Source: Streptosporangiales bacterium (GTDB lineage: Bacteria; Actinomycetota; Actinomycetes; Streptosporangiales; WHST01). Taken from it: a DNA stretch of 64,000 nt. The notes beneath the pieces are model-generated. The model searched no databases. It had not been told where the DNA came from and worked only from the letters and a program-made list of their open reading frames with translations. Position numbers and translations under genes: made by a program. The stretch lies in NCBI GenBank assembly GCA_009379955.1, contig WHST01000004.1, positions 1 through 64,000 on the forward strand, in the 5' to 3' direction. Of this stretch, positions 1 through 64,000 are shown piece after piece; position 1 is the stretch's first letter; each line of letters begins with the position of its first letter.

Positions 1-604
1 AGCAGACCGATGCGTTCCTCGACACCGCCATCGACGATCCCTGGTATCCGGTGTAGGCGAGCGTCGCGGCGAGGGATGTGGCCTGCGCTGGTCCGACGTC
101 GACCTGACCGACGGACGGCTGTGGGTGCGGCAGCAGGTCATCTCGGTCGCCGGGCAGCTGCACGTGACCGTGCCGAAGACGCCCGCCGGCCGCCGCCAGG
201 TAGCGCTCGACGCTGGTACCGTCCGAGTGCTCGCCAGGCACCGCAAGGCCATGGCTGGGTACGACTCGGACTTGGTGTTCTGCGCGCCGGACGGCGACCT
301 GCTGATACCCGACCTGGTCACAAGACGGCTCCGTGCCTTGGCGGAACAGGTCGGCCTGCCGCCGGTGCGGCTGCACGGGTTACGGCACGACGCCGCCACG
401 TTGCTGCTGGCCGCTGGTACGGAGATGAAGGTGGTCCAGGAACGACTCGGGCACACCCGCTACGCGACGACGGCGGACTTCTACACGACCGTGCTGCCCA
501 GCCTGGATCGCAATGCGGCTGAGGCCGCCGCGGCGCTGGTACCCCCGTCGCGCGGCGTGAAGGAAGTGTGGAACCACACCGGAACCACACACGTGACGGG
601 CTAG
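1..604 (+). pseudogene. Tyrosine recombinase (phage-type integrase) remnant, frameshifted and 5'-truncated
   Basis: C-terminal catalytic domain of a tyrosine site-specific recombinase. Seen in frame from about base 57: the Arg-I box (RRGEGCGLRW), a beta-hairpin lysine (VPKTPAG), the HGLRH box, LGH and the nucleophile tyrosine in DFYTTV. The preceding piece (DAFLDTAIDDPWYPV) lies in another frame and ends at a TAG at 54-56. About ten codons that normally join these two segments are missing, so a small deletion with a frame change has broken the gene. The N-terminal arm-binding domain lies outside the window, if it exists. A GTG at 125 could start an open frame but would leave out the Arg-I box. 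The gene ends 54 bp from the 3' end of tRNA-Arg, the usual place for an integrase of a tRNA-targeting element. Confidence 0.8.
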
Positions 605-612
605 AGACGACG

Positions 613-643
613 CTGGCCTGGGCGGCGTAAACGCCCAGGCCAG
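613..643. terminator. Perfect 12-bp hairpin between integrase remnant and tRNA-Arg
   Basis: Arms CTGGCCTGGGCG (613-624) and CGCCCAGGCCAG (632-643) are exact reverse complements around a 7-nt loop. The hairpin lies between two convergent genes, so it could stop transcription from both sides. There is no T-run, as is common in GC-rich actinobacteria. Confidence 0.65.
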
Positions 644-657
644 AACGGTTCGGTGAG

Positions 658-730
658 CGCGCTCGGAGGGATTCGAACCCCCAACCTTCTGATCCGTAGT
701 CAGATGCTCTATCCGTTGAGCTACGAGCGC
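658..730 (-). tRNA. tRNA-Arg, anticodon ACG
   Basis: On the minus strand the sequence folds as a cloverleaf. The acceptor stem is GCGCTCG/CGAGCGC, the D arm contains GCTCAACGGATAGAGC, the anticodon stem is TCTGA/TCAGA with loop CTACGGA (anticodon ACG, read as ICG), and the T arm contains GGTTCGAATCC. The discriminator base is G and CCA is not encoded. It reads the CGN arginine codons. Its 3' end faces the integrase remnant. Confidence 0.95.
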
Positions 731-782
731 AGACGCAAGTGTCGATTGTAGCGGGTACGTCTCGACACCGGTCAGCGGATTG

Positions 783-2372
783 TCAGGTCGTCACCGCCGC
801 CGGCGCCTGAGTCGGGGCGTCGGTCGACACCTCGGACGCGCCCGTTGCCGGGAGGTGCTTGAGGGTGACGGCCGCGAGGACGGCCAGGGCCAGGAGGGTG
901 ACTGCGCTCACCGCCATCGTGATGCCCATGGCCGTCGTGAACGTCGCCTGCGCGGTCACCAGCAGGGCGCGGCCGGCGGCCTCGGGCAGGGTGTCGGCGA
1001 CCCAGGCGGCGCCGGCGATGCTCTCCCTCGCGGTGCCGACCATGTCGGCCGGCACCGCGCCGGGGATGCCGTCGGCGAGCAGCGTGCGGTAGATCCCGGC
1101 GGCGAGACTGCCGACGCCGGCCAGGCCGAACGCCATGCCGAGCTCCTGGCTCGTCTCGGAGATCGACGACGCCGATCCTGCCTGCTCCGGCGGGGCGGAT
1201 CCGATCACCAGGCCGACGCCGAGTCCGCCGGGCAGGCCCATCCCGAAGAGCGCCAGGGTGAAGCCGCCGATCACGAGTGCGAGGCCGTTGTCGGCGACAC
1301 CGGCGACCACGAGGAGGCCGGCCGCGGCGACGACCATGCCGAGCGCCATCACGTACCCCGGACGCATGCGCTGGGCGAGGGCCGGGCCGGTCATGATGCC
1401 GCCGAGCATCGCGACGGTCGCGGGCAAGGTCGCCAGTCCGGCGAGCAGTGGTGCGAGGCCCTGGACGAGCTGGAGGTACTGGGTGACGAGCAGGAAGGTG
1501 CCGCCCATCACGATCCCGCCGAGGAGCATGACCACGAGCACGGCGCTGAACGAGCGGTGGCGGAACAGGCCCAGGTCGAGCAGCGGGTCGGTCAGCCGGC
1601 GCTGCCTGGCCACGAACGCGATCCCCATGACGACGCCCGCCACGATGGTCCCGACCGCGATCGGCTGCACGCCGTCCTTGGCGAGGTCCTTGAGGCCGTA
1701 GACGAACGGCAGGATCGCGGCGAGTGACAGCGCCACACTGAGTGGGTCGATGCGGCCCGCGGCCGCATTGCGGGACTCGGGCACCAGTCGGGGAGCCGCG
1801 AGCAGCAACACGGCCATCACCGGGACGCCGATGAGGAACACCGAGCCCCACCAGAAGAACGCGAGCAGCGCGCCGCCGATCACCGGGCCGAGCGCGCCAC
1901 CGACCATGATGCAGCTGAACAGCGCGGCGATCGCCGTGCCGCGTTGCCGCGGATCCGTGAACAGGGTGCTCACGAGGGCGAGTGCCGACGGCATCAGCGT
2001 CGCGCCGGCGATCCCGAGCAGCACCCGGGCCGCGATGAGCATGCCGGGGCTGACCGAGAACGCCGCGACGATCGAGGCGACGCCGAACGCCGCCGCGCCG
2101 ATGAGCAGGACGCGCCGTCGCCCGATCCGGTCGCCGAGCGTGCCCATGGTCACCAGGAACCCGGCGACCATGAAGCCGTAGATGTCGGTGATCCAGAGCT
2201 GCTCGACGCCGCTCGCGCCGAGGTGCGCGCTGAGTTCGGGCAGGGCGACGAGGAGGACGCTGAGGTCGAGTGACACCAGCAGGGCCGGGAGCGCGAGCAC
2301 GGCGAGCCCGAGCCACGCGCGTCCCGCAGATGACACGGTGTCGGGGGCTGCTGACGTGTTCATGGTGGTCAT
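783..2372 (-). CDS. MFS drug exporter, DHA2 (14-TMS) family
   Basis: Predicted proton-driven multidrug exporter in the cytoplasmic membrane, 529 aa. Hydrophobic segments run through the whole protein in the 14-helix pattern of the DHA2 family (SmvA/EmrB-like). The loop after helix 2 carries MFS motif A (GTLGDRIGRRR, residues about 70-80). The ATG at 2372 was chosen because GAGGAG lies about 10 nt upstream; a second ATG at 2363 is possible, and a longer frame back to 2522 overlaps the upstream gene and has no family resemblance. It is the third gene of an operon after an ArsR-like regulator and an SRPBCC protein, 29 bp behind the latter. Regulator and context suggest an inducible resistance or efflux unit. 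The substrate is unknown. Confidence 0.88.
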   Translation of the reverse strand: MTTMNTSAAPDTVSSAGRAWLGLAVLALPALLVSLDLSVLLVALPELSAHLGASGVEQLWITDIYGFMVAGFLVTMGTLGDRIGRRRVLLIGAAAFGVASIVAAFSVSPGMLIAARVLLGIAGATLMPSALALVSTLFTDPRQRGTAIAALFSCIMVGGALGPVIGGALLAFFWWGSVFLIGVPVMAVLLLAAPRLVPESRNAAAGRIDPLSVALSLAAILPFVYGLKDLAKDGVQPIAVGTIVAGVVMGIAFVARQRRLTDPLLDLGLFRHRSFSAVLVVMLLGGIVMGGTFLLVTQYLQLVQGLAPLLAGLATLPATVAMLGGIMTGPALAQRMRPGYVMALGMVVAAAGLLVVAGVADNGLALVIGGFTLALFGMGLPGGLGVGLVIGSAPPEQAGSASSISETSQELGMAFGLAGVGSLAAGIYRTLLADGIPGAVPADMVGTARESIAGAAWVADTLPEAAGRALLVTAQATFTTAMGITMAVSAVTLLALAVLAAVTLKHLPATGASEVSTDAPTQAPAAVTT

Positions 2373-2401
2373 CTCCGTCTCCTCAGTTTCGTGCCGGGGC
2401 G

Positions 2402-3211
2402 TCAGACGCCGGGCGCGGTGGTCGGGAAGTGCTCGCTCATCCAGGCCCGCCAGGCGCTTTCCTCGCGCGTCGCGGTGCCGGTGGTGTCGTCGCCGAACAA
2501 CGAGAGGTGGACCTCGGTCCATGGGCTCGCGCCGTACGTGGCGATCGATGCGAGCCCGGGTGCGGGCTCGTCGATCCGCAGGAGCAGGTCGCTGCGGTGC
2601 ACGCCGGGCCGTACCTGCTCCACGACCCCCGCGAGCCGCGGGACCCCTGGCCCGTTCGTGTCGGCCGGCTCACCGGACGACACCCCGTCGAGGCCCAGGG
2701 TCGTGAGCAGCTCACGCCAGGCCTGCTGCTGTGTCCCGCTCGCCCGACCGAACGCTCGCAGGGATGCGCCGTGCCACCCGGCGAAGTGCGTGAGGTAGAG
2801 CCGCAGGCTCTCCAGCGCCGTCCGCATGCCCTCGGCGAGGCCGTCGAGCTCGTCGTCCCACGTCTCGCCCTCGCCGAACCCGCTCATCACCATGCGCACG
2901 GCGCAGGTGCCGCCGTCGCGTGCGCGGACGATCCACTCGGTGGCGAGGGCGCCGGCGTCCCCGCCCGCGCGCCAGGACGTCTCGGTGACGAACCGGTGCG
3001 GTGGATCCCAGCCGGTGACCGTCCCCGGCTCGCTGAAGCCCGATCCCATGTCGAACGAGAACGCGCCGCCCTCATGCTCCTCGACGCGCGTCGGGTGCAA
3101 CCACGCGCTGATGCCGGGACCCGTGGCGATCGCCTCCCAGACCTGTTCTGGCGTGCCGGGCACCTCGACCTCGAGGTCGAGGGCGCAGTGTCGGCGGTCG
3201 GGGCTGTTCAT
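2402..3211 (-). CDS. SRPBCC (AHSA1/START-like) domain protein
   Basis: Protein of 269 aa whose first ~150 residues match the Bet v1-like AHSA1 ligand-binding fold: an N-terminal beta-strand (ALDLEVEVPGTPEQVWEAI), then WLHP, GGAFSFDMG and the W-D-P-P-H-R-F turn. The C-terminal ~120 residues look like a second, weaker domain. Such proteins bind small hydrophobic ligands, and in actinobacteria they often sit beside ArsR-type regulators. The ATG overlaps the stop of the upstream regulator by 4 bp (ATGA), so translation is coupled. Its exact role is unknown; it may sense or sequester the compound exported by the downstream MFS protein. Confidence 0.8.
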   Translation of the reverse strand: MNSPDRRHCALDLEVEVPGTPEQVWEAIATGPGISAWLHPTRVEEHEGGAFSFDMGSGFSEPGTVTGWDPPHRFVTETSWRAGGDAGALATEWIVRARDGGTCAVRMVMSGFGEGETWDDELDGLAEGMRTALESLRLYLTHFAGWHGASLRAFGRASGTQQQAWRELLTTLGLDGVSSGEPADTNGPGVPRLAGVVEQVRPGVHRSDLLLRIDEPAPGLASIATYGASPWTEVHLSLFGDDTTGTATREESAWRAWMSEHFPTTAPGV

Positions 3212-3810
3212 GAGGTCTCCTCGTCGGTCTCCGGGGAGGGCACGGGGTGGGCGGCCACGACGAGGCGGTGCGTGCGCCCCGCGGGTGCCGACGCGTCGTG
3301 GTAGCGCGCGGTCAGTGCGGTCACGGCCTCGCTGAGCTCGTCGGCGAACGCAGCGCGTTCGGTGGTGGAGCGGAAGCGGATCACGGTGTCGATGGTCAGT
3401 GTCGCCAGTCGCTTGTCCTGGCGCTCGGCCCTGCGGGCCATCGCCGCGACCTCGCGGATGATGCGCGCGGCCACGGCGATCAGATAGCGCCCGGACATCC
3501 GGTCGGACACGCGACGGGGGTCGCTGGCTGCGTCGCCGAGGGCCGCCGGGGACACGACGTACGACGACGCCGTCGCGACGAGTAGCCGCTCGGTGAGCCC
3601 GCCCCAGCGGCGCTCCCGCACCTGCTCGACGAGGCCGTGGGCCTCGAGCGAGCGCAGGTGGTAGTTGATCTTCTGCCGACTCAGCCCGGTGCGCGCGGCC
3701 AGCGTGGCGGCGGACCCCGGCTCGACGAGAGCGGCGAGCAGGCGTGCCCGCACGGGGTCGAGCGCCACGACCGCGGCGGCCGGGTCATCGATCACTTCGA
3801 CATCGAACAT
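3208..3810 (-). CDS. ArsR-like winged-helix transcriptional regulator
   Basis: DNA-binding regulator of about 200 aa. The N-terminal part holds a winged helix-turn-helix (LAARTGLSRQKINYHLRSLE, then a wing ending near GLVEQV). The remainder is an alpha/beta effector region rich in acidic and basic residues. The ATG at 3810 was preferred over an upstream TTG at 3846 because the TTG lies inside a perfect palindrome. A TTGACA at 3846-3841 plus a 17-nt spacer would also place transcription initiation almost exactly on this ATG, giving a leaderless message. First gene of the regulator-SRPBCC-MFS operon; probably autoregulated. Confidence 0.85.
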   Translation of the reverse strand: MFDVEVIDDPAAAVVALDPVRARLLAALVEPGSAATLAARTGLSRQKINYHLRSLEAHGLVEQVRERRWGGLTERLLVATASSYVVSPAALGDAASDPRRVSDRMSGRYLIAVAARIIREVAAMARRAERQDKRLATLTIDTVIRFRSTTERAAFADELSEAVTALTARYHDASAPAGRTHRLVVAAHPVPSPETDEETS

Positions 3811-3826
3811 GTGCGCAAGCAGACCA

Positions 3827-3846
3827 TTGACAAGAATAGTTGTCAA
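3827..3846. promoter_or_regulatory. Palindromic operator TTGACAA-N6-TTGTCAA overlapping a -35 element
   Basis: Perfect 7-bp inverted repeat (3827-3833 and 3840-3846) with a 6-bp spacer, in an AT-richer pocket just upstream of the ArsR-like gene. On the minus strand the outer arm is also a consensus -35 (TTGACA). A repressor bound here would block the promoter, so autoregulation is likely. Confidence 0.7.
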
Positions 3847-3905
3847 GGGCTGACCTGCAGGGCAGACCCGCGGTTGTGAGCCGCCTCAGCGGTGAGCGAG
3901 GTCGC

Positions 3906-6005
3906 TCAGCACTGCTCGCCTCGCGCGGTGACGGTCGTGATCTCTGACATGCGCTCGGTGATCTCGGCGGGGTCGTCGAGCTCCCCGTAGGCGAGATCCT
4001 GAAGGGTCAGCAGGACGTTGTGCCCGTTTCCGGCCTGCCCCGACGCGATCGCATCGACGACGTCGTCGGGCGATTCCGCCGCGGCGATGTGCAGGCTCCG
4101 GGCGGCGGAGGCGTCGCCCGGAGCCGCCGAACCGGTGATATCGGCCAGGTCGCCGCCGTCGCGGTGGTCCCCGAGATAGTCCGCGATCTCCTCGGGGGTG
4201 GCCTCGCTCCCGAAGATCCGATCCGCGGTGCTCAGGTCGCTGTCGTTGACGCGGTCGGTGACGACCTGGAGGGCTTGGTCGCGGATCTCCTCGACCTGAG
4301 CGTCGTCGAAGGTCAGTGTGACGTCGGAGTCGCCGTCGATCCCGCTGGTGTCGGTACCCGACGCATCCAGGAACCCACGCACGTAGTCGTCGTCGATGCC
4401 TCTGAGATGGAGCGCATGTGTCGTGTCGACGACCTCGCCCTGCGCGTCCTCCTCGACCGTGGAGACCTGGGTGACACCGTCGTTCCTGCTGACCTGTGAG
4501 TAGTCGATGGTGCCATCGGCGTGCTGGGTGGTCTGCATCTGTGCCTCGGTGTCGAGCTGCTCGGCGGACAGCGAGAACCGACCGAGCCGCGCCTCGAACG
4601 CCGACGAGTTGGTCGAGGTCGTCAGGTCGGAGATCGTCTCGTCGGCCGTGCCGTCCGCGCCGCTCGCCGGCAGCTCCCCGGTGACCAGGAACCGTTGGTA
4701 CGCGTCCCAGCCGGCAGGCGTGGTGACGTCGACGTCGACCGTCCTGAGCCTGCCGTCGGTGAACGACGAGGAGGCGCCGATGCCGATGTACGCCTTGTCG
4801 AAGCCGATGCCGACGCCTCCAGACCTGCTGATGACGTCCTCGTCGCCGACGCTGATGCGCATCGTGCCGTCACCCAGAGCCTCGATGCTCGAGCTGACCC
4901 GCTCGCCCTCCCGGTAGCCGAGGCTGGTCTGGAGGGCGCCGTACGCGACCGCGAGTCCGCTGCCGGTGTAGTCCTCTTCGCCGAGGGTGATCGCCGCGCC
5001 GGGCGGGATCGACCGCGGATCGATCGGGCTGACCGGGTCCTCCCCCGCGTCGGCGATCGCGTCGGCGGTCGTCGGATCGGTCGTGACCGAGTAGGTCATC
5101 TCGGTGCCCGAGTAGGAGCTCGGGACGATCCCCAGACTCTTCAGCCGCGCGACGACCTCCGTGTTCATCCGGACGTCGGCGGACACGCTGACCGTGACCT
5201 TGGCGGCCCCCGAGCCGTCGAGGGAGCAGGAGCCCTTGCTCGCCGTGTACGTGGTGACCGTGGAGTACGGACCGGCTCCGGTGGAGTTCGAGACCGAGTA
5301 CGAGCCCGGCCACGGCAGGAGGTAGGCGATCTCCCTGCCGTTGCCGATGGCCGGCCCCTGGGTCGGGTAGGCGGCGCCCTCGATGAGGGGCATGGGGGTC
5401 GTGGACGACCAGTAGGCTCGCGCGTTGGCGGCGAGAGCGACGTCGACGACGGCGGCCACGTACTCGGACGCGTTACCGCGCAGCGCGGTGGCGTCGGCCG
5501 TGTCGCTGAACCGCACCGTGCTCGCGGAGATCCGGTCGAGCAGCGTCGTTGCCACGGTGTCCGCCTGCGCGGCGAATACCACCGCGCCCCTGGCCGCGTT
5601 CGTGATGCGCGGGCCGTCGAGTGGTGAGAGTGAGGTCAGACCCTCGCCCGAGAGTGTGAGGTCGTCGTCGAGGGTGACACCCAGGTGCTCCGCCTCCCGC
5701 ACCGCGGACCGCAGCATGCCTTGCGCGCTGTCCAGGGCCGCTGCCAGCGCCGAGACGATCTCCCTCGCCGCCGACATGCGGAGCGCGCTGATGCTCAGCG
5801 CACTGGTGTTGATCGAGACGGTGGTCAACGCCGCGGGTTGACCCTCACCGGTCCATGCCGCTCCGCCGGCGAGAGGCGACTGGACCTCGTCGGTGACCCT
5901 CGTGCAGCCCTCGCCGAAGTGCCGGTGAGCCCCACCGAACGACTCAGCGACCTGGTGCAACGCGGAGACGTCGACGTTCAGCAGGCTCGACACTGTGAGA
6001 CCCAT
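3906..6005 (-). CDS. Large WXG-like secreted protein, candidate T7SS substrate
   Basis: Protein of 699 aa without a Sec signal peptide. The first ~200 residues are helical and alanine-rich, begin with a helix containing ALHQVAESFGG, and contain a W-x-G turn (AAWTGEGQPA, about residue 50), as in WXG100/LXG-type proteins. Residues ~230-700 are Ser/Thr/Asp/Gly-rich, without a recognised catalytic motif or toxin domain, and end in cysteine. It starts 12 bp after a small gene of similar type; GAAGGTGG supplies the ribosome-binding site. The two form the end of a minus-strand block separated from tctA by a hairpin. Secretion through the T7SS is inferred. Its function is unknown. Confidence 0.6.
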   Translation of the reverse strand: MGLTVSSLLNVDVSALHQVAESFGGAHRHFGEGCTRVTDEVQSPLAGGAAWTGEGQPAALTTVSINTSALSISALRMSAAREIVSALAAALDSAQGMLRSAVREAEHLGVTLDDDLTLSGEGLTSLSPLDGPRITNAARGAVVFAAQADTVATTLLDRISASTVRFSDTADATALRGNASEYVAAVVDVALAANARAYWSSTTPMPLIEGAAYPTQGPAIGNGREIAYLLPWPGSYSVSNSTGAGPYSTVTTYTASKGSCSLDGSGAAKVTVSVSADVRMNTEVVARLKSLGIVPSSYSGTEMTYSVTTDPTTADAIADAGEDPVSPIDPRSIPPGAAITLGEEDYTGSGLAVAYGALQTSLGYREGERVSSSIEALGDGTMRISVGDEDVISRSGGVGIGFDKAYIGIGASSSFTDGRLRTVDVDVTTPAGWDAYQRFLVTGELPASGADGTADETISDLTTSTNSSAFEARLGRFSLSAEQLDTEAQMQTTQHADGTIDYSQVSRNDGVTQVSTVEEDAQGEVVDTTHALHLRGIDDDYVRGFLDASGTDTSGIDGDSDVTLTFDDAQVEEIRDQALQVVTDRVNDSDLSTADRIFGSEATPEEIADYLGDHRDGGDLADITGSAAPGDASAARSLHIAAAESPDDVVDAIASGQAGNGHNVLLTLQDLAYGELDDPAEITERMSEITTVTARGEQC

Positions 6006-6017
6006 GCGCCGCCACCT

Positions 6018-6332
6018 TCAGAGGACGGTGACCGGTGAGTGCCGGAACAGGCCCGCACTCACGGTGTCCGTGGCGTCGTAGGTGTTCGCCGTCTGCACGA
6101 GCTTGCCGCCGACGCTCTCGACCGCCGCCGACGCCGTTATGCCGTTCGCACGCCAGTAGGTGAGGCAGAACGTCAGTGATCCGTACGCTGCCAGGCCCTC
6201 GATATTCGCCGCACCGACGAGATCCTCACCGTCGGCGAGCCTGCCGTCGACCTTGCGGAGCACCGACGCGCCGATGTCGCCGGCCGCCTTGCCCATCGCC
6301 GTGACCGCCGGTGGACGCATGGTGACACTCAT
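6018..6332 (-). CDS. Small EspC/WXG100-like protein, putative T7SS partner
   Basis: Protein of 104 aa, helical at both ends, resembling EspC-type/WXG100-like small proteins that pair with larger T7SS substrates. It has no signal peptide and no cysteine pair. The ATG at 6332 follows GAAGGGA at a normal distance; longer in-frame upstream extensions run through tctA on the same strand and are not coding. It sits 12 bp before the 699-aa WXG-like protein, so the two are probably co-translated and may form a complex. The family assignment is tentative because the central turn lacks a clear W-x-G (it has YWRANG). Confidence 0.5.
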   Translation of the reverse strand: MSVTMRPPAVTAMGKAAGDIGASVLRKVDGRLADGEDLVGAANIEGLAAYGSLTFCLTYWRANGITASAAVESVGGKLVQTANTYDATDTVSAGLFRHSPVTVL

Positions 6333-6380
6333 GAGGCGTTCCCTTCGCGAGGCACGTGAACGGAGGCCTGCGACGCTCGA

Positions 6381-6416
6381 GCGGTGACCGCGGTTCCCGC
6401 CCGCGGGGGTCACCGC
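6381..6416 (-). terminator. Hairpin at the end of tctA
   Basis: GCGGTGACC (6381-6389) pairs perfectly with GGTCACCGC (6408-6416). The loop contains a second CCGCGG-type pairing. The upstream arm overlaps the tctA stop codon. It probably ends the tct operon before the small T7SS-type gene. Confidence 0.5.
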
Positions 6417-7951
6417 TTCGACAGCACGCGTGGTTCGTCGTCCGGTGCCTGGCGGCGCCTGCGGCGGACGAACGACGTCAGGACCGGCGCGACGCACAGC
6501 GCCAGCAGGACGAACAGCAGGGTGAGCGACACCGGCCGCTGGACGAAGATGCCGAAGCTGCCGTGGGAGATGATCATGCTCTGCCGCAGCGTCTCCTCGG
6601 CCATCGGGCCGAGGACGAGCGCGATCACGGTCGCCGCGGGCGAGAGCCCGAACCGGCGCATCAGGAAGCCGAGGACTCCGCAGCCGAGCATGATGCCGAC
6701 CTCGACGATGCTCGCGTTGATGCTGAACGTCCCGAGCACGCACAGCACGACGATGATCGGTGCGAGGTAGCGGAACGGCACCCGTGCGATGCTCGCGAAC
6801 AGTGGGATGCAGAAGATGTTGACGACGAGCAGCATCACGTTGCCGAGGTACATGCTGCCGATGAGGCCCCAGGCGAACTCCGGGTTCTGTTCCATCAGCA
6901 GCGGCCCCGGCTGCAGTCCCCACATGAGGAAGCCCCCGAGCAGGACGGCGGTCGACGCCGAGCCGGGGATGCCCAGGGTCAGCAGCGGCACCATCGCGCC
7001 CGCGGTGGCGGCGTTGTTGGCCGACTCGGGTCCCGCGAGCCCGGCCATCGCGCCCTTGCCGAAGCGTTCCGGGGTCTTCGAGACGGCCTTCTCCACGCTG
7101 TACGACATCAGCGAGGCGACCGTCGCACCCGCGCCCGGGGTGACGCCGGTGAAGAAGCCGAGGATCGAGCCGCGCACGATCGCCCAGCGCGACTCGACCC
7201 AGTCGGCCGCGGTCGGCCAGAAGCCGCGACGGCCCGTCCTGACACCGAAGTACGCGAGATTCTCCCGGTGCCCGCCCTGGTACAGCGTCCACAGCACCTC
7301 GCCCACGCCGAACAGGCCGATCGCGACGGGGACGAAGTCGATGCCGTTGATCAGCTCGGACGAGCCGAACGTGTAGCGCTGCGCGCCGCCGCCGATGTCG
7401 ATGCCGACCGTCGCCAGTGCGAAGCCGAACAGCGCCGAGATGACCCCGCGTACCTTGTTGCCGCTGATCACGACGAGCAGGGTCAGCAGCCCGGCGATCA
7501 CCACGAGGAAGAGCTCGGGCGGACCGAAGCTCGCCGCCACGCGCGCGGTCGCCGGCGCCGCGACGCTGAGCAGCACTGCCCCGATCGTGCCCGCGACGAA
7601 CGAGCCCACCGCCGCCACGACGAGTGCGGGTCCCGCACGTCCCGCCTTCGCCAGCGGATAGCCGTCGAACGTGCTCGCGACGGTCGCGGACTCGCCCGGG
7701 GTGTTGATGAGCACCGAGGTGATGGTGCCGCCGTACATCGCGCCGTAGTAGACGGCGGCGAGCATGACGATGGCGCCCGTCGGATCGAGCCCGAACGTCA
7801 GCGGCAGCAGGATCGCGAGCCCGGCCGACGGCCCGAGCCCGGGCATCACCCCGATGATCATCCCGATGCAGACCCCGGCCGTCAGCAGCAGCAGGTTGAC
7901 GGGCGACAGGACGCCGGCGATGCCGCCGAGGAGGTTTCCGAAGATGTCCAT
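6410..7951 (-). CDS. tctA: Tripartite tricarboxylate transporter, large membrane subunit TctA
   Basis: 513-aa integral membrane protein of the TctA family, the channel-forming subunit of secondary tripartite tricarboxylate (TTT) importers. About 12 hydrophobic helices are visible, with the conserved family motifs GVMPGLGPSAGLAILLPLTF near the N-terminus, YYGAMYGGTITSVLINTPGE around residue 70, and PGAGATVASLMSY plus LGIPGSASTAVLLGG in the second half. Length is typical. It is the last gene of the operon (CoA-transferase, crotonase, tctC, tctB, tctA), 29 bp after tctB. The substrate is likely a di- or tricarboxylate because the operon also encodes a CoA-transferase. Confidence 0.95.
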   Translation of the reverse strand: MDIFGNLLGGIAGVLSPVNLLLLTAGVCIGMIIGVMPGLGPSAGLAILLPLTFGLDPTGAIVMLAAVYYGAMYGGTITSVLINTPGESATVASTFDGYPLAKAGRAGPALVVAAVGSFVAGTIGAVLLSVAAPATARVAASFGPPELFLVVIAGLLTLLVVISGNKVRGVISALFGFALATVGIDIGGGAQRYTFGSSELINGIDFVPVAIGLFGVGEVLWTLYQGGHRENLAYFGVRTGRRGFWPTAADWVESRWAIVRGSILGFFTGVTPGAGATVASLMSYSVEKAVSKTPERFGKGAMAGLAGPESANNAATAGAMVPLLTLGIPGSASTAVLLGGFLMWGLQPGPLLMEQNPEFAWGLIGSMYLGNVMLLVVNIFCIPLFASIARVPFRYLAPIIVVLCVLGTFSINASIVEVGIMLGCGVLGFLMRRFGLSPAATVIALVLGPMAEETLRQSMIISHGSFGIFVQRPVSLTLLFVLLALCVAPVLTSFVRRRRRQAPDDEPRVLSKR

Positions 7952-7980
7952 CCGCTAGGCCTCCAGCAGTACGCGTCCGG

Positions 7981-8481
7981 TCAGAGCATCGGCAGCAGGC
8001 CCTTGGGCAGCCCCACGGAGAGGCCGACCTCGAGCAGCAGGTAGGCGGCGGCGGGCGTGCCGAGGCCGACGACGACGATGCGGACGGGATGTCGCCGGTC
8101 GAGCAGCCACAGCACGGTGACCATGAACAGGGCCGTGGCGAGCAGGGCACCGAGGGGCAGCAGGAGCACCACGTACGCGACGCCCGCGGCGACGACCAGC
8201 AGCATCGTGCGCACGTCCGTGGCCGTGCCGGCACCGTCTCCCGCGGACGGGTCGTCCTCGGTTGCCTTCTCCTTGGCCGGTCGTCGTTGTGCGCGCAGCG
8301 CCCACAACGCCGCCGCGGCGCACGCCACGAACGCGGCGCACCCGATGATGCGGGGGAAGAAGCCGGGACCGATCCGGCCGGCGTGGGTGCGCCACTCCAG
8401 GCCGAACGCGAGCACCGTGTAGCCGGCGAACAGCACCGCGAGGGCTCCGAGGAAGAGCGTCGCGGAGGGGATCCGGCTCAC
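7981..8481 (-). CDS. tctB: Tripartite tricarboxylate transporter, small membrane subunit TctB
   Basis: 166-aa membrane protein with four hydrophobic helices (about residues 5-25, 40-60, 90-125 and 130-155) separated by a charged loop (RPAKEKATEDD), the pattern of TctB. The start is GTG at 8481, overlapping the tctC stop as GTGA, so the two are translationally coupled; upstream in-frame codons belong to the tctC region. TctB is needed with TctA for transport, although its sequence is poorly conserved in the family; position and topology support the call. Confidence 0.88.
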   Translation of the reverse strand: MSRIPSATLFLGALAVLFAGYTVLAFGLEWRTHAGRIGPGFFPRIIGCAAFVACAAAALWALRAQRRPAKEKATEDDPSAGDGAGTATDVRTMLLVVAAGVAYVVLLLPLGALLATALFMVTVLWLLDRRHPVRIVVVGLGTPAAAYLLLEVGLSVGLPKGLLPML

Positions 8482-9473
8482 TTGATCGCCCCCTCCTCCC
8501 GCAGGATCCTGGTGAGCTCCTTGCTCGTGGAGTTCAGGTACGTCGTGAAGTCCTTGCCGTACCGCACGTCCTCGGAGAGGTAGTTCTTCGCGACGTAGTC
8601 CTTCCACTCCTTGGTCTCGACCACCTTCTTCATGGTCGCGATCCACCAGTCCTGGACGTCCTTGGGCGTGTCGGGAGGCAGGATCATGCCGCGCGGCATC
8701 GAGATGAGGCCCTTCAGGCCGAGTGACGTGGCCGTCGGGACGTCCTTGATCACGCCGTGCGGCTTCTTGCCCGTGTAGAGCAGGGCGTTCGTCTTCTTCG
8801 CCTCGACCTGCCCGAGCACCTCACCGACGTTGGAGAACGCCGCGTCGAGCGCGCCGGACAGCAGTGCCGTCTGCAGCTGGCCCTCGTCGTTGAACGGGAC
8901 GTAGTCGATCTTGTAGCCGGACTGCTTCGCGACCTTGGAGTGCAGGATGAAGTCGACGTTGACCGTGCCGATCCCGCCGACCGCGACGGTGCCCTTCTTC
9001 TTGGCGAAGTCGACCCACTGCTGCCAGGTCGTAATGCCCGACTTCGGCCGCGTGGTGAAGAGGTAGTCGTCGGTGGCGAACAGGCCGACGGGGGTGAAGT
9101 CGGTCGGCTTCCACCCGGTGTCGGCCTGCAGCGGCGTCGTGAGGAACGAGCCCGACGTCGTCGAGATGTTGTACGGGTCACCGCGCTTGCTGAAGAGGTA
9201 GCCCCAGCCCGTCGCGCCGCTCCCGCCCTCGCGGTTCTCGACCTCGATGTCGTGCGGGTACAGCTCGTTCTTCTTGATCAGGTCGACGAGGGTGCGCGCC
9301 ATGATGTCGTTGCCGCCGCCCGGCCCGAACGCGATGGTCCAGTCGAGGTCCTTGCTCGGATAGTCGCTCGTGTCGGATGCGCTCTGGGCGTCGCATCCGA
9401 CGAGTGCGGTGACGGCGAGCGCCACCGCGACCACCAGACCCCCGAACTTCCGCAGTCTCACGCTCTTTCGCAC
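8478..9473 (-). CDS. tctC: Tripartite tricarboxylate transporter substrate-binding lipoprotein TctC
   Basis: 331-aa binding protein of the Bug/TctC family. It has an N-terminal lipoprotein signal (basic start, hydrophobic core, lipobox ALVGC near residue 27), followed by FGPGGGNDIMAR, the glycine-rich loop that contacts the carboxylate ligand, and GSGATGWGYLFS and VGGIGTVNVDF further on. It is anchored outside the membrane and delivers substrate to TctAB. It lies 57 bp after the crotonase gene and overlaps tctB by 4 bp. The specific ligand cannot be read from sequence; operon neighbours favour a carboxylic acid that is then CoA-activated. Confidence 0.93.
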   Translation of the reverse strand: MRKSVRLRKFGGLVVAVALAVTALVGCDAQSASDTSDYPSKDLDWTIAFGPGGGNDIMARTLVDLIKKNELYPHDIEVENREGGSGATGWGYLFSKRGDPYNISTTSGSFLTTPLQADTGWKPTDFTPVGLFATDDYLFTTRPKSGITTWQQWVDFAKKKGTVAVGGIGTVNVDFILHSKVAKQSGYKIDYVPFNDEGQLQTALLSGALDAAFSNVGEVLGQVEAKKTNALLYTGKKPHGVIKDVPTATSLGLKGLISMPRGMILPPDTPKDVQDWWIATMKKVVETKEWKDYVAKNYLSEDVRYGKDFTTYLNSTSKELTRILREEGAIK

Positions 9474-9530
9474 GATGAACCTCCTCGTTCTGTGCAGGTG
9501 CGTGGGCGGCCCGGAACGGCGCCGGCAGAG

Positions 9531-10316
9531 TCACCGCCAGGTGAAGTCGGGCCTGCGTTTCGCCAGGAAGGCGCGGACGCCCTCGGCGTAGTCGTCGGTG
9601 TCGAACGACGAGTTGCGCAGCTGCGTCGTGGCCTCGTCGTCCTCGGTCTGCCCGGCGCAGATCCTGCGCACGATCTCCTTGGTCGCGCGCACGCTGAACT
9701 GGGCGCGCGTGGTGACCAGCCGGGCGAAGTCGTACGTGAGCGCCTCGACCTCGTCGACGCCTGTCACCTCGTCGACGAGGCCGAGTCGCGCGGCGGCGGG
9801 GGCATCGAGCTGTTCGCCGGACATCAGGATCCATTTGGCCCGCGACGGACCGACGAGGTCGACCAGCCGCCTGGTCGACTCCAGGCTGTAGACCAGGCCG
9901 AGCTTGGCCGGCGTGATCGCGAAGCGCCCCCGGTCGTCGCTGAACCGCATGTCGCAGGCGAGCGCGAGGCCGAGTCCGCCGCCGATGCAGTAGCCGTGGA
10001 TCATCGCGATCGTCGGCTTGCTCAGGCCCTCGAGCGCCCGTTCCGCGGCGGCGACCCGTTCGTTGTAGTGCCGCGCGCTCTCGGCCTCGGCGCGGACGGC
10101 CTGGAACTCGGAGATGTCGGCGCCGGACGCGAACGCCTTCGTGCCCGCGCCACGCAGCACGAGGACCGCGATCGACCGGTCGGCGTCGATCTCCTTCAGC
10201 AGGTCGGGCAGCGCCCGGTACATCTCGAGCCTGATGGCATTGCGGCTCTGCTCCCGGTCGATGACGAGCGTCGCCACCTCGCCGTCCCGCTCCAGTCGAA
10301 GATCGTTGCTACTCAT
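9531..10316 (-). CDS. Crotonase-family enzyme, possibly an acyl-CoA decarboxylase type
   Basis: 261-aa crotonase-superfamily protein. The oxyanion-hole segments are visible (ASGADISEF and GGGLGLALACDMRF). The two glutamates of classical enoyl-CoA hydratase appear absent: the first aligns with Gly in GGGLGLA, and the QPE-type motif is replaced by TPAKLGLVYSLE. This T-P-x-x-L-G-x-x-Y pattern and the ending DDYAEGVRAFLAKRRPDF resemble E. coli methylmalonyl-CoA decarboxylase (YgfG/ScpB). A decarboxylase is therefore an alternative to hydratase/isomerase; this is inferred from remembered motifs. The ATG at 10316 shares one base with the CoA-transferase stop (TGATG), showing translational coupling. 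Confidence 0.85.
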   Translation of the reverse strand: MSSNDLRLERDGEVATLVIDREQSRNAIRLEMYRALPDLLKEIDADRSIAVLVLRGAGTKAFASGADISEFQAVRAEAESARHYNERVAAAERALEGLSKPTIAMIHGYCIGGGLGLALACDMRFSDDRGRFAITPAKLGLVYSLESTRRLVDLVGPSRAKWILMSGEQLDAPAAARLGLVDEVTGVDEVEALTYDFARLVTTRAQFSVRATKEIVRRICAGQTEDDEATTQLRNSSFDTDDYAEGVRAFLAKRRPDFTWR

Positions 10317-11545
10317 CAGTTCGTGCTCTCCGGTTGCATGTCGGGGTGCTGGTCGTACGCGGCGCCGGACTCGTACAGTCCGGCGATCTCGTCCGCGGTG
10401 AGACCGACCTCGGCGAGCACCGACGACGTGTGCTGGCCGAGCCACGGCGCCGGGCCGCGGACGTCGTACGGGAGGCCGCTGAACTTCGTCGGCGGCGCGA
10501 TCGTGTGCATCGGGCCGATGATCGGGTGCTCGACCTCGGTGACCATGCCGCGCTCCTTGACGTGCGCGTTGTCGAGCGCCTCCGGGTAGGTGAGGACGGG
10601 GCCGCCGGGGACGCCGGCGCGGTCGAGCAGCTCGAGCAGCTCGTCGGTGGCGCGCAGCGACGTGATCGCCTCGATCTCGGCCTGCAGCTCGTCGATGTTG
10701 GCCATGCGGTCCTCGAGCGTCGCGAAGCGTTCGTCGGTGAGCCACTCGGGCCGGTCGAGGACGCCGGTCACGAGGCGCTGCCAGAGCCGGTCGTTGTTGG
10801 CGCCGATCGTCACGAACCCGTCGAGGGAACGGTAGGCCTGGTACGGCGTCGACCGGCGATGCCTGGTGCCGGTCGGCAGCGGCTCCTCGCCGCTCCCGAA
10901 GTACGCACCGGACTCCCACACGGTCCACGCGAGACCGGCGTCGACGAGCGAGACGTCGAGGTACTGGCCCTCGCCCGTCCGCTTACGGTGCAGCTCGGCC
11001 GCGAGGATCGAGTAGAGCGCCGTCGAGCCGGCGGCGATGTCGTTGATCGCGATGCCGACCTTCGCGGGACGGCCGTCCGGGTGGCCGGTCATCCGCAGGA
11101 AGCCGACCATGCCCTGCGCCATGATGTCGAAACCGGGCCGGTCGCGGAACGGTCCGGTCTGGCCGAACCCGCTGATCGAGCAGTACAGGATGTCGGGCCG
11201 CAGGGCGCGTACGTCGTCGTAGTCGATGCCGAGCCGGTCGACGACCCCGGGCCGGAAGTTCTCGATGACCAGGTCGGCGCTCTCGGCGAGCTGGAGGAAC
11301 GCCACCCTGCCCGCGTCCTGCTTGAGGTCGAGCGACACGCTGCGCTTGCTCCGGTTCGGCATACCGAACGGGTAGCTCTCGCCGTTCACCTTCGGGCTCA
11401 GCCGGCGCGAGTCGTCGCCCGTGCCCGGCTGCTCGATCTTGATCACGTCGGCGCCGAGCTCGGCGAGGACCATCGTGCAGTACGGCCCGGAGAGGTAGCG
11501 GGTGAGGTCGAGGACCCGGAATCCGTCCAGCGGACGCGTTGCCAT
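10316..11545 (-). CDS. Class III (CaiB/BaiF) CoA-transferase
   Basis: 409-aa family III CoA-transferase. It moves CoA between acids without ATP through an aspartyl-CoA intermediate. The N-terminus LDGFRVLDLTRYLSGPYC, the ADVIKIEQPGTGD motif, the NRSKRSVSLDLK segment and GFDIMAQGMVG, which contains the region of the catalytic aspartate, are all present. The ATG at 11545 follows AGGTGGG. It is the first gene of the operon that continues with a crotonase and tctCBA, and is divergent from an IclR regulator. It probably activates the acid taken up by TctABC. The donor CoA is unknown. Confidence 0.92.
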   Translation of the reverse strand: MATRPLDGFRVLDLTRYLSGPYCTMVLAELGADVIKIEQPGTGDDSRRLSPKVNGESYPFGMPNRSKRSVSLDLKQDAGRVAFLQLAESADLVIENFRPGVVDRLGIDYDDVRALRPDILYCSISGFGQTGPFRDRPGFDIMAQGMVGFLRMTGHPDGRPAKVGIAINDIAAGSTALYSILAAELHRKRTGEGQYLDVSLVDAGLAWTVWESGAYFGSGEEPLPTGTRHRRSTPYQAYRSLDGFVTIGANNDRLWQRLVTGVLDRPEWLTDERFATLEDRMANIDELQAEIEAITSLRATDELLELLDRAGVPGGPVLTYPEALDNAHVKERGMVTEVEHPIIGPMHTIAPPTKFSGLPYDVRGPAPWLGQHTSSVLAEVGLTADEIAGLYESGAAYDQHPDMQPESTN

Positions 11546-11560
11546 ATTTCCCACCTTATG

Positions 11561-11583
11561 GGATAGCATCCTGTAGAACAGGA
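11561..11583. promoter_or_regulatory. Two overlapping palindromes in the CoA-transferase/IclR intergenic region
   Basis: GGAT-AGC-ATCC (11561-11571) overlaps TCCTGT-AGA-ACAGGA (11569-11583); both are perfect. They lie between the divergent starts, close to the CoA-transferase start, and are the best candidate operator for the adjacent IclR regulator. Confidence 0.6.
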
Positions 11584-11651
11584 AGCGTAGACGACGTGCG
11601 AACGAAGCGTCAATGGCGCGGCACTGGCTGCGCCGGACGGCGGGAGGCGGC

Positions 11652-12470
11652 GTGACCCATCCGGACCAGGCACCCGCGAGCGGGGGCGGCGTGCAGTCGA
11701 TCGACCGTGCCGTGGCGGTGCTGCGGTGCTTCGGCCGCCGCACGCCGGAGCTGGGCATCACCGAGATCTCCCGCACCACCGGCCTGTCGACGAGCACCGT
11801 GCACCGGCTGCTCTCGGCGATGCAGCACAACGGACTCGTCCAGCCGGCGCCCGGTCGGCGTTACGCCCTCGGCCCGCTGCTCGTCCAGCTGGCACGCAGC
11901 GGTGCGTTCCCCACGTCGGTTCTCGACGCCGCGCGTCCGGTGATGCACGAGCTGCGCGACCGGTTCGACGAGACGATCGCGCTGCACGAGCTGCTGGCGT
12001 CGAACGACCGCGCCGTCGTCGACCAGGTGGAGAGCCACCAGGAGCTGCGGCGCACGTACACCAACCTCGGCACGCCCATCCCGCTGCCGCTTGGCGCGCC
12101 CGGCAAGGTGCTGCTCGCGTACGCGCCCGACGACGTCCGCGAGGCGATCCTGCGCCGGCCGATCCCCCGGGTCACCCCGACCACGGTCACCGACGTCGAC
12201 GACCTGCGCGCCCAGCTCGAGTCGGTCAGGTCGGACGGCTACGCGATGTCGTTCGCCGAGCGGACGCCCGGGATCAGGACGGTCGCGTCACCGGTGTTCG
12301 ACCACACGGGACGGGTCGTGGGGTGCGTCAGCATCTGCGGTCCCGAGATCCGCATGCCGCGCTCGCGGATGGACGAGTTGGCGCCGCAGATCGGCGACGC
12401 CGCCGCGCGGATCTCCGCACGGCTCGGAGCGACCGGTCAGGACGGGTCCGCGGCCACCCGGGACACGTAG
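11652..12470 (+). CDS. IclR-family transcriptional regulator
   Basis: 272-aa regulator: winged helix at residues ~15-75 (LGITEISRTTGLSTSTVHRLLSAM), then the IclR effector domain with LGAPGKVLLAY, FAERTPGIRTVASPVFD and VGCVSICGPEIRM. Members bind small organic acids and repress or activate adjacent catabolic operons. The GTG at 11652 was chosen because GGGAGG lies just upstream; an ATG at 11613 lacks such a site. The gene is divergent from the CoA-transferase/crotonase/tct operon and very probably controls it through the palindromes between them. Confidence 0.9.
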   Translation: MTHPDQAPASGGGVQSIDRAVAVLRCFGRRTPELGITEISRTTGLSTSTVHRLLSAMQHNGLVQPAPGRRYALGPLLVQLARSGAFPTSVLDAARPVMHELRDRFDETIALHELLASNDRAVVDQVESHQELRRTYTNLGTPIPLPLGAPGKVLLAYAPDDVREAILRRPIPRVTPTTVTDVDDLRAQLESVRSDGYAMSFAERTPGIRTVASPVFDHTGRVVGCVSICGPEIRMPRSRMDELAPQIGDAAARISARLGATGQDGSAATRDT

Positions 12471-12480
12471 CTCCCTCGGG

Positions 12481-12837
12481 TCAGTCCAGGCAGAGGCAGA
12501 AGGGGTGTCCCGCCGGGTCGAGGAAGACGCGGAACTTCGTCCCCGGCTGGTGCTCGTGCTTGGTCGCGCCGAGATCGAGCACTGCCGCCTCTGCGGCGTC
12601 GAGGTCGTCGACGATCACGTCGACATGCATCTGCTGGGGTACGTCCTGGGCCGGCCACCGGGGCCGGGCGTAGGACTCCACCTGTTGGAAGGAGATGCAG
12701 TGACCGTAGTCCGCGCGGACGTCGGCCCAGTCGGAGGAGACGTCGACCTTCCAGTCCAGCAGCGCGCCGTAGAACCGCGCGAGGGCGCCGGGATCGGGAC
12801 AGTCGATGACCAAGCTCGGGAAGCGTGCGATAGCCAT
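12481..12837 (-). CDS. VOC (glyoxalase/bleomycin-resistance fold) family protein
   Basis: 118-aa single VOC domain: start FPSLVIDCPDPGALARFYGALL, then the metal-site region QMHVDVIVDDLDAAEAAVLDLGA, ending in FLDPAGHPFCLCLD. Proteins of this type may be dioxygenases, lyases or resistance proteins; the substrate is not predictable. The ATG at 12837 begins the conserved domain; a longer frame to 12885 adds residues without similarity. It ends 10 bp from the convergent IclR gene and is followed by the GH20 gene on the other side. It is likely a single transcription unit. Confidence 0.85.
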   Translation of the reverse strand: MAIARFPSLVIDCPDPGALARFYGALLDWKVDVSSDWADVRADYGHCISFQQVESYARPRWPAQDVPQQMHVDVIVDDLDAAEAAVLDLGATKHEHQPGTKFRVFLDPAGHPFCLCLD

Positions 12838-12907
12838 GCCAGGCACCGTACGCGCGATTGCGGACGATCGACGTCCGGATAGCACCGCACGTCGACGAGG
12901 GTTCGCG

Positions 12908-14452
12908 TCAGCGGCGCGAGCGGCCTCCGCCCCGCTGCCAGGGGTGCGGTCCGTCGAGCGGCCGGTACTCGACGCCGAGCGCGTCGAGCCGTTCCAGGTG
13001 ACCGCCCAGCCGCACGGTGAAGTCGTCGTACGACCGGCGCTCGGCGGCCGACCACACCACCTCGGCGAACGCGCACATCCGGGGGAACGCCATGTACTCG
13101 ACGTGCCGCGCCGTCGGCAGGTACTCGGTCCAGAGCTGGCACTGCGACCCGAGCACGTGCGCGGCCTCCGCCTCGGTGAGCTCGGCGGGGACGGGCTCGT
13201 ACCCGTACACGCGCTCGAGGGGAAGGGCGGGGCCGCGGATGGCGCGCGGCTCGCGCGGGTCGTCGGACTGGTAGTGGTCGAGGTACGTGTGCGAGCCGGG
13301 CGCCATCACGACGTCGTGCCCGGCCCGGGCGGCGGCGATGCCGCCCTCCTCCCCGCGCCACGACATCACGGTCGCACCGGGGGCGAGGCCGCCCTCGAGG
13401 ATCTCGTCCCAGCCGACGAGCCGGCGGTCGCGTGCGGCCAGCCAGGTGGCCATCTCACGGATGAACCAGCTCTGCAGCTCCTTCTCGTCCGCGAGTCCGC
13501 GCTCCGCGATCAGCTGCTGCGCGCGCTTGCTCTTCTCCCACTGGACCTTCGGGCACTCGTCGCCGCCGACGTGGACGTATGTACCGGGGAAGACGTCGAG
13601 CAGCTCCTCGTACACGTCCTGGAAGAACCGCAGCGTCGGCTCCTCTGCGTTGAGGACGTTCTCGTTGACGCCCCACCCGGTATGGACGGGTAGTCGCCTG
13701 TCGGGGTGGTTGCCCAGCTCGGGGTACGCGGCGATCGCGGCCTGCGCGTGCCCGGGCAGCTCGACCTCGGGCACGACCGTGACGAACCGGTCGGCGGCGT
13801 ACGCGACGAGCTCGCGCAGGTCGTCCTGGGAGTAGAAGCCGCCGTGCGGCTGGCTGTCGCCGCGCCGCTCTCGGGGCCAGCGCGTCTCGGCCCGGTGCGC
13901 GCCGACCTCGGTGAGCCTCGGGTACCGGTGGGACTCGAACCGCCACCCCTGGTCCTCGGTCAGGTGCAGGTGCAGGACGTTCAGCTTGTGCATCGCGAGC
14001 AGGTCGACGAAGCGGAACAGGAACGGCTTCGGCATGAAGTGCCTGCCCACATCGAGGTGGGATCCGCGCCAGCCGAAGCGCGGCTGGTCCACGATCTCGA
14101 CACAGGGCACCTCCCAGCGGGTGCCGGGCAGCGGCGCCGCGCGGAACGCGGCGGCCGGGAGCAGCTGGCGCAGCGACTGGAGGCCGTAGAACACCCCGGC
14201 GGCGCTCCCGCCGGTGATCCGCGCCGCGGTCGGCTCGACGGTCAGCTCGTACGCCTCCGCCCCCAGGCGGCCGTCCGTCGCCAGCACCAGCACGTCGGTG
14301 TCGGCCGTCCCCGGAGCGAGCGGCAGTGCAGTGGACGGGCCGAGCACGCGTCGCGCGGTCGCGGCCAGGTCGGCGGGACCGGACACGACGGTGTCACCGA
14401 AGGTGAACGTGCCGTCGGTCCACCGCACGCTGGAAGGAACAGGAATGATCAC
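12908..14452 (-). CDS. Beta-N-acetylhexosaminidase, glycoside hydrolase family 20
   Basis: 514-aa GH20 enzyme that releases terminal N-acetylglucosamine or N-acetylgalactosamine by substrate-assisted catalysis. An N-terminal GH20b-like alpha/beta domain (to ~residue 115) precedes the TIM barrel. The barrel starts at FGWRGSHLDVGRHFM, contains HKLNVLHLHLTEDQGW and VVPEVELPGHAQAA, and has the catalytic Asp-Glu pair in VHVGGDE (D298, E299). There is no signal peptide, so it is probably intracellular and acts on imported chito-oligosaccharides or cell-wall fragments. The start is GTG 14452 with GGGAG six bases upstream. It appears monocistronic. Confidence 0.93.
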   Translation of the reverse strand: MIIPVPSSVRWTDGTFTFGDTVVSGPADLAATARRVLGPSTALPLAPGTADTDVLVLATDGRLGAEAYELTVEPTAARITGGSAAGVFYGLQSLRQLLPAAAFRAAPLPGTRWEVPCVEIVDQPRFGWRGSHLDVGRHFMPKPFLFRFVDLLAMHKLNVLHLHLTEDQGWRFESHRYPRLTEVGAHRAETRWPRERRGDSQPHGGFYSQDDLRELVAYAADRFVTVVPEVELPGHAQAAIAAYPELGNHPDRRLPVHTGWGVNENVLNAEEPTLRFFQDVYEELLDVFPGTYVHVGGDECPKVQWEKSKRAQQLIAERGLADEKELQSWFIREMATWLAARDRRLVGWDEILEGGLAPGATVMSWRGEEGGIAAARAGHDVVMAPGSHTYLDHYQSDDPREPRAIRGPALPLERVYGYEPVPAELTEAEAAHVLGSQCQLWTEYLPTARHVEYMAFPRMCAFAEVVWSAAERRSYDDFTVRLGGHLERLDALGVEYRPLDGPHPWQRGGGRSRR

Positions 14453-14608
14453 GGAGGGCTCCCGCCCGGTTGGGCCACGACGAAGACCAGGCCCGCACAG
14501 TAGAGGGCGCGGGTTGTCACGCGGGGGTCCGGGGGTCGTCCCCCGGGTAGATATCGCGGGCCTGTGGGAAGGTGATCGAAGATCACCGAACACCACAGAC
14601 CAATCCCG

Positions 14609-14700
14609 CGGAGGCTCCGGGATTTGAACCCGGGAGAGGGCTGTAAACCCTCAACCCGCTTAGCAGGCGGGCGCCATAGACCAGACTAGGCGAAGCCTCC
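14609..14700 (-). tRNA. tRNA-Ser, anticodon GCU
   Basis: On the minus strand a 92-nt cloverleaf is visible. The acceptor stem is GGAGGCT/AGCCTCC, the anticodon stem is CCCGC/GCGGG around CTGCTAA (anticodon GCT), and there is a long variable arm (GAGGG...CCCTC) typical of class II tRNAs and a T arm with GGTTCAAATCC. The discriminator base is G and CCA is not encoded. It reads AGC/AGU serine codons. Confidence 0.95.
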
Positions 14701-14701
14701 A

Positions 14702-14719
14702 TGACCCCGATGGGGGTCA
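14702..14719 (-). terminator. Short perfect hairpin after the K+ channel gene
   Basis: TGACCCC (14702-14708) and GGGGTCA (14713-14719) pair perfectly with a 4-nt loop. It lies between the channel gene stop and the tRNA-Ser start, both on the minus strand, and probably separates the two transcripts. Confidence 0.45.
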
Positions 14720-14741
14720 GGACGAAAGGCTATCAGCGCGG

Positions 14742-15758
14742 TCATCCGGGCCGCATGTCCGGGAACTGGACGTAGAGGAGCTGGTCGCCGCGGCGGAGCT
14801 CGCCGGCGGCGTTGGCCGGGATCGACTCCTCGCGCGAGCCGCGCACGACGGCGATGACGACCTCGGCGACATCGCGGACACCCCGCCCGATCTCGTCCTC
14901 GTTGATCGGCCGCTGGCGCAGGTCGAGGCCGGTGCCGTACGAGATGAGGTCCTCGGCGACCGCCGCGATCGTCGGCTTGCGTGCGGCGAGCCCGACGAGG
15001 CGTCCGGCCGCCTCCTGGGACGTGATGACCGAACGTGCGCCGCTCTGCTTGAGCAGCGCAACGTTCTCCTCCTCGCGGACGGACGCGGCGATGAACACCG
15101 TCTTGCTCTGCTGCCGGACGGTGAGGGTGATCATGACCGCGCTGTTGTCGTCGTGCACGGTGATGAGCACGGCCCGTGCGCGGTCGAGCTCGACCTGGTG
15201 GAGCGTCTCGGAGTGCTCGGCGTTGGCCTGGACCGCGGTGATGCCGAGTGCCTGGGCGGAGGCGACGCCTTCGGGCGTCGGGTCGATCGCGACGATCCGG
15301 CTCGGGTCGACGCCGTCGGCGATCAGCGTGCGTGCGGCCGCGCGACCCTTCGTGCCGAACCCGCAGATGATCGTGTGGTTGCGCACTTTCGCCCTCCAGC
15401 GAGCGACTCGGTACTGCATGCGGCTGCGTTCCGACAGCGCGCTGATCGTGGTGCCGACCAGCAGGATCAGGAACGCGAAGCGCAGTGGCGTGATGACGAG
15501 GATGGTGAGCAGGCGCGCCTGCGGGGTCACCGGCACGATGTCGCCGTACCCGGTGGTCGACAGGCTCACGGTCGCGTAGTAGATCGCGCTCAGGAACGTG
15601 ATCGGCGTGCCCGAGCTGTCCCGGTAGTCGTCCCTGTCGAAGTAGACGAGCAGTGCGGACACCAGGACGATCAGGACGGCGAGGGCGACCCGCCGGGCGA
15701 TCTCCACCAGCGGCGGACGTTCGCCGCGCAGCGGCAGACGGAGTTCGGACCGGGCCAT
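14742..15758 (-). CDS. Two-TM potassium channel with cytoplasmic RCK (TrkA-N) domain
   Basis: 338-aa ion channel. Helix 1 (about residues 20-42) and helix 2 (about 84-110) flank a pore loop with the K+ selectivity filter STTGYGDI. A Rossmann-type RCK/TrkA-N domain follows: NHTIICGFGTKGRAAARTL binds nucleotide, and AHSETLHQ and SARSVITSQEAAGRLVG follow. The C-terminal ~90 residues resemble a TrkA-C domain (LRRGDQLLYVQFPD). Architecture matches MthK/GsuK-like prokaryotic channels gated by ligands on the RCK ring. The ATG at 15758 was chosen over a TTG six bases upstream. It is probably expressed alone. Confidence 0.92.
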   Translation of the reverse strand: MARSELRLPLRGERPPLVEIARRVALAVLIVLVSALLVYFDRDDYRDSSGTPITFLSAIYYATVSLSTTGYGDIVPVTPQARLLTILVITPLRFAFLILLVGTTISALSERSRMQYRVARWRAKVRNHTIICGFGTKGRAAARTLIADGVDPSRIVAIDPTPEGVASAQALGITAVQANAEHSETLHQVELDRARAVLITVHDDNSAVMITLTVRQQSKTVFIAASVREEENVALLKQSGARSVITSQEAAGRLVGLAARKPTIAAVAEDLISYGTGLDLRQRPINEDEIGRGVRDVAEVVIAVVRGSREESIPANAAGELRRGDQLLYVQFPDMRPG

Positions 15759-15842
15759 GGGCAAAGGCTAGTGGTGCGCCCCCTTGCCTCCGGGGACGTG
15801 GTCGCCCGAGCCACCACTTCCTCGGACGTCACGCGAGTCAGC

Positions 15843-17474
15843 TCAGTCGTGCGGGACGGTCTGGACGTCCAGGTCGCCCTCGGCGTAGCGCTGGCGCAGC
15901 ACCTTCTTGTCGAACTTGCCGACGCTCGTCTTCGGCACGGCGTCGATGAAGGCGAAGTTGTCCGGCAGCTGCCAGCGGGCGAACCGCTCCTCGATCGACG
16001 CGCGGAGGTCGACGGGGTCGGTGTCCGCGCCCTCGCGGAGCACGATGGTCGCGAGCGGACGCTCCTGCCACTTCTCGTCGGGGATGCCGACGACGGCCGC
16101 CTCGACGACGTCGGGGTGGGCCATCAGGGCGTTCTCCAGGTCGACCGACGAGATCCACTCCCCACCGGACTTGATGACGTCCTTCGACCGGTCGGTGATG
16201 GTGAAGTAGCCGCGCGGGTCGATGGTGCCGACGTCGCCCGTCCGCAGCCAGCCGTCGTGGAACTTCGCCTCGTCGTCCTCCTTGTGGTACCGCGCCGTCA
16301 CCCACGGGCCGCGCACCTCGAGCTCGCCGACCGACTCGCCGTCGGAGGGCATCGCGACGCCCTCGTCACCGGTCAGTCGGTACTCGACCTCGGGCAGCAG
16401 CCGGCCCTGGGTGAGCCGGTAGCGCCACCGCTCCTCGCCCTCGGCTTCTCGCGGCGGGATCGCGACGCTCGCGACGGGCGACGTCTCGGTCATGCCCCAG
16501 GCATGCCTGATCGGGATGCCGAACTCGTGGTCGAAGCCCTCCATCAGCGACCGCGGCACCGCGGACCCGCCGCAGGGCACCATCCGCAGCGACGACAGGT
16601 CGACGTCGTGGCCGCGGGCGTACTGCAGCAGGTCGTTCCAGATCGTCGGCACGGCGCCCGCGACGGTCGGCCGCTCGGCCTGGATCATCGCGGCGAGCGG
16701 CTCGCCCTGCAGGAACCGTTCGGGCATGAGCAGGTCGGCGCCGATCAGCACCGCGGCGTGCGCGAGGCCCCAGGCGTTCGCGTGGAACATCGGGACGACG
16801 GGCAGCACCCGGTCGAGCGGGTCGAGGCCGAGCGCGTCGCCGCGGCAGATGGCGCTGGCGTGCAGGAAGGTCGACCGGTGGCTGTAGACGACGCCCTTCG
16901 GCCGGCCGGTGGTGCCGCTCGTGTAGCACATGCTCGCGGCCTGACGCTCGTCGACGTCGGGCCACTTGAACACCGGTTCCGCGGCCGCCAGCAGGTCGTC
17001 GTACCGGTGCACCTCGACGCCGTCGGCCTGCACCGTGGCGAGGTCGGCGTCGCCGACCACCAGCACGTGCCGCACCGTCTTCAGGTGCGGCAGCAGCTTG
17101 CCGAACGGCGCGGCGAGCGTGCTGTCGACGATGACGACCTCGTCCTCCGCGTGGTTGGTGACGTAGGCCATCTGCTCGGGGAACAGCCGGATGTTGATCG
17201 GGTGCAGCACCGCGCCCATCGCCGGCACGGCGAAGTACGCCTCGAGGTGCTCCTGGTCGTTCCAGCAGAACGTGCCGACGCGCTGGTCGCCGGTGATGCC
17301 GAGTGCGCGCAGGGCGCCCGCCAGGCGCGCGGTGCGTTCACCCAGCTCCGCGTACGTGGCGGACCTGGCGCCGTCACCCGTCCAGGTCAGTACGCGCGAC
17401 TCGCCGTGCACCACCGAGCCCTGACGCAGGATCATCGCGACGGTCAGCGGGACGTCCATCATCGTGCTCTGCAT
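15843..17474 (-). CDS. Medium/long-chain fatty-acid-CoA ligase (FadD-type, AMP-forming)
   Basis: 543-aa ANL-superfamily acyl-CoA synthetase: ATP-dependent adenylation of a carboxylic acid, then transfer to CoA. The P-loop is YTSGTTGRPKGV (about residue 188). Other core motifs are WGMTETSPV, the hinge GWLRTGDVGTIDPRGYFTITDR and the C-terminal catalytic lysine in PKTSVGKFDKK. HPINIRLFPEQ is typical of the medium-chain/FadD group. The ATG at 17474 follows GGGAG. It is downstream of, but 67 bp away from, the sugar permease gene and upstream of the channel gene, without an obvious operon. The chain-length preference is unknown. Confidence 0.92.
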   Translation of the reverse strand: MQSTMMDVPLTVAMILRQGSVVHGESRVLTWTGDGARSATYAELGERTARLAGALRALGITGDQRVGTFCWNDQEHLEAYFAVPAMGAVLHPINIRLFPEQMAYVTNHAEDEVVIVDSTLAAPFGKLLPHLKTVRHVLVVGDADLATVQADGVEVHRYDDLLAAAEPVFKWPDVDERQAASMCYTSGTTGRPKGVVYSHRSTFLHASAICRGDALGLDPLDRVLPVVPMFHANAWGLAHAAVLIGADLLMPERFLQGEPLAAMIQAERPTVAGAVPTIWNDLLQYARGHDVDLSSLRMVPCGGSAVPRSLMEGFDHEFGIPIRHAWGMTETSPVASVAIPPREAEGEERWRYRLTQGRLLPEVEYRLTGDEGVAMPSDGESVGELEVRGPWVTARYHKEDDEAKFHDGWLRTGDVGTIDPRGYFTITDRSKDVIKSGGEWISSVDLENALMAHPDVVEAAVVGIPDEKWQERPLATIVLREGADTDPVDLRASIEERFARWQLPDNFAFIDAVPKTSVGKFDKKVLRQRYAEGDLDVQTVPHD

Positions 17475-17541
17475 CGCAGGCTCCCTTGCCCAGACGGCGC
17501 TGCCCCTGATGATGCCGCACGCCGGGAGCGTTGTCAGTGCC

Positions 17542-18549
17542 TCACGACAGACGTTGCGCCTTGCTGAGCACCCGCTGGACGATCACCACCACGGCGAGGA
17601 ACGCGCCGCTCACGACCTGCTGGAACGACGAGTTGAGCGAGCCGACCTGGTTGATCAGGCTCTGGATCACGCCGAGGAGCAGCACGCCCGCCATGGTCCC
17701 GGTGAGGCCTCCCGCGCCGCCGGTCAGCAGGGTGCCGCCGATCACGACGGCCGCGATGACGTCGAGCTCCATGCCCACGCCGAGAATCGTCACCCCGGAC
17801 GAGAGCCGCGCCGCGTTGAGAGCGCCGGCGAGCCCGGCGAGCAGGCCGGACATGAGGTAGACGAGCACCTTCACCCTCGCGACCGGCACACCCATCAGCG
17901 CGGCCGCGTCCTCGCTGCCGCCGATGGCGTAGACGTTCTGCCCGAAGCCGGTGCGCTGGAGCAGCACGATGCCGAGCAGGCAGAGCACGACCGTGACATA
18001 GACCGGCACCGTGAGGCCGAACAGCGAGCCCTGGCCGAGTGCGGCGAAGGCGTCGCTCTCCACGAGGTACGTGTCGGCGCCCTCGCCGGAGAGCGCGAGC
18101 ATCAGTCCGCGCATGCCGAGCAGGCCGGCGAGCGTGACGATGAACGGTGCCATCGACGTTCGCGCGATGACGAGACCCTGGACGAGCCCGATCGTGCCGC
18201 ACACGGCGAGCGGTAGCAGCACCGCGACGACCACGCCGTACCGCGAGCCGTATGCCGCGAGCACGCCGCCGAGCACGAACGACGACCCGACCGACAGGTC
18301 GATGCCGCCGCTGACGATCACGAACGTCATGCCGATCGCGATGATGGCGAGGAACGACGACGAGACGAGGATGTTGGCGGCGTTCTGCGTCGTGGCGAAC
18401 GAGTCGAAGGCAACGGTGCCGATCAGCACGGTGAGTGCGAGCACCAGCAGGGCGCCGTGGTGCTGGAGCAGCTGGCCCAGTCGTTCGCGGCCGGCGCCCT
18501 CGCGGCCCCTACCTCCGGCTCGCTCGTCGAGCTCCAGCGCTGGACTCAT
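17542..18549 (-). CDS. Sugar ABC transporter permease (RbsC/YjfF type), second permease
   Basis: 335-aa membrane protein with about ten hydrophobic helices, of the branched BPD_transp_2 family used by ribose/galactose-type importers. GMTFVIVSGGIDLSVGS is the hallmark of this group, and VIGGTLLTGGAGGLTGTMAG near the C-terminus is the second conserved block. The ATG at 18549 overlaps the stop of the preceding permease (ATGA). It is the last gene of the GH2-SBP-ATPase-permease-permease operon. Two different permeases suggest a heterodimeric channel, as in YtfT-YjfF. Confidence 0.92.
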   Translation of the reverse strand: MSPALELDERAGGRGREGAGRERLGQLLQHHGALLVLALTVLIGTVAFDSFATTQNAANILVSSSFLAIIAIGMTFVIVSGGIDLSVGSSFVLGGVLAAYGSRYGVVVAVLLPLAVCGTIGLVQGLVIARTSMAPFIVTLAGLLGMRGLMLALSGEGADTYLVESDAFAALGQGSLFGLTVPVYVTVVLCLLGIVLLQRTGFGQNVYAIGGSEDAAALMGVPVARVKVLVYLMSGLLAGLAGALNAARLSSGVTILGVGMELDVIAAVVIGGTLLTGGAGGLTGTMAGVLLLGVIQSLINQVGSLNSSFQQVVSGAFLAVVVIVQRVLSKAQRLS

Positions 18550-19508
18550 GCCGCTCGCCTCCCCCGCGCTGCGTACACCGCCGCGAGGATGATGACCGCC
18601 TGCACCATCTGGGTCCACGACTGCGGCAGGTTGTGCTTGATCAGCGTCGCCGCCAGCAGCTGCATCAGCAGCGCACCCATCACGGTGCCGAGCACGCGGA
18701 TGCGACCGCCGGTCAGCGGCGTGCCGCCGACCACGACCGCCGTGATCGCGGACAGTTCCGTCAGCAGGCCGAGCGACGTCGGGTCGCTCGCCTGCAGCCG
18801 CGCCGTCGCGAGCACGCCCGCGCCCGCGGCGAGCATGCCGGAGATGACGTACACGGTGACGAGCACGCGGCGGACGGGCAGGCCGGACAGCTCACTCGCA
18901 GCCCGGTTGCCGCCGATGGCGACGACCTGCCGGCCGAACGTCGTGCGCTTCACGACGAACGCGACGAGCGCGGTCAGCGCGGCCGCGATGATCACCACGA
19001 GCGGCAGCCCGAGCAGCGACCGGCTGCCGAGGCCGATCAGCGTGGGGTTGCGGAACTCGGTCAGCTGCGGGACGAGGACGTTGGCGAGCCCGCGGATGCC
19101 GACGAGCAGCGCCAGTGTTGCGACGATCGGCTGCACGCCGACGTACGCGACGAGCAGGCCGCCGCTCGCGCCGACGACGGCGCCCGCGAGCAGCGCGGCG
19201 ACGATCGCCGCCGGCGCGCCGTACCCGAGGTAGAGCACGACCATCGCGGACGCCAGCGCCATCACCGACCCGACGGAGAGGTCGATGCCCTCGGTGCCGA
19301 TGACGAGCGCCATGCCGAGCGACAGGATCACGATCGGCGCGACCTGGATGAGCTGGGTGCGGAAGTTCGCGACGTCGAGGAAGTTCGGCGTGAAGGCGAT
19401 GTTGAACAGCAGCAGGACGACGACCGCGGCGTAGACGCCGTACTCCTGCATCCACGCGAGGACGCGGGTGCGCCCGTCGAGCGCCGTCGTCGCGGTCGCG
19501 TCAGCCAT
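18546..19508 (-). CDS. Sugar ABC transporter permease (RbsC/YtfT type), first permease
   Basis: 320-aa permease of the same family as its downstream neighbour. LGMALVIGTEGIDLSVGSV and VVVGGTPLTGGRIRVLGT are the characteristic blocks, with 8-10 hydrophobic helices. The ATG at 19508 has a strong purine-rich site (GGGGGGTGGG) upstream and overlaps the ATPase stop by 8 bp; a GTG at 19517 is an alternative. With the partner permease it likely forms the membrane channel fed by the binding protein at 21-22 kb. Confidence 0.92.
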   Translation of the reverse strand: MADATATTALDGRTRVLAWMQEYGVYAAVVVLLLFNIAFTPNFLDVANFRTQLIQVAPIVILSLGMALVIGTEGIDLSVGSVMALASAMVVLYLGYGAPAAIVAALLAGAVVGASGGLLVAYVGVQPIVATLALLVGIRGLANVLVPQLTEFRNPTLIGLGSRSLLGLPLVVIIAAALTALVAFVVKRTTFGRQVVAIGGNRAASELSGLPVRRVLVTVYVISGMLAAGAGVLATARLQASDPTSLGLLTELSAITAVVVGGTPLTGGRIRVLGTVMGALLMQLLAATLIKHNLPQSWTQMVQAVIILAAVYAARGRRAA

Positions 19509-21030
19509 CGGTCCCACCCCCCGCCGCGATCGCCTCCATGATGGCCTCCTCGGTCACCTCGGCGCCGGTGAGCTCGCCGACCACCGCACCCTCCCTGAGC
19601 ACGATGATGCGGTCGGAGCCCTCGACGAGCTCCTCGAGATCGGAGGAGATGAGCAGCACGCCGAGCCCTTCCTCGGCGAGCTCGTCGATCAGCCCCTGCA
19701 CCTCGGCCTTGGCGCCGACGTCGATGCCGCGCGTGGGCTCGTCGAGCAGCAGCACCTTCGGGTTCGTCGCGAGCCAGCGGGCGAGCAGGACCTTCTGCTG
19801 GTTGCCGCCGGACAGCTCGGAGACCCGCTGGTTCGGCGACGACGCCTTGATCCGCAGCCGGCGCATGAACGTCTCGACGATCCGGTCGAGGCGGCCGTCG
19901 GAGACGATCCCCGCCCGGGACAGCCGGGGCAGCGCGGCGAGCGCGATGTTCTCCCGCACCGACAGCGTGGGCACGATGCCCTCGGCCTTGCGGTCCTCCG
20001 GCAACAGGCTGACGCCGGCGCGGATCGCCGCGGACGTCGAGCCGCGACGCAGCGGGCGGCCCGCCACGACGACCGTGCCGTCGTCGACCGGCAGCGCGCC
20101 GACGATGGCCTTGGCGGTCTCGCTGCGGCCCGCGCCGAGCAGGCCACCGAGGCCGACGACCTCACCCGGCCGCACCGAGACGGACACGTCCTGCAGCACG
20201 TGCCGTCGCGTCAGGGCCGATGCCTCGACCAGCGGACGGCCGTCTGCTCCACTGTGCTCGCCGGTGAACTTGGTCGCCCCCTCCGACCGGACGACCGACA
20301 GGTCACGGCCGAGCATGACCGCGATCAGCCGCAGCCGGTCGAGGCCGGCGATCGGCCCGGTGTGCGCCACCCGCCCGTCGCGCAGCACGGTGACCCGGTC
20401 GCAGACGCGGTACAGCTCCTCGAGCCGGTGGCTCACGTACACCACGGCGATCCCCTGTGCGCGGAGCTCGCCGATGACGCCGAAGAGGGTCTCCACCTCG
20501 CGCGGCTCGAGCGCCGACGTCGGCTCGTCCATGATGACGACCCTGGCGTCGGCCGAGACAGCACGCGCGAGCGCCACCATCTGCTGCGCGCCCATGCCGA
20601 GCGTGCGCAGCGGCCGGCGGACGTCGGTCCTGATGCCGTACCCGGACAGCACCCGTTCCGCCTCGGCGTTCATCCGCGCGACGTCGATGACCCCCAGGCG
20701 GCCGCGTGGCTCCCTGCCCAGCAGCAGGTTGTGCGCCACGCTCATCTGCGGGACGAGGTTGACCTCCTGGTAGATCGTCGAGATGCCGGCGCGCTGCGCC
20801 TCGGGCGGGGTGGCGAACGCCACCGCCTGCCCGTGGTGGCGCAGTTCGCCGCCGTCCGGCTGGTACACGCCGGTGAAGACCTTGATCAGCGTCGACTTGC
20901 CCGCGCCGTTCTCCCCCACCAGCGCGTGCACCTCGCCGGGTTCGAGGCGGAACGAGACGTCGTCGAGTGCGAGGACCCCGGGGAACCGCTTGGTGATCCC
21001 CAGGGCCTCAAGCACCGGCTCGGCCGTCAT
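19501..21030 (-). CDS. Sugar ABC transporter ATPase, duplicated nucleotide-binding domains (RbsA/MglA type)
   Basis: 509-aa protein with two ABC domains. NBD1 has Walker A GENGAGKST (about residue 40), the Q-loop QEVN, an atypical signature (LGMGAQQMV) and Walker B VVIMDEPTSAL. NBD2 has the reduced Walker A seen in this family (GLLGAGRSE), a canonical LSGGNQQKV signature and LLLDEPTRGIDVGAK. It powers the carbohydrate importer of the operon from the cytoplasmic face. The ATG at 21030 shares one base with the stop of the binding protein. A close paralogue lies at 25.8-27.3 kb. Confidence 0.94.
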   Translation of the reverse strand: MTAEPVLEALGITKRFPGVLALDDVSFRLEPGEVHALVGENGAGKSTLIKVFTGVYQPDGGELRHHGQAVAFATPPEAQRAGISTIYQEVNLVPQMSVAHNLLLGREPRGRLGVIDVARMNAEAERVLSGYGIRTDVRRPLRTLGMGAQQMVALARAVSADARVVIMDEPTSALEPREVETLFGVIGELRAQGIAVVYVSHRLEELYRVCDRVTVLRDGRVAHTGPIAGLDRLRLIAVMLGRDLSVVRSEGATKFTGEHSGADGRPLVEASALTRRHVLQDVSVSVRPGEVVGLGGLLGAGRSETAKAIVGALPVDDGTVVVAGRPLRRGSTSAAIRAGVSLLPEDRKAEGIVPTLSVRENIALAALPRLSRAGIVSDGRLDRIVETFMRRLRIKASSPNQRVSELSGGNQQKVLLARWLATNPKVLLLDEPTRGIDVGAKAEVQGLIDELAEEGLGVLLISSDLEELVEGSDRIIVLREGAVVGELTGAEVTEEAIMEAIAAGGGTDG

Positions 21031-22094
21031 CAGTAGGCCTGCCCCACGCTCTCCTTCGCGTTCTCCTCGGTGTACTCGCGGTCGCTGATGATGATCTTCT
21101 CGGGGATGGCCTCGCCGTCGACGAACTTCTGCGCCGTCTCGAACGCGAGCGGGCCGAACCGCGGGTTCGACTCGATCACCGACGAGAGCCAGCCGTCGAC
21201 GATGCTCTGGACCGCGGCGCGGGTGCCGTCGACCGACACGATCTTGACGTCGCCCGCCTTCTTGCCCGCGCCCTTGAGCGCGGTAACCGCACCGAGCGCC
21301 ATCTCGTCGTTCTCGGCGTAGATGCCACCGATGTCCGGGGTCGACTGGATCAGCTGCTCGGTGACCTGCTGGCCCTTCTCCCTGGCGAACTCACCGGTCT
21401 GCTCGAAGCCGATCTTCACCCCCGGCGCCTTCTCCTTCATCCGGTCCTTGAACCCCTTCGTCCGGTCGGTCGTGACGTTGTTGCCCGGAGCGCCGAGCAG
21501 GATCGCGACCTTGCCCTTGCCGCCGAGCGCCTCGATCATCTGGTCGGCCGCACGCTTGCCCTGCTCGTAGAAGTCCGAGCCGATGAACGTCAGGTAGTCC
21601 GCGCACGGGTCCGCGTTGATCTGCCGGTCGATGGTGATGATCGGGATCTTCTTCGCGGATGCCTGCTTCAGCACCGGATCCCAGCCGTCGGAGTTGAGTG
21701 GCGCGATGACGAGCAGCTTGGCGCCCTGGGCGATGAGCTGCTGGACGTCGGAGATCTGCTTGGAGAACTGCGACTGCGCGTTGGTCACCCGCAGCTTCTC
21801 GATCCCGAGCTTCTTCGCCTCGTCCCTGATCGACTTGGTCTCGGCGATGCGGAACGGGTTCGCCTCCTTCTCCGACTGCGAGAAGCCGACCACGTCCTTC
21901 TTCAGGTCGATCTTCTGCCCGCCGAACTTCTCCAGCGTGCACGTCGAGCCGGTCGCGCCCGTGCTCCGAGCGACCTGCTTGCCCTCGGTGCCGTTCGACG
22001 TGGGCTCGTTGCCCGCGTTCTCCCCCTTGGCGCACGCGCCGGCGAGGAGGACGACGGCGAACGCCATCGCCGCGACTCCGGACTTCCTCATCAT
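21030..22094 (-). CDS. Sugar-binding lipoprotein of ABC transporter (periplasmic-binding-protein type 1)
   Basis: 354-aa solute-binding protein. The signal ends at a lipobox (LLAGAC, Cys21), so it is membrane-anchored outside the cell. The mature part matches the ribose/galactofuranose-binding fold: VGFSQSEKEANPFRIAETKS is close to YtfQ-type proteins, and QQLIAQGAKLLVIAPLNSDG and IYAENDEMALGAVTALK are ligand-pocket segments. The ATG overlaps the stop of the GH2 gene by 4 bp. It presumably captures the sugar released by that glycosidase; galactofuranose-like ligands are one guess from the YtfQ resemblance. Confidence 0.92.
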   Translation of the reverse strand: MMRKSGVAAMAFAVVLLAGACAKGENAGNEPTSNGTEGKQVARSTGATGSTCTLEKFGGQKIDLKKDVVGFSQSEKEANPFRIAETKSIRDEAKKLGIEKLRVTNAQSQFSKQISDVQQLIAQGAKLLVIAPLNSDGWDPVLKQASAKKIPIITIDRQINADPCADYLTFIGSDFYEQGKRAADQMIEALGGKGKVAILLGAPGNNVTTDRTKGFKDRMKEKAPGVKIGFEQTGEFAREKGQQVTEQLIQSTPDIGGIYAENDEMALGAVTALKGAGKKAGDVKIVSVDGTRAAVQSIVDGWLSSVIESNPRFGPLAFETAQKFVDGEAIPEKIIISDREYTEENAKESVGQAY

Positions 22095-24682
22095 GGTTGG
22101 TCTCCCTCGCAGCTCACCGGAGCGCCGTCGATGGCCGACTGGTTCGCTCGTCTCACCTGGTCCACGTGCGGCTTGGTCACCGCGCGGTCGTACGTCATCA
22201 ACCCGTTCAGCTCCGTCTCGACGTCGGTGGTCTGGGTGTAGATGGCCGCGCTCAGGCCGCGGCAGGATCTCAGCTCCCGCAACCGCTCACCCATCTCGGC
22301 GTAGTGCGCGGTGAGCGCGTCGGGGTCAGGCTCGACGGCGTACCCCCAGCCGCCGCCCGACCAGGTGTGGCCGAGCACCGGCAGGCCGAGCCCGCCGTAC
22401 TCGCCGAGGACGGACGCACGCGTCGCGCTCGGCTCCGCGGGAGTGCCGGGTCCCGGGTAGATGTGGTGGTCGATCACGTCGCCGTTGCCGCCGTCGACCG
22501 CGCCGCAGCAGTTGACGCCGCTCATGTTGTCCACGAGACGTGACGGGTCCCAGCCCTTGACCAGGTCCGCGATGCGCGCCTGGTCGTACTGGCCCCAGCC
22601 CTCGTTGAACGGCACCCACATCACGATCGAGGGATGGCCGCGGTGCTGGTCGACCATCTCCCGCAGCTCGGCCTCGTACTGCGTCCTGTCGGCGGCCTCC
22701 GGTGCACGCGACATCGACGGCATGTCCTGCCACACCAGCAGGCCCAGCCGGTCGGCCCAGTGGTACCAGCGGTCGGACTCGACCTTGACGTGCTTGCGCA
22801 CCGCGTTGAAGCCCAACCGCTTCGTCTCGGTCAGGTCGTACTTCAGCGCCTCGTCGGTCGGTGCGGTGTAGATGCCGTCCGGCCAGAAGCCCTGGTCGAG
22901 CGGTCCGAGCTGGAAGACGGGCTTGCCGTTCAGGGTCATCCGCTTCTCGCCGTCGACGTCCTCGACGGCGACGGTGCGCATCCCGAAGCTCCCGGTGACC
23001 CGGTCACCGCTCGCCAGCCGTACCTCGAGGTCGTAGAGGAACGGTCGCTCGGGCGACCAGAGCTTCGGCTCCGGCACGGGGAGGCTGAGCTCGCTGCCGA
23101 CCCGGCCGGTCGCCCGTCCGACCACCCGGTGGCCGTCGCGCGCCGTCACGACCACCGACTGCCGGCCCGCGTCGGCGGCGTTCACGGACACCCGCAGCGC
23201 CTGCTTCGCGACGTCCGGCGTGGTGTCGACCGACGTGACGTGCGCGCGCCTGACCGGCTCCATCCAGACGGTCTGCCAGATGCCGGAGACCGAGGTGTAC
23301 ATGATGCCGCCGGGCGTGAGGCGCTGCTTGCCGACGGCCTGACCGCCCTGGTCGGTCGGGTCGTACACGCCGACCACGAGCTCCTGCCTCCCGTGTCGCT
23401 TCAGCGCCTTCGTCACGTCGACGCTGAACCGGTCGTAGCCGCCCTTGTGCACGCCGACGCGTGTGCCGTTGACGTACACAGTCGACTGCCAGTCGACCGC
23501 GTCGAGGTGCAGCAGCAGCCGCTGGCCGTGCCACGACGGCGGGACGGTGAACGTCCTGCGGTACCACATCCGGTCCTCGTGCCTGGTGACGCCGGACAGC
23601 ACCGATTCCACCGGGTACGGAACGACGATGCGCTCGTCGAGGGTGCGGCCGAATGGCGGCGCCTCACCCGCGTCGGCGGCGGCGAACTGCCACCGGCCGT
23701 TGAGGTTCTGCCACTGCGTGCGCGCGAGCTGCGGCCGCGGGTACTCGGGCAGCGGCCGGTCCTGGTCCACGTCGTCGGCCCAGCGGGTCGTGATCGTGTA
23801 GGTGGAGCCGTTGACCACGTACGCGTGGGTGAACGCGTCGACCGGCGTTCCGTCTGCCGTGGCGACACCGCCCTCGCCGTCGTACGAGGCGCGCACGCCG
23901 TTGCCCGCCTGCTTCGGCACGGGGTGCTCGAGCGACAGCGTGACGACGCTGTCGTCCTCCGGGTCGCGCGCGGCCGCCGTGACCGGCCAGGCCGTGCCCC
24001 CGACGGTGAGAGCGACGTGCTCGGCGGCGTCCGCGGGCAGCGGTGCGAGCGCGGTGCCGAAGTCGAGTGCGACGGTGTCGCCGGAGGGGGACACGGCGGC
24101 GGTCTCGGGGCCTGGCGGGTCGAAGCCGTCAGGAAGCGTGAACGCGCCGGCGGGCACGATCGTCTTCGGCTGGCTGTCGCTCTGCCACCGCATGCGCAGG
24201 TGCGAGCCGCCCTCGTGCTCGAAGTACTCGACCTTGACGTCGTACGCGCGGCCGGCCTCGAGCTCGATCGGCTCGCTGACCTTCTCGACGTCCCAGACGT
24301 CCTCCCAGTTGTCGATGGCGAGCTCGCCGTCGATCCACAGCCGGAAGCCGTTGTCGCCGATCATCGAGAACGTGTAGGCCTCGGAGTGCTCCGGCCGCAG
24401 CCGTCCGGTCCAGCGGACGGCCACGGCGTCGACCTGTCCGGTGAGCGTGCGGAAGGTGCCCTCGAGGTCGGGGAACTCGATGTTCGGGTCGACGACCGAC
24501 GCCTTCAGCTCGTGGAAGTCGAACGTGCCCGGCGCCGAGCTGACGTAATAGTCGCCGCGCAGGCCACCACGCTCCGCCGCCGGCGCGGCCGATGCGGAGG
24601 CGGCGACGCCGAGCTGGACGAGCGTGGCGAGCAGGGCGACGACGAGCAGGAGCGGGGTGCGGCTGCGTGCGGTAGCGACCAT
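22091..24682 (-). CDS. Exported glycoside hydrolase family 2 enzyme with PA14 domain
   Basis: 863-aa secreted enzyme. A Sec signal (residues 1-33, ending ASASAAPA) precedes a PA14 carbohydrate-binding domain (~38-155: GLRGDYYVS, FRLWIDGELAIDNW). An Ig-like stretch follows, then the GH2 sugar-binding jelly roll (~350-470: WYRRTFTVPPSWHGQRLLLH), the GH2 beta-sandwich and a TIM barrel. Candidate catalytic residues are the acid/base Glu in FNEGWGQ (E694) and the nucleophile in LGEYGG (E761). The substrate could be a beta-galactoside, beta-glucuronide or related glycan. The ATG at 24682 follows GGAGAAGGGA. First gene of an operon with its own importer and divergent from a DeoR regulator. Confidence 0.92.
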   Translation of the reverse strand: MVATARSRTPLLLVVALLATLVQLGVAASASAAPAAERGGLRGDYYVSSAPGTFDFHELKASVVDPNIEFPDLEGTFRTLTGQVDAVAVRWTGRLRPEHSEAYTFSMIGDNGFRLWIDGELAIDNWEDVWDVEKVSEPIELEAGRAYDVKVEYFEHEGGSHLRMRWQSDSQPKTIVPAGAFTLPDGFDPPGPETAAVSPSGDTVALDFGTALAPLPADAAEHVALTVGGTAWPVTAAARDPEDDSVVTLSLEHPVPKQAGNGVRASYDGEGGVATADGTPVDAFTHAYVVNGSTYTITTRWADDVDQDRPLPEYPRPQLARTQWQNLNGRWQFAAADAGEAPPFGRTLDERIVVPYPVESVLSGVTRHEDRMWYRRTFTVPPSWHGQRLLLHLDAVDWQSTVYVNGTRVGVHKGGYDRFSVDVTKALKRHGRQELVVGVYDPTDQGGQAVGKQRLTPGGIMYTSVSGIWQTVWMEPVRRAHVTSVDTTPDVAKQALRVSVNAADAGRQSVVVTARDGHRVVGRATGRVGSELSLPVPEPKLWSPERPFLYDLEVRLASGDRVTGSFGMRTVAVEDVDGEKRMTLNGKPVFQLGPLDQGFWPDGIYTAPTDEALKYDLTETKRLGFNAVRKHVKVESDRWYHWADRLGLLVWQDMPSMSRAPEAADRTQYEAELREMVDQHRGHPSIVMWVPFNEGWGQYDQARIADLVKGWDPSRLVDNMSGVNCCGAVDGGNGDVIDHHIYPGPGTPAEPSATRASVLGEYGGLGLPVLGHTWSGGGWGYAVEPDPDALTAHYAEMGERLRELRSCRGLSAAIYTQTTDVETELNGLMTYDRAVTKPHVDQVRRANQSAIDGAPVSCEGDQP

Positions 24683-24782
24683 GCGGGCCGATCCCTTCTC
24701 CGCGAGTCCGCCCCACTCCGGAAACGGACACATCTGAACGCGCAATCGCCACAATGAAGCATCACATCCGACCGAAGTCAAT

Positions 24783-24824
24783 ACCGTTCGATCACTTTCG
24801 ATCAGCCAGCCGATCACGAACGGT
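24783..24824. promoter_or_regulatory. Operator-like array between GH2 operon and DeoR gene
   Basis: The sequence CGATCA occurs at 24789-24794, 24799-24804 and 24811-24816. The first two are part of TTCGATCA repeats spaced exactly 10 bp apart, one helical turn. The array is bounded by an inverted pair ACCGTTCG (24783-24790) and CGAACGGT (24817-24824). It is a strong candidate for binding by the adjacent DeoR-family repressor. Confidence 0.6.
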
Positions 24825-24930
24825 CTGGGTCACCGCGTGCACGCCCAGCGGTGGACGCGCCTCGCCCGCGGCTCGCCGACTGACTACGATCGGACTGGCC
24901 AGAAGCGGTCCGTTCGGCAGAGGTGGGCGC

Positions 24931-25746
24931 GTGGGAACCAGGAGTGAGTCCCCCGGCGAGGCCCGACGGCCGGTGTTCGCGGCGGAGCGCAGGCAGCGCA
25001 TCCTCGAGGTGATGCGGACCAACGGCGCCGTGTCGCTGCGCGAGCTCGCGCACGCGGTGCAGTCCTCCGAGGTCACCGTCCGGCGCGACCTGCGGGTGCT
25101 CGAGGGCGAGGGCCTGCTCAACCGGCACCACGGGGGTGCGACCCTGCCGGGCGCGCTGTCGCGGGAGGCCACCTACACGCAGAAGGCACAGGTCGCCGCG
25201 GCGGAGAAGGCGGCGATCGCGGAGCTGGCGGCGTCGCTCGTCGAGGACGGCGACGCGATCGTCATCGGCGCCGGCACGACGACGCAGGCGTTCGCCCAGC
25301 AACTGCTGCGGCACGGCGAGCTCGCCGTGGTGACCAACTCGCTGCTCGTCGCCGAGGCACTCGGCGGCGCGCCGCGCATCGAGGTGGTCCTCACCGGCGG
25401 CACGGTGCGGGGCGCCATCCACGCGCTCGTCGGCAGTGCCGCGGAGCGCTCGCTCGCGGAGCTGCGGGTGCGCAGGGCGTTCATCTCGGGCAACGGGCTC
25501 ACTCCCGACCGGGGCCTGTCGACACCGAACATGCAGGTCGCCAGCGTCGACCGCGCGCTCGCGGCCGCCGCCGAGGAGATCGTCGTGCTGGCCGACCACA
25601 CCAAGATCGGCGTCGACACGATGGTGCAGACCGTGCCGACCGACGAGATCGACCACCTCGTGACCGAGGACGCCGCCCCGCGCGAGGTGCTCGACGAGCT
25701 CGCCAACCGTGCCGTCCGCCTGCACGTGGCCCGCCTGCCCACCTGA
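24931..25746 (+). CDS. DeoR-family transcriptional regulator
   Basis: 271-aa repressor. The N-terminal DeoR HTH is clear (AERRQRILEVMRTNGAVSLR and SSEVTVRRDLRVLEGEGLL, then RHHGGA). The C-terminal DeoRC sensor domain has GAGTTTQAFAQQL, AVVTNSLLVAEAL, LTGGTVRGAIHALVG and VLADHTKIGV. Members sense phosphorylated sugars. The GTG at 24931 follows AGGTGGG; a longer frame begins far upstream in the operator region. Divergent from the GH2/sugar-ABC operon, and upstream of a second ATPase gene in the same direction (82 bp). Confidence 0.92.
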   Translation: MGTRSESPGEARRPVFAAERRQRILEVMRTNGAVSLRELAHAVQSSEVTVRRDLRVLEGEGLLNRHHGGATLPGALSREATYTQKAQVAAAEKAAIAELAASLVEDGDAIVIGAGTTTQAFAQQLLRHGELAVVTNSLLVAEALGGAPRIEVVLTGGTVRGAIHALVGSAAERSLAELRVRRAFISGNGLTPDRGLSTPNMQVASVDRALAAAAEEIVVLADHTKIGVDTMVQTVPTDEIDHLVTEDAAPREVLDELANRAVRLHVARLPT

Positions 25747-25828
25747 CGACCGTCGCGTAGAGGAGGGTTTACGGACCCTCGCCCGTGCGGGATCATGCGG
25801 GGCACAGGGGCGTGCAAGGAGGCAGGCC

Positions 25829-27331
25829 GTGGCCGATCAGGGCCCGATCCTCGAAGCGGCCGGCGTCGTCGTCGACTTCCCCGGTACCCGCGCCCTCGAT
25901 CACGTGTCGTTCGCCCTCGGCCGCGGCGAGGTGCACGCCCTCGTCGGCGAGAACGGCGCGGGCAAGTCGACACTCGTCAAGGTGCTCTCCGGCATCCACC
26001 GGCCGACCGCAGGCACCCTCCGCGTCGACGGTGCGCGGGTCACGCTCTCGTCACCTCCCGACGCACGACGCGCGGGCATCGGCACCGTCCATCAGGAGAC
26101 CAACCTCGTCCCGCAGATGAGTGTGGCGCGCAACCTGTTCCTCGGCCGCGAGCCGCGCCGGCACGGTCTCCTCGACTGCGCCGAGATGAACGCGCGGGCG
26201 CGCGCGGCGATCGAGCCGTTCGGCCTGCACGTCGACGTCCGCCGCCCGCTCGGCTCGTTCCCGGCGGGCGCGCGGCAGCTCGTCGCGTCCGCGTGGGCGA
26301 TCTCGACGGGGGCGCGGGTGGTCGTGCTCGACGAGCCGACCGCGAGCCTGGAGCCGGACGAGGTCGACCGGCTGTTCGCCGCGATCGAACGGCTGCGCGA
26401 CGAGGGTCGGTCCGTGGTCTACGTGAGCCACCGGCTGCAGGAGATCGAGCGCATCTGCGACCGCGTGACCGTGCTCCGCGACGGGCGCGTCGTTCACACC
26501 GGTCCGCTGGCCGGCGTCGACCGGCTGCGCCTCGTCTCGCTGATGCTCGGCCAGGCGGCCACGGCGAGCGTGACCGTGCTCGGCGGAGTCGCCACCGAGC
26601 CCGCCGACCCGCCGATCCTGCGCGCGACCGGACTCACCCGCAGGCACGTCCTCGACGGGGTGTCGCTCGACCTCCGTCCCGGCGAGGTGCTCGGTCTCGG
26701 CGGCCTCCTGGGGGCCGGACGCAGCGAGACCGCGAAGGCGATCGCCGGTGCCATGCCGCTCGACGCGGGCCAGGTCACCGTGTCCGGCACCCGGCTGCGC
26801 AGGCGGTCGATCTCCGGCGCCATCCGCGCGGGTGTGAGCCTGCTGCCCGAGGACCGCAGGAGCGACGGCATCATCGCGACACTGTCCGTCCGCGACAACA
26901 TCGTCCTCGCGGCCCTGCCCCGGCTGTCCCGAGCGGGGATCGTGTCCAACGCCAGGCTCGACCGCATCGTCGAGACGTTCATGACCCGGCTGCGGATCAA
27001 GGCGACGAGCCCGCACCAGCCCGTCGCGGAGCTGTCGGGAGGCAGCCAGCAGAAGGTGCTGCTCGCGCGGTGGCTCGCGATGAACCCGCGGGTGCTGATG
27101 CTCGACGAGCCCACCCGTGGCATCGACGTCGGCACGAAGGTCGAGGTGCAGGCGCTGATCGACGACCTCGCGGTCGACGGGCTCGCGGTGATGCTGATCT
27201 CGTCCGATCTGGAGGAGCTCGTCGGCAACTGCGACCGCGTCGTCGTCCTGCGCGAGGGCGCTGTGGTCGGCGAGCTGACGGGCCAGGAGGTCACGGAGTC
27301 GAGCATCATGAGTGTGCTCGCCGCAAGCTGA
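25829..27331 (+). CDS. Stand-alone sugar ABC ATPase, paralogue of the 19.5-21.0 kb gene
   Basis: 500-aa duplicated-NBD ATPase. NBD1 has Walker A GENGAGKST and Walker B VVVLDEPTASL, but its signature is degraded (FPAGARQLV). NBD2 has GLLGAGRSE, LSGGSQQKV and LMLDEPTRGIDVG. Long stretches match the operon ATPase, for example IRAGVSLLPEDR and AALPRLSRAGIVS, indicating a duplication. No permease or binding protein accompanies it. The GTG at 25829 has an excellent AAGGAGG six bases upstream. It could serve as an alternative motor for the same permeases, energise another importer, or be a relic with partly lost function. Confidence 0.9.
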   Translation: MADQGPILEAAGVVVDFPGTRALDHVSFALGRGEVHALVGENGAGKSTLVKVLSGIHRPTAGTLRVDGARVTLSSPPDARRAGIGTVHQETNLVPQMSVARNLFLGREPRRHGLLDCAEMNARARAAIEPFGLHVDVRRPLGSFPAGARQLVASAWAISTGARVVVLDEPTASLEPDEVDRLFAAIERLRDEGRSVVYVSHRLQEIERICDRVTVLRDGRVVHTGPLAGVDRLRLVSLMLGQAATASVTVLGGVATEPADPPILRATGLTRRHVLDGVSLDLRPGEVLGLGGLLGAGRSETAKAIAGAMPLDAGQVTVSGTRLRRRSISGAIRAGVSLLPEDRRSDGIIATLSVRDNIVLAALPRLSRAGIVSNARLDRIVETFMTRLRIKATSPHQPVAELSGGSQQKVLLARWLAMNPRVLMLDEPTRGIDVGTKVEVQALIDDLAVDGLAVMLISSDLEELVGNCDRVVVLREGAVVGELTGQEVTESSIMSVLAAS

Positions 27332-27339
27332 CCCGGCAG

Positions 27340-28137
27340 CTAGTCCGCGATCTCGATCGGGCCCTTGGTCAGCGTCACGTCGAGCTTGCCGGCCTCGATC
27401 GCGCTCGCGAGGTCGCCGCCCTCGCTCTTGGAGAAGCCCGGCAGCCGTACCGTGCCGTTGGTCGTGGGCTCGGCGACGGGTGTCGCGCTCAGCACGATGC
27501 CGCCGTAGACGACCGCGAGCCGTTGGGCGTCTCCCGACGCCCCGGCCATCGTCGTCGTGGTCTTCTTCAGGGTCTCCCTGTGCTCACCGTCGAAGTGCAT
27601 CTCGATGGCGAGCGCCCCGGTGCCCGCCTTGTCCGGGCGCACGCTCGACGACGCCACGTCGTTGCCCGTCAGCGCGGGCTCCTCCAGCTGGTACCAGAGG
27701 TGACGCTCCCGGTCGCACGCGTAGCCGTCGGGCGGCTTGCGGCACTGCCCCGTGTCCTTCACCGGGCCCTCGCCGACGACACCTGAGCTGGTGACGCCAC
27801 CGAAGCCGAGTACGGGTCCCTGGTCGGGCAGCGACTCCAGCTCGGGCCGCTCGCTCTCCGGCACCGCCACGGTCATGGTGTCGTCGTGCACCCACCACCG
27901 CGCGTCCGCGGCCCTGCCCATGTGCATGCGGAACACGATCGACTTGGCCATCGCCTCCTGCTCGTCACCGCTGACGTCGCCGTCGATCGTGTACGTGACG
28001 TACGCCCATCCGGACGGGACATGGGGGCCGTGCAGCTTGTCGAGGAAGACGACGATGCCGAAGATGCCGCCGGCCACGAGACCGATGAGGACGATGAAGC
28101 TACCGAGAGCGAACACCAGATTGGCCCGGCTGCGCAT
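27340..28137 (-). CDS. Single-pass membrane protein with SecD P1-like extracytoplasmic domain
   Basis: 265-aa protein. One N-terminal helix (about residues 5-31, VFALGSFIVLIGLVAGGIFG) anchors it; the rest is outside the membrane. The C-terminal 60 residues match the head of the SecD/SecDF P1 domain (RLAVVYGGIVLSATPVAEP, then the Gly/Phe turn and AIEAGKLDVTL). A central cysteine pair (GQCRKPPDGYACDRE) may form a disulfide. It lacks the multi-helix RND channel of SecD. The ATG at 28137 has GGGGAGG upstream. It follows paaN on the same strand but has no metabolic link. The function is unknown. Confidence 0.7.
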   Translation of the reverse strand: MRSRANLVFALGSFIVLIGLVAGGIFGIVVFLDKLHGPHVPSGWAYVTYTIDGDVSGDEQEAMAKSIVFRMHMGRAADARWWVHDDTMTVAVPESERPELESLPDQGPVLGFGGVTSSGVVGEGPVKDTGQCRKPPDGYACDRERHLWYQLEEPALTGNDVASSSVRPDKAGTGALAIEMHFDGEHRETLKKTTTTMAGASGDAQRLAVVYGGIVLSATPVAEPTTNGTVRLPGFSKSEGGDLASAIEAGKLDVTLTKGPIEIAD

Positions 28138-28198
28138 CGGCAGACCTCCCCGGTGGATGCTGCGGCACCGCCAGCGTCGCAACCAGGTGTACCCGGCG

Positions 28199-29866
28199 TC
28201 AACTCGTGAGGTGACGGCGGGACTGCACGACGCGGAACCGCCCTGCGACGAACGCGCCGTCGGTGAGGCTCGCGTTGGCCGCGGGGTTGGCGCCCGTGGC
28301 GTGGAAGTCGGAGTAGGCCGACGACTGGTTCACGAACACCCCGCCGGTGAGGTTGCACGACAGGGCGACGCCGCCCTGCAGCGCGGCCTCCTCGACGTCG
28401 GCGAGTACGTTCTCGTCGGTGGAGTACACCGACGCGGTGATGGCACCGCGGTCGCGGGTGGTGTCGCGGAACAGCTCGACACTCTGCGCGGTGTCGTCGG
28501 TGGCGATGACGAACGCGATCGGCCCGAACCACTCCTCGTTGATCGCGCCCTCGCCCGCGTCGACGCCGACCAGGTGCGGCGTGCGGACGGTCGCGCCGGC
28601 GAACTCCGGGTGCGTGACCGTGCGGGACGCCAGCACCTGGCGGCCGATGCCGCGGACCTTGTCGAGCCGCTGCAGCACGCCGTCGTTCACGATCGCGCCG
28701 AGCACGCCGACCGCGCGCGCCTCGTCGCCGAGCAGCTTGTCGACGCCCTGCGCGATGCCCTGCGCGACGTCGTCGAACGACAGGTGTCCCTGGTCGGTGT
28801 CGATGCCGTCGCGGGGTACCAGGATGTTCTGCGGGGTCGTGCACATCTGGCCCGAGTACAGCGACAGCGAGAACGCGAGGTTGCGGCACAACCCCTTGAA
28901 GTCGTCGGTGGAGTCGACGACGACGGTGTTGACACCCGCCTTCTCCGTGTAGACCAGCGCCTGGCGCGCGTGCTGCTCGAGCCACTCGCCGTACGCCGTC
29001 GAACCGGTGAAGTCGACGATGCGCACCTCGGGACGCGTGGCCAGCGTGGACGCGAGTCCCTCCCCGTCGCGCTCGGCCGCGAGGGTGACGAGGTCGGCCG
29101 AGAAGCCCGCCTCGGCGAGCACCTCGCGTGCGACGGCGACCGTGATCGCGAGTGGCAGGACGGCGCGTGGGTGCGGCTTCACCATGACCGGGTTGCCCGT
29201 CGCGAGGCTGGCGAACAGAGCCGGGAAGCCGTTCCAGGTCGGGAAGGTGTTGCAGCCGACGAGCAGGGCGATGCCGCGCGGCACGACGTGGAACCGCTTC
29301 GTCATCCGCAGCGGGTCGTGCTTGCCCTGCGGCTTCTCCCAGACCACCTCGGCCGGCGTGCGGGTCATCTCCGCGTACGCGTACGCGACCGCTTCCAGCC
29401 CGCGGTCCTGCGCGTGCGTGCCGCCGGCCTGGAACGCCATGACGAACGCCTGCCCTGTCGTGTGCATGACGGCGTGGGCGAGCTCGAAGCTCCTGGCGTT
29501 GAGCCGGTGCAGGATCTCCACGCACACCGCGGCGCGGGTGTCGGGACCGGCGTCGCGCCACTCCTTCATGCCCGCGGCCATCTCGACGAGCAGGGTGTCG
29601 ACGTCCGGGTGCGGATAGGTGACACCCAGCTCGATGCCGTACGGCGACCGCTCGTCGCCCACCCAGCCGTCCGTGCCGGGCTGGTCGAGCGGGAACCGCT
29701 CGCCGAGGTACGCCCGGAACGCCTGCTCGCCCTCCGCCGCGGCTGTCTCGCCGTAGACCCGGCCGCTCGGCGACTCGGGGAACGGGCTCCAGTGCGTGCG
29801 TTCGCCGATCGCCCGCACGGCCCGGTCGAGCGTCTCGCGGTGCTTGTCGTACAACGGGTGCGGCAT
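28199..29866 (-). CDS. paaN: PaaN, aldehyde-dehydrogenase-family phenylacetate degradation protein
   Basis: 555-aa NAD(P)-dependent aldehyde dehydrogenase fold with PaaN features. The N-terminal HPLYDKHRETLDRAV and HWSPFPE are typical of PaaN, VGCNTFPTWNGFPALFASLA is the cofactor-binding region, and the catalytic cysteine lies in LYSGQMCTTPQN. In organisms without the bifunctional PaaZ this enzyme is thought to oxidise the ring-opened semialdehyde. Here it is the last gene of the paa operon; no hydrolase domain for ring opening is visible in the window. The ATG at 29866 has CAGGAG seven bases upstream. Confidence 0.92.
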   Translation of the reverse strand: MPHPLYDKHRETLDRAVRAIGERTHWSPFPESPSGRVYGETAAAEGEQAFRAYLGERFPLDQPGTDGWVGDERSPYGIELGVTYPHPDVDTLLVEMAAGMKEWRDAGPDTRAAVCVEILHRLNARSFELAHAVMHTTGQAFVMAFQAGGTHAQDRGLEAVAYAYAEMTRTPAEVVWEKPQGKHDPLRMTKRFHVVPRGIALLVGCNTFPTWNGFPALFASLATGNPVMVKPHPRAVLPLAITVAVAREVLAEAGFSADLVTLAAERDGEGLASTLATRPEVRIVDFTGSTAYGEWLEQHARQALVYTEKAGVNTVVVDSTDDFKGLCRNLAFSLSLYSGQMCTTPQNILVPRDGIDTDQGHLSFDDVAQGIAQGVDKLLGDEARAVGVLGAIVNDGVLQRLDKVRGIGRQVLASRTVTHPEFAGATVRTPHLVGVDAGEGAINEEWFGPIAFVIATDDTAQSVELFRDTTRDRGAITASVYSTDENVLADVEEAALQGGVALSCNLTGGVFVNQSSAYSDFHATGANPAANASLTDGAFVAGRFRVVQSRRHLTS

Positions 29867-29909
29867 CGTCGGCTCCTGCCGGTTCGTAGACGGTCGTGGA
29901 TCGCGGCTG

Positions 29910-30764
29910 CTACCAGGCATGGAATCCCCGGCCCGACTTCTTGCCCAGCTCGCCCCTGGCGACCATGTCGCGGAGCAGCTGGGGCGGCGTGAACCGTGGG
30001 CCGAGCGTACGGGTGAGGTGCTCGGCGACGGCGAGACGCACGTCGAGCCCGACGAGGTCGGTCAGCCGTAGCGGGCCGATGGGCCAGCGGTAGCCGAGTC
30101 GCATCGCGGTGTCGATGTCCTCGGCGGAGGCGACGCCGTCCTCCAACATCCGGATCGCCTCGAGCCCGACGGCGACGCCGAGTCGGCTGGTGGCGAAGCC
30201 GGGGCTGTCGCGCACCGTGACTGGCGTGAGGCCGAGTCGCTCGACCCGCGCCTGCGTACGGGCGACCACGGCGTCGTCGACGCGGTCGTGCCGGACCACC
30301 TCGACGAGCGCCGACGCCGGCACCGGGTTGAAGAAGTGCATGCCGACGAGGCGTTCCGGACGGTCGAGCGCGTCAGCGATCTCGGCAACGGGCAGCGCAC
30401 TGGTGTTCGTGGCGAGGTCGGCATCGGGCAGGGCCCGCTCGGCGGCGACGAGCATCCGTTGCTTGAGGCCGACGTCCTCGGGGACGGCCTCGACGACGAG
30501 GCGGGCGCGGTGGCCGAGGTCGTCGAGCGAGGTCGTGGTGCGCAGGTCGGCGACGAGGACGTTGGCGGTGACCCCGTCGGGGAGCTTGCCGAGCTCCTCC
30601 GCCTTGCGCACCGAAGCGGCGACGCGCTCGCGCGCCAGGTCGGCGGCGTCCGCGCCGGACTCCACGATCGTCACCGGGGAGGCGGCGGCGAGGAAGACGT
30701 GGGTGATCCCCGCGCCCATGGTGCCTCCACCGATGACCACCACATGCTCGTCGTGTCGTCTCAC
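29910..30764 (-). CDS. paaH: 3-Hydroxyacyl-CoA dehydrogenase (PaaH/Hbd type)
   Basis: 284-aa NAD-dependent 3-hydroxyacyl-CoA dehydrogenase. The Rossmann loop is VVIGGGTMGAGI (residues ~8-19). Active-site segments are ATNTSALPVAEIA and MHFFNPVPASALVEVV, whose histidine is the catalytic base, and PGFATSRLGVAVGLEAIRML begins the C-terminal helical domain. In the phenylacetate pathway it oxidises 3-hydroxyadipyl-CoA. The start is GTG 30764, overlapping the paaE stop as GTGA; upstream in-frame codons lie within paaE. Position between paaE and paaN supports PaaH, but other acyl-CoA substrates are possible. Confidence 0.9.
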   Translation of the reverse strand: MRRHDEHVVVIGGGTMGAGITHVFLAAASPVTIVESGADAADLARERVAASVRKAEELGKLPDGVTANVLVADLRTTTSLDDLGHRARLVVEAVPEDVGLKQRMLVAAERALPDADLATNTSALPVAEIADALDRPERLVGMHFFNPVPASALVEVVRHDRVDDAVVARTQARVERLGLTPVTVRDSPGFATSRLGVAVGLEAIRMLEDGVASAEDIDTAMRLGYRWPIGPLRLTDLVGLDVRLAVAEHLTRTLGPRFTPPQLLRDMVARGELGKKSGRGFHAW

Positions 30765-31858
30765 GTGTCGTACTCCAGTCGTACGGTCGGGGTCACGGGG
30801 TGGGACTGGCAGGTGAGCACGAACCCCTGCCGGAGCTCGTCGTCCTCGAGCGCGTAGTTCTGGTCCATCCGCACCTCGCCCTCGAGCAGCCGGGCGCGGC
30901 AGGTGCCGCAGACGCCGCCGCGGCACGCGTAAGGTGCGTCGCCGCGCTCTCTCAGCATCGCCTCCAGGACGGGCATGTCGTGCTCGCCGAGCGTGAACGT
31001 CGTGGCGCGGCCGGCGAGGACGGCGGTCACCGTGCTGCGGTCACCGGATACGCTCGCCGGCGCGGGTGCGGGCGGTGTGGGTACGGCGTCCGCGTGGAAC
31101 AGCTCGACGTGCACCCGCGTGGCCCCGCGGTCGCGCAGCAGCCCGCGCAGGTCGCGCACCATGGCGAACGGCCCGCAGCAGAACCACTCGTCGACCGACT
31201 CGGCGGGGCACAGCGCGTCGAGGAGGCGGCCGAACCGGTCCGGGTCGAGCCGGCCGGAGAACAGCTCGACCTGCTGCGGTTCCCGCGACAGCACGTGCAC
31301 GACCGCGAAGCGGTCGGGGTACCGGTTCTTCAGGTCGGACAGCTCCTCGACGAACATGACCGACCGGCTCGTCCGGTTGCCGTAGAAGAGTGTCACCGAG
31401 CTCGCCGGTTCGACCGCGAGCGCCGTGGCAGCGATCGACAGCAGCGGCGTGATACCGCTGCCCGCCGCGACGAGCCCGTAGTGCACGGCGCGGCCGGGAT
31501 CGAGCGCCGGCGTGAACCGTCCCGTCGGCGTCATCACCTCCAGGGTGTCGCCGGGTCGCAGCCGCTCGCCGACGTACGACGAGAACGCGCCGCCCGGCAG
31601 CCGCTTCACCCCGATGCGTAGTACGCCGGACCCGGCGGGCGTGCAGAGCGAGTAGCTGCGCCTCGTGTCGTCGCCCGCCGCGAGGCAGCGCACGTTGACG
31701 TGTTGGCCGGCCTCGTACGCGAACGCCTCAGCCAGCTCGCCGGGCACGTCCAGCGTCACGGCGTACGCGTCGTCGGTCAGCGGCTCGACGGCGGCGACCC
31801 GCAGCTCGTGGAACACCGGCGCGTGCGGCCTCACCTGGGCGGGCGTGGCGGTGGTCAT
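30761..31858 (-). CDS. paaE: PaaE, reductase of the phenylacetyl-CoA epoxidase
   Basis: 365-aa flavoprotein reductase that passes electrons from NADPH to the PaaABC(D) oxygenase. The FAD-binding domain has RRSYSLCTPAG, the NAD(P)-binding domain has YGLVAAGSGITPLLSI, and the C-terminal plant-type 2Fe-2S domain has CRGGVCGTCRARLLEG with the fourth Cys in LTCQS. Length and domain order match PaaE/PaaK. The ATG follows directly after the paaD stop (TAG-ATG), indicating tight coupling. Confidence 0.95.
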   Translation of the reverse strand: MTTATPAQVRPHAPVFHELRVAAVEPLTDDAYAVTLDVPGELAEAFAYEAGQHVNVRCLAAGDDTRRSYSLCTPAGSGVLRIGVKRLPGGAFSSYVGERLRPGDTLEVMTPTGRFTPALDPGRAVHYGLVAAGSGITPLLSIAATALAVEPASSVTLFYGNRTSRSVMFVEELSDLKNRYPDRFAVVHVLSREPQQVELFSGRLDPDRFGRLLDALCPAESVDEWFCCGPFAMVRDLRGLLRDRGATRVHVELFHADAVPTPPAPAPASVSGDRSTVTAVLAGRATTFTLGEHDMPVLEAMLRERGDAPYACRGGVCGTCRARLLEGEVRMDQNYALEDDELRQGFVLTCQSHPVTPTVRLEYDT

Positions 31859-32341
31859 CTACAGGGCCTTCAGCGCGTCGAACGGCTCCGCGCACGCGCG
31901 GCAGGCATGCAGCGCCTTGCACGCGGTGGACCCGAACCTGCTGGTCTCGCGGGTGTCGAGCGACCCGCAGCGGGGGCAGCGCACCGAGAGCGGCACGGTC
32001 ACCGGGGTGCCGGCGGTCGCGGGGCCTGGCGGCGCGACGCCGTACGCGCTGAGCTTGCGCCTGCCCTCGTCGGTCAGCCAGTCGGTGGTCCAGGCGGGGC
32101 TGAGCACGGTGCGCACCCGCACGTCGGTGTAGCCCGCGCCGTGCAGGGCACCCTCGATGTCGGCGCGGATCGCCTCCATGGCCGGGCAGCCGGAGTAGGT
32201 CGGGGTGATGACGACCTCGACGGCTCCGGCGGCGTCGACGGTGACGTCGCGGAGCACCCCGAGGTCGGCGATGGTCAGCACCGGGATCTCGGGATCGACG
32301 ACCTCGGCGGCGACGTCACGTGCCTTCGTCGCGGTCACCAT
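31859..32341 (-). CDS. paaD: PaaD, phenylacetyl-CoA epoxidase maturation subunit (MIP18 family)
   Basis: 160-aa DUF59/MIP18-type protein: VVDPEIPVLTIADLGVLRDV, a conserved cysteine in YSGCPAMEAI, then a C-terminal zinc-ribbon-like region with paired cysteines (CPRCGS and ACRAC). PaaD probably helps insert iron clusters into the epoxidase complex. The ATG at 32341 overlaps the paaC stop by 7 bp; the longer open frame upstream is only the shadow of paaC. Its position between paaC and paaE is standard. Confidence 0.95.
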   Translation of the reverse strand: MVTATKARDVAAEVVDPEIPVLTIADLGVLRDVTVDAAGAVEVVITPTYSGCPAMEAIRADIEGALHGAGYTDVRVRTVLSPAWTTDWLTDEGRRKLSAYGVAPPGPATAGTPVTVPLSVRCPRCGSLDTRETSRFGSTACKALHACRACAEPFDALKAL

Positions 32342-33132
32342 GTCGCCCCCGGGTGGGCGCGGTGCAGCGACTGCATCTCGGCGAGCAGGTGTCCGAGGTG
32401 CTCGGTGTGCAGGCCTCGGCGGCCGGCGCACCGTGCCGGCGGCATCTCGGGACGTTCGAGCGTCGCCTCGCGCAGCACCTCGCCGACGCCCGCGTCCCAC
32501 GCGGCCCGCAGCCCCGACACGTCGACGCCCACGCCGTCCGCGGCGAGGCGCGCCACCAGGGCGTCGGCCTCGAACATCTCGTCGACGTACGGCCAGACGT
32601 ACGCGAGCCCGGCCTGGAGCCGCTCGTGGCTCTCCGCGGTGCCGTCGCCGAGCCGCAGTGTCCACTGGGTCGCGTGGTCGCGGTGGTACGCGACCTCCTT
32701 CACCGCCTTGCCCGCGACACCCGCGAGCGTCGCGTCGACCGACCGCGCGAGCTCGCCGTAGAGCAGGTGCTGGTACACGGAGAACAACAGCTGCCTGGCG
32801 ATCGTCCGACCGAAGTCGCCGCGTGGCAGCTCCACGATCTGCAGGTTGCCGAACGCGCGGTCGTCGCGCAGGTACGCCAGCGCGTCCTCGTCGCGTTCCG
32901 CACCCTCGACCTCGCCCGCGTACGCCAACAGGGTGCGGGCCTGGCCCAGCAGGTCGAGCGCGATGTTGGCCAGCGCGACGTCCTCCTCGAGCTCGGGTGC
33001 CCGCGCCACCCACTCGGCCAACCGGTGCGAGAGCACCAGCGCGTCGTCGCCGAGCCGGAGCGCGTACGCCGCGACGTCCGGCATCTCCCCGGCAGGCGAC
33101 ACGCCGGTCTCGGCGAAGAACGGCGACTTCAT
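32335..33132 (-). CDS. paaC: PaaC, structural subunit of phenylacetyl-CoA epoxidase
   Basis: 265-aa ferritin-like helical protein. EDVALANIALDLLGQARTLL and EVAYHRDHATQWTLRLGDGT are PaaC signatures. PaaC pairs with the catalytic PaaA but lacks its full iron ligand set. The ATG at 33132 was chosen because GGAGG lies about six bases upstream. It follows paaB by 38 bp and overlaps paaD. One step of the aerobic hybrid phenylacetate pathway (epoxidation of the CoA-activated ring). Confidence 0.95.
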   Translation of the reverse strand: MKSPFFAETGVSPAGEMPDVAAYALRLGDDALVLSHRLAEWVARAPELEEDVALANIALDLLGQARTLLAYAGEVEGAERDEDALAYLRDDRAFGNLQIVELPRGDFGRTIARQLLFSVYQHLLYGELARSVDATLAGVAGKAVKEVAYHRDHATQWTLRLGDGTAESHERLQAGLAYVWPYVDEMFEADALVARLAADGVGVDVSGLRAAWDAGVGEVLREATLERPEMPPARCAGRRGLHTEHLGHLLAEMQSLHRAHPGATW

Positions 33133-33170
33133 AGTGCCTCCACGCGACCGCTTCGTCGCAGCTCCTTCGC

Positions 33171-33452
33171 TCACAGGTGCTCGACCCCTTCGGGCACCGT
33201 GTAGAAGGTCGGGTGACGGTAGACCTTGTCGTTCGCGGGGTCGAAGAACGGGTCCTTCTCGTCCGGCGACGAGGCGTGGATCGCGGCCGCCGGCACGACC
33301 CACACGCTCACGCCCTCGCTCCTGCGGGTGTAGACGTCGCGGGCGTTGCGCAGCGCCATCACCGCGTCGGGTGCCCGCAGGCTGCCGACGTGCTGGTGCG
33401 ACAACCCGCGCCGGCTGCGCACGAACACCTCCCAGAGCGGCCAGCCGGCCAT
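33171..33452 (-). CDS. paaB: PaaB, small subunit of phenylacetyl-CoA epoxidase
   Basis: 93-aa protein with the PaaB signature: WPLWEVFVRSRRGLSHQHVG, then DAVMALRNARDVYTRRSEGVSVWVVP and DPANDKVYRHPTFYTVPEG. PaaB is thought to bridge PaaAC heterodimers. The ATG at 33452 shares one base with the paaA stop (TGATG). It is often too short for simple gene finders but is clear here from family motifs and position. Confidence 0.95.
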   Translation of the reverse strand: MAGWPLWEVFVRSRRGLSHQHVGSLRAPDAVMALRNARDVYTRRSEGVSVWVVPAAAIHASSPDEKDPFFDPANDKVYRHPTFYTVPEGVEHL

Positions 33453-34387
33453 CACGCCACCGCCTCGACGGTGCGCCGCTTGTCCGCGTACGCCCGTGCC
33501 GCCTCGCGGACCCACGCGCCGTCCTCGTGTGCCGTGCGCCGCTGGGCGATCCGCTCCCTGTTGCAGGGGCCGTTGCCCTTGATCACCGCGATCAGCTCGC
33601 TGTAGTCGGGCTCGGTGAAGTCGTAGTGGCCGGTGTCGGCGTTCCAGGCGATGCCGTTGTCGGGCAGCGTCAGTCCGAGCACCTCGGCCTGCGGCACCGT
33701 CATGTCGACGAACCGTTGGCGCAGGTCGTCGTTGCCGAAGCGCTTGATCCGCCAGGCCATCGACTGCTCGGTGTGGGCGGAGTCGGCGTCGGGCGGGCCG
33801 AACATCATCAGCGACGGCCACCACCAGCGGTCGACGGCGTCCTGCGCCATCGCGTGCTGCGCAGGGGTGCCGTGGCCGAGCGTGTGCAGGATCTCGAACC
33901 CCTGCCGCTGGTGGAACGACTCCTCCTTGCAGATCCGCACCATCGCGCGGCCGTACGGCCCGTACGAGCAGCGACACAACGGCACCTGGTTGGTGATCGC
34001 GGCCCCGTCGACGAGCCAGCCGATCGCGCCGATGTCGGCCCAGGTGAGCGTGGGGTAGTTGAAGATGCTCGAGTACTTCTGCCGGCCGGACAGCAGCAGG
34101 TCCTGCAGGTCGTCGCGGTCGGCGCCCAGCGTCTCGGCGGCCGCGTACAGGTAGAGGCCGTGGCCGGCCTCGTCCTGGACCTTGGCGATGAGGATCGCCT
34201 TGCGGCGCAGTGACGGCGCGCGGGAGATCCAGTTGCCCTCTGGCTGCATGCCGATGATCTCGGAGTGGGCGTGCTGGGCGATCTGCCTGATCAGCGTCGC
34301 CCGGTACGCGTCGGGCATCCAGTCACGCGGCTCGACCCGCTCGTCGGCGGCCACCCGCGCGTCGAACTCGACCTGCCGCTCCGTCAC
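33452..34387 (-). CDS. paaA: PaaA, catalytic subunit of phenylacetyl-CoA epoxidase
   Basis: 311-aa di-iron oxygenase subunit that epoxidises the ring of phenylacetyl-CoA. [58 protein letters not shown] and [12 protein letters not shown] carry the iron ligands (Glu and E-x-x-H pairs). The GTG at 34387 ([20 protein letters not shown]) has GAGGAG upstream and fits family N-termini; an ATG at 34426 exists, but it is 8 bp from the repressor palindrome and has no ribosome site. First gene of the paa operon, divergent from paaR. Confidence 0.95.
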
Positions 34388-34433
34388 GAACCCGCTCCTC
34401 ACCCGTCGGAAGGTGGTCTCCACCATAGCGCCC

Positions 34434-34449
34434 GACCGAACGTTCGGTC
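34434..34449. promoter_or_regulatory. PaaR-type operator, perfect 16-bp palindrome
   Basis: GACCGAAC/GTTCGGTC is a perfect palindrome in the 74-bp paaA-paaR gap. It resembles the ACCG...CGGT class of sites bound by TetR-type PaaR repressors, which are released by phenylacetyl-CoA. It lies 46 bp upstream of the chosen paaA start and 12 bp upstream of paaR, so it can repress both genes. Confidence 0.85.
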
Positions 34450-34461
34450 TATGGTCGTCGG

Positions 34462-35049
34462 ATGGCCATCGCAGCGCGCGAGCGCTACACCCCGGAATCG
34501 CTCCTCGCGGTCGCCGTCGAGGTGTTCAACGAGCGCGGCTACGACGGCACGAGCATGGAACACCTCGCCCAGGCGGCCGGCATCACGAAGTCGTCGATCT
34601 ACCACCACGTGCGCGGCAAGGAGGACATCCTGCGGCTCGCGCTGGAGCGGGCCACGGGGGTGCTCTTCGGGGCGCTCGACGAGCCGGGCGCGACCACCGG
34701 ACGTGCGGTCGACCGGCTCGAGCACGTCCTGCGGCGTGCCGCTGAGGTGCTGATCGAGGAGCGGCCGTTCGTCACCCTGCTGCTGCGGGCGCGCGGCAAC
34801 ACCGACACCGAGCGGTGGGCGCTGGAACGCCGCCGCGACCTCGACAGCCGGGTCGCCGACCTCGTCGCCGAGGCCGCCGCCGACGGCGACCTGCGCGACG
34901 ACGTCGACCCGCGGCTCGCCACCCGCCTGCTCTTCGGCATGGTCAACTCGATCAGCGAGTGGTACCGCGAGGGCCAGGGCACGGCCCAGCCCGACGCGAT
35001 CGGAGCCGCCGTCGCCACCCTCGCCTTCGACGGACTGCGCAGCCGCTGA
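34462..35049 (+). CDS. paaR: TetR-family repressor, PaaR
   Basis: 195-aa TetR regulator. The N-terminal HTH is clear ([20 protein letters not shown], then [20 protein letters not shown] and GKEDIL). The C-terminal ligand domain has a tryptophan near the end (ISEWYREG). A TATGGT motif six bases before the ATG could serve as a -10 and give a leaderless transcript. It is divergent from paaABCDE, with a perfect palindrome in between, and is most likely the phenylacetyl-CoA-responsive repressor of the operon and of itself. Confidence 0.92.
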
Positions 35050-35160
35050 CCACCGCACCCCGGCCCGGCCCGCCGGGCGCGCCGCCGGGGAGGTACTCTT
35101 TCGTGGGCCTGCCTGTGCGAATGGCGGCCGTCGTCTCCCCTTACGTGCAGGAGTGAAGTC

Positions 35161-35496
35161 ATGGCTGGTGAACCGAGGTCGAAGACCGCCCGGCAGGCTG
35201 TACGCGCCGGTGGCGCGGCCGGCGGTGGCGGCAGTCTGACCTTCCTGGGCGACCACAGGTACCTGGTCCCGCTCAACAGCGGCAAGCACGCCTACGTCCG
35301 CAACCTCACCACGGGCAAGACGCGGCGCCTCAAGACGAGCTCCGACGCCTTCGTCGACGAGATCCGTCAGCTCGTCGAGGCCGGCCACGGCGGCAAGCTC
35401 CGCGGCGAGTTCGAGCAGCTGGCGAAGGACCACCCCACCCACGGCTGGGACGACACCGCCAAGCGCCTGGTAGACGCCTCCGTCTTCGAGAACTGA
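35161..35496 (+). CDS. Small basic protein of unknown function
   Basis: 111-aa soluble protein with a glycine-rich segment (GGAAGGGGSLTFLG) and a lysine/arginine-rich middle (NLTTGKTRRLKTSSDAF). It has no signal peptide, membrane helix or domain I recognise. CAGGAG lies about seven bases upstream of the ATG. It stands alone: paaR ends 111 bp before it, and a perfect hairpin overlaps its stop codon. The composition could fit a nucleic-acid-binding or stress-related protein, but there is no direct evidence. Confidence 0.7.
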   Translation: MAGEPRSKTARQAVRAGGAAGGGGSLTFLGDHRYLVPLNSGKHAYVRNLTTGKTRRLKTSSDAFVDEIRQLVEAGHGGKLRGEFEQLAKDHPTHGWDDTAKRLVDASVFEN

Positions 35497-35521
35497 CCCT
35501 GCGGCGCCCCGTCGGGGTCAG
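35493..35521 (+). terminator. Hairpin at the end of the small basic protein gene
   Basis: CTGACCC (35493-35499, including the stop codon) pairs perfectly with GGGTCAG (35515-35521) around a 15-nt GC-rich loop. There is no T-run. It probably ends this single-gene transcript and may also serve the convergent kinase gene, whose stop is about 100 bp away. Confidence 0.5.
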
Positions 35522-35618
35522 TCACTCAATGGGCGCCACACTCGGGCCATGGAGACGACTCGCCGGACCCCGAGTTCCGGGTCGTCCCCGAATCGTGTCG
35601 CGAGCTGGTCGAGCGTGT

Positions 35619-36596
35619 TCACCGCCTCCCCGGCCTGAGGCAGGAGGCGACCAGTGCGGCGCCGTGCCGTCGCAGCCATGCTTCGGTCTGGCCGAACGCC
35701 ACCAGTCGCTCGATCACGTCGTTGCGGGTCGACTGGCCGCGCCGGTAGCGGCCGTACCGCCAGACCAACGCGCTCGCCGCCCGGAACCGCAGCAGTGACG
35801 GGATCGCGGTGATCTCGGTCTCCGTGAGTCCCACGACCTCGTCGTACCCACGCAGGAACGTGGTGGCGCGTTCGACGTCGTCGGTGTCGAGGCAGCCCGT
35901 CTGGGTCAGCGCGCCGGTGGCGTCCTTGACCCGCAGGTCGATGCCGACGAGCTCGAAGTCGAGCAGGGCCGCGACCTCGCCCCCGCGCATGATCACGTTG
36001 GACAGGCCCATGTCCTGGTGGATCACCTGCACCGGCACCTCGTCGCGCAATGCGGCACAGGCGGCGTCGATCGCCGGCAGCTCGGCGAGCAGCTCGTCGT
36101 ATCCCTCGCCTGCCAGCTCGCGGCACATCGTCGCGAGGTCACCGGCGCCCGGGTGGGTCGCCGCGAGGTCGCGCCGCCAGTCGTAAGGCACCAGCGTGTC
36201 CGGCGTTGCGGCAAGCGCCACGTCGAGGTGCCCGAGCGCCGTGCCGATGCGCGTGAGCGCGTCCGGCACCGGCTCCGGCCGGACGCCCTCGATCCAGGCG
36301 AACACCGCCGCAGGCCCGTACGGCGTGGTGACCCAGGTACGCCCGTCGTCGGTCGGCACCGGCGTCGGCACCGCGAACGGCAGCTGCCGGTCCGCCAGGA
36401 ACGCGAGCATCGCGTGCTCCCCGGCCACCCGGTCCTCGTCGAGGTTCTGGTACAGCCGGACGACGACCCTGCGGTCGCGCAGGTCGACCACCCGTACCCA
36501 GTTGTTCGTCCCCCGCTCCGGCGCCGCGACGTGCACAGGGTCACCGAACTGCCACGCGCTGAGCACGACGGCGAGGTCGGGTTGGACGTTTCTCAT
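35619..36596 (-). CDS. Aminoglycoside-phosphotransferase (APH)-type small-molecule kinase
   Basis: 325-aa APH/ChoK superfamily protein. The Brenner motif is intact (VIHQDMGLSN, H-x-D-x4-N) and is followed by the metal-binding LLDFELVG. The N-lobe has NNWVRVVDL and REVVVRLYQN-like strands, and the P-loop-like region is short. Members phosphorylate small alcohols such as homoserine, choline, aminoglycosides or sugars; the overall length is near that of homoserine kinase type II (ThrB-like). The ATG at 36596 begins MRNVQPDLAVVLSAW. It is divergent from the LCP gene (46 bp). The substrate is uncertain. Confidence 0.8.
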   Translation of the reverse strand: MRNVQPDLAVVLSAWQFGDPVHVAAPERGTNNWVRVVDLRDRRVVVRLYQNLDEDRVAGEHAMLAFLADRQLPFAVPTPVPTDDGRTWVTTPYGPAAVFAWIEGVRPEPVPDALTRIGTALGHLDVALAATPDTLVPYDWRRDLAATHPGAGDLATMCRELAGEGYDELLAELPAIDAACAALRDEVPVQVIHQDMGLSNVIMRGGEVAALLDFELVGIDLRVKDATGALTQTGCLDTDDVERATTFLRGYDEVVGLTETEITAIPSLLRFRAASALVWRYGRYRRGQSTRNDVIERLVAFGQTEAWLRRHGAALVASCLRPGRR

Positions 36597-36642
36597 CGAC
36601 CGACAACCTAACGGCCGGCCGCGACGTGAGAACGTGGTGAGC

Positions 36643-37842
36643 ATGGCATCTCGAGGGCGGTACGGCGACGGTCCCGGGGACCCGCGGCGACGCGACCCGG
36701 AGCCGACGAGGATGATGCCCGGCCAGCAGCGCCGAGCCTCCCAGCCGCACGCCGACCCGGACGACGGCGCCTACTACTCGCGTACCTACCATTCCTCCCG
36801 GCTGCGGCGCCCGGGAGACCGTCGTGGCGAGCGCCAAGGCGGCGGCCGCCCTCCGAAGCGCCCGCGCGACCGCAGGCCCCGCCGCGGGCGCACCGCTCGC
36901 ATCGTCATCGGCGTGCTGCTCCTGGTCGTGGTGATCGTCGCCCTCCCGTACGCGATCGTCCTCGGCGTGACGTACGGCAAGCTGAACCGCATCGACGTGC
37001 TCCAGGACTACGCCGGGCGGCCGGCGAAGACGCCCGGCCAGGACTGGCTGCTCGTCGGTTCGGACAGCCGCGAGGGCCTCAGCAAGAAGGAACAGCGCGA
37101 GCTGCACACCGGCCACACCGCCGGTCGCCGCGCCGACACGATGATGCTGCTCCACATCCCCCGGGGCGGCGGCAAGCCGACGCTGGTGAGCTTCCCGCGC
37201 GACTCGTACGTCCCGATCCCGGGCCGTGGCCGGATGAAGCTCAACGCCGCCTACGCCATCGGCGGGCCGAAACTCGCCGTGCGCACGATCGAGCAGGTCA
37301 CCGAGATCAGGATCGACCACTACATGGAGGTCGGCTTCGCTGGCTTCGCGGGCGCCGTCGACGCTGCCGGCGGGGTCGACATCTGCGTCAAGCGGACGAT
37401 GAAGGACCCGAAGCAGCACATCACGTTCAAGAAGGGCTGCCAGACCATGGACGGCAAGACCGGACTCGCCTACGTCCGGTCGCGCTACGACGACCCCCGC
37501 GGTGACTTCGGCCGGGTCGAGCGGCAACGCGAGTTCCTCGGTGCCCTCTTCTCGGAGGCGGCGTCACCGGCCACGCTGCTCAACCCGGTCCGGGCCGGCA
37601 GGATCGCGTTCGCGAGCGCCGAGGGCCTCACCGTCGACAAGAGCGACGGCCTCATCGACCTCTTCTCGCTCGCCAGGGCGATGCGCAAGGCCTCCAGTGG
37701 TGGCGTCAAGACCCTGACCGTGCCCGTCGCCGGCACGGAGTCCGTGGCCGGGCAGGGCAGCGTGGTGCGCTGGGACCGACCGAAGGCGCGCAAGCTCTTC
37801 TCCCAGCTCCGCAACGACCAGCGCGTCACGGTCAAGGGCTGA
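36643..37842 (+). CDS. LytR-CpsA-Psr (LCP) family cell-envelope protein
   Basis: 399-aa type II membrane protein that probably transfers glycopolymers to peptidoglycan. A disordered, arginine/proline-rich cytoplasmic tail (residues 1-85) precedes one membrane helix (~86-110). The LCP domain follows: DWLLVGSDSREGLS, RRADTMMLLHIP, VSFPRDSYVPIPG, MKLNAAYAIGG and the late LAYVRSRYDD with RVERQREFL. The catalytic arginines and aspartates are present. GTG starts at 36634 or 36637 are alternatives to the ATG. It ends 11 bp inside the 3' end of the convergent AlkD gene. Confidence 0.92.
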   Translation: MASRGRYGDGPGDPRRRDPEPTRMMPGQQRRASQPHADPDDGAYYSRTYHSSRLRRPGDRRGERQGGGRPPKRPRDRRPRRGRTARIVIGVLLLVVVIVALPYAIVLGVTYGKLNRIDVLQDYAGRPAKTPGQDWLLVGSDSREGLSKKEQRELHTGHTAGRRADTMMLLHIPRGGGKPTLVSFPRDSYVPIPGRGRMKLNAAYAIGGPKLAVRTIEQVTEIRIDHYMEVGFAGFAGAVDAAGGVDICVKRTMKDPKQHITFKKGCQTMDGKTGLAYVRSRYDDPRGDFGRVERQREFLGALFSEAASPATLLNPVRAGRIAFASAEGLTVDKSDGLIDLFSLARAMRKASSGGVKTLTVPVAGTESVAGQGSVVRWDRPKARKLFSQLRNDQRVTVKG

Positions 37843-38548
37843 CGCCGCCGAGGTGCTTGGTCGCCTCCCGGACCGACAGCGGCGCCATGGCGTCACGGTG
37901 CCGCTCGACGTACGCGCGCGCCCACGCGGGATCGGTCTTCGCGTACTCCCGCAGCGCCCATCCGATGCCCTTGCGCACGAAGAAGTCCCGGTGGTCGAGG
38001 TTGGCCCGCACGCAGTGGTCGAGCAGCGCGAGGTCGGTGGCGTGCTTCGCCTTGATCTGCGCGATGATCGCGGTGCGCCGCCGCCAGAGGTCGTCGTCGC
38101 GCGCCCACGCGCGCAGCACTGGCGTGACCTCCGCGGGGTGCGCGAGCAGGATCGGACCGACCCGGCGGATCGCGACCTCGTCGACGAAGTCCCACCAGGC
38201 GCCGCTGACCACGAGGTGCTCGTACAGCGCCATCGCGTCCGGATCCTGGTACCCCGCGTACGCACGGTCGCCGGTCAGCGCGATGCCCGCGTAACGCTCC
38301 TCCCGGTACGCCGCGTCGTCCCACAGTCCGCGGACGGCGCTCTCCCAGGCCGGCCGGTCGGGCAGCGGGTGTGCCGGGAACACCTCCCGGCACAGAGCGC
38401 GCACACCCGGTGACGGTACGCCGCGGTACGGCATGGTCGACTTCATGTACGCCTGCATCTGCGGCGCCCTGGCCGGGTCCGCCCGGTCGGCCAGGCCCCG
38501 CCTGACCGCGGCGATCAGCGCACGCGCTGGTGTCGTCGGTCCGGCCAT
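37832..38548 (-). CDS. DNA alkylation repair protein, AlkD-like HEAT-repeat glycosylase
   Basis: 238-aa HEAT-repeat protein of the AlkD family that excises N3/N7-alkylated purines. It begins with ALIAAVRRGLADRADP and contains MKSTMPYRGVPSPGVRAL, a family hallmark. The active-site region is SGAWWDFVDEVA, where Trp and Asp match AlkD, and FFVRKGIGWALREYAKTDP lies in the last repeats. The ATG at 38548 is the family start; an open frame extends upstream into the T7SS leader region but is not coding. It is head-to-head with the WXG100 leader and overlaps the LCP stop. Confidence 0.9.
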   Translation of the reverse strand: MAGPTTPARALIAAVRRGLADRADPARAPQMQAYMKSTMPYRGVPSPGVRALCREVFPAHPLPDRPAWESAVRGLWDDAAYREERYAGIALTGDRAYAGYQDPDAMALYEHLVVSGAWWDFVDEVAIRRVGPILLAHPAEVTPVLRAWARDDDLWRRRTAIIAQIKAKHATDLALLDHCVRANLDHRDFFVRKGIGWALREYAKTDPAWARAYVERHRDAMAPLSVREATKHLGGVSP

Positions 38549-38617
38549 GCGCTGAACGCTATGTGCGAGGCCTGACAGGGCCCTGTTCGGGCCGTGTACG
38601 AGGGACGACCTGGGCCT

Positions 38618-38646
38618 TTTCAACGTTGTCGGCGCTTCGCTAGCCT
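38618..38646 (+). promoter_or_regulatory. Putative sigma-70-like promoter for the WXG100 operon
   Basis: TTTCAA (38618-38623) or TTCAAC (38619-38624) lies 16-17 bp from TAGCCT (38641-38646), a reasonable -35/-10 pair. If used, the transcript would start near 38653 and carry a leader of about 260 nt before the first WXG100 start. Confidence 0.4.
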
Positions 38647-38652
38647 GCTGGT

Positions 38653-38910
38653 GTGGCGATGATTCGCCACCGGTCACGAGGCCGGTCGGAACTTCCGGCG
38701 AAAGTTCCTGTCGTTCTTCGTGGTCAGGCCCGGGCTTTCCTGGTGTCGTTGACGCCAGGTCGGGTGGAGGCGCCGAGCCGGTCGAAATTTGCCGGGGAGA
38801 TCCGGGAACCAGACCGCTCGGTCCGCAGTCTGAGTCGGCGATTGCAGGGGGAACCCGGAAGGGGCCTCCACAGGGCGGGAACCCTGGAAGCCATGAGGAG
38901 GCAGAGCACG
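38653..38910 (+). promoter_or_regulatory. Long structured 5' leader upstream of the WXG100 genes
   Basis: No convincing gene lies in this 258-bp stretch; open frames here lack coding character. Several perfect hairpins are visible: GTGGCGA/TCGCCAC (38653-38670, 4-nt loop), GGAACTT/AAGTTCC (38688-38708, 7-nt loop) and CAGGG/CCCTG near 38871-38885. AGGAGG at 38896-38901 is the ribosome site. I do not recognise a known riboswitch class. The leader may regulate expression of the secretion substrates or simply be a long untranslated region. Confidence 0.5.
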
Positions 38911-39249
38911 ATGGGCATGATGTCGGTTGAGGCAAGCGGCGTCGGTATCGGTGGCCAGAAGACGTTCGTCACCGCAGCGGACGTCCAGCAGCAGGTCAAG
39001 GGAATCGTCGCGACCTACGAGGCCACCGGTGGGAACTGGTCGGGCAACTCGCACGCGGCGTTCTCGCGGGCGATGTCCGCACTCGTCGAGCACGGCGGGC
39101 AGCTCGGGGTCAACCACGGCAGGATCTCCGAGGGCCTCGGGATGACGCAGAAGCACACCAACACGGCGGACGACACGAGCCAGTCCGAGATGTCGAGCGT
39201 GGAGTCGGGCGCCAGCAGCATCAACACCCAGATCAACATCGGCACCTGA
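38911..39249 (+). CDS. WXG100-family protein (EsxA/EsxB type), T7SS substrate 1
   Basis: 112-aa helical hairpin protein. The central turn W-x-G is seen in GGNWSGNSHAAF, flanked by helices TAADVQQQVKGIVATYEATG and AFSRAMSALVEHGGQLGVNH. There is no signal peptide. Such proteins are secreted as dimers through EccC-type ATPases, the C-terminal tail acting as the export signal. The ATG at 38911 was chosen because AGGAGG lies nine bases upstream; earlier ATGs exist. It is followed 22 bp later by a second WXG100 gene, probably its dimer partner. Confidence 0.85.
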   Translation: MGMMSVEASGVGIGGQKTFVTAADVQQQVKGIVATYEATGGNWSGNSHAAFSRAMSALVEHGGQLGVNHGRISEGLGMTQKHTNTADDTSQSEMSSVESGASSINTQINIGT

Positions 39250-39271
39250 CGAACGGGGACACGACGCCATC

Positions 39272-39565
39272 ATGGACATGATCAAGTTCAACTCGGCCAC
39301 CATCTCGACCGCCGAGGAGGAGATGTTCCGCGCGCTGAACAAGCTGAGCGAGACCTGCTCCAACCAGCAGGGCAACGACGGTCAGATGTTCGGCCTCTGG
39401 CAGGGCGACCAGGGTGTGCCCGCGGCTCTGCACACCACCAAGCAGCAGAACTCGGCGTTCGAAGCGGTGAACAAGTCCGTCGGCGACTGCAAGAACGCCC
39501 TCGGCACCACCGGCACCAACGTCAACACGATGTTCAGCCAGGTCAACGGCCTCTGGGGCGCCTAG
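39272..39565 (+). CDS. WXG100-family protein (EsxA/EsxB type), T7SS substrate 2
   Basis: 97-aa helical protein with a W-x-G turn in FGLWQGDQGVP between two helices (AEEEMFRALNKLSETCSNQQ, and AFEAVNKSVGDC). Two cysteines, one in each helix (TCS and DCK), could cross-link the hairpin; this is unusual among EsxA-like proteins. It starts 22 bp after the first WXG100 gene and likely forms a heterodimer with it. It is not preceded by a signal peptide, consistent with T7SS export. Confidence 0.85.
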   Translation: MDMIKFNSATISTAEEEMFRALNKLSETCSNQQGNDGQMFGLWQGDQGVPAALHTTKQQNSAFEAVNKSVGDCKNALGTTGTNVNTMFSQVNGLWGA

Positions 39566-39581
39566 TACTACCCTCGGGCCG

Positions 39582-40064
39582 ATGACGCCGAACGAGAACC
39601 AACCGCACGACCCCACCGGGCAACAGCCGGTGGGGTCGTCGGCGTATGTGGGAGGCCGCCCGTCCCGCGGCACCAGGCCCACCCAGCAGAGCGCGGACGC
39701 GGCCGCGGTCGAGGGCGAGGCCCTGCGCCGCCGGCAGCTGCGGGCCGCCCTGTGTCACGGCACCGACAGGTCGTGGCGGGACAAGAACCGCGCCTGGCCG
39801 GCCTTCGTCGTCGGCGTGCTGGTCGCACTGGTGATCTGCGCGGGACTCGGGGTGCAGGGCGCCTTCCACAAGCAGCAGCGCCTCGACCGCGAGGAGAAGC
39901 AGAAGCAGGAGCAGAAGCAACAGGTGCGCACGGTCACCGCGTCACCCGGCGCCACGTCCACCGGTGGGAAGAAGAACGGCAGGTCCATCCAGCCGACGGC
40001 GACCGGTACCCGCGCGACGAAGACCGACGGCAAGGCAACGAGGCCGGCCGAACCGAACGGCTGA
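39582..40064 (+). CDS. Single-pass membrane protein of the T7SS locus, unknown function
   Basis: 160-aa protein with a proline/glycine-rich cytoplasmic N-terminus, one hydrophobic helix (about residues 72-93, WPAFVVGVLVALVICAGLGV) and a lysine/glutamate-rich, then threonine-rich C-terminal tail. The topology resembles small accessory proteins such as EccB-like anchors, but no EccB domain is visible. It is third in the WXG100 transcription unit (16 bp gap) and converges with eccC (7 bp between stops). The role in secretion is inferred only from position. Confidence 0.65.
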   Translation: MTPNENQPHDPTGQQPVGSSAYVGGRPSRGTRPTQQSADAAAVEGEALRRRQLRAALCHGTDRSWRDKNRAWPAFVVGVLVALVICAGLGVQGAFHKQQRLDREEKQKQEQKQQVRTVTASPGATSTGGKKNGRSIQPTATGTRATKTDGKATRPAEPNG

Positions 40065-40071
40065 CCGCCTC

Positions 40072-43000
40072 CTACTCCGCCGGCAGCCGCTCCCCGGCCT
40101 TGGCCACCTGCACCTGGACCGGCGGATGCGTGCGGCGCGCCCAGACCGCCCGCCCGACGGGCAGCTTCTGCGGCCGGACGCCGCAGACGAGCGGCCCCTC
40201 CATCCGGTCGCCGCTGAACATCAGGCCGGGTGTGCTCAGGTCGGTCATCCGCTGCAGGAACGGGTCGTAGATCGCCCGGCCCGCGCCGCCCATCCGGCGG
40301 GAGACCAGCAGGTGGAATCCGATGTCACGGCCCTGGGCCATGTACTCGGAGATGTGCAGGAGCGGGTTGTTGCCCGACGTGGCGACGAGGTCGTAGTCGT
40401 CGACGACCATGAACACGTCGAGGCCCTTCCACCAGCTGCGCTCGCGGAGCTGCTGCGAGGTGAGGTCGGCGGGCGGCAGGCGCTTGGCCAGGCTGCCGGC
40501 GAGCTCGCGGCAGACCTTCTCGGTCGCCGGTCCCGACGTGCAGTAGGCGACCTGGAACTCCTTCGGCACCACGTCGAGCAGCGAGCGGCGGTAGTCGACC
40601 ATCACGAAGCCGATGTCGGTCTTCTGCTTGCCGACGAGCAGCTGCCGGATCAGCACCTCGAGTGCGTTGGTCTTACCCATCTCGGTGTCGCCGAAGACGA
40701 GCAGGTGCGGGTCGGCGCCCTGCAGGTCGACGAATGCGGGGCCGAGCGCCTTGTCCTCGATGCCGACCGCGACCGCGGGCGGGTAGGCGTCGCCCGGTGG
40801 TAGGTCCTTCAGCGGCACCTCGTGGGGCAGGACGCGGATGGGGGGTGCGCCGGTCTCGGGGTAGCGGCGGGTGACGAGCTGCACCGCCGCGCGCTGGCCG
40901 TCGGCCAGGTCGGCCTCGTCGGCGACGCCGTCAACCCGCGGCAGCGCACCTTGGAACAGCAGCTTGTCCTGCATGACGCCCTTGCCGGGGGTCTCCACGG
41001 TGACGTTCTTGGTCAGCTCGCGGTCGATGGTCGCGTCGTAGGCCTCGTTCATCCGCATCTCGACGCGTCCGGAGATCGCGTTCTGGACGTTCGGCCGGAC
41101 GTTGTGCAGGGTGATGGCCGTGATCACGAGGTGCACGCCGTACGCGAGTCCGCGGCCGGCGATCTCGGCGATGTCCTGGTCGATCTCCTCGAGCTCCTCC
41201 TTGAACGCGCCCCAGCCGTCGATGACGAACACGACGTCGCCGAGGAGGTCGTCGTCGAACCGGTTGCCCTGGGCGCGCCAGCGGCGCCAGCTGACGGCGG
41301 AGTCGAGGCCGGCCTTGCGGAACGCCTCCTCGCGGCGGTCGATGAGACCGATCATCTCGTTGATCATCCGGCGCACACGGGGGATGTCGATGCGAGCCGC
41401 GACGGTGCCCACGTGGGGGAGGTCCTCGAGCGCGCTGTATCCGCCGCCGCCGAAGTCGGCGACGTAGAACGCGATCCCGTCGGGTGGGTGCAGGAAGGAC
41501 GCGCTCAGGATCATCGTGCGCACCAGCATCGACTTGCCGGACTGGGGCGCACCGACGATGAGCATGTGCCCCTGGCCGCCCGCGAAGTCGATGACGAACG
41601 GCCGCTGTCGCTGCGCGCGCGGTTCGTCGATGAGGCCGAGGACGGCCCCGGCCACGAACGGGCGGGGTGCGCCCTGCTTCAGCAGCGGCCCGAGGAGGGG
41701 GTCGAGGGTGAGCTTGGCCGGCATCGGGTCGAGCCAGACCTTGTGCACCGACAGCCGGCTGCTCGCCAGCCGGTCGACGATGACGTCGAGAACCGTGGGG
41801 TCGCTGACGTTGCCGGTCTCGTCCTTCTCCTGCGGCGCGGCCTGCTTGCCGAGCGCCTCGAGTCGGCGCTGGGCGAGGAGGCCGATGCCGTTGACCGAGG
41901 TGTACGGGACCAGCGGCGGCGAGATCGCCGTGGCGGCGGTGAGGTCGGTGACCGGCTCGTACGTGCCGGAGACGTACGCGGCCTTGAACCGCTCGTAGAC
42001 GGTGGTGTCGACCTGCAGGTAGCCGGAGCCGGGCTCCGGCGGCAGGTGGTACGCGTCGGGGGTGCCGATGGCCTCGCGGCTCTCGGACTCGGAGAAGGTG
42101 CGGAGCCCGATGCGGTACGAGAGGTGGCTCTCCAGGCCGCGGATCTTGCCGGTCTCGAGACGCTGGGTGGCCAGCAGGAGGTTCATGCCGATGCTGCGGC
42201 CGATGCGGCCGATCGCGACGAACAGCTCGGCGAAGTCGGGCTTGGCGGTCAGCAGCTCGCTGAACTCGTCGATGATGACGAGCAGGTAGGGCAGCGGCGG
42301 CATGTCCGGGTGCTGCTCGCGGGCGCGGTGGTACGTCGCGACGTTGGGCAGGTTGCCGGCCTGCTTGAGCAGCTCCTGCCGGCGCATCATCTCGCCGTAG
42401 AGCGCGTCACGCATACGGTCGACGAGCGCGAGGTCGTCCTGCAGGTTGGTGATCATGCCCGCGAGGTGCGGCAGGTTCGACGTGCCCGCGAAGGTCGCGC
42501 CGCCCTTGTAGTCGACGAGCACCATCGAGAGCAGCTCGGGGTGATGCTTGATGGCGAGCGAGCTCACCAGGGTGCGGAGGAACTCGCTCTTGCCCGAGCC
42601 GGTAGCGCCGACGACGAGTCCGTGCGGCCCCATGCCGCCGGCGGCCGACTCCTTGAGGTCGAGGACGAGGGGGCGTCCCGTGCCGGTGAGTCCGATGGAC
42701 ACCCGCAGCAGGTCGCGGGGCTGCAGGTGGGTCCAGACGGAGAACGGGTCGATCGTGCCGACGTCGGTGACGCCGAGCACGTCGGGCAGCTTGACCTCGC
42801 TGCCGAGGACCGACTCGGGCGCGTCGTCGGCGGCGAGCCGGAGCGGGGACAGCCGCCTGGCGAGTGCGGTGGCCAGGCCGATGCTCGGCTCGTCCGGCGC
42901 GAAGACGGTGGTGGAGCCGTCGCGACGCTGGAGGAAGCCTGGGCCGTGCGAGGGGACCACGGCCCGCAGATCGACGTGGCCCGGCTCGGCGCGCTGGTCG

Positions 43001-44061
43001 TTGACGAGCTGGACGACGTGGATGCCGAGCTCGTGCAGCGGGACGGTGGCGTCGGGTGTCTGGAGGCCGTTGTGACTCGGCACGTGCTCGCCGTCGACGA
43101 CGAGCAGGAGGTGCGTGCGCACGCTGCGCTTGCCGCGGCTGAGCCGGTGCTCTTCCACGCGTCGTTCGATGTCCGCCTCGAGCATGACGTTCATGTCCTG
43201 CACGGTGGCCGCGACGAGCCGGCCGGGCAGCAGGCCGTCGTCGATCTGCGGGCTCTGCACGTGCGGCAGCCACTTGGCGAAGTTCCACGTGGCCTCGGTG
43301 CGCTGCGAGCGGACGATGGCGATGCGGAGGTTGTCGGGCGCGTGGAACGCCGCGGCCTGGCAGAGCAGCGTGCGCAGCAGCGCGCGTCCGCGGTTCCACT
43401 CGCCGATCACGCTGATGACACCGAGGTCGGCGACGTCGAGCGTGATCGCCTGATGCTCGAGCGACGTGCGGCGTTCGACCAACTGCCGTGCCGCGGCCAG
43501 CGACACGGGCTCGAGGACCTGCATCGGGTTGTCGTCGTCGGCGAACTTCACCCGCAGCGCGAGCGGCACGTTGCCGGACCCGGCGCGGGTGGAGAGGAAG
43601 TCCTCGTCGTCGAGCCGGCGTTCCCAGCGCCGTGACTCGTCGCCGACGAGGTCGACGAGGCGCTCGGGCTGCGGCTGGGTCCAGTCACCGCGCTCGCGCT
43701 GTGCCGACACCGACGACCTGAGCCGCTGGCGTACGCCGTCGATGTAGTCGAGGTACTGCTCGCGCTCCATGCGCAGCTTCTTCTTCGGGCCCGAGCGCTG
43801 TGCCCAGAACATGAGGCCGCCCATGGTGATGGCCGCCATGAAGACGAGCAGTCCGATCGCGACGAACAGCGGCCGGTGCAGGTTGGTGAAGACCACCAGC
43901 AGGGAGCCCGTCCCGCCCATGACGGGCATGCCGATCATGGCGAGCTGCTGCCCCGGCGGTGTCGGGTTCTCGACCTTCGGCGGTGAGATCAGCTCGATCT
44001 GGTCGGCCTCGACGTGGGGGAGCGGCATGCGCGCCGGCCGATGGATGACGCTGACACCCAT
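40072..44061 (-). CDS. eccC: EccC, T7SS FtsK/SpoIIIE-type ATPase (EccCa and EccCb fused)
   Basis: 1329-aa membrane ATPase that binds and drives substrates through the T7SS. Hydrophobic segments lie near residues 36-88. Three FtsK-like domains follow with Walker A motifs GATGSGKSE (~485), GAPQSGKSM (~837) and GDTEMGKTN (~1124). Walker B is complete only in domain 1 (LLVIIDEF); domains 2 and 3 have FVIDGW and MVVDDYD, as expected for substrate-regulated modules. The length matches fused EccC of non-mycobacterial actinobacteria. The ATG follows AAGGACGA. Divergent from eccD. Confidence 0.95.
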   Translation of the reverse strand: MGVSVIHRPARMPLPHVEADQIELISPPKVENPTPPGQQLAMIGMPVMGGTGSLLVVFTNLHRPLFVAIGLLVFMAAITMGGLMFWAQRSGPKKKLRMEREQYLDYIDGVRQRLRSSVSAQRERGDWTQPQPERLVDLVGDESRRWERRLDDEDFLSTRAGSGNVPLALRVKFADDDNPMQVLEPVSLAAARQLVERRTSLEHQAITLDVADLGVISVIGEWNRGRALLRTLLCQAAAFHAPDNLRIAIVRSQRTEATWNFAKWLPHVQSPQIDDGLLPGRLVAATVQDMNVMLEADIERRVEEHRLSRGKRSVRTHLLLVVDGEHVPSHNGLQTPDATVPLHELGIHVVQLVNDQRAEPGHVDLRAVVPSHGPGFLQRRDGSTTVFAPDEPSIGLATALARRLSPLRLAADDAPESVLGSEVKLPDVLGVTDVGTIDPFSVWTHLQPRDLLRVSIGLTGTGRPLVLDLKESAAGGMGPHGLVVGATGSGKSEFLRTLVSSLAIKHHPELLSMVLVDYKGGATFAGTSNLPHLAGMITNLQDDLALVDRMRDALYGEMMRRQELLKQAGNLPNVATYHRAREQHPDMPPLPYLLVIIDEFSELLTAKPDFAELFVAIGRIGRSIGMNLLLATQRLETGKIRGLESHLSYRIGLRTFSESESREAIGTPDAYHLPPEPGSGYLQVDTTVYERFKAAYVSGTYEPVTDLTAATAISPPLVPYTSVNGIGLLAQRRLEALGKQAAPQEKDETGNVSDPTVLDVIVDRLASSRLSVHKVWLDPMPAKLTLDPLLGPLLKQGAPRPFVAGAVLGLIDEPRAQRQRPFVIDFAGGQGHMLIVGAPQSGKSMLVRTMILSASFLHPPDGIAFYVADFGGGGYSALEDLPHVGTVAARIDIPRVRRMINEMIGLIDRREEAFRKAGLDSAVSWRRWRAQGNRFDDDLLGDVVFVIDGWGAFKEELEEIDQDIAEIAGRGLAYGVHLVITAITLHNVRPNVQNAISGRVEMRMNEAYDATIDRELTKNVTVETPGKGVMQDKLLFQGALPRVDGVADEADLADGQRAAVQLVTRRYPETGAPPIRVLPHEVPLKDLPPGDAYPPAVAVGIEDKALGPAFVDLQGADPHLLVFGDTEMGKTNALEVLIRQLLVGKQKTDIGFVMVDYRRSLLDVVPKEFQVAYCTSGPATEKVCRELAGSLAKRLPPADLTSQQLRERSWWKGLDVFMVVDDYDLVATSGNNPLLHISEYMAQGRDIGFHLLVSRRMGGAGRAIYDPFLQRMTDLSTPGLMFSGDRMEGPLVCGVRPQKLPVGRAVWARRTHPPVQVQVAKAGERLPAE

Positions 44062-44166
44062 GCGTCGTCCTTACCAGTAGGGTCCGTTCCGAAAGCGACG
44101 CTCTAGAGTATCCACGGGCGGGACGTCCCGCGGGGCGGCGCGGCAGAGGAGGGGACGGTCCGGCGG

Positions 44167-45501
44167 ATGGCTCTCGGCTTCAGCACGGTCAGCGTCGTCA
44201 CGGCCGAACGCCGTGTCGACCTGGCACTCCCGAGCGGAGTGCCCGTGGGCGAATGGTTCCCCGAGCTCCTTCGCCTGTGCGACGCGCGAAAACAGGGACA
44301 GGGCGCCGACTGGGTGCTGGGTCCCGTAGGCGGACCGACGATCGGGTTCGACACCACCCTCGAGGCGTCCGGCATCAGCGACGGCCAGGTGCTGCAGCTG
44401 CGGCCGGCCGAGAGCGACGGCATCGTCGCGTACGTCGACGACTTCGTCGACACGGTCGCCGACCGGGTGGACGACAAGACCGATCGCTGGACCAAGAACA
44501 CGTCGGCGTCGTTCACCACGCTCGTTGCATCGGCCGGGCTGCTGCTGATGCTGTACACCACCTTCAGCCGTGGCGGCGCGGGCGTGCTCTCGTTGTTCTT
44601 CGACCTCGTCGTGTCCGTCGCCCTCGCCCTCGCCGCCGCGATGTGGGCGCGACGCGAGCACGTCTTCGGTGCCGGCGTGCTCGCCGTCACCGCGCTGGTG
44701 TGGTGGACCGCCACCGGTGTCCTGCTCGGTGGCTATCTCGGCGGAGACATGTTCGGTGTCGCCCTGGGTGCCGTCGGGTTCGCGATCGGCGGCGGTGTCC
44801 TCCGGGTCTCGGCCGAGCGCCTCGCCGGTCCCGCGGCGTTCGCCTGGTCGGTCAGCGCGCTGCTCGCCGTCTCCGCCGTCGCCGTGCTGCTCGGCGTCCC
44901 GCTCGTCGCCGTGCTCTGCGCGCTCGTCGTGCTGTGCGTGCTCGTCCTCGGCATCCTGCCGCTGACGGCGCTCGGCGCCGGCGGGCTCGCCGCGATGGAC
45001 TACCGGATCAGGGCCGGGCAACGGCTCGCCAGCTCGGCGATCGAGCGCGCGGTGTGGCGCGCGTCGGGGATCCTCGGCTGGACGCTGACGGGCGTCGGGC
45101 TCGTCGCGACCGGCGTCGCCGGCTACGTCGCCCTCAACGGCGACACCTGGCCGCGGGTGCTGGCCGGGCTCGCGGGCGTGGCGCTGCTGCTGCGGTCGCG
45201 GGCGTACACCCGGCGGGCGCACGCCGTCCCGGTACGCCTCGCGGGCTCCGCCGTCGTCGCCGCGATGTTCGCGCGCCTGGTGCTCGACCGCGAGCCGGGC
45301 GAGGTGCTCCTCGTGGTCCTGCTCACCGCCGCGCTCATCGGGCTGTCCCTGCTCAGCGTGGTTTCGGTCAACGACGTGTTGTCCGCCCGCCTGCGGCTGC
45401 TCGGTAACTACGCTGAGATAGCCATCGTCATACTGTTGGTGCCGGTTCTCATGCAGATCTTCGGCCTGTTCGCCTGGATCAAGGATCTCGTCGGCACCTA
45501 G
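44167..45501 (+). CDS. eccD: EccD, T7SS integral membrane channel component
   Basis: 444-aa protein. The N-terminal ~80 residues have the ubiquitin-like YukD fold of EccD (VSVVTAERRVDLALPSGVPV, then GFDTTLEASGISDGQVLQLR). Ten or eleven hydrophobic helices follow from about residue 118 to the C-terminus. In mycobacteria EccD forms the membrane pore dimer. GAGGAGGGG lies about a dozen bases upstream of the ATG. It is divergent from eccC by 105 bp, and a ParA-like gene follows 26 bp after its stop. Confidence 0.9.
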   Translation: MALGFSTVSVVTAERRVDLALPSGVPVGEWFPELLRLCDARKQGQGADWVLGPVGGPTIGFDTTLEASGISDGQVLQLRPAESDGIVAYVDDFVDTVADRVDDKTDRWTKNTSASFTTLVASAGLLLMLYTTFSRGGAGVLSLFFDLVVSVALALAAAMWARREHVFGAGVLAVTALVWWTATGVLLGGYLGGDMFGVALGAVGFAIGGGVLRVSAERLAGPAAFAWSVSALLAVSAVAVLLGVPLVAVLCALVVLCVLVLGILPLTALGAGGLAAMDYRIRAGQRLASSAIERAVWRASGILGWTLTGVGLVATGVAGYVALNGDTWPRVLAGLAGVALLLRSRAYTRRAHAVPVRLAGSAVVAAMFARLVLDREPGEVLLVVLLTAALIGLSLLSVVSVNDVLSARLRLLGNYAEIAIVILLVPVLMQIFGLFAWIKDLVGT

Positions 45502-45527
45502 AAGAGATAGGGACGGGGGGAAGCATC

Positions 45528-46793
45528 GTGGAGCAGAGCGGACCGGACGAGTCCGGTGCCGCGCCCGGTGCTGCCCAGGTGTCTCCCGACGTCGCCGAGG
45601 AGCTGCGGCGGATGGGCCTCGATCCGGCGGCGATGGGGGTGCCCACGGGACCCCCATCGCCGCAGGCTTCCGCCCAGCGGCCACCACCCGGTCAGCGGCA
45701 GCCGCCGCCCGGTGGCCGGCCGCCACCGGGCCGGCAGGTCCATCCGCACAACCAGAGCCCGGGCGGAGGTCAGCCCCCGCGCGCGCCGGGACAGGTCGGC
45801 CCGGGCGTCAACTCGCAGAAGTTCCCCGAGCAGCAGGGCAGCTCCCACACCCAGGTCCCGCAGCCGAGCAGCTGGGCCACCACGTCGGCCACGGGCGGTG
45901 CCGGCGGACCGGCCTCGGTCGCCGGCGCGATGCCGCAGTCCGTGCGCCGAGGCGGCCGCACCGGCCTGCGCGGACTCGGGAACGTCAACAGCGCGGGGCG
46001 CGCGATGGCCCAGGCCGCCGTCATCGAACGCGCCTCCGCCCGGCTGCGCGGCGCCCGCCGCGTGGCGTTCCTCAGCTTCAAGGGCGGCGTCGGCAAGACG
46101 ACGGTCACGGCCCTCGCCGGACTGGCGCTGAGCAGCGTGCGTCGCGGCGGGGTGGCCGCGCTCGACGCCGACCCGGACCGCGGCACGCTGGTCCGCCGGC
46201 TCGACTCGGTGCAGCCGCCGTCGATCCGCGACTTCCTGTGGCGCGTGTACCAGAGCCCGCAGTCTGATCCGCGCCTGCTCGCCCACGCGACGCCCAGTGG
46301 GTTGCTCGTCCTCGACTCGGCACGGTCGCCGATCCTCGTCGACGCCCCCACACCCAAGGAGCTGTGGTGGGCGGTACGCACGCTCGAACGCACGTGCCCC
46401 GTCATCCTGCTCGACTGCGGCACCGCGCTCACCCACCCCGTCACCGCGACCATGCTGAAGTCGGTCGACGCCGTGGTCGTGGTGACGACGCCCTCCGACG
46501 ACGCGGTCGCCGCATGCTTCTCGACGCTGGGCTGGCTCGAACGCAACGGCTACGAGCAGCTGGCGAAGGAGGCCGCCGTTGCCATCACCGACGTCCGCAA
46601 GTCGCGGTTCGACCGGCGCCTCCACGCCGACGTCCGGCGGGAGCTCGGTCAGCGCGTGCAGACGGTGCTCGGGTTCGGCTTCGACGCCGGCCTCGTCCGT
46701 GGCGGCGTCATCGAGCTCGACCGGCTGTCGGTCACGACCCGGGAGGCCGCGCTCGAGGCGGCCGCCTGGGTCGTCAGCGGCCACGCCCGCTGA
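45528..46793 (+). CDS. ParA/MinD-like ATPase with proline-rich N-terminus, T7SS-associated (EspI-like)
   Basis: 421-aa protein. Residues 1-150 are disordered, with proline-rich runs (QRPPPGQRQPPPGGRPPPG). The C-terminal part is a deviant Walker ATPase: SFKGGVGKTTVTALAGLAL (~185), DADPDRGTLVRRLD and VILLDCGTALT. Proteins of this type, such as EspI, are found in many ESX loci, but their job is poorly defined; they may regulate or organise the secretion complex. The GTG at 45528 follows GGGGGGAAG. It is followed by a perfect terminator hairpin, ending the eccD operon. Confidence 0.8.
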   Translation: MEQSGPDESGAAPGAAQVSPDVAEELRRMGLDPAAMGVPTGPPSPQASAQRPPPGQRQPPPGGRPPPGRQVHPHNQSPGGGQPPRAPGQVGPGVNSQKFPEQQGSSHTQVPQPSSWATTSATGGAGGPASVAGAMPQSVRRGGRTGLRGLGNVNSAGRAMAQAAVIERASARLRGARRVAFLSFKGGVGKTTVTALAGLALSSVRRGGVAALDADPDRGTLVRRLDSVQPPSIRDFLWRVYQSPQSDPRLLAHATPSGLLVLDSARSPILVDAPTPKELWWAVRTLERTCPVILLDCGTALTHPVTATMLKSVDAVVVVTTPSDDAVAACFSTLGWLERNGYEQLAKEAAVAITDVRKSRFDRRLHADVRRELGQRVQTVLGFGFDAGLVRGGVIELDRLSVTTREAALEAAAWVVSGHAR

Positions 46794-46802
46794 GACATCG
46801 AG

Positions 46803-46841
46803 CTGCCCCGCCAGGTCACGGGGGACGGCCTGGCGGGGCAG
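46803..46841 (+). terminator. Strong hairpin terminator after the ParA-like gene
   Basis: CTGCCCCGCCAGG (46803-46815) and CCTGGCGGGGCAG (46829-46841) are exact 13-bp complements around a 13-nt loop, just 9 bp after the stop codon. No T-run. It closes the T7SS transcription unit. Confidence 0.75.
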
Positions 46842-46884
46842 TGGTTCGAGGATAGTCGCGGGGTGGCCGGAGTGGGTCATGATT

Positions 46885-46977
46885 CCGTAACCAAAGTCAT
46901 CGAATTCCGGCTTCGGTTACCGCGCCAGCGGCAATGGTCTTGTGGCGAGGTCGCGCTGTGTCCAGGGTCGGTAACCG
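46885..46977. promoter_or_regulatory. Repeated GGTTAC/GTAACC operator-like boxes upstream of the hydrolase operon
   Basis: CGGTTACCG (46914-46922) and its reverse complement CGGTAACCG (46969-46977) are each near-palindromic and 46 bp apart; a third partial box (GTAACC) lies at 46887-46892. They sit in the 176-bp gap between the T7SS terminator and the six-gene catabolic operon and are candidate regulator sites or promoter-proximal operators. Confidence 0.45.
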
Positions 46978-47017
46978 TGCGACGAGGCACGGGGGTCGGA
47001 GAAGGGGCAGCTACCGG

Positions 47018-47878
47018 ATGACGCCTGAGGAGCCGATCCCCGGCGATCGGCACGACCCCGTGCGCGCGTACGAGACCGGCCGCACGACCGCCTACGCCGC
47101 GCGAGGCGACCAGCGGTTCTCGTACTGCCTGTACGTACCCGAGCAGCGGCCGCAGGGACGCCGTCCGCGTCTCGTGGTGCTGGTCCACGGCACCGAGCGC
47201 GGCAACGTCAGGTACCGCGACGCGTTCGCCGAGTTCGGCGAGCGGCACGGCTGCGTGATCCTGGCGCCGCTGTTCCCCGCCGGCATCGACGAGCCCCGCG
47301 AGCTGCACAACTACAAGTTCATCGAGTACCGCGGCATCAGGTACGACCAGGTCCTGCTCGACATGGTCGACGAGGTCGCCGAGCGGTACGACGTCGACGC
47401 CGACCGCTTCCTGCTGCACGGGTTCTCCGGCGGCGGGCAGTTCACCCACCGCTTCCTCTACCTGCACCCGGACCGGCTCGCCTGCGCGTCGATCGGCGCA
47501 CCGGGACGGATCACCCGGCTCGACGACGGCCAGCCGTGGTGGCTGGGCACGCAGGGATTCGGGGAGCGGTTCGGCCGGGAGCCCGACATCGAGACGATGC
47601 GCACGGTCGCGGTGCAGATGGTCGTCGGCGACCGCGACGTCGAGGGCTGGGAGATCAACAACCCCGGGCACTCGAACTGGATGGACGGCGCCGAGAAGGC
47701 GGGCGCGACGAGGGTCGAGCGGTTGCGGACGCTCCGCGAGAACTACCTCGAGAACGGCATCGGGGTGCGCTTCGACCTCGTGCCCGGCGTGGCCCACGAG
47801 GGGCAGCAGGTCCTGCCGGTGGTGCGGGACTTCTTCCGGATGGTCCTCCTCGACCCGCGCGCGACCTGTGGGAGGTGA
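47018..47878 (+). CDS. Alpha/beta-hydrolase family protein (probable esterase)
   Basis: 286-aa alpha/beta-hydrolase fold enzyme. The catalytic serine lies in LLHGFSGGGQF (G-x-S-x-G type), the oxyanion segment is VLVHGTERGNVRYRD, and likely Asp and His residues lie near VVGDRDVEGWEINNPGHSNW and VPGVAHEGQQ. It has no signal peptide. The substrate is unknown; it may release an acid from an ester or lactone for the downstream importer/CoA-transferase genes. ATG at 47018; AAGGGG lies about ten bases upstream. The next gene begins 4 bp after its stop, so this is the first gene of the operon. Confidence 0.8.
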   Translation: MTPEEPIPGDRHDPVRAYETGRTTAYAARGDQRFSYCLYVPEQRPQGRRPRLVVLVHGTERGNVRYRDAFAEFGERHGCVILAPLFPAGIDEPRELHNYKFIEYRGIRYDQVLLDMVDEVAERYDVDADRFLLHGFSGGGQFTHRFLYLHPDRLACASIGAPGRITRLDDGQPWWLGTQGFGERFGREPDIETMRTVAVQMVVGDRDVEGWEINNPGHSNWMDGAEKAGATRVERLRTLRENYLENGIGVRFDLVPGVAHEGQQVLPVVRDFFRMVLLDPRATCGR

Positions 47879-47882
47879 CGGC

Positions 47883-49175
47883 GTGCGAGACCGGCAGAGC
47901 GCAGGAGCTGAGGAGCGAATCGCAGGTAGGGGTCGCGGTGATGGCTTGACCTCGGCGGACGTAGTCGCGACACCTGCCGGAGGTGAGCGACGAAGCGGGC
48001 GCGGGCAAGCACAGGCAATCCCGGCGCCGAGCAGGCGTTCCGTGCTCCGCGGCGGAGTCGCCGCGGCGTTCGCGCTCGGGGGCATCGCGACGGCGGGGGC
48101 CTGCGCGCCGCCCGAGGGGGCGGTCGGACCGCCTGCGCGCAAGGAGCCGCGTCCGGGCTACTACCCCGCCGACTACGACCGGATCGTCGAGGCGTCCAAG
48201 AAGGAACGCGAGCTGACGATCTACTCGAACATGGACTCCTACAACTGGCAGCCGGTCATCGAGGGCTTCCAGCGCCACTACCCGTGGATCGAGAAGATCA
48301 GCTCGACCAACCTCGGCAGCGGCGAGGTCTTCCAGCGCTACTACGCCGAGTCCTCGCGCGGGAACACCAGGACGAGCCTGATGGTGAGCGGCGCTCCGCA
48401 GAACTGGAGCGACATGTCGCGCGACAAGCGGGTGGCCGACTACCGGTCGCCCGAGCTGTCCCGGCTCCCCGACTTCGGCCGGCCGCTGAGGGGCGTGTAC
48501 ACCTTCTCGGCCGACGTGATCGTGCTGGCGTACAACAAGATCCTGATGGAGGCGAGCGAGCGGCCGAGCAGCCTGGCCGAGATCGTCGAGCTGACCGAGC
48601 GGGAGCCCGACAGGTTCCGGCACATGATCACCACGTACACGACCAACGCCAGCTTCGGCCTCGCGATCCACCGGGCCTACAACCTCTGGCTGCAGCGGGG
48701 CGGCAAGGACCCGTGGGAGACGTACGACGCCCTGCTGCCGTTCACCCGCGCCGAGGAGTCGTCGGGCCCGATGCTCGACAAGATCGCCTCTGGCGAGTAC
48801 CTGCTCGGCTACTTCATGTCGAGCACCATCGTGTTCCCGCAGCAGGTGCAGGTCGGCAAGGCCGTGGGGTGGAGCTACATCAGGGACGCCTCGCCGCTGT
48901 TCCTGCGCGGCATGGGCGTGCCGGCACGGTGCCCGCACCCGAACACCGGCCGGCTGATGCTCGACTACATCCTCTCCCACGAGGGGCAGGTCAACGTCGG
49001 ACGCGGCGGCTTCACCCCGTACCGGGAGGACGTGACCACGAAGGAGACACCGCACACGTACACGAGCATCACCGAGGAGGTCGGCGCGGACAACATCGTG
49101 CTCATCGGCTACGACCAGGGCACGGAGAAGGAGCAGGAGGCCTTCAGCGAGGAATGGGTGAAGAGACTTGGCTAG
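47883..49175 (+). CDS. ABC transporter solute-binding protein, Tat/lipoprotein-type signal
   Basis: 430-aa extracellular binding protein of the iron/polyamine-like type 2 fold (YYPADYDRIVEASKKERELT, then SLMVSGAPQNWSDM and AYNKILMEASERPSSLAEIV). A twin-arginine motif (SRRSVLRGG) and a hydrophobic stretch end at GACAPP, consistent with a Tat-exported lipoprotein. The GTG at 47883 has GGAGG upstream, but the ~50 residues before RR look uncharacteristic, so the true start may be later. The ligand may be iron, a phosphonate or a small organic acid; operon context favours an organic acid. Confidence 0.82.
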   Translation: MRDRQSAGAEERIAGRGRGDGLTSADVVATPAGGERRSGRGQAQAIPAPSRRSVLRGGVAAAFALGGIATAGACAPPEGAVGPPARKEPRPGYYPADYDRIVEASKKERELTIYSNMDSYNWQPVIEGFQRHYPWIEKISSTNLGSGEVFQRYYAESSRGNTRTSLMVSGAPQNWSDMSRDKRVADYRSPELSRLPDFGRPLRGVYTFSADVIVLAYNKILMEASERPSSLAEIVELTEREPDRFRHMITTYTTNASFGLAIHRAYNLWLQRGGKDPWETYDALLPFTRAEESSGPMLDKIASGEYLLGYFMSSTIVFPQQVQVGKAVGWSYIRDASPLFLRGMGVPARCPHPNTGRLMLDYILSHEGQVNVGRGGFTPYREDVTTKETPHTYTSITEEVGADNIVLIGYDQGTEKEQEAFSEEWVKRLG

Positions 49176-50916
49176 CCAGCAGGTGATGTCCTCACCCGGC
49201 GACTCGGTCGCCCCGCCGCGCTACCGGCGCCTGCTCGGTCGCACGCGCGAGACCTGGATCCAGTATGCGACGCTGGTCGTCGTCCTGCTCCTGGTGCTCG
49301 CGCCGCTCGTGCCGACGCTCATCCAGTCTTTCCTCAGCGAGGCGATCTTCGCCGACGACAAGGCGTTCACCGCGGGCAACTACGGGCGCATGTTCACCGA
49401 GGCCGACTTCGGGCAGGTGATCGTGAACAGCCTCCAGCTCGCGGCCCTCACCACGGTCATCGCGATGGTGCTGTCCGTCGCGCTCGCCGTCGTGCTCATC
49501 AGGATCCGCATCCCCGGCGGGGGCGTGATGAGCAACATGCTGCTGTGGCCGATCTACATCTCGCCACTCGTGCTGGCGTTCGGCTTCATCATCATCTACG
49601 GTCCCGCGGGCTACGTCAGCAAGGCCGTCAGCCTCGTCACCGGCGAGGTGCCGTGGAACCTCTACACGATTCCCGGTATGGCCGTCACCTCGGCGGTCGC
49701 GTACATCCCGCTCGGCTACCTGTACTGCTCCAACGCCCTGCGTATCGCCGACACCTCGCTGGAGAACGCCGCGCGCACGTGCGGCGCCCGCCCGTGGCGC
49801 GTCATCTGGTCGGTGATCCTGCCGATGCTGCGGCCGCCGATCATGTACGCGTCGCTGCTCATCTTCACCGCGGCGCTGGAGGAGCTGAGCATCCCGCTGC
49901 TCTACGGCAGCCCGGTCGGCATCGACACGTTCGCGAGCTTCATCTTCACCCGCGGCCTCACCCAGGCGAACCCCGACTATGGCATCCTCGGGGCGTCGTC
50001 GATCTTCGTGCTGCTCATCCTCGGTGTGCTGGTGACCATCCAGGCGCTCGTACTGCGCAACAGCCGGCGGTTCGTCTCCGTGCGGGGCAAGGCCTCGCGC
50101 GAGCACCGGTTCGAGGTCGGCCGGGGGCGCTGGGTGGCGTTCGCGCTCGTCGTGCTCTACCTGGTGCTCGGCCCGCTGCTCCCGCTGTTCGGGCTCGTCG
50201 CCCGCGCGTTCACCCAGGTACTCTCGCCGCTGGTGTCGCCGTTCGAGGTGTTGTCGCTCGGCAACTTCCAGGTGATCTTCGGCTACCGGCAGTACGTCGG
50301 CGCGATCGGCAACAGCCTCTTCATCGCCCTCGTCGGGGCGATCCTGACCACGCTGCTGATGGCGGTCGCGGTGCTCGTCGCGCGGCGCTCGAACTTTCGG
50401 TTCGCCCGCCCCGTCGAGGTGACGGCGCTCGCGCCGCAGGCACTCCCCGGCACGATCCTCGGTCTCGGGTTCTTCTGGGCGTTCCTGTTCATCGCGCCGA
50501 TCAGCTGGGTGCAGGGCACGGTCCTCGCCCTGATCATCGCGTTCAGCGTCCGCGCGTTCCCCCAGGCGTTCGGGGCCATCGCGCCGATGGTCATGCAGAT
50601 CAGCGAGGAGCTCGACCAGGCCGCCCGCTCGGTCGGGGCCGACTGGTGGCGCACCTTCAGCCGCATCCTGCTCCGGCTGGTCACGCCCGCCCTGCTGTCG
50701 AGCTTCGTCCTGCTCTTCGTACAGATGTTCAAGGAGTTCTCGCCCGCGGTGTTCCTGGGCAGCGCGGACAGCGAGATCATCGGCACCACGGCCCTGACCC
50801 TGTGGCAGAACGGCAACACCGGTGCGGTCGCCGCACTGTCCTGCATCCAGATCGCGATCATCGCGATCGTCGTCTTCGTCGCCGGCAAAGTCCTGAAGGT
50901 GCGGTCCCATGCCTGA
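49168..50916 (+). CDS. ABC transporter permease, two fused membrane domains (FbpB/PotB-type)
   Basis: 582-aa protein with about twelve hydrophobic helices. Two EAA-type loops are visible (ENAARTCGARPWRVIWSVILP and LDQAARSVGADWWRTFSRIL), showing that two permease domains are fused, as in FbpB. The start is uncertain: a TTG at 49168 follows GAAGAG and overlaps the binding-protein stop by 8 bp; GTG 49183 and ATG 49186 are alternatives. Its stop overlaps the start of the ATPase gene by 8 bp, so the importer genes are translationally coupled. Confidence 0.92.
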   Translation: MASQQVMSSPGDSVAPPRYRRLLGRTRETWIQYATLVVVLLLVLAPLVPTLIQSFLSEAIFADDKAFTAGNYGRMFTEADFGQVIVNSLQLAALTTVIAMVLSVALAVVLIRIRIPGGGVMSNMLLWPIYISPLVLAFGFIIIYGPAGYVSKAVSLVTGEVPWNLYTIPGMAVTSAVAYIPLGYLYCSNALRIADTSLENAARTCGARPWRVIWSVILPMLRPPIMYASLLIFTAALEELSIPLLYGSPVGIDTFASFIFTRGLTQANPDYGILGASSIFVLLILGVLVTIQALVLRNSRRFVSVRGKASREHRFEVGRGRWVAFALVVLYLVLGPLLPLFGLVARAFTQVLSPLVSPFEVLSLGNFQVIFGYRQYVGAIGNSLFIALVGAILTTLLMAVAVLVARRSNFRFARPVEVTALAPQALPGTILGLGFFWAFLFIAPISWVQGTVLALIIAFSVRAFPQAFGAIAPMVMQISEELDQAARSVGADWWRTFSRILLRLVTPALLSSFVLLFVQMFKEFSPAVFLGSADSEIIGTTALTLWQNGNTGAVAALSCIQIAIIAIVVFVAGKVLKVRSHA

Positions 50917-52039
50917 GCTCACCGTCAAGAACCTCGCCAAGCGGTTCGCCGCGACCAAGGCACTCGACGACATCACGTTCACGGTGAAGGACGGCGAGTT
51001 CTTCACGTTGCTCGGACCCAGCGGGTGCGGCAAGTCGACGACGCTGATGAGCATCGCCGGCCTCGAGCGCCCGGACGCCGGGTCGATCGCCGCCGGCGAC
51101 ACCGTGTTCGTCGACACCGAGAAGAACACCAACCTGCCGCCGGAGGAGCGCAACCTCGGCATGGTGTTCCAGTCGTACGCGCTCTGGCCGCACATGACCG
51201 TCGCGGCCAACCTCGAGATGCCGCTCAAGCTGCGGAAGATCCCGAAGGCCGAGCGCGACCGGCTGATCAAGGACGCCCTCGTCCAGGTGGGCCTCGACGG
51301 GTACGCCGACCGCTACCCGCACCAGATGTCCGGTGGCCAGCAGCAGCGTGTCGCGCTCGCCCGCGCGATCGTGTACTCGCCGACCGTCCTGCTGCTCGAC
51401 GAGCCGCTGTCGAACCTCGACGCCAAGCTCAGGGAGCGGGCGCGCACCTGGCTCAAGGACCTCCAGCAGAAGGTGGGCATCACCACCGTCTACGTCACCC
51501 ACGACCAGGTGGAGGCACTGACGCTGAGCGACCGGATCGCCGTGATGAGCGAGGGCGAGATGCTGCAGGTCGGCACGCCCGAGGACATCTACGAGTGGCC
51601 GAGCAGCCCCGAGGTCGCCGATTTCGTCGGGCGCTGCAACTTCTTCCCCGCCACCGTGGTCCGATCCGCCGACGGGCACGTCGACGTCCGCATGGGGTCG
51701 GGTGATGCGACGCTTCGCGTATCCTCGGACCAGAGTTTCGACGCCGATGCCGCCGTCACCCTCGGGATGCGTGCCGAGCGGCTGCGCGTGCGTCCGGCCG
51801 GCGAGACCGTCCCCGACGGCGCCAACGTCCTGCCGGTACGGCTGGTCAAGAGGTCGTTCGCCGGCAGCCGGTACGAGTACGAGGTCACGTTCGGCGACCG
51901 GCGCGTGGTGGTGGAGACCGACGACGCGGTGGACGGCGACGAGCTGTTGCTCGACGTCCCCTCGACCGGTGTCTACGTCTTCGCCGGCACGTTCACCGGA
52001 TCCGGTGCGGCGAGGACCCAGGACGAGGACGGTGAATGA
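50909..52039 (+). CDS. ABC transporter ATPase (FbpC/PotA type) with TOBE-like C-terminus
   Basis: 376-aa ATPase. Walker A is LLGPSGCGKSTT (residue ~38), the Q-loop is VFQSYALWPHMTV, the signature is MSGGQQQRVALARAI, and Walker B is VLLLDEPLSNLDAK, with the H-loop in VYVTHDQVEA. After about residue 235 a TOBE/MOP-like domain (NFFPATVVRS, RAERLRVRP) senses ligand or stabilises the complex. The ATG at 50909 overlaps the permease stop, and its own stop overlaps the CoA-transferase start (ATGA). Confidence 0.94.
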   Translation: MPELTVKNLAKRFAATKALDDITFTVKDGEFFTLLGPSGCGKSTTLMSIAGLERPDAGSIAAGDTVFVDTEKNTNLPPEERNLGMVFQSYALWPHMTVAANLEMPLKLRKIPKAERDRLIKDALVQVGLDGYADRYPHQMSGGQQQRVALARAIVYSPTVLLLDEPLSNLDAKLRERARTWLKDLQQKVGITTVYVTHDQVEALTLSDRIAVMSEGEMLQVGTPEDIYEWPSSPEVADFVGRCNFFPATVVRSADGHVDVRMGSGDATLRVSSDQSFDADAAVTLGMRAERLRVRPAGETVPDGANVLPVRLVKRSFAGSRYEYEVTFGDRRVVVETDDAVDGDELLLDVPSTGVYVFAGTFTGSGAARTQDEDGE

Positions 52040-53232
52040 CGGCGACCACATTGCCGCTGGACGGTGTACGGGTTCTCGACCTGAGCCGGCTTGTCGCGGG
52101 GAACCAGCTCAGCATGCTGCTCGGCGACTTCGGCGCCGACGTCGTCAAGGTGGAGCAACCCGGGAAGGGTGACTCGCTGCGGGCCTGGCGGGTGGCCGGC
52201 CAGGAGGTGCACTGGAAGGTCTACGGGCGCAACAAGCGCAGCATCACGCTCGACCTCAAGCACCCGCGGCTGCGTGAGCTGCTGCTGCGCCTCGTCGACG
52301 ACGCGCAGGTCTTCGTCGAGAGCTTCAAGCCGGGCACGCTCGAGCGGCTCGACCTGGCGCCGGCCGAGCTGTTGGCGCGCAACCCGCGCCTGGTCGTCGT
52401 CCGGGTCTCCGGGTGGGGGCAGTCGGGGTCGATGTTCGAACGTCCCGGGTTCGGCACCCTCGTCGAGGCGATGAGCGGTCTCGCGGCGATGAACGGGTTC
52501 GAGGACCGCGAACCGGTGCTCCCGCCGGGGGCGCTGGCCGACATGGTCGCCGGGACGTACGGCGCGTTCGCCGTGACGATGGCGTTGCGGCACGCGGAGG
52601 CGAGCGGCGCAGGACAGGTCATCGACCTGTCGCTGTTCGAGCCGCTGTTCTCGGTACTCGGCCCGATGGCCGCCGTGCACGCGCTCACCGGCGACGTACC
52701 GAAGCGCACGGGCAGCAGGTCGCGGACGTCGGCGCCGCGCAACGTGTACCCCAGCAGCGACGGCGGGTACGTCGCGCTGTCCGGCTCGACGCAGGTGATG
52801 ACCGAGCGGCTGTTCCGCGCCATCGGTCGTCCCGATCTCGTCGACGACCCGAGGTTCGCCGACAACACCGCGCGGTTGGCGCACATCGAGGAGCTCGACG
52901 CCATCGTCGGCGGCTACTTCGCGCAGCACACGCTGGAGGACAACGTCGCGCACATGCACGAGGCCGGGGTCACCGTCGCGCCGGTGAGCACCATCGACCA
53001 GCTCGTCGACAGCGAGTTCTTCCGCACCCGCGGTGTGCTCGTCGACGGGCCCGACGCGTACGGACCCGATCCGGTGCCCATGCACGCGGTCGTCCCGCGG
53101 CTCGGCCTCACCCCCGGTGAGGTCAGGCTGCCGGCACCGCGACTCGGGCAGCACAACGAGGACATCCTCAGGCCGCTCGTCGACGAGGACGAGTGGAAGC
53201 GGATGGTGACGGAAGGTGTGATCGACGCGTGA
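52036..53232 (+). CDS. Class III (CaiB/BaiF) CoA-transferase of the CitE operon
   Basis: 398-aa family III CoA-transferase. DGVRVLDLSRLVAGNQLSM, GADVVKVEQPGKGDSLR, YGRNKRSITLDLKHPRL and FERPGFGTLVEAMSG, in the region of the catalytic Asp, are visible. It overlaps the ATPase upstream and the CitE-like lyase downstream by 4 bp each. This arrangement fits activation of an imported dicarboxylic acid to its CoA ester, for example itaconate, citramalate, mesaconate or malate; the actual acid is not known. The donor CoA is presumably succinyl-CoA or acetyl-CoA. Confidence 0.92.
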   Translation: MTATTLPLDGVRVLDLSRLVAGNQLSMLLGDFGADVVKVEQPGKGDSLRAWRVAGQEVHWKVYGRNKRSITLDLKHPRLRELLLRLVDDAQVFVESFKPGTLERLDLAPAELLARNPRLVVVRVSGWGQSGSMFERPGFGTLVEAMSGLAAMNGFEDREPVLPPGALADMVAGTYGAFAVTMALRHAEASGAGQVIDLSLFEPLFSVLGPMAAVHALTGDVPKRTGSRSRTSAPRNVYPSSDGGYVALSGSTQVMTERLFRAIGRPDLVDDPRFADNTARLAHIEELDAIVGGYFAQHTLEDNVAHMHEAGVTVAPVSTIDQLVDSEFFRTRGVLVDGPDAYGPDPVPMHAVVPRLGLTPGEVRLPAPRLGQHNEDILRPLVDEDEWKRMVTEGVIDA

Positions 53233-54125
53233 GCCCAGGTGCGACTCCAACCCCGCCGGTGTGGCGGTCCCTGCTGTACGTCCCCGTCAACCAGCGACGC
53301 TTCGTCGACAAGGCGCACACGCGTGGCGCGGATGCGATCCAGCTCGACCTCGAGGACAGCATCGCCCCGGCCGAGAAGGACGAGGCGCGCACGAAGCTCC
53401 CCGACGCGGTCGACCGTGTGGCCGCGCACGGCATCGACGTCGTGGTGCGGATCAACCGCCCGTGGCGGATCGCCGTACGCGACGTCGAGGTCGCCGTCCG
53501 TCCCGGCGTCCGCGCCCTCGCCCTGCCCAAGATCGCCTCGGCCGACCACGTCCGCATGCTCGACGAGATCGTGACCGAGGTCGAGGCGCAGGCGGGCATG
53601 GCCCCGGGCTCGGTCGGCTTCATCGCGATGGTCGAGACGGCCGACGCGCTCTTCAAGGTGCGGGAGATCGCGGGCGCGGGGCCACGGGTGTGGGCCCTGA
53701 CGCTCGGCAGCGAGGACCTCGCCACGTCACTCGGCATCGAGCCGCATCCCGACCTGCTGTCCAGCCACAAGATGTCGCTCATCGCCGCCGCCCGCGCCGC
53801 CGGTGTCTGGCCGCTCGGACTCGTCGGCACGCTCGCGGACTTCAAGGACCTCGACGGGTTCCGCGCGATCGCGCGTCACTCCCGTCGGGCGGGCTGTGTC
53901 GGCGCGAGCGCGATCCATCCGGTCCAGGTGCCGATCCTCAACGAGGAGTTCAGCCCCGACCCGGAGGCAGTCGCCCGGGCGCGGCGCCTCGTCAGCGCGT
54001 ACCAGGACGCTCATGCGCGCGGGGTGGGAGCGATCGAGTTCGAGGGCGGCATGATCGACGAGCCCCTCGCCGAGCGTGCCCGTGCCCTCATCCGCCTGCA
54101 CGAGGCCGTCGCCGCGCGCGGCTAG
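53229..54125 (+). CDS. CitE/HpcH-type acyl-CoA lyase (citrate lyase beta-subunit-like)
   Basis: 298-aa HpcH/HpaI aldolase family enzyme. WRSLLYVPVNQRRFVDKA, the metal/phosphate region IQLDLEDSIAPAEKDEAR, VVVRINRP, and the catalytic segments IAMVETADALFKV and TLGSEDLATSLGIEPHPD are typical of malyl-CoA, citramalyl-CoA and (3S)-malyl-CoA/citramalyl-CoA lyases. It probably cleaves the CoA ester made by the preceding CoA-transferase. The GTG at 53229 overlaps the transferase stop (GTGA). Single-gene CitE without CitF/CitD cannot be citrate lyase. Confidence 0.9.
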   Translation: MSPGATPTPPVWRSLLYVPVNQRRFVDKAHTRGADAIQLDLEDSIAPAEKDEARTKLPDAVDRVAAHGIDVVVRINRPWRIAVRDVEVAVRPGVRALALPKIASADHVRMLDEIVTEVEAQAGMAPGSVGFIAMVETADALFKVREIAGAGPRVWALTLGSEDLATSLGIEPHPDLLSSHKMSLIAAARAAGVWPLGLVGTLADFKDLDGFRAIARHSRRAGCVGASAIHPVQVPILNEEFSPDPEAVARARRLVSAYQDAHARGVGAIEFEGGMIDEPLAERARALIRLHEAVAARG

Positions 54126-54126
54126 G

Positions 54127-55563
54127 TCAGCCGGCCACCAGCGCCATGAACTGCGGGACCGTCAGCGCCTCGAACGCGTCCTGGTCGAGGCACTGGTCGA
54201 CGATCCCGGTCGCGCGCCGCCGCGGGAACCGGGTGGCGACGTTGTCGCGGAACTTCCGTTCCAGCAGTGGGATGCCCTCGGCGCGGCGCACCCGGTGGCC
54301 GAGGGGGTACTCGACGGCGACGGTCCTGGTGGCCGAGCCGTCGGCGAAGACGACGCGGACGGCGTTCGCGATCGACCGCTTGTCGGGGTCGAGGTAGTCG
54401 CGCGTGTAGGCGGGGTTCTCGGTGACGGTCATCCGGTCACGGAGCGCGTCGATGCGCGGGTCGGCGGCGGCTGCGTCCTCGTAGTGGTCGGCGGTCACCG
54501 TGCCGTGCAGCAGCGCGGTCGCCACGATGTACTGCAGGCAGTGGTCGCGGTCGGCGGGATTGTGCAGCGGCCCGGTCTTGTCGATGATGCGGATCGCCGA
54601 CTCGTGGGTGCGGATCTCCACCCGCTCGATCTCGGCCAGCCGCGGAGCGACCTCGGGGTGCAGGGTGACGGCCGCCTCGAGCGCGGTCTGCGCGTGGAAC
54701 TCCGCGGGGTAGGAGATCTTGAACAGGACGTTCTCCATGACGTACGTGCCGAGCGGCCGCGCGAGGGTGAGCTCCGCACCGCCGAGGACGACGTCGTGGA
54801 AGCCCCAGGTGGGTGTCGTGAGCGCTGCCGGGTAGCCTATCTCGCCGGCGAGGACGAGCATCGCCAGCCGCACGCCGCGGCTGGTGGCGTCGCCCGCCGC
54901 CCACGACTTGCGCGGACCGGCGTTTGGCGCGTGCCGGTAGGCGCGCAGCGTGCCACCGTCGCAGAGTGCGTGCGAGACCGCGTCGGCGATCTGGTCGCGG
55001 TCGCCGCCGAGCAGCGAGGTGGCCACGGCGGCCGACGCGAGCCGTACGTAGAGCACGTGGTCGATGCCGCGCCGGTTGAGCGAGGTGTCGAGGGCCAGCA
55101 CGCCCTGGATCTCGTGCGCTTTCACGGTCGCGGCGAGCACGTCGCGCATGGTCAGCGGCTGCCGGCCGCTCGCCAGGCGGGTGTGCGAGGCGTACGCGGC
55201 GGCGGCCAGGATCGCGCCCACGTTGTCCGACGGGTGGCCCCACTCGGCGGCCAGCCAGGTGTCGTTGTAGTCGAGCCAGCGGACCATCGTGCCGATGTCG
55301 AACGCCGCCTTGACGGGGTCGAGCACGTACGAGGTGCCGGGCACCGGGACGCCGCCGGGCACCACCGTGCCGGGGACGACGGGACCGATCAGCTTCGCGC
55401 ACTCGGGATAGCGCAGGGCGAGGAACCCGCAACCGAGTGCGTCGACCAGGCTGGCGCGCGCGGTCCGCAGCGCGAGCCCGCCGCCGATGGTCGTGTCGGC
55501 GACGTAGTCGGCGACGGTCCGCAGCAAGGGATCGGGAGCGGGGCGGGTGACGGGGGCGTTCAT
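54127..55563 (-). CDS. MmgE/PrpD-family dehydratase or decarboxylase
   Basis: 478-aa MmgE/PrpD protein (2-methylcitrate dehydratase, cis-aconitate decarboxylase or related). [22 protein letters not shown], the pattern around [16 protein letters not shown], and [16 protein letters not shown] are family features. It converges with the CitE gene (1 bp between stops) and is divergent from an ArsR-type regulator with only 13 bp between start codons. It may supply or process the dicarboxylic acid handled by the CoA-transferase/CitE pair, but the reaction is not certain. Confidence 0.88.
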
Positions 55564-55576
55564 CGGTGTCCAGCCT

Positions 55577-56665
55577 ATGCTCCCGGGTGTGCCGATCATC
55601 GTGGTGCTCGAGGGGGCGGCAGACGATCGCTGCGTCGTCCGGCTGTCGCCGATCGCCGAGCTGTCTGCGGCGTTGCACGCGCTGAACGAGATCGACCACC
55701 ATCCGCGCAGCCGTCAATGGGCGGACGCGGTCGCCGGCGCCGTCGACCGTGATCTCCTCGAACGCGCGGCCGCGTGGGCGCCGCTGTGGGGATCATTGCG
55801 GGCGCGCTTCCTGCTCCCGCTGGACGACCGCACCGATCGCACGCTCGACAAGGAGCTCGCCGACGTCGAGGCGCTGGGCGTCGCGCACCTCGTCGCCATG
55901 TGCGCCGAGGCCATCGTGGACCGCGACCGGACTCTCAGGTACGACCGGCTGAGCCGCGACGCGACGGTGGTGCGGCAGTTCCTCGACCGTGCGGCTCACC
56001 TCTCGCCCGAACGGCTCGCGCTCGCCAAGCGGCTGGTCGACGACCCGGTGTCCCTGCGCCACGACCTCGTCGCGTTCCTGCGCGCGTTCGCGTCGACCGG
56101 GTTCGAGCGCGAGTGGCGCTCGCTGGAGTCGGCGCTGCGCCAGGACGCACGACGGCGCTGCCACGACCTCGAGCGGCGCGGCCTGGGCGTCATCGCGGAC
56201 CTGACGACCACGGCACACGAGCACGCGCGTCCGCGCCGGATCGTCTTCGACAAGCTGTACGACGGCACCGCCAAGGTCGCCGACCAGGTCTGCCTGCTCG
56301 TGCCGTCGGTCCACGTGCGCCCCCACGTGACCATCAAGCACAACGCCGGGCTGCCGATCGTCATCCAGTACGCCGTCGGCGGGACGGACGACGTCTCGTA
56401 CGACGTGGTCAGGAAGCGGATGCTGACGCTCAGCGACCCGATCCGCATCCGGATGTGCCGGTGGATCCTGCGCGAACCGCACACCACGAGCGACCTCGCC
56501 CGCCGGATGGGGATGTCGGAACCGCAGGTCTCCCGGCACCTCAGGCGGCTGCGCGAAGCCGGGCTCGTCCGGACGAGGCGGGAGGGACGGCTGGTGTTCT
56601 ACACCCTCGACGCCGAGTCGATCCAGCGGCTCGGCGGCGATCTCCTCGACGCCCTGCGCCGCTGA
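55577..56665 (+). CDS. ArsR-type regulator with large N-terminal domain (DUF5937-like)
   Basis: 362-aa regulator. Residues ~1-270 form an arginine-rich helical domain beginning [20 protein letters not shown], as in the DUF5937 family. The C-terminal ~80 residues are an ArsR winged helix ([19 protein letters not shown], then [20 protein letters not shown] and [10 protein letters not shown]). No CxC metal site is seen. The ATG at 55577 is 13 bp from the prpD start; a GTG at 55589 is the alternative. It probably controls prpD and possibly the CitE operon. Confidence 0.82.
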
Positions 56666-56726
56666 TGAGGACGCCGGCGGACCTGTTGCTTGACGGCGCG
56701 CGCCCGCACTCTGCACTGTGACTTCT

Positions 56727-56830
56727 AGGGCGTGTCTCCTCATGACTGTCCAGTACGAGCTCGTCCTCCGCCACCGCCACTGACCGCCCTGGACGCCGCT
56801 CGCTCCGAACGCCGTAAGGAGACACGCCCT
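56727..56830. repeat. MITE-like foldback element with 14-bp terminal inverted repeats
   Basis: AGGGCGTGTCTCCT (56727-56740) and AGGAGACACGCCCT (56817-56830) are exact complements, bounding a 76-bp interior. Inside are a second perfect pair GTCCAG (56748-56753)/CTGGAC (56789-56794) and the palindrome ACGAGCTCGT. No transposase fits. The form is that of a miniature inverted-repeat element; flanking target duplications are not obvious. The right repeat contains AAGGAG and lies directly before the following IclR gene. Confidence 0.6.
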
Positions 56831-56832
56831 GG

Positions 56833-57633
56833 ATGTCTGCCTCCGGTGGTCCGCCAAGCTCCGCGAGCCTGCGCCGCGACCTCGAGATCCTCGACGTGCT
56901 CGCCAGCGACGAGTGCCGCAGGCGCGGCGGGCTGGGCGTCGTCCGGATCGCCGAGCGGCTGGGCAGGGAGAACAGCCAGGTGTCGCGGGCCTTGCGGGCA
57001 CTCGCCGAGGCCGGGATGGTCGAGCGCGACCCGCACACCCTCGACTACCGGCTCGGCTGGCGCCTGTACTCGTACGCGGCCAGGACCTTCGAGGCGCGCC
57101 TGGTGCACGTCGCCGCGCCGTTCGTCCGGCGGCTCGTGGCGGCGGTGCAGGAGACCGCGCACCTGTGCGTGTACCGCGGGAACCAGGTCCTCACCCTGTG
57201 GAGCGAGCCCGCGCCGCACGCGTACCGCGCCTCGAGCGTGTGGGACGGCCTCTCCGTCCCGCTGCTGTCGGCCGTCGCGGGGCGCGTGCTCCTGAGCGAC
57301 TGGGAGCCAGCCGTGCTGCGGAAGTGGTTCGGCGACGGTGCCGTCCTGTCGTCCGTCGAACGCCCGCGCGTCCGTACCGTCGACGAGCTGGTGACCGAGC
57401 TGGCCGTGATCAAGCAGCGCGGGTACGCGCTCGCCCGCGAGGAGTTCGAGATCGGGGTGGTGAGCTGCTCCGCGCCGGTGAAGGACAGCAGGGGGCGGGT
57501 GCTCGCCGCGCTCACGATCTCGGCCCCGAGCCCGCGCCTCGGCGACCGGCTCGACCAGGCCGGCCGGCTCACGGCGAGGTGTGCGGGGGACATCGCGCGG
57601 GCACTCCTGCGGGACGGCGCGACGCCTCGCTGA
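56833..57633 (+). CDS. IclR-family transcriptional regulator (second)
   Basis: 266-aa regulator: winged helix at residues ~12-75 (LRRDLEILDVLASDECRRRG, then VVRIAERLGRENSQVSRALR), followed by an IclR-like effector domain with ARTFEARLVHVAAPFVRRLV, VAGRVLLSDWEP and YALAREEFEIGVVSCSAPV. Its ribosome-binding AAGGAG and leader lie within the foldback repeat at 56.7-56.8 kb. No adjacent catabolic genes are divergent, so its target is not evident; the PrpD/CitE module or distant genes are possible. The exact start is uncertain. Confidence 0.88.
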   Translation: MSASGGPPSSASLRRDLEILDVLASDECRRRGGLGVVRIAERLGRENSQVSRALRALAEAGMVERDPHTLDYRLGWRLYSYAARTFEARLVHVAAPFVRRLVAAVQETAHLCVYRGNQVLTLWSEPAPHAYRASSVWDGLSVPLLSAVAGRVLLSDWEPAVLRKWFGDGAVLSSVERPRVRTVDELVTELAVIKQRGYALAREEFEIGVVSCSAPVKDSRGRVLAALTISAPSPRLGDRLDQAGRLTARCAGDIARALLRDGATPR

Positions 57634-57649
57634 GCCGTCGGCGTCCGAC

Positions 57650-58615
57650 CTACTCGCTCGTGAGGAGCTCGGAGCGCTGGGTGGAGAGGGACTCGCAGTA
57701 CGCGGCGAGCTCGTCGACGCGTGCCTTCAGCCAGGCCAGCGTGGCGCGTACCCAGGCGGCGACGTCGTCGACCTCCTCGAGCGTGTGCTGGATCCTGCGG
57801 TGCCGCGCCCAGTCGATGACGATGTTGTCGATGAACATGTCGGCGAACCAGCGCGTGTCGACCTTGGGCAGCGTGACGTCGGCCGTGACGCCGACGTCGG
57901 CCAGCTCGCGGCCGAACACGTCGAGCGCGCGCTGCGCCGCCCAGGCCACCTCGTCGGCGGCGCCCAGGTGCTTGTGCTTGTAGTAGTCGGCCCACGGCGA
58001 CAGGTTGGTGGCGTCGCCGGCGACGTCGGCCCCCGACCTGCGGATGGCGCGTCCGAGGTGGCCCTCCATCTTCCCGAGCAGGTGCTCGGTGATCGTGCCC
58101 GCCTCGTGCGCCTCGGTGTACTCGCGCAGGTCGACGTCGGCGCCGCGGTACAGGCTCTGGATCTCGGCCAGCCGGGTCCCGCGCGGGTCACCGGCGGCGG
58201 TGAGCTGCGCCGCCTTGCGGTTGACGGCGTAGTCGTACCGGTCGCGCGCGTCGCCGAGCGCGGCGAGCTCGCTGTCCATGCCGGCGAGGTCGGCGGCGAT
58301 CTGGTCGCGGCGCTGTTGCTCACCCAGCAGCTTCTGCCAGGCCGCCTCGGCCTCCACGCGTTCCTTCTGCAACTTGGTCTCGCGACCACCGACCAGGTCG
58401 GAGATGAGGCGGGCGAAGCCGCCACGCTCGAGGCGTTCGACGTCCTTACGCTCGGCGGCGAAGCCGGCCTCGTACGTCTGCACCCGCTCCTCGACCGCGG
58501 TCAGCTGCTCCGCGACGACCCGTCGCTGGCTGCGTAGCTGGTCGTGACGCCGTACCCGTGCGTGAGCGTCACGGATCGCCTCGTCGACGTCGAACGTGCC
58601 GGGATCATGGGACAT
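57650..58615 (-). CDS. Coiled-coil protein of unknown function
   Basis: 321-aa soluble protein with heavily charged helical segments: an early coiled-coil (about residues 20-115, including RSQRRVVAEQLTAVEERVQT and KLQKERVEAEAAWQKLLGEQ) and a C-terminal helical domain with WFADMFIDNIVIDWARHRRI. No signal peptide or membrane helix. No family recognised. The ATG at 58615 begins MSHDPGTFDVDEAIRD. It stands alone, in convergent orientation to the IclR gene and divergent from the HAAS protein. It could be a structural or regulatory protein. Confidence 0.75.
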   Translation of the reverse strand: MSHDPGTFDVDEAIRDAHARVRRHDQLRSQRRVVAEQLTAVEERVQTYEAGFAAERKDVERLERGGFARLISDLVGGRETKLQKERVEAEAAWQKLLGEQQRRDQIAADLAGMDSELAALGDARDRYDYAVNRKAAQLTAAGDPRGTRLAEIQSLYRGADVDLREYTEAHEAGTITEHLLGKMEGHLGRAIRRSGADVAGDATNLSPWADYYKHKHLGAADEVAWAAQRALDVFGRELADVGVTADVTLPKVDTRWFADMFIDNIVIDWARHRRIQHTLEEVDDVAAWVRATLAWLKARVDELAAYCESLSTQRSELLTSE

Positions 58616-58767
58616 CGCGAGGATATTACTGGTCGTGACCGCTCGAGTGGAGTCCGGAGTGTCCCGATGTCTCCGGTGTCGCCGCCGGGCACCCTCCGGA
58701 GCCGGTCCGGGATGGGCCGGGGTTGTCCCTGACGAGGCGGGTCGAAACCGGCGGCATACTGGGCCGG

Positions 58768-59457
58768 GTGAGGGCGGAGCACGCGTCGAGCGCGATAGAC
58801 GTGTACGTCGCGGAGCTGGCGACGTCGCTTCGTGGTCCCCGGCGGGTGCGGGCCGACCTGGTGGCCGAGGCACGCGACAGCCTCGTCGACGCCGCCGAGG
58901 CCCTCGAGGAGTCGGGCATCGCACGTGCTCCGGCCGAACGCATGGCCGTGGCGGAGTTCGGCACGGTCCGGGAGATCGGGCCGGACTACCAACGACTGCT
59001 CGGCGTCGCCCAGGGCCGCAGGACCGCGCTGGTGCTCTTCGGCGTCGGCGCCGGGCAGAGCATCGTCTCCACCTACGCCTGGCAGTCCGCGGGCATGGGC
59101 TGGACCACGGATCCGGGGCCGGTGGTCCACGTCGTCGCCAACCTCGTCGACTGGCTGGGCATCGGCACGAACGTGGTCGCGCTGCTCGCGTTCCTCGCCT
59201 GCGGCATCGGCGTGCGCTACCTCGGTGCGCATTCCTGGATGCCGCGGGCCATCGGTGTGTACGCCCTGGTGTCCTGCGTCGTGAGCGCGGCTCTCGGCTC
59301 CGTACTCGGCTGGGCCGACCCGGCTTCGTCGCCGTTCGTGTCCGTCTTCCACCTGTTCTGGTTCGTCGTGGGAGCGCTCCCGCTGTTGTGGGTCGTGTCG
59401 TCGGCGCGGCACTGCCTCGTCGCCTCGGTGAACCCTGGCCGCACTCCGCTCCCGTGA
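58768..59457 (+). CDS. HAAS-domain membrane protein
   Basis: 229-aa protein. The N-terminal ~80 residues resemble the HAAS signalling domain (YVAELATSLRGPRRVRADLV, then AERMAVAEFGTVREIGPDYQ). Four hydrophobic helices follow (about residues 90-110, 125-155, 165-190, 195-215). HAAS proteins usually accompany a PadR regulator; none is nearby here. The start GTG 58768 is the first in the domain. It ends directly next to the stop of the convergent TPR protein (no gap). The function is unknown. Confidence 0.75.
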   Translation: MRAEHASSAIDVYVAELATSLRGPRRVRADLVAEARDSLVDAAEALEESGIARAPAERMAVAEFGTVREIGPDYQRLLGVAQGRRTALVLFGVGAGQSIVSTYAWQSAGMGWTTDPGPVVHVVANLVDWLGIGTNVVALLAFLACGIGVRYLGAHSWMPRAIGVYALVSCVVSAALGSVLGWADPASSPFVSVFHLFWFVVGALPLLWVVSSARHCLVASVNPGRTPLP

Positions 59458-60480
59458 TCAGCGGCTCCTCGACCGCTTCCACGGCAGCCGGGAGAGCAAC
59501 GAGCGGGTCCTGCCCTCGGGACGCGACTCCTCGGGGAGGGCCGCGTCCTGCGCCGTCAGCCGGTCCGCCTCCTCGCTCGCGGCCGCTGCCTCGTCGGCGC
59601 GACCCAGCGAGTGGAAGGCCGTGGCGGCCAGCCGGAGCGACCGGGCGAGCTGGTCGCGCCAGCCCTCGGGGTTGGCGTCGGCACAGATCCTGATGATCGC
59701 GATCGCCTCCTCGACGGCGGCGAGGGCGTCCTGGGGACGGGAGACCTGCTGGAGCGCCTCCGCCCTGACCACCAGTGCCTTGGCGAGGTACGGCGCGACA
59801 CCTGTCGGGTTGGGCTCGGCGAGCCGGCGGAAGAGCCGCACCGCCTCCGCGGAGTTGGCGTCGGCGCGGACGCCGTCGCCGACATGGAGCAGGATGCCGC
59901 ACTGGCTGGCGAGCGTCGCGGCGAGAATCAGGGCGATGTCGTCGTTCTCCACCGGGTCGAGTGCGCGCAGGAGCGCGATCGCCTCGTCGAAGTCGCCGGT
60001 CGCGGCGGGGACGAGGCCACGGGCGTTGCCCAGGCTGTTCAGGGACATGGCGGTGGCGTGGCGGTACTCCGTCAGCCCCTGGTCGAGCAGGGCCCGGTAG
60101 GTGTCGACGGCCTCCTGGAGCGCCTCCTGGGCGTCGACGAGCCGCTCGACGTGGGTGTGTGCGCGGCCGAGGTTCGCCAGCGAGATGGCCAGGTCGGCGG
60201 TGAACTCGGTGCCCTTGTCGGCGAAGATCCGTCGGAAGACGACCGACTGCTCGAGCACCGGGATCGCCTCCTCGTGCTGGCCGGAATCCACCAGCATGGA
60301 GCCGAGGTTGCTCAGCGCGGTCGCGAGGTGGTGGGACGTGGCGGGGTTCGCCTGGGCGAGCTCGCGCAGGTACCGCACGGCCTGCCGGGTCACCTGGACG
60401 GCCTCCGCCCGGTGACCGCGTGCCCAGAGCGCGTTGCCCTGGTCGATCAGGTCGGCGCCCGCCTCTTCGAGCGACGTCAT
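59458..60480 (-). CDS. TPR-repeat protein
   Basis: 340-aa soluble protein made mainly of tetratricopeptide repeats: examples are SNLGSMLVDSGQHEEAIPVL, ISLANLGRAHTHVERLVDAQ, NSLGNARGLVPAATGDFDEA and ALQQVSRPQDALAAVEEAI. Such proteins are protein-protein interaction scaffolds, often linked to NTPases or regulators in actinobacteria. No catalytic domain is visible. The C-terminus is basic (SRLPWKRSRSR). The ATG at 60480 follows GGCAGGA. The partner is unknown; the neighbouring AAA ATPase remnant is on the same strand, 68 bp upstream. Confidence 0.8.
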   Translation of the reverse strand: MTSLEEAGADLIDQGNALWARGHRAEAVQVTRQAVRYLRELAQANPATSHHLATALSNLGSMLVDSGQHEEAIPVLEQSVVFRRIFADKGTEFTADLAISLANLGRAHTHVERLVDAQEALQEAVDTYRALLDQGLTEYRHATAMSLNSLGNARGLVPAATGDFDEAIALLRALDPVENDDIALILAATLASQCGILLHVGDGVRADANSAEAVRLFRRLAEPNPTGVAPYLAKALVVRAEALQQVSRPQDALAAVEEAIAIIRICADANPEGWRDQLARSLRLAATAFHSLGRADEAAAASEEADRLTAQDAALPEESRPEGRTRSLLSRLPWKRSRSR

Positions 60481-60548
60481 GGTCCTGCCCTTCGTCTCGC
60501 CACGGTGTCTCGACCCTACGGTGACCGGAGGCACCGGGACCCCTCCCA

Positions 60549-61726
60549 TCAGCGTGCCGGCCACTGCCACGGTGGCCTGTCGAAGCGTTCCATGTCGACG
60601 ACGTGGGTCTCGCCGAGCTCCTTGGTCAGCTCGATCGTCAGGTGCGCGACGCCGGCCTCCGCGCCGCGCTCCTCGAGGGACTCGATGAACGGCCTCGAGT
60701 GCGAGACGGTCACGACCTGGTGCGGAGGGCCGCGTCGGCGACGAGCCCGGCCAGGGGCGCGAGCAGTCGCGGGTGCAGGCTCGTCTCCGGCTCGTTGAGC
60801 ACGAGCAGCGCGGGCGGGCGCGGGGTGAGCAGGGCGGCGAGCCACAGCAGGTAGCGGATCGTGCCGTCGGAGAGCTCGGCGCCGGAGAGCGGTCTGAGCA
60901 GGCCATGCTGGTGGAACGCGAGCTCGAACCGTCCGGCGTTGTCGACGACGTCGACCCGGCTGCCGGGGAACGCGCTCTCGACGGCGTCGGTCAACCGGGC
61001 GGCGTCACCGACCTCGACGATCGTCTGGAGCGCGGCGGGGAGGTCGGCGCCGTCCTGGCCCAGGGCGAACGTGCGGGTGCCCACTCTGGTCTGGCGCGCG
61101 GGTGCGTCGGTGTCGGTGCGGAACTGGTCGTAGAAGCGCCAGGACCGGATCCGGCCGCGTAGCTCGACCAGCTCAGGAGCCCGGGTCGGGTCGGTGAACT
61201 CCGACAGCACGCTGTCGAAGACGTGGACGGGGTCGGGACGGTCCGGCCGCATGCCGTCGGACTCCCGGATCCACACGTTGTCGCGGTGTCGGTCGACGAG
61301 GGTCGCCGCTCTGCGCAGGAGCGGTCCGGCCCAGACCGCCTCCCGCTTGATCTCGGGGTCGAGGCCGAACGCCGTCGCACTGTCCTGCGGCAGGCCGAAG
61401 TCGACCGCGTAGCCGAAGTCGTCGCTGGCGAAGCCCACCCGCAACGCGACCGGACCCGTGCGGACGGTGCCCTGTACCGGATGGCCGCCCGCATGCACAT
61501 CGCGCCCGAAGCTCTCCGGGCCCGCCCACAGCGTCGAGCGCAGCCCGCCCTCGCGTGCCAGGCTCGCGATCGCCCCGTTGTGGGCCGCGTCGGCGACGAG
61601 CCGCAGGGCGCGGTACAGGTTCGACTTGCCGCTGCCGTTCGCGCCGGTCACCACCGTGAGCGCGCCGAGCGGCGTGACCAGGTCGCGCAGCGACCGGTAG
61701 TTCTCCACCGCGAACGTCCGTAGCAC
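60549..61726 (-). pseudogene. AAA ATPase (ABC-type, RecF/DUF2813-like) interrupted by a frameshift
   Basis: ATPase resembling the ABC-type AAA proteins of the RecF/OLD group. The first part (61726-60710) has Walker A TGANGSGKSN, a signature-like LSGAELSDGTIRYL and Walker B LLVLNEPETSLHP. It then ends early. The expected continuation (HQVVTVSHSRPFIESL ... LTIELTKELGETHVVD ... PPWQWPAR) is present in another frame to 60549. A one-base difference near 60720 (ACCAGG where ACCCAGG would keep frame) would restore the protein. It is either a recent frameshift or a sequencing error. Start is GTG 61726. Confidence 0.8.
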
Positions 61727-61825
61727 CCGTCGGATGCTAACGGGGACCTCCGACCTGGTGTCCCGCGTCGGTCAGCGATGCACGGCGAGCGTACGAGTCT
61801 GGGATCATCGGCGCCGAGAGGGCGG

Positions 61826-62701
61826 GTGAGGGATGTGACCGACCAGCGGGATGCGCGGGTACGTCCGAACGCCGGCCAGGCGTCCGGCCCGCACCGGGCC
61901 AGGCTCGCCGCCCTGTTCGACGCCGAGATCGCTCCGCACAACGCGCTGTTCCGCGCGGCCGCCGGCGTCCGCCCCCACGATCGCGTGCTCGACGTCGGCT
62001 GCGGTACGGGCGAGTCCACGCGCGAGGCGGCCCGCGCCGCCATCGGTGGGAGCGCACTGGGGGTAGACCTGTCCGTGCCGCTGCTCGACCATGCCCGCCG
62101 GCTCACCGAGGAGGAGGGGCTGCGCAATGTCGCGTACGAGCAGGCCGACGTCCAGGTCCACCGCTTCCCGCCCGGCGCGTTCGACCTGTGCATCAGCCGG
62201 TTCGGCGTGATGTTCTTTGCCGACCCGGTCGCCGCGTTCACCAACATCGCGCGTGCCCTGCGGCCGGGAGCGCGGCTCGTGGTCCTGGTCTGGCAGGAGC
62301 GCGACCGCAACGAGTGGTCGACCGCGGTCCGCGAGACCCTCCTCGGCGGGGCGGCCGCGCCCGCTCCGCCCGCGGGTGGCCAGCACCCGTTCTCCCTCGG
62401 CGACCCGGCCGTCGCGGAGCGCGTCCTGACGGCTGCCGGGTTCACCGATGTCGGGTTCACCGACGTGCACGAGCCCGTCTACTACGGCACCGACGAAGCC
62501 GAGGCGTACGACTTCGTGCGCGGCCTGCAGGACGTCAGGGACCTGCTCGACGGCATAGACGCCGGGGCGGCCGAGCGGGCACGAGGGCGGCTGCGCGCCA
62601 CGCTCGCCGCGCACGCGACCGCGAGCGGGGTGTTCTTCGACTCCCGTGCCTGGATCGTCGACGCCGTGCTGCCGACAGGCGAGGCGCCCGGGCCTCGCTG
62701 A
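61826..62701 (+). CDS. Class I SAM-dependent methyltransferase
   Basis: About 291-aa methyltransferase. Motif I is VLDVGCGTGESTREAA (residue ~50), the second acidic region is LGVDLSVPLLDHARRL, then AYEQADVQVHRFPPGAFDLC and ARALRPGARLVVLVW, all in the order of the UbiE/Methyltransf_11 group. The substrate is unknown. GTG at 61826 or 61835 may start it; both follow purine-rich stretches. It is divergent from the AAA ATPase remnant and is followed 27 bp later by a galM fragment. Confidence 0.85.
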   Translation: MRDVTDQRDARVRPNAGQASGPHRARLAALFDAEIAPHNALFRAAAGVRPHDRVLDVGCGTGESTREAARAAIGGSALGVDLSVPLLDHARRLTEEEGLRNVAYEQADVQVHRFPPGAFDLCISRFGVMFFADPVAAFTNIARALRPGARLVVLVWQERDRNEWSTAVRETLLGGAAAPAPPAGGQHPFSLGDPAVAERVLTAAGFTDVGFTDVHEPVYYGTDEAEAYDFVRGLQDVRDLLDGIDAGAAERARGRLRATLAAHATASGVFFDSRAWIVDAVLPTGEAPGPR

Positions 62702-62728
62702 GCCGCGCCGCGGACGACGGGAGGACGC

Positions 62729-62977
62729 GTGCACGGTCTGCAGCTCGACAGGGACGAGTTCGGCACGATGCCGGACGGCACGCAGGTCGACCGCTACACC
62801 TTCGGCAGCCCCGCGGGCCGACCGTCCAGGTGATCACGTACGGCGCGACCCTGCAGACCGCGCTCGCGCCGACCGGCGCGGCCGGCGTGCGACTCGCCGA
62901 ACCAACCCGGCTATCCGACCACCGTGTTGCGTCCGGGTGAGGAGCTCCGGTCCGCGACCGTCTACCGCTTCTCGTGA
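62729..62977 (+). pseudogene. Aldose 1-epimerase (galM) remnant with internal deletion
   Basis: N-terminal piece begins FGTMPDGTQVDRYTF (from GTG 62729), a shifted frame gives PTVQVITYGATLQTALAP, and after a large gap the C-terminus NQPGYPTTVLRPGE ... TVYRFS ends at 62975-62977. These are the first and last parts of a galactose mutarotase (normally ~330-350 aa); the catalytic middle is gone and there is at least one frameshift. The gene is therefore a relic, perhaps of a lost sugar-utilisation function. Confidence 0.8.
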
Positions 62978-63103
62978 GACCTGCCGGGCGGCTCTCGCGA
63001 ACCGTCCTCCTCCTTGGCAGAGGGGCAGTGTGAACCTGATGGCGCTCGGCAGCATCGAACGCAGGCATGACCGGACGCGCACGGACGAGAAGATCGGGCT
63101 GAC

Positions 63104-63793
63104 ATGGTGCACAACCGCGCTGCAGGGCACCGACGACGCCTGTCGCTGCTCGTTCTTGGAATGCTGTGCCTGTTCGCGACCGCCGGGTGCGGCGGATACG
63201 ACGACACACGCGACGCGTACGAACGCACCGCGGATGAGCGAGCCGCCGCGCACCGGGACCTGAGGACCGAAGCGATTGAGCTTTCGGTGCCGCGACTCGG
63301 GACGCCGAGAACGACATCCCACGCGAGCTGCTCGGCACGACCACAGGATCAGATCTTCGGCTCCGAGACGGTCAACTGCGCCGCGATGCGTTCAGTCGCC
63401 TATCGCGTCGGCGACGCAGACGCGTCACCCGACGTGCTCTGGGCCGCCGAGAGATCCGCGATGAAGGACGTGGTCGACGACCTCGACCGGGCCGGCTGGG
63501 AGCGGACGGAGTGGGGCGCGCAGCTGGACCAGTCGTTAGCCGATCGGAACTATGACCCCTACCCCGTCTACAACTCGACCGAGGCGAAGGATCCGGTCAG
63601 CGTCCGCCTGTACCTCATTGATCGTCGATGGCATCAGCCCGGTGAGCTGTACGACGAAGCGCAGCCGTTCGCCGCGATGCTCGACAACAGTGAGTCCGGA
63701 GCCTTGGTGGTCGTCGTCTTCACCGAGACCTACCTACGAGCCGACTGCGGCGAGTGCACCGACCACGAGCCGACGACCTATCCGTCTCCCTAG
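63104..63793 (+). CDS. Lipoprotein of unknown function
   Basis: 229-aa protein with a lipoprotein signal (basic RRRLSLLVLGMLCLF and lipobox TAGC near residue 29). The mature part contains an acidic, helix-rich region (CGGYDDTRDAYERTADERAA) and a C-terminal domain with cysteines (LRADCGECTDHEP). No domain recognised. The ATG at 63104 lacks a clear ribosome site. Its stop codon overlaps the convergent AraC-type gene (CTAG). The GC content of this segment is slightly lower than that of its neighbours, which may indicate a different origin. Confidence 0.7.
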   Translation: MVHNRAAGHRRRLSLLVLGMLCLFATAGCGGYDDTRDAYERTADERAAAHRDLRTEAIELSVPRLGTPRTTSHASCSARPQDQIFGSETVNCAAMRSVAYRVGDADASPDVLWAAERSAMKDVVDDLDRAGWERTEWGAQLDQSLADRNYDPYPVYNSTEAKDPVSVRLYLIDRRWHQPGELYDEAQPFAAMLDNSESGALVVVVFTETYLRADCGECTDHEPTTYPSP

Positions 63794-64000
63794 GTGCCAC
63801 CAGCGCTCCCCGCCCAAGGCCTCGAGGGGCGGGTGGGCCAGGCGATGTCGTCGATCGTCAGGAACGGCTCGGCGGCCACGGTCGCGGGGGTCACGCCGGC
63901 GAACGCCATGACGTCGCGGTGCAGGTGGGACTGGTCGGTGTAGCCGCCGTCGGCCGCGACTCGGGCCGCGTCCCTACCGGCGACCAGGCGGTGGGCGGCG
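63790..64000 (-). CDS. AraC-family regulator, C-terminal end (partial)
   Basis: Only the last ~69 residues are present; the gene continues beyond the window. The reverse strand reads GYTDQSHLHRDVMAFAGVTP, the second helix-turn-helix hallmark of AraC/XylS regulators, then FLTIDDIAWP, and ends at a TAG overlapping the lipoprotein stop. The sensor domain and target genes are unknown. Confidence 0.82.
   Translation of the reverse strand, partial: AAHRLVAGRDAARVAADGGYTDQSHLHRDVMAFAGVTPATVAAEPFLTIDDIAWPTRPSRPWAGSAGGT

What the first reader, a model, noticed from the sequence alone, without database searches (positions are those of the whole stretch)
38911..46793. Stripped-down T7SS locus: EccC, EccD, two WXG100 proteins and a ParA-like ATPase, no EccB/EccE/MycP
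Mycobacterial ESX systems need EccB, EccE and the protease MycP. None is seen here; instead there is a small lysine-rich membrane protein and an EspI-like ATPase. This may be an alternative minimal T7SS architecture in which the small protein replaces EccB.
Basis: partly seen in the sequence, partly recalled or inferred. Interest (0 to 1): 0.65.

Follow-up and report, generated by a model that had tools for sequence, protein, structure and literature searches.

The report
Type VII secretion locus with mini-EccB
This actinobacterium carries a stripped-down version of the type VII protein secretion machine of the tuberculosis bacterium, in which the large EccB subunit appears to be cut down to its membrane anchor and the protease cap is missing; it belongs to a widespread variant of the machine that we could not find described.

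Summary
The locus encodes two WXG100-type proteins, a small one-helix membrane protein, a full-length EccC (opposite strand), EccD and a ParA-like ATPase. EccB and EccE give no hit anywhere in the genome, and no mycosin reaches its cut-off or lies near the locus. Two congeners also lack EccB.

A profile of EccB N-termini ranks the small proteins above every unrelated transmembrane protein among 901 tested; profile-profile probability is 94%.

Across 198 genomes of the class, 127 EccC loci have EccB nearby (96) or the small protein nearby (20), never both. None of the 20 has a listed MycP or an EccE within 40 kb. The small-protein systems form two lineages (Nocardiopsis, Thermobifida, Actinoplanes, Glycomyces, Streptomyces-like genomes). 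This genome has one of each.

Best reading: a T7SS variant that keeps the EccB membrane basket but has no periplasmic EccB-MycP chamber. It fits none of the published T7SSa-T7SSj types. Function is inferred; secretion is untested.

The parts
38911..39249 (+). WXG100-type protein 1 (112 aa, motif WSG)
   Evidence: ORF; Pfam WXG100 E 4e-4, below cut-off; no YxxxD/E signal
39272..39565 (+). WXG100-type protein 2 (97 aa, motif WQG)
   Evidence: ORF; aligned with partner WXG97 proteins of related loci; AlphaFold2 model of two helices 8-43 and 50-95, low confidence, pLDDT 61; no Pfam hit
39582..40064 (+). Mini-EccB: small single-helix membrane protein (160 aa); residues about 45-97 match the EccB N-terminal cytoplasmic helix and TM helix
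   Evidence: family alignment A1; EccB-N-terminus HMM E 5.5e-4 at a search size of 60,000; hhalign 94%; AlphaFold2 helices 35-69 and 71-119
40072..44061 (-). EccC, single-chain FtsK/SpoIIIE ATPase (1329 aa)
   Evidence: TIGR03924 788 bits, TIGR03925 699 bits
44062..44166 (.). 105-bp divergent intergenic region between eccC and eccD, presumed promoter region
   Evidence: gene coordinates; promoter function not tested
44167..45501 (+). EccD (444 aa): N-terminal YukD-type ubiquitin-like domain and multi-TM domain
   Evidence: TIGR03920 127.5 bits, Pfam YukD E 9e-15, EccD E 5e-21
45528..46793 (+). ParA/MinD-like ATPase (421 aa) with Pro-rich N-terminus and KGGVGKTT motif
   Evidence: Pfam CbiA E 1.4e-6, over cut-off; ParA-like genes recur in type II loci and in Actinoplanes

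Best explanation
The locus encodes a minimal, EccB-chamber-free type VII secretion system. EccC is the motor and gate, EccD the membrane raft that carries the ubiquitin-like domain, the WXG pair the obligate secreted or targeting partners, and the small protein (mini-EccB) supplies only the part of EccB that lies at and in the membrane: the N-terminal cytoplasmic helix and the TM helix. In ESX-5 this part of EccB couples neighbouring EccD barrels and forms a basket around the EccC TM bundles (PMC8131196). Without the EccB periplasmic domain there is no periplasmic dome and no seat for MycP, which explains why the EccB body, MycP and EccE are missing together. Substrates would leave the EccC pore directly into the cell wall. 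The ParA-like ATPase probably positions or regulates the complex. Shown: gene content, absence of EccB/EccE and of a canonical MycP, conserved arrangement, mutual exclusion with EccB, homology to the EccB N-terminus. Inferred: assembly with EccC/EccD, secretion, role of ParA.
For: EccC and EccD over curated cut-offs. No EccB/EccE in the genome, no canonical MycP. Exclusive distribution: EccB 96, mini-EccB 20, both 0, neither 11 of 127 EccC loci; 20 of 21 mini-EccB genes lie near an EccC, the last is at a contig edge. 0 of 20 mini-EccB loci have a listed MycP (>= 228 bits) or EccE within 40 kb, against 34 and 18 of 42 sampled EccB loci. Homology: the mini-EccB profile hits the N-terminus of a true EccB in G106 (E 1.5e-5); Pfam EccB positions 16-67 match a Streptomyces-like mini-EccB in register (E 0.06); an HMM of 30 EccB N-termini ranks mini-EccBs at the top of 901 proteins, 381 of them with TM, first unrelated protein at E 0.3; hhalign probability 94% against at most 15% for decoy TM families. 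EccC tree: mini-EccB systems on one side of a branch, support 100 after removal of two long rows and some near-copies (84 with them). EccB drives assembly of the 2-MDa complex in ESX-5 (PMC10597459).
Against: No secretion data. The match of the window protein itself is modest (21.5 bits). WXG1 and WXG2 lack the YxxxD/E export motif of T7SSa substrates, as do the core WXG pairs of both lineages, so recognition must differ. No obvious large substrate lies next to the window locus, and the EspA-like TPR_23 partner found in many type I loci was not found in this genome (that search had no positive control). The exclusion counts are not corrected for shared ancestry; the tree needs as few as one switch. 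Rooted with one distant EssC, the two mini-EccB lineages and the EccB clade are unresolved.
Confidence: 0.72

Rival explanations
1. The small protein is an unrelated accessory (substrate chaperone or envelope tether) and EccB is simply absent; the similarity to EccB is convergent TM-helix composition.
For: Single-sequence scores are weak; the first hhalign with a narrow EccB set gave only 16%; one decoy TM family reached 15%.
Against: Similarity covers the cytoplasmic helix (RRR-L-AL--G) as well as the TM helix and is in register with EccB residues about 5-60; decoys score far lower once EccB diversity is added; the same gene occupies EccB-free loci only.
Confidence: 0.14
2. A decaying or partial T7SS remnant that no longer secretes.
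For: No nearby toxin or large substrate; loss of EccB body, EccE, MycP.
Against: All six ORFs intact with intact P-loop motifs; the same order kept in three species of the genus at 72-75% EccC identity; the same reduced set recurs in many genera.
Confidence: 0.06
3. EccB/MycP functions are supplied in trans by another locus of the genome.
For: A second EccC/EccD cluster exists on contig C111; Nocardiopsis and Streptomyces-like genomes do hold canonical clusters beside the reduced ones.
Against: The C111 cluster also lacks EccB and MycP and has its own mini-EccB; no EccB hit in this genome or in its two congeners.
Confidence: 0.03
4. The machine moves DNA or serves conjugation or cell division rather than protein export.
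For: EccC belongs to the FtsK/SpoIIIE superfamily; a ParA-like partner.
Against: WXG pair, EccD with ubiquitin-like domain, and WXG-linked toxins in sister loci point to protein export.
Confidence: 0.05

Closest known systems
T7SSa / ESX (ESX-4-like) of Actinomycetota
   Same: EccC with fused a/b halves, EccD with ubiquitin-like and TM domains, paired WXG100 proteins; small protein homologous to the EccB N-terminus
   Different: No EccB periplasmic domain, no MycP, no EccE; EccC/EccD form separate lineages; core WXG proteins lack the YxxxD/E motif
T7SSd (Olsenella, Bifidobacterium; Garrett et al. 2024, PMC11217815)
   Same: Reduced T7SS in Actinomycetota without EccB/MycP
   Different: T7SSd has FHA domains on its ATPase, a kinase (TsdD), TsdH and TsdI, and no ubiquitin-like protein; the present locus has EccD with a YukD domain and an EccC without a detected FHA domain
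T7SSc (Bacillota)
   Same: ATPase without FHA domains and closer to EccC than to EssC
   Different: T7SSc has separate YukD-like, kinase, phosphatase, vWA and EspG-like proteins, no EccD and no mini-EccB; Bacillota only
ESX-1 EspI (ParA-like with Pro-rich N-terminus)
   Same: Domain plan of the ATPase (from memory)
   Different: No sequence test to EspI was made; here a ParA-like gene recurs in most type II loci and some type I loci

Membership tests
T7SS in the broad sense | EccC/EssC-type membrane ATPase | tested here: met
   TIGR03924/03925 far above cut-off
T7SS in the broad sense | WXG100 helical-hairpin protein(s) encoded with it | tested here: met
   WXG1 weak Pfam match, both carry WxG, family alignment and low-confidence two-helix model
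T7SS in the broad sense | EccC-dependent secretion of WXG proteins | not testable with these tools
   needs experiment
T7SSa (ESX) | EccD with ubiquitin-like domain | tested here: met
   TIGR03920 over cut-off, Pfam YukD
T7SSa (ESX) | full-length EccB | tested here: not met
   PF05108 no hit in genome; rings in 38 of 61 genomes of the relatives set; only its N-terminal part is present as the small protein
T7SSa (ESX) | MycP mycosin | tested here: not met
   no hit over cut-off, none on the locus contigs
T7SSa (ESX) | EccE (absent in some ESX-4) | tested here: not met
   TIGR03923 no hit
T7SSa (ESX) | YxxxD/E export motif on the WXG pair | tested here: not met
   absent in window WXG1/2 and in 58 core WXG proteins of sister loci
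T7SSd | FHA domains on the ATPase and kinase TsdD in the cluster | tested here: not met
   no FHA in the EccC Pfam scan, no kinase gene within the window cluster
T7SSd | no ubiquitin-like component | tested here: not met
   YukD domain on EccD
Mini-EccB family proposed here | single-TM protein matching only the EccB N-terminus, near an EccC without EccB | tested here: met

The most novel reading that the evidence does not exclude
The mini-EccB systems are not reduced ESX machines but separate, possibly older T7SS subtypes: the basket-forming EccB anchor came first, and the periplasmic EccB body with MycP was added later in the ESX lineage. In the rooted EccC tree both mini-EccB lineages branch outside the EccB clade (unresolved root).
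Probability: 0.3. Interest if true: 0.82.

Novelty: new variant of a known kind. Interest (0 to 1): 0.68.

Why it matters
Whether the EccB-MycP periplasmic chamber is the export conduit itself or an added device of diderm mycobacteria is an open question. A natural T7SS that keeps only the EccB anchor makes this testable: it predicts that EccC, EccD and the EccB N-terminus suffice to build and gate the pore in a single-membrane actinobacterium. It also widens the T7SS catalogue (T7SSa-T7SSj) by a variant present in Nocardiopsis, Thermobifida, Actinoplanes, Glycomyces and Streptomyces-like genomes.

Tried and rejected
Search for a full EccB, EccE or canonical MycP outside the locus: none. A second full cluster: the C111 cluster is also EccB-free. 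First hhalign of the small protein with ten similar EccBs gave only 16%; it rose to 94% with 30 diverse EccB N-termini. Direct profile search of the small protein in the PDB: no EccB hit, only chance-like matches. Genome-collection scan with the diverse alignment failed for lack of a conserved stretch and was repeated with the type I alignment. Small-protein homologue on plasmids: none; a Streptomyces plasmid EccC cluster (L208) had no mini-EccB or EccB N-terminus within 18 kb. EspA-like TPR_23 substrate in this genome: none, no positive control. Rooting the EccC tree with one Enterococcus EssC left the base unresolved. One match of the mini-EccB profile in G187 (E 3.7e-4) was not followed and is treated as chance. 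Literature: no paper in the library mentions DUF6177; no account of an EccB-free T7SS of this kind in Actinomycetes was found, but the library misses most subscription journals.
Full report
Observation. The window is bases 1-64000 of contig C4 of a 6.61-Mb, 225-contig actinobacterial genome (97.4% complete). EccC (TIGR03924 788 bits, TIGR03925 699 bits) and EccD (TIGR03920 127.5 bits) are over curated cut-offs. WXG1 is a weak WXG100 match, WXG2 has none, but both carry the WxG motif; WXG2 aligns with the WXG partners of related loci and is modelled as two helices with low confidence.

Absence of the canonical partners. EccB (PF05108) gives no hit in this genome or in two genomes of the same genus, one of them rated 100% complete, while the same search rings in 38 of 61 genomes of the relatives set. 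EccE (TIGR03923) gives no hit. Mycosin matches are all below cut-off and on other contigs. A second EccC (contig C111) comes with its own EccD, DUF6177, ParA, WXG proteins, TNT-domain genes and a small membrane protein, again without EccB or MycP.

Two classes of EccD in the order. In 61 genomes EccD matches fall into a high-scoring class (about 200-270 bits), with EccB in most of the same genomes and often beside it, and a low-scoring class (about 75-143 bits). Neighbourhoods of 40 low-class loci fall into two lineages. Type I (window; Nocardiopsis, Thermobifida and others): EccC divergent from EccD; a gene triplet WXG112-WXG97-small protein, beside EccC or elsewhere in the region; often a Ser/Thr kinase and an EspA-like TPR_23 protein with a 108-aa partner. 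Type II (C111; also Streptomyces-like genomes of one large genus): WXG111-WXG100-small protein-EccD-ParA, with EccC and DUF6177 near by; in several of those genomes small protein-EccD-ParA-EccC-DUF6177 stand in one row. The small proteins of both lineages are homologous (hhalign E 6e-10; alignment A1), with the type I core LRRRQLRAALLYGSSRYWRRR...VWPAVIGGLIL.ALICGGI. A scan of named genomes found the type I triplet in Nocardiopsis, Thermobifida, Allosalinactinospora, Glycomyces and a Stackebrandtia MAG; in Actinoplanes cyaneus WXG proteins, EccC, EccD, ParA and the small protein occur together.

Mutual exclusion with EccB. In 198 genomes spread over the class, 127 EccC loci were over cut-off. 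Within 40 kb, 96 had EccB, 20 had the small protein, none had both, 11 had neither; 20 of 21 small-protein genes lay near an EccC and the last at a contig edge. The Fisher value (8e-16) ignores shared ancestry, and on the EccC tree the switch needs only one change, so the count is descriptive. None of the 20 small-protein loci had a listed mycosin (228 bits or more) or an EccE within 40 kb; of 42 sampled EccB loci 34 had a mycosin and 18 an EccE.

The small protein is an EccB N-terminus. The small-protein profile hit, in genome G106, the first residues of a true EccB (E 1.5e-5 at C1:340069, EccB by Pfam at C1:340090). A Streptomyces-like member matched Pfam EccB positions 16-67 in register (E 0.06). 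With 30 diverse EccB N-termini, hhalign gave 94% and E 1.3e-7, and an HMM of those N-termini found small proteins at E down to 1.1e-6 for 60,000 sequences, the window protein at 5.5e-4. Against 901 proteins of these loci, 381 with a TM segment, that HMM ranked a true EccB and then small proteins first; the first unrelated protein had E 0.3, and decoy TM families reached at most 15% in hhalign. AlphaFold2 models two consecutive helices, 35-69 and 71-119, with the TM part at pLDDT 85-96. A 71-aa protein of the same kind, right after the eccD-like gene in genome G214 (L130:15510-15725), lies in a lineage nested within the EccB clade and suggests a separate, later truncation.

Mechanism. In ESX-5 the EccB N-terminal helix couples neighbouring EccD barrels, the EccB TM helices form a basket around the EccC TM bundles, the EccB periplasmic domains form a dome and MycP caps it (PMC8131196); EccB is needed for the full 2-MDa complex (PMC10597459). 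A protein with only the EccB helix and TM would keep the basket and lose the dome and the MycP seat, which explains the joint loss of the EccB body and MycP. I infer that EccC, EccD and mini-EccB form the pore, that the WXG pair is exported or targets other substrates, and that ParA positions or regulates the complex. Recognition must differ from ESX: the YxxxD/E motif is absent in the window WXG proteins and in all 58 core WXG proteins examined. No substrate beyond the WXG pair is evident for the window locus.

Place among known systems. It works like a T7SS. It is not a member of T7SSa as defined in the literature (full EccB and MycP tested and not met), nor of T7SSd (no FHA domains or kinase; ubiquitin-like domain present), the only other type reported from Actinomycetota among T7SSa-T7SSj (PMC11217815). 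I therefore call it a new T7SS variant with two lineages. Whether the short EccB is ancestral or reduced is open: rooted with one distant EssC, both lineages and the EccB clade meet at an unresolved base.

Limits. 'Streptomyces-like' for group f20/g41 is an inference from genome size and number of species. The EccC/EccB/small-protein positions were typed in from the tool tables.

Noticed in passing
L076:10520-11506 (-) and equivalents in L068, L073-L075, L077, L079-L081, L087, L089-L091, L093, L094: In many type II loci the mini-EccB anchor is fused to a periplasmic part that matches the TNT (tuberculosis necrotizing toxin) Pfam family (E 2e-19 in L076). Several positions conserved in the toxin-type copy differ in the membrane-anchored copies, which suggests a pseudo-enzyme domain reused as a machine part.
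   Followed up: partly
L008 (contig C111):12176-15019 (-), 10279-10962 (-), 15378-17676 (-): The second EccB-free T7SS of this genome has two TNT-domain genes and a nearly identical duplicated WXG pair (15378-16034 and 17005-17676).
   Followed up: partly
L130:15510-15725 (+), genome G214: A 71-aa EccB-N-terminus-like protein directly after an eccD-like gene in a lineage nested within the EccB clade: a possible independent truncation of EccB.
   Followed up: partly
L008:3807-5251 (-); L122:13645-15075 (+): DUF6177 is a frequent neighbour of EccC in type II systems and may be a further component; no paper in the library names it.
   Followed up: no
L060:3490-6301 (-) and equivalents: Type I loci of Nocardiopsis often carry an ~850-aa protein with an EspA-like TPR_23 domain and a 108-aa partner, likely a substrate pair.
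   Followed up: partly
L208:5864-14249: A mobilizable Streptomyces linear plasmid carries EccC, two WXG100 genes and an EsaB/YukD-type protein without EccB or mini-EccB within 18 kb, possibly yet another variant.
   Followed up: partly
30761-34426 (-): Genes that read like a phenylacetyl-CoA oxygenase (paaABCDE) cluster with a divergent TetR-type regulator at 34462-35049; read from sequence only.
   Followed up: no
36712-37842 (+): LytR-CpsA-Psr family glycopolymer transferase (Pfam E 3e-48).
   Followed up: no
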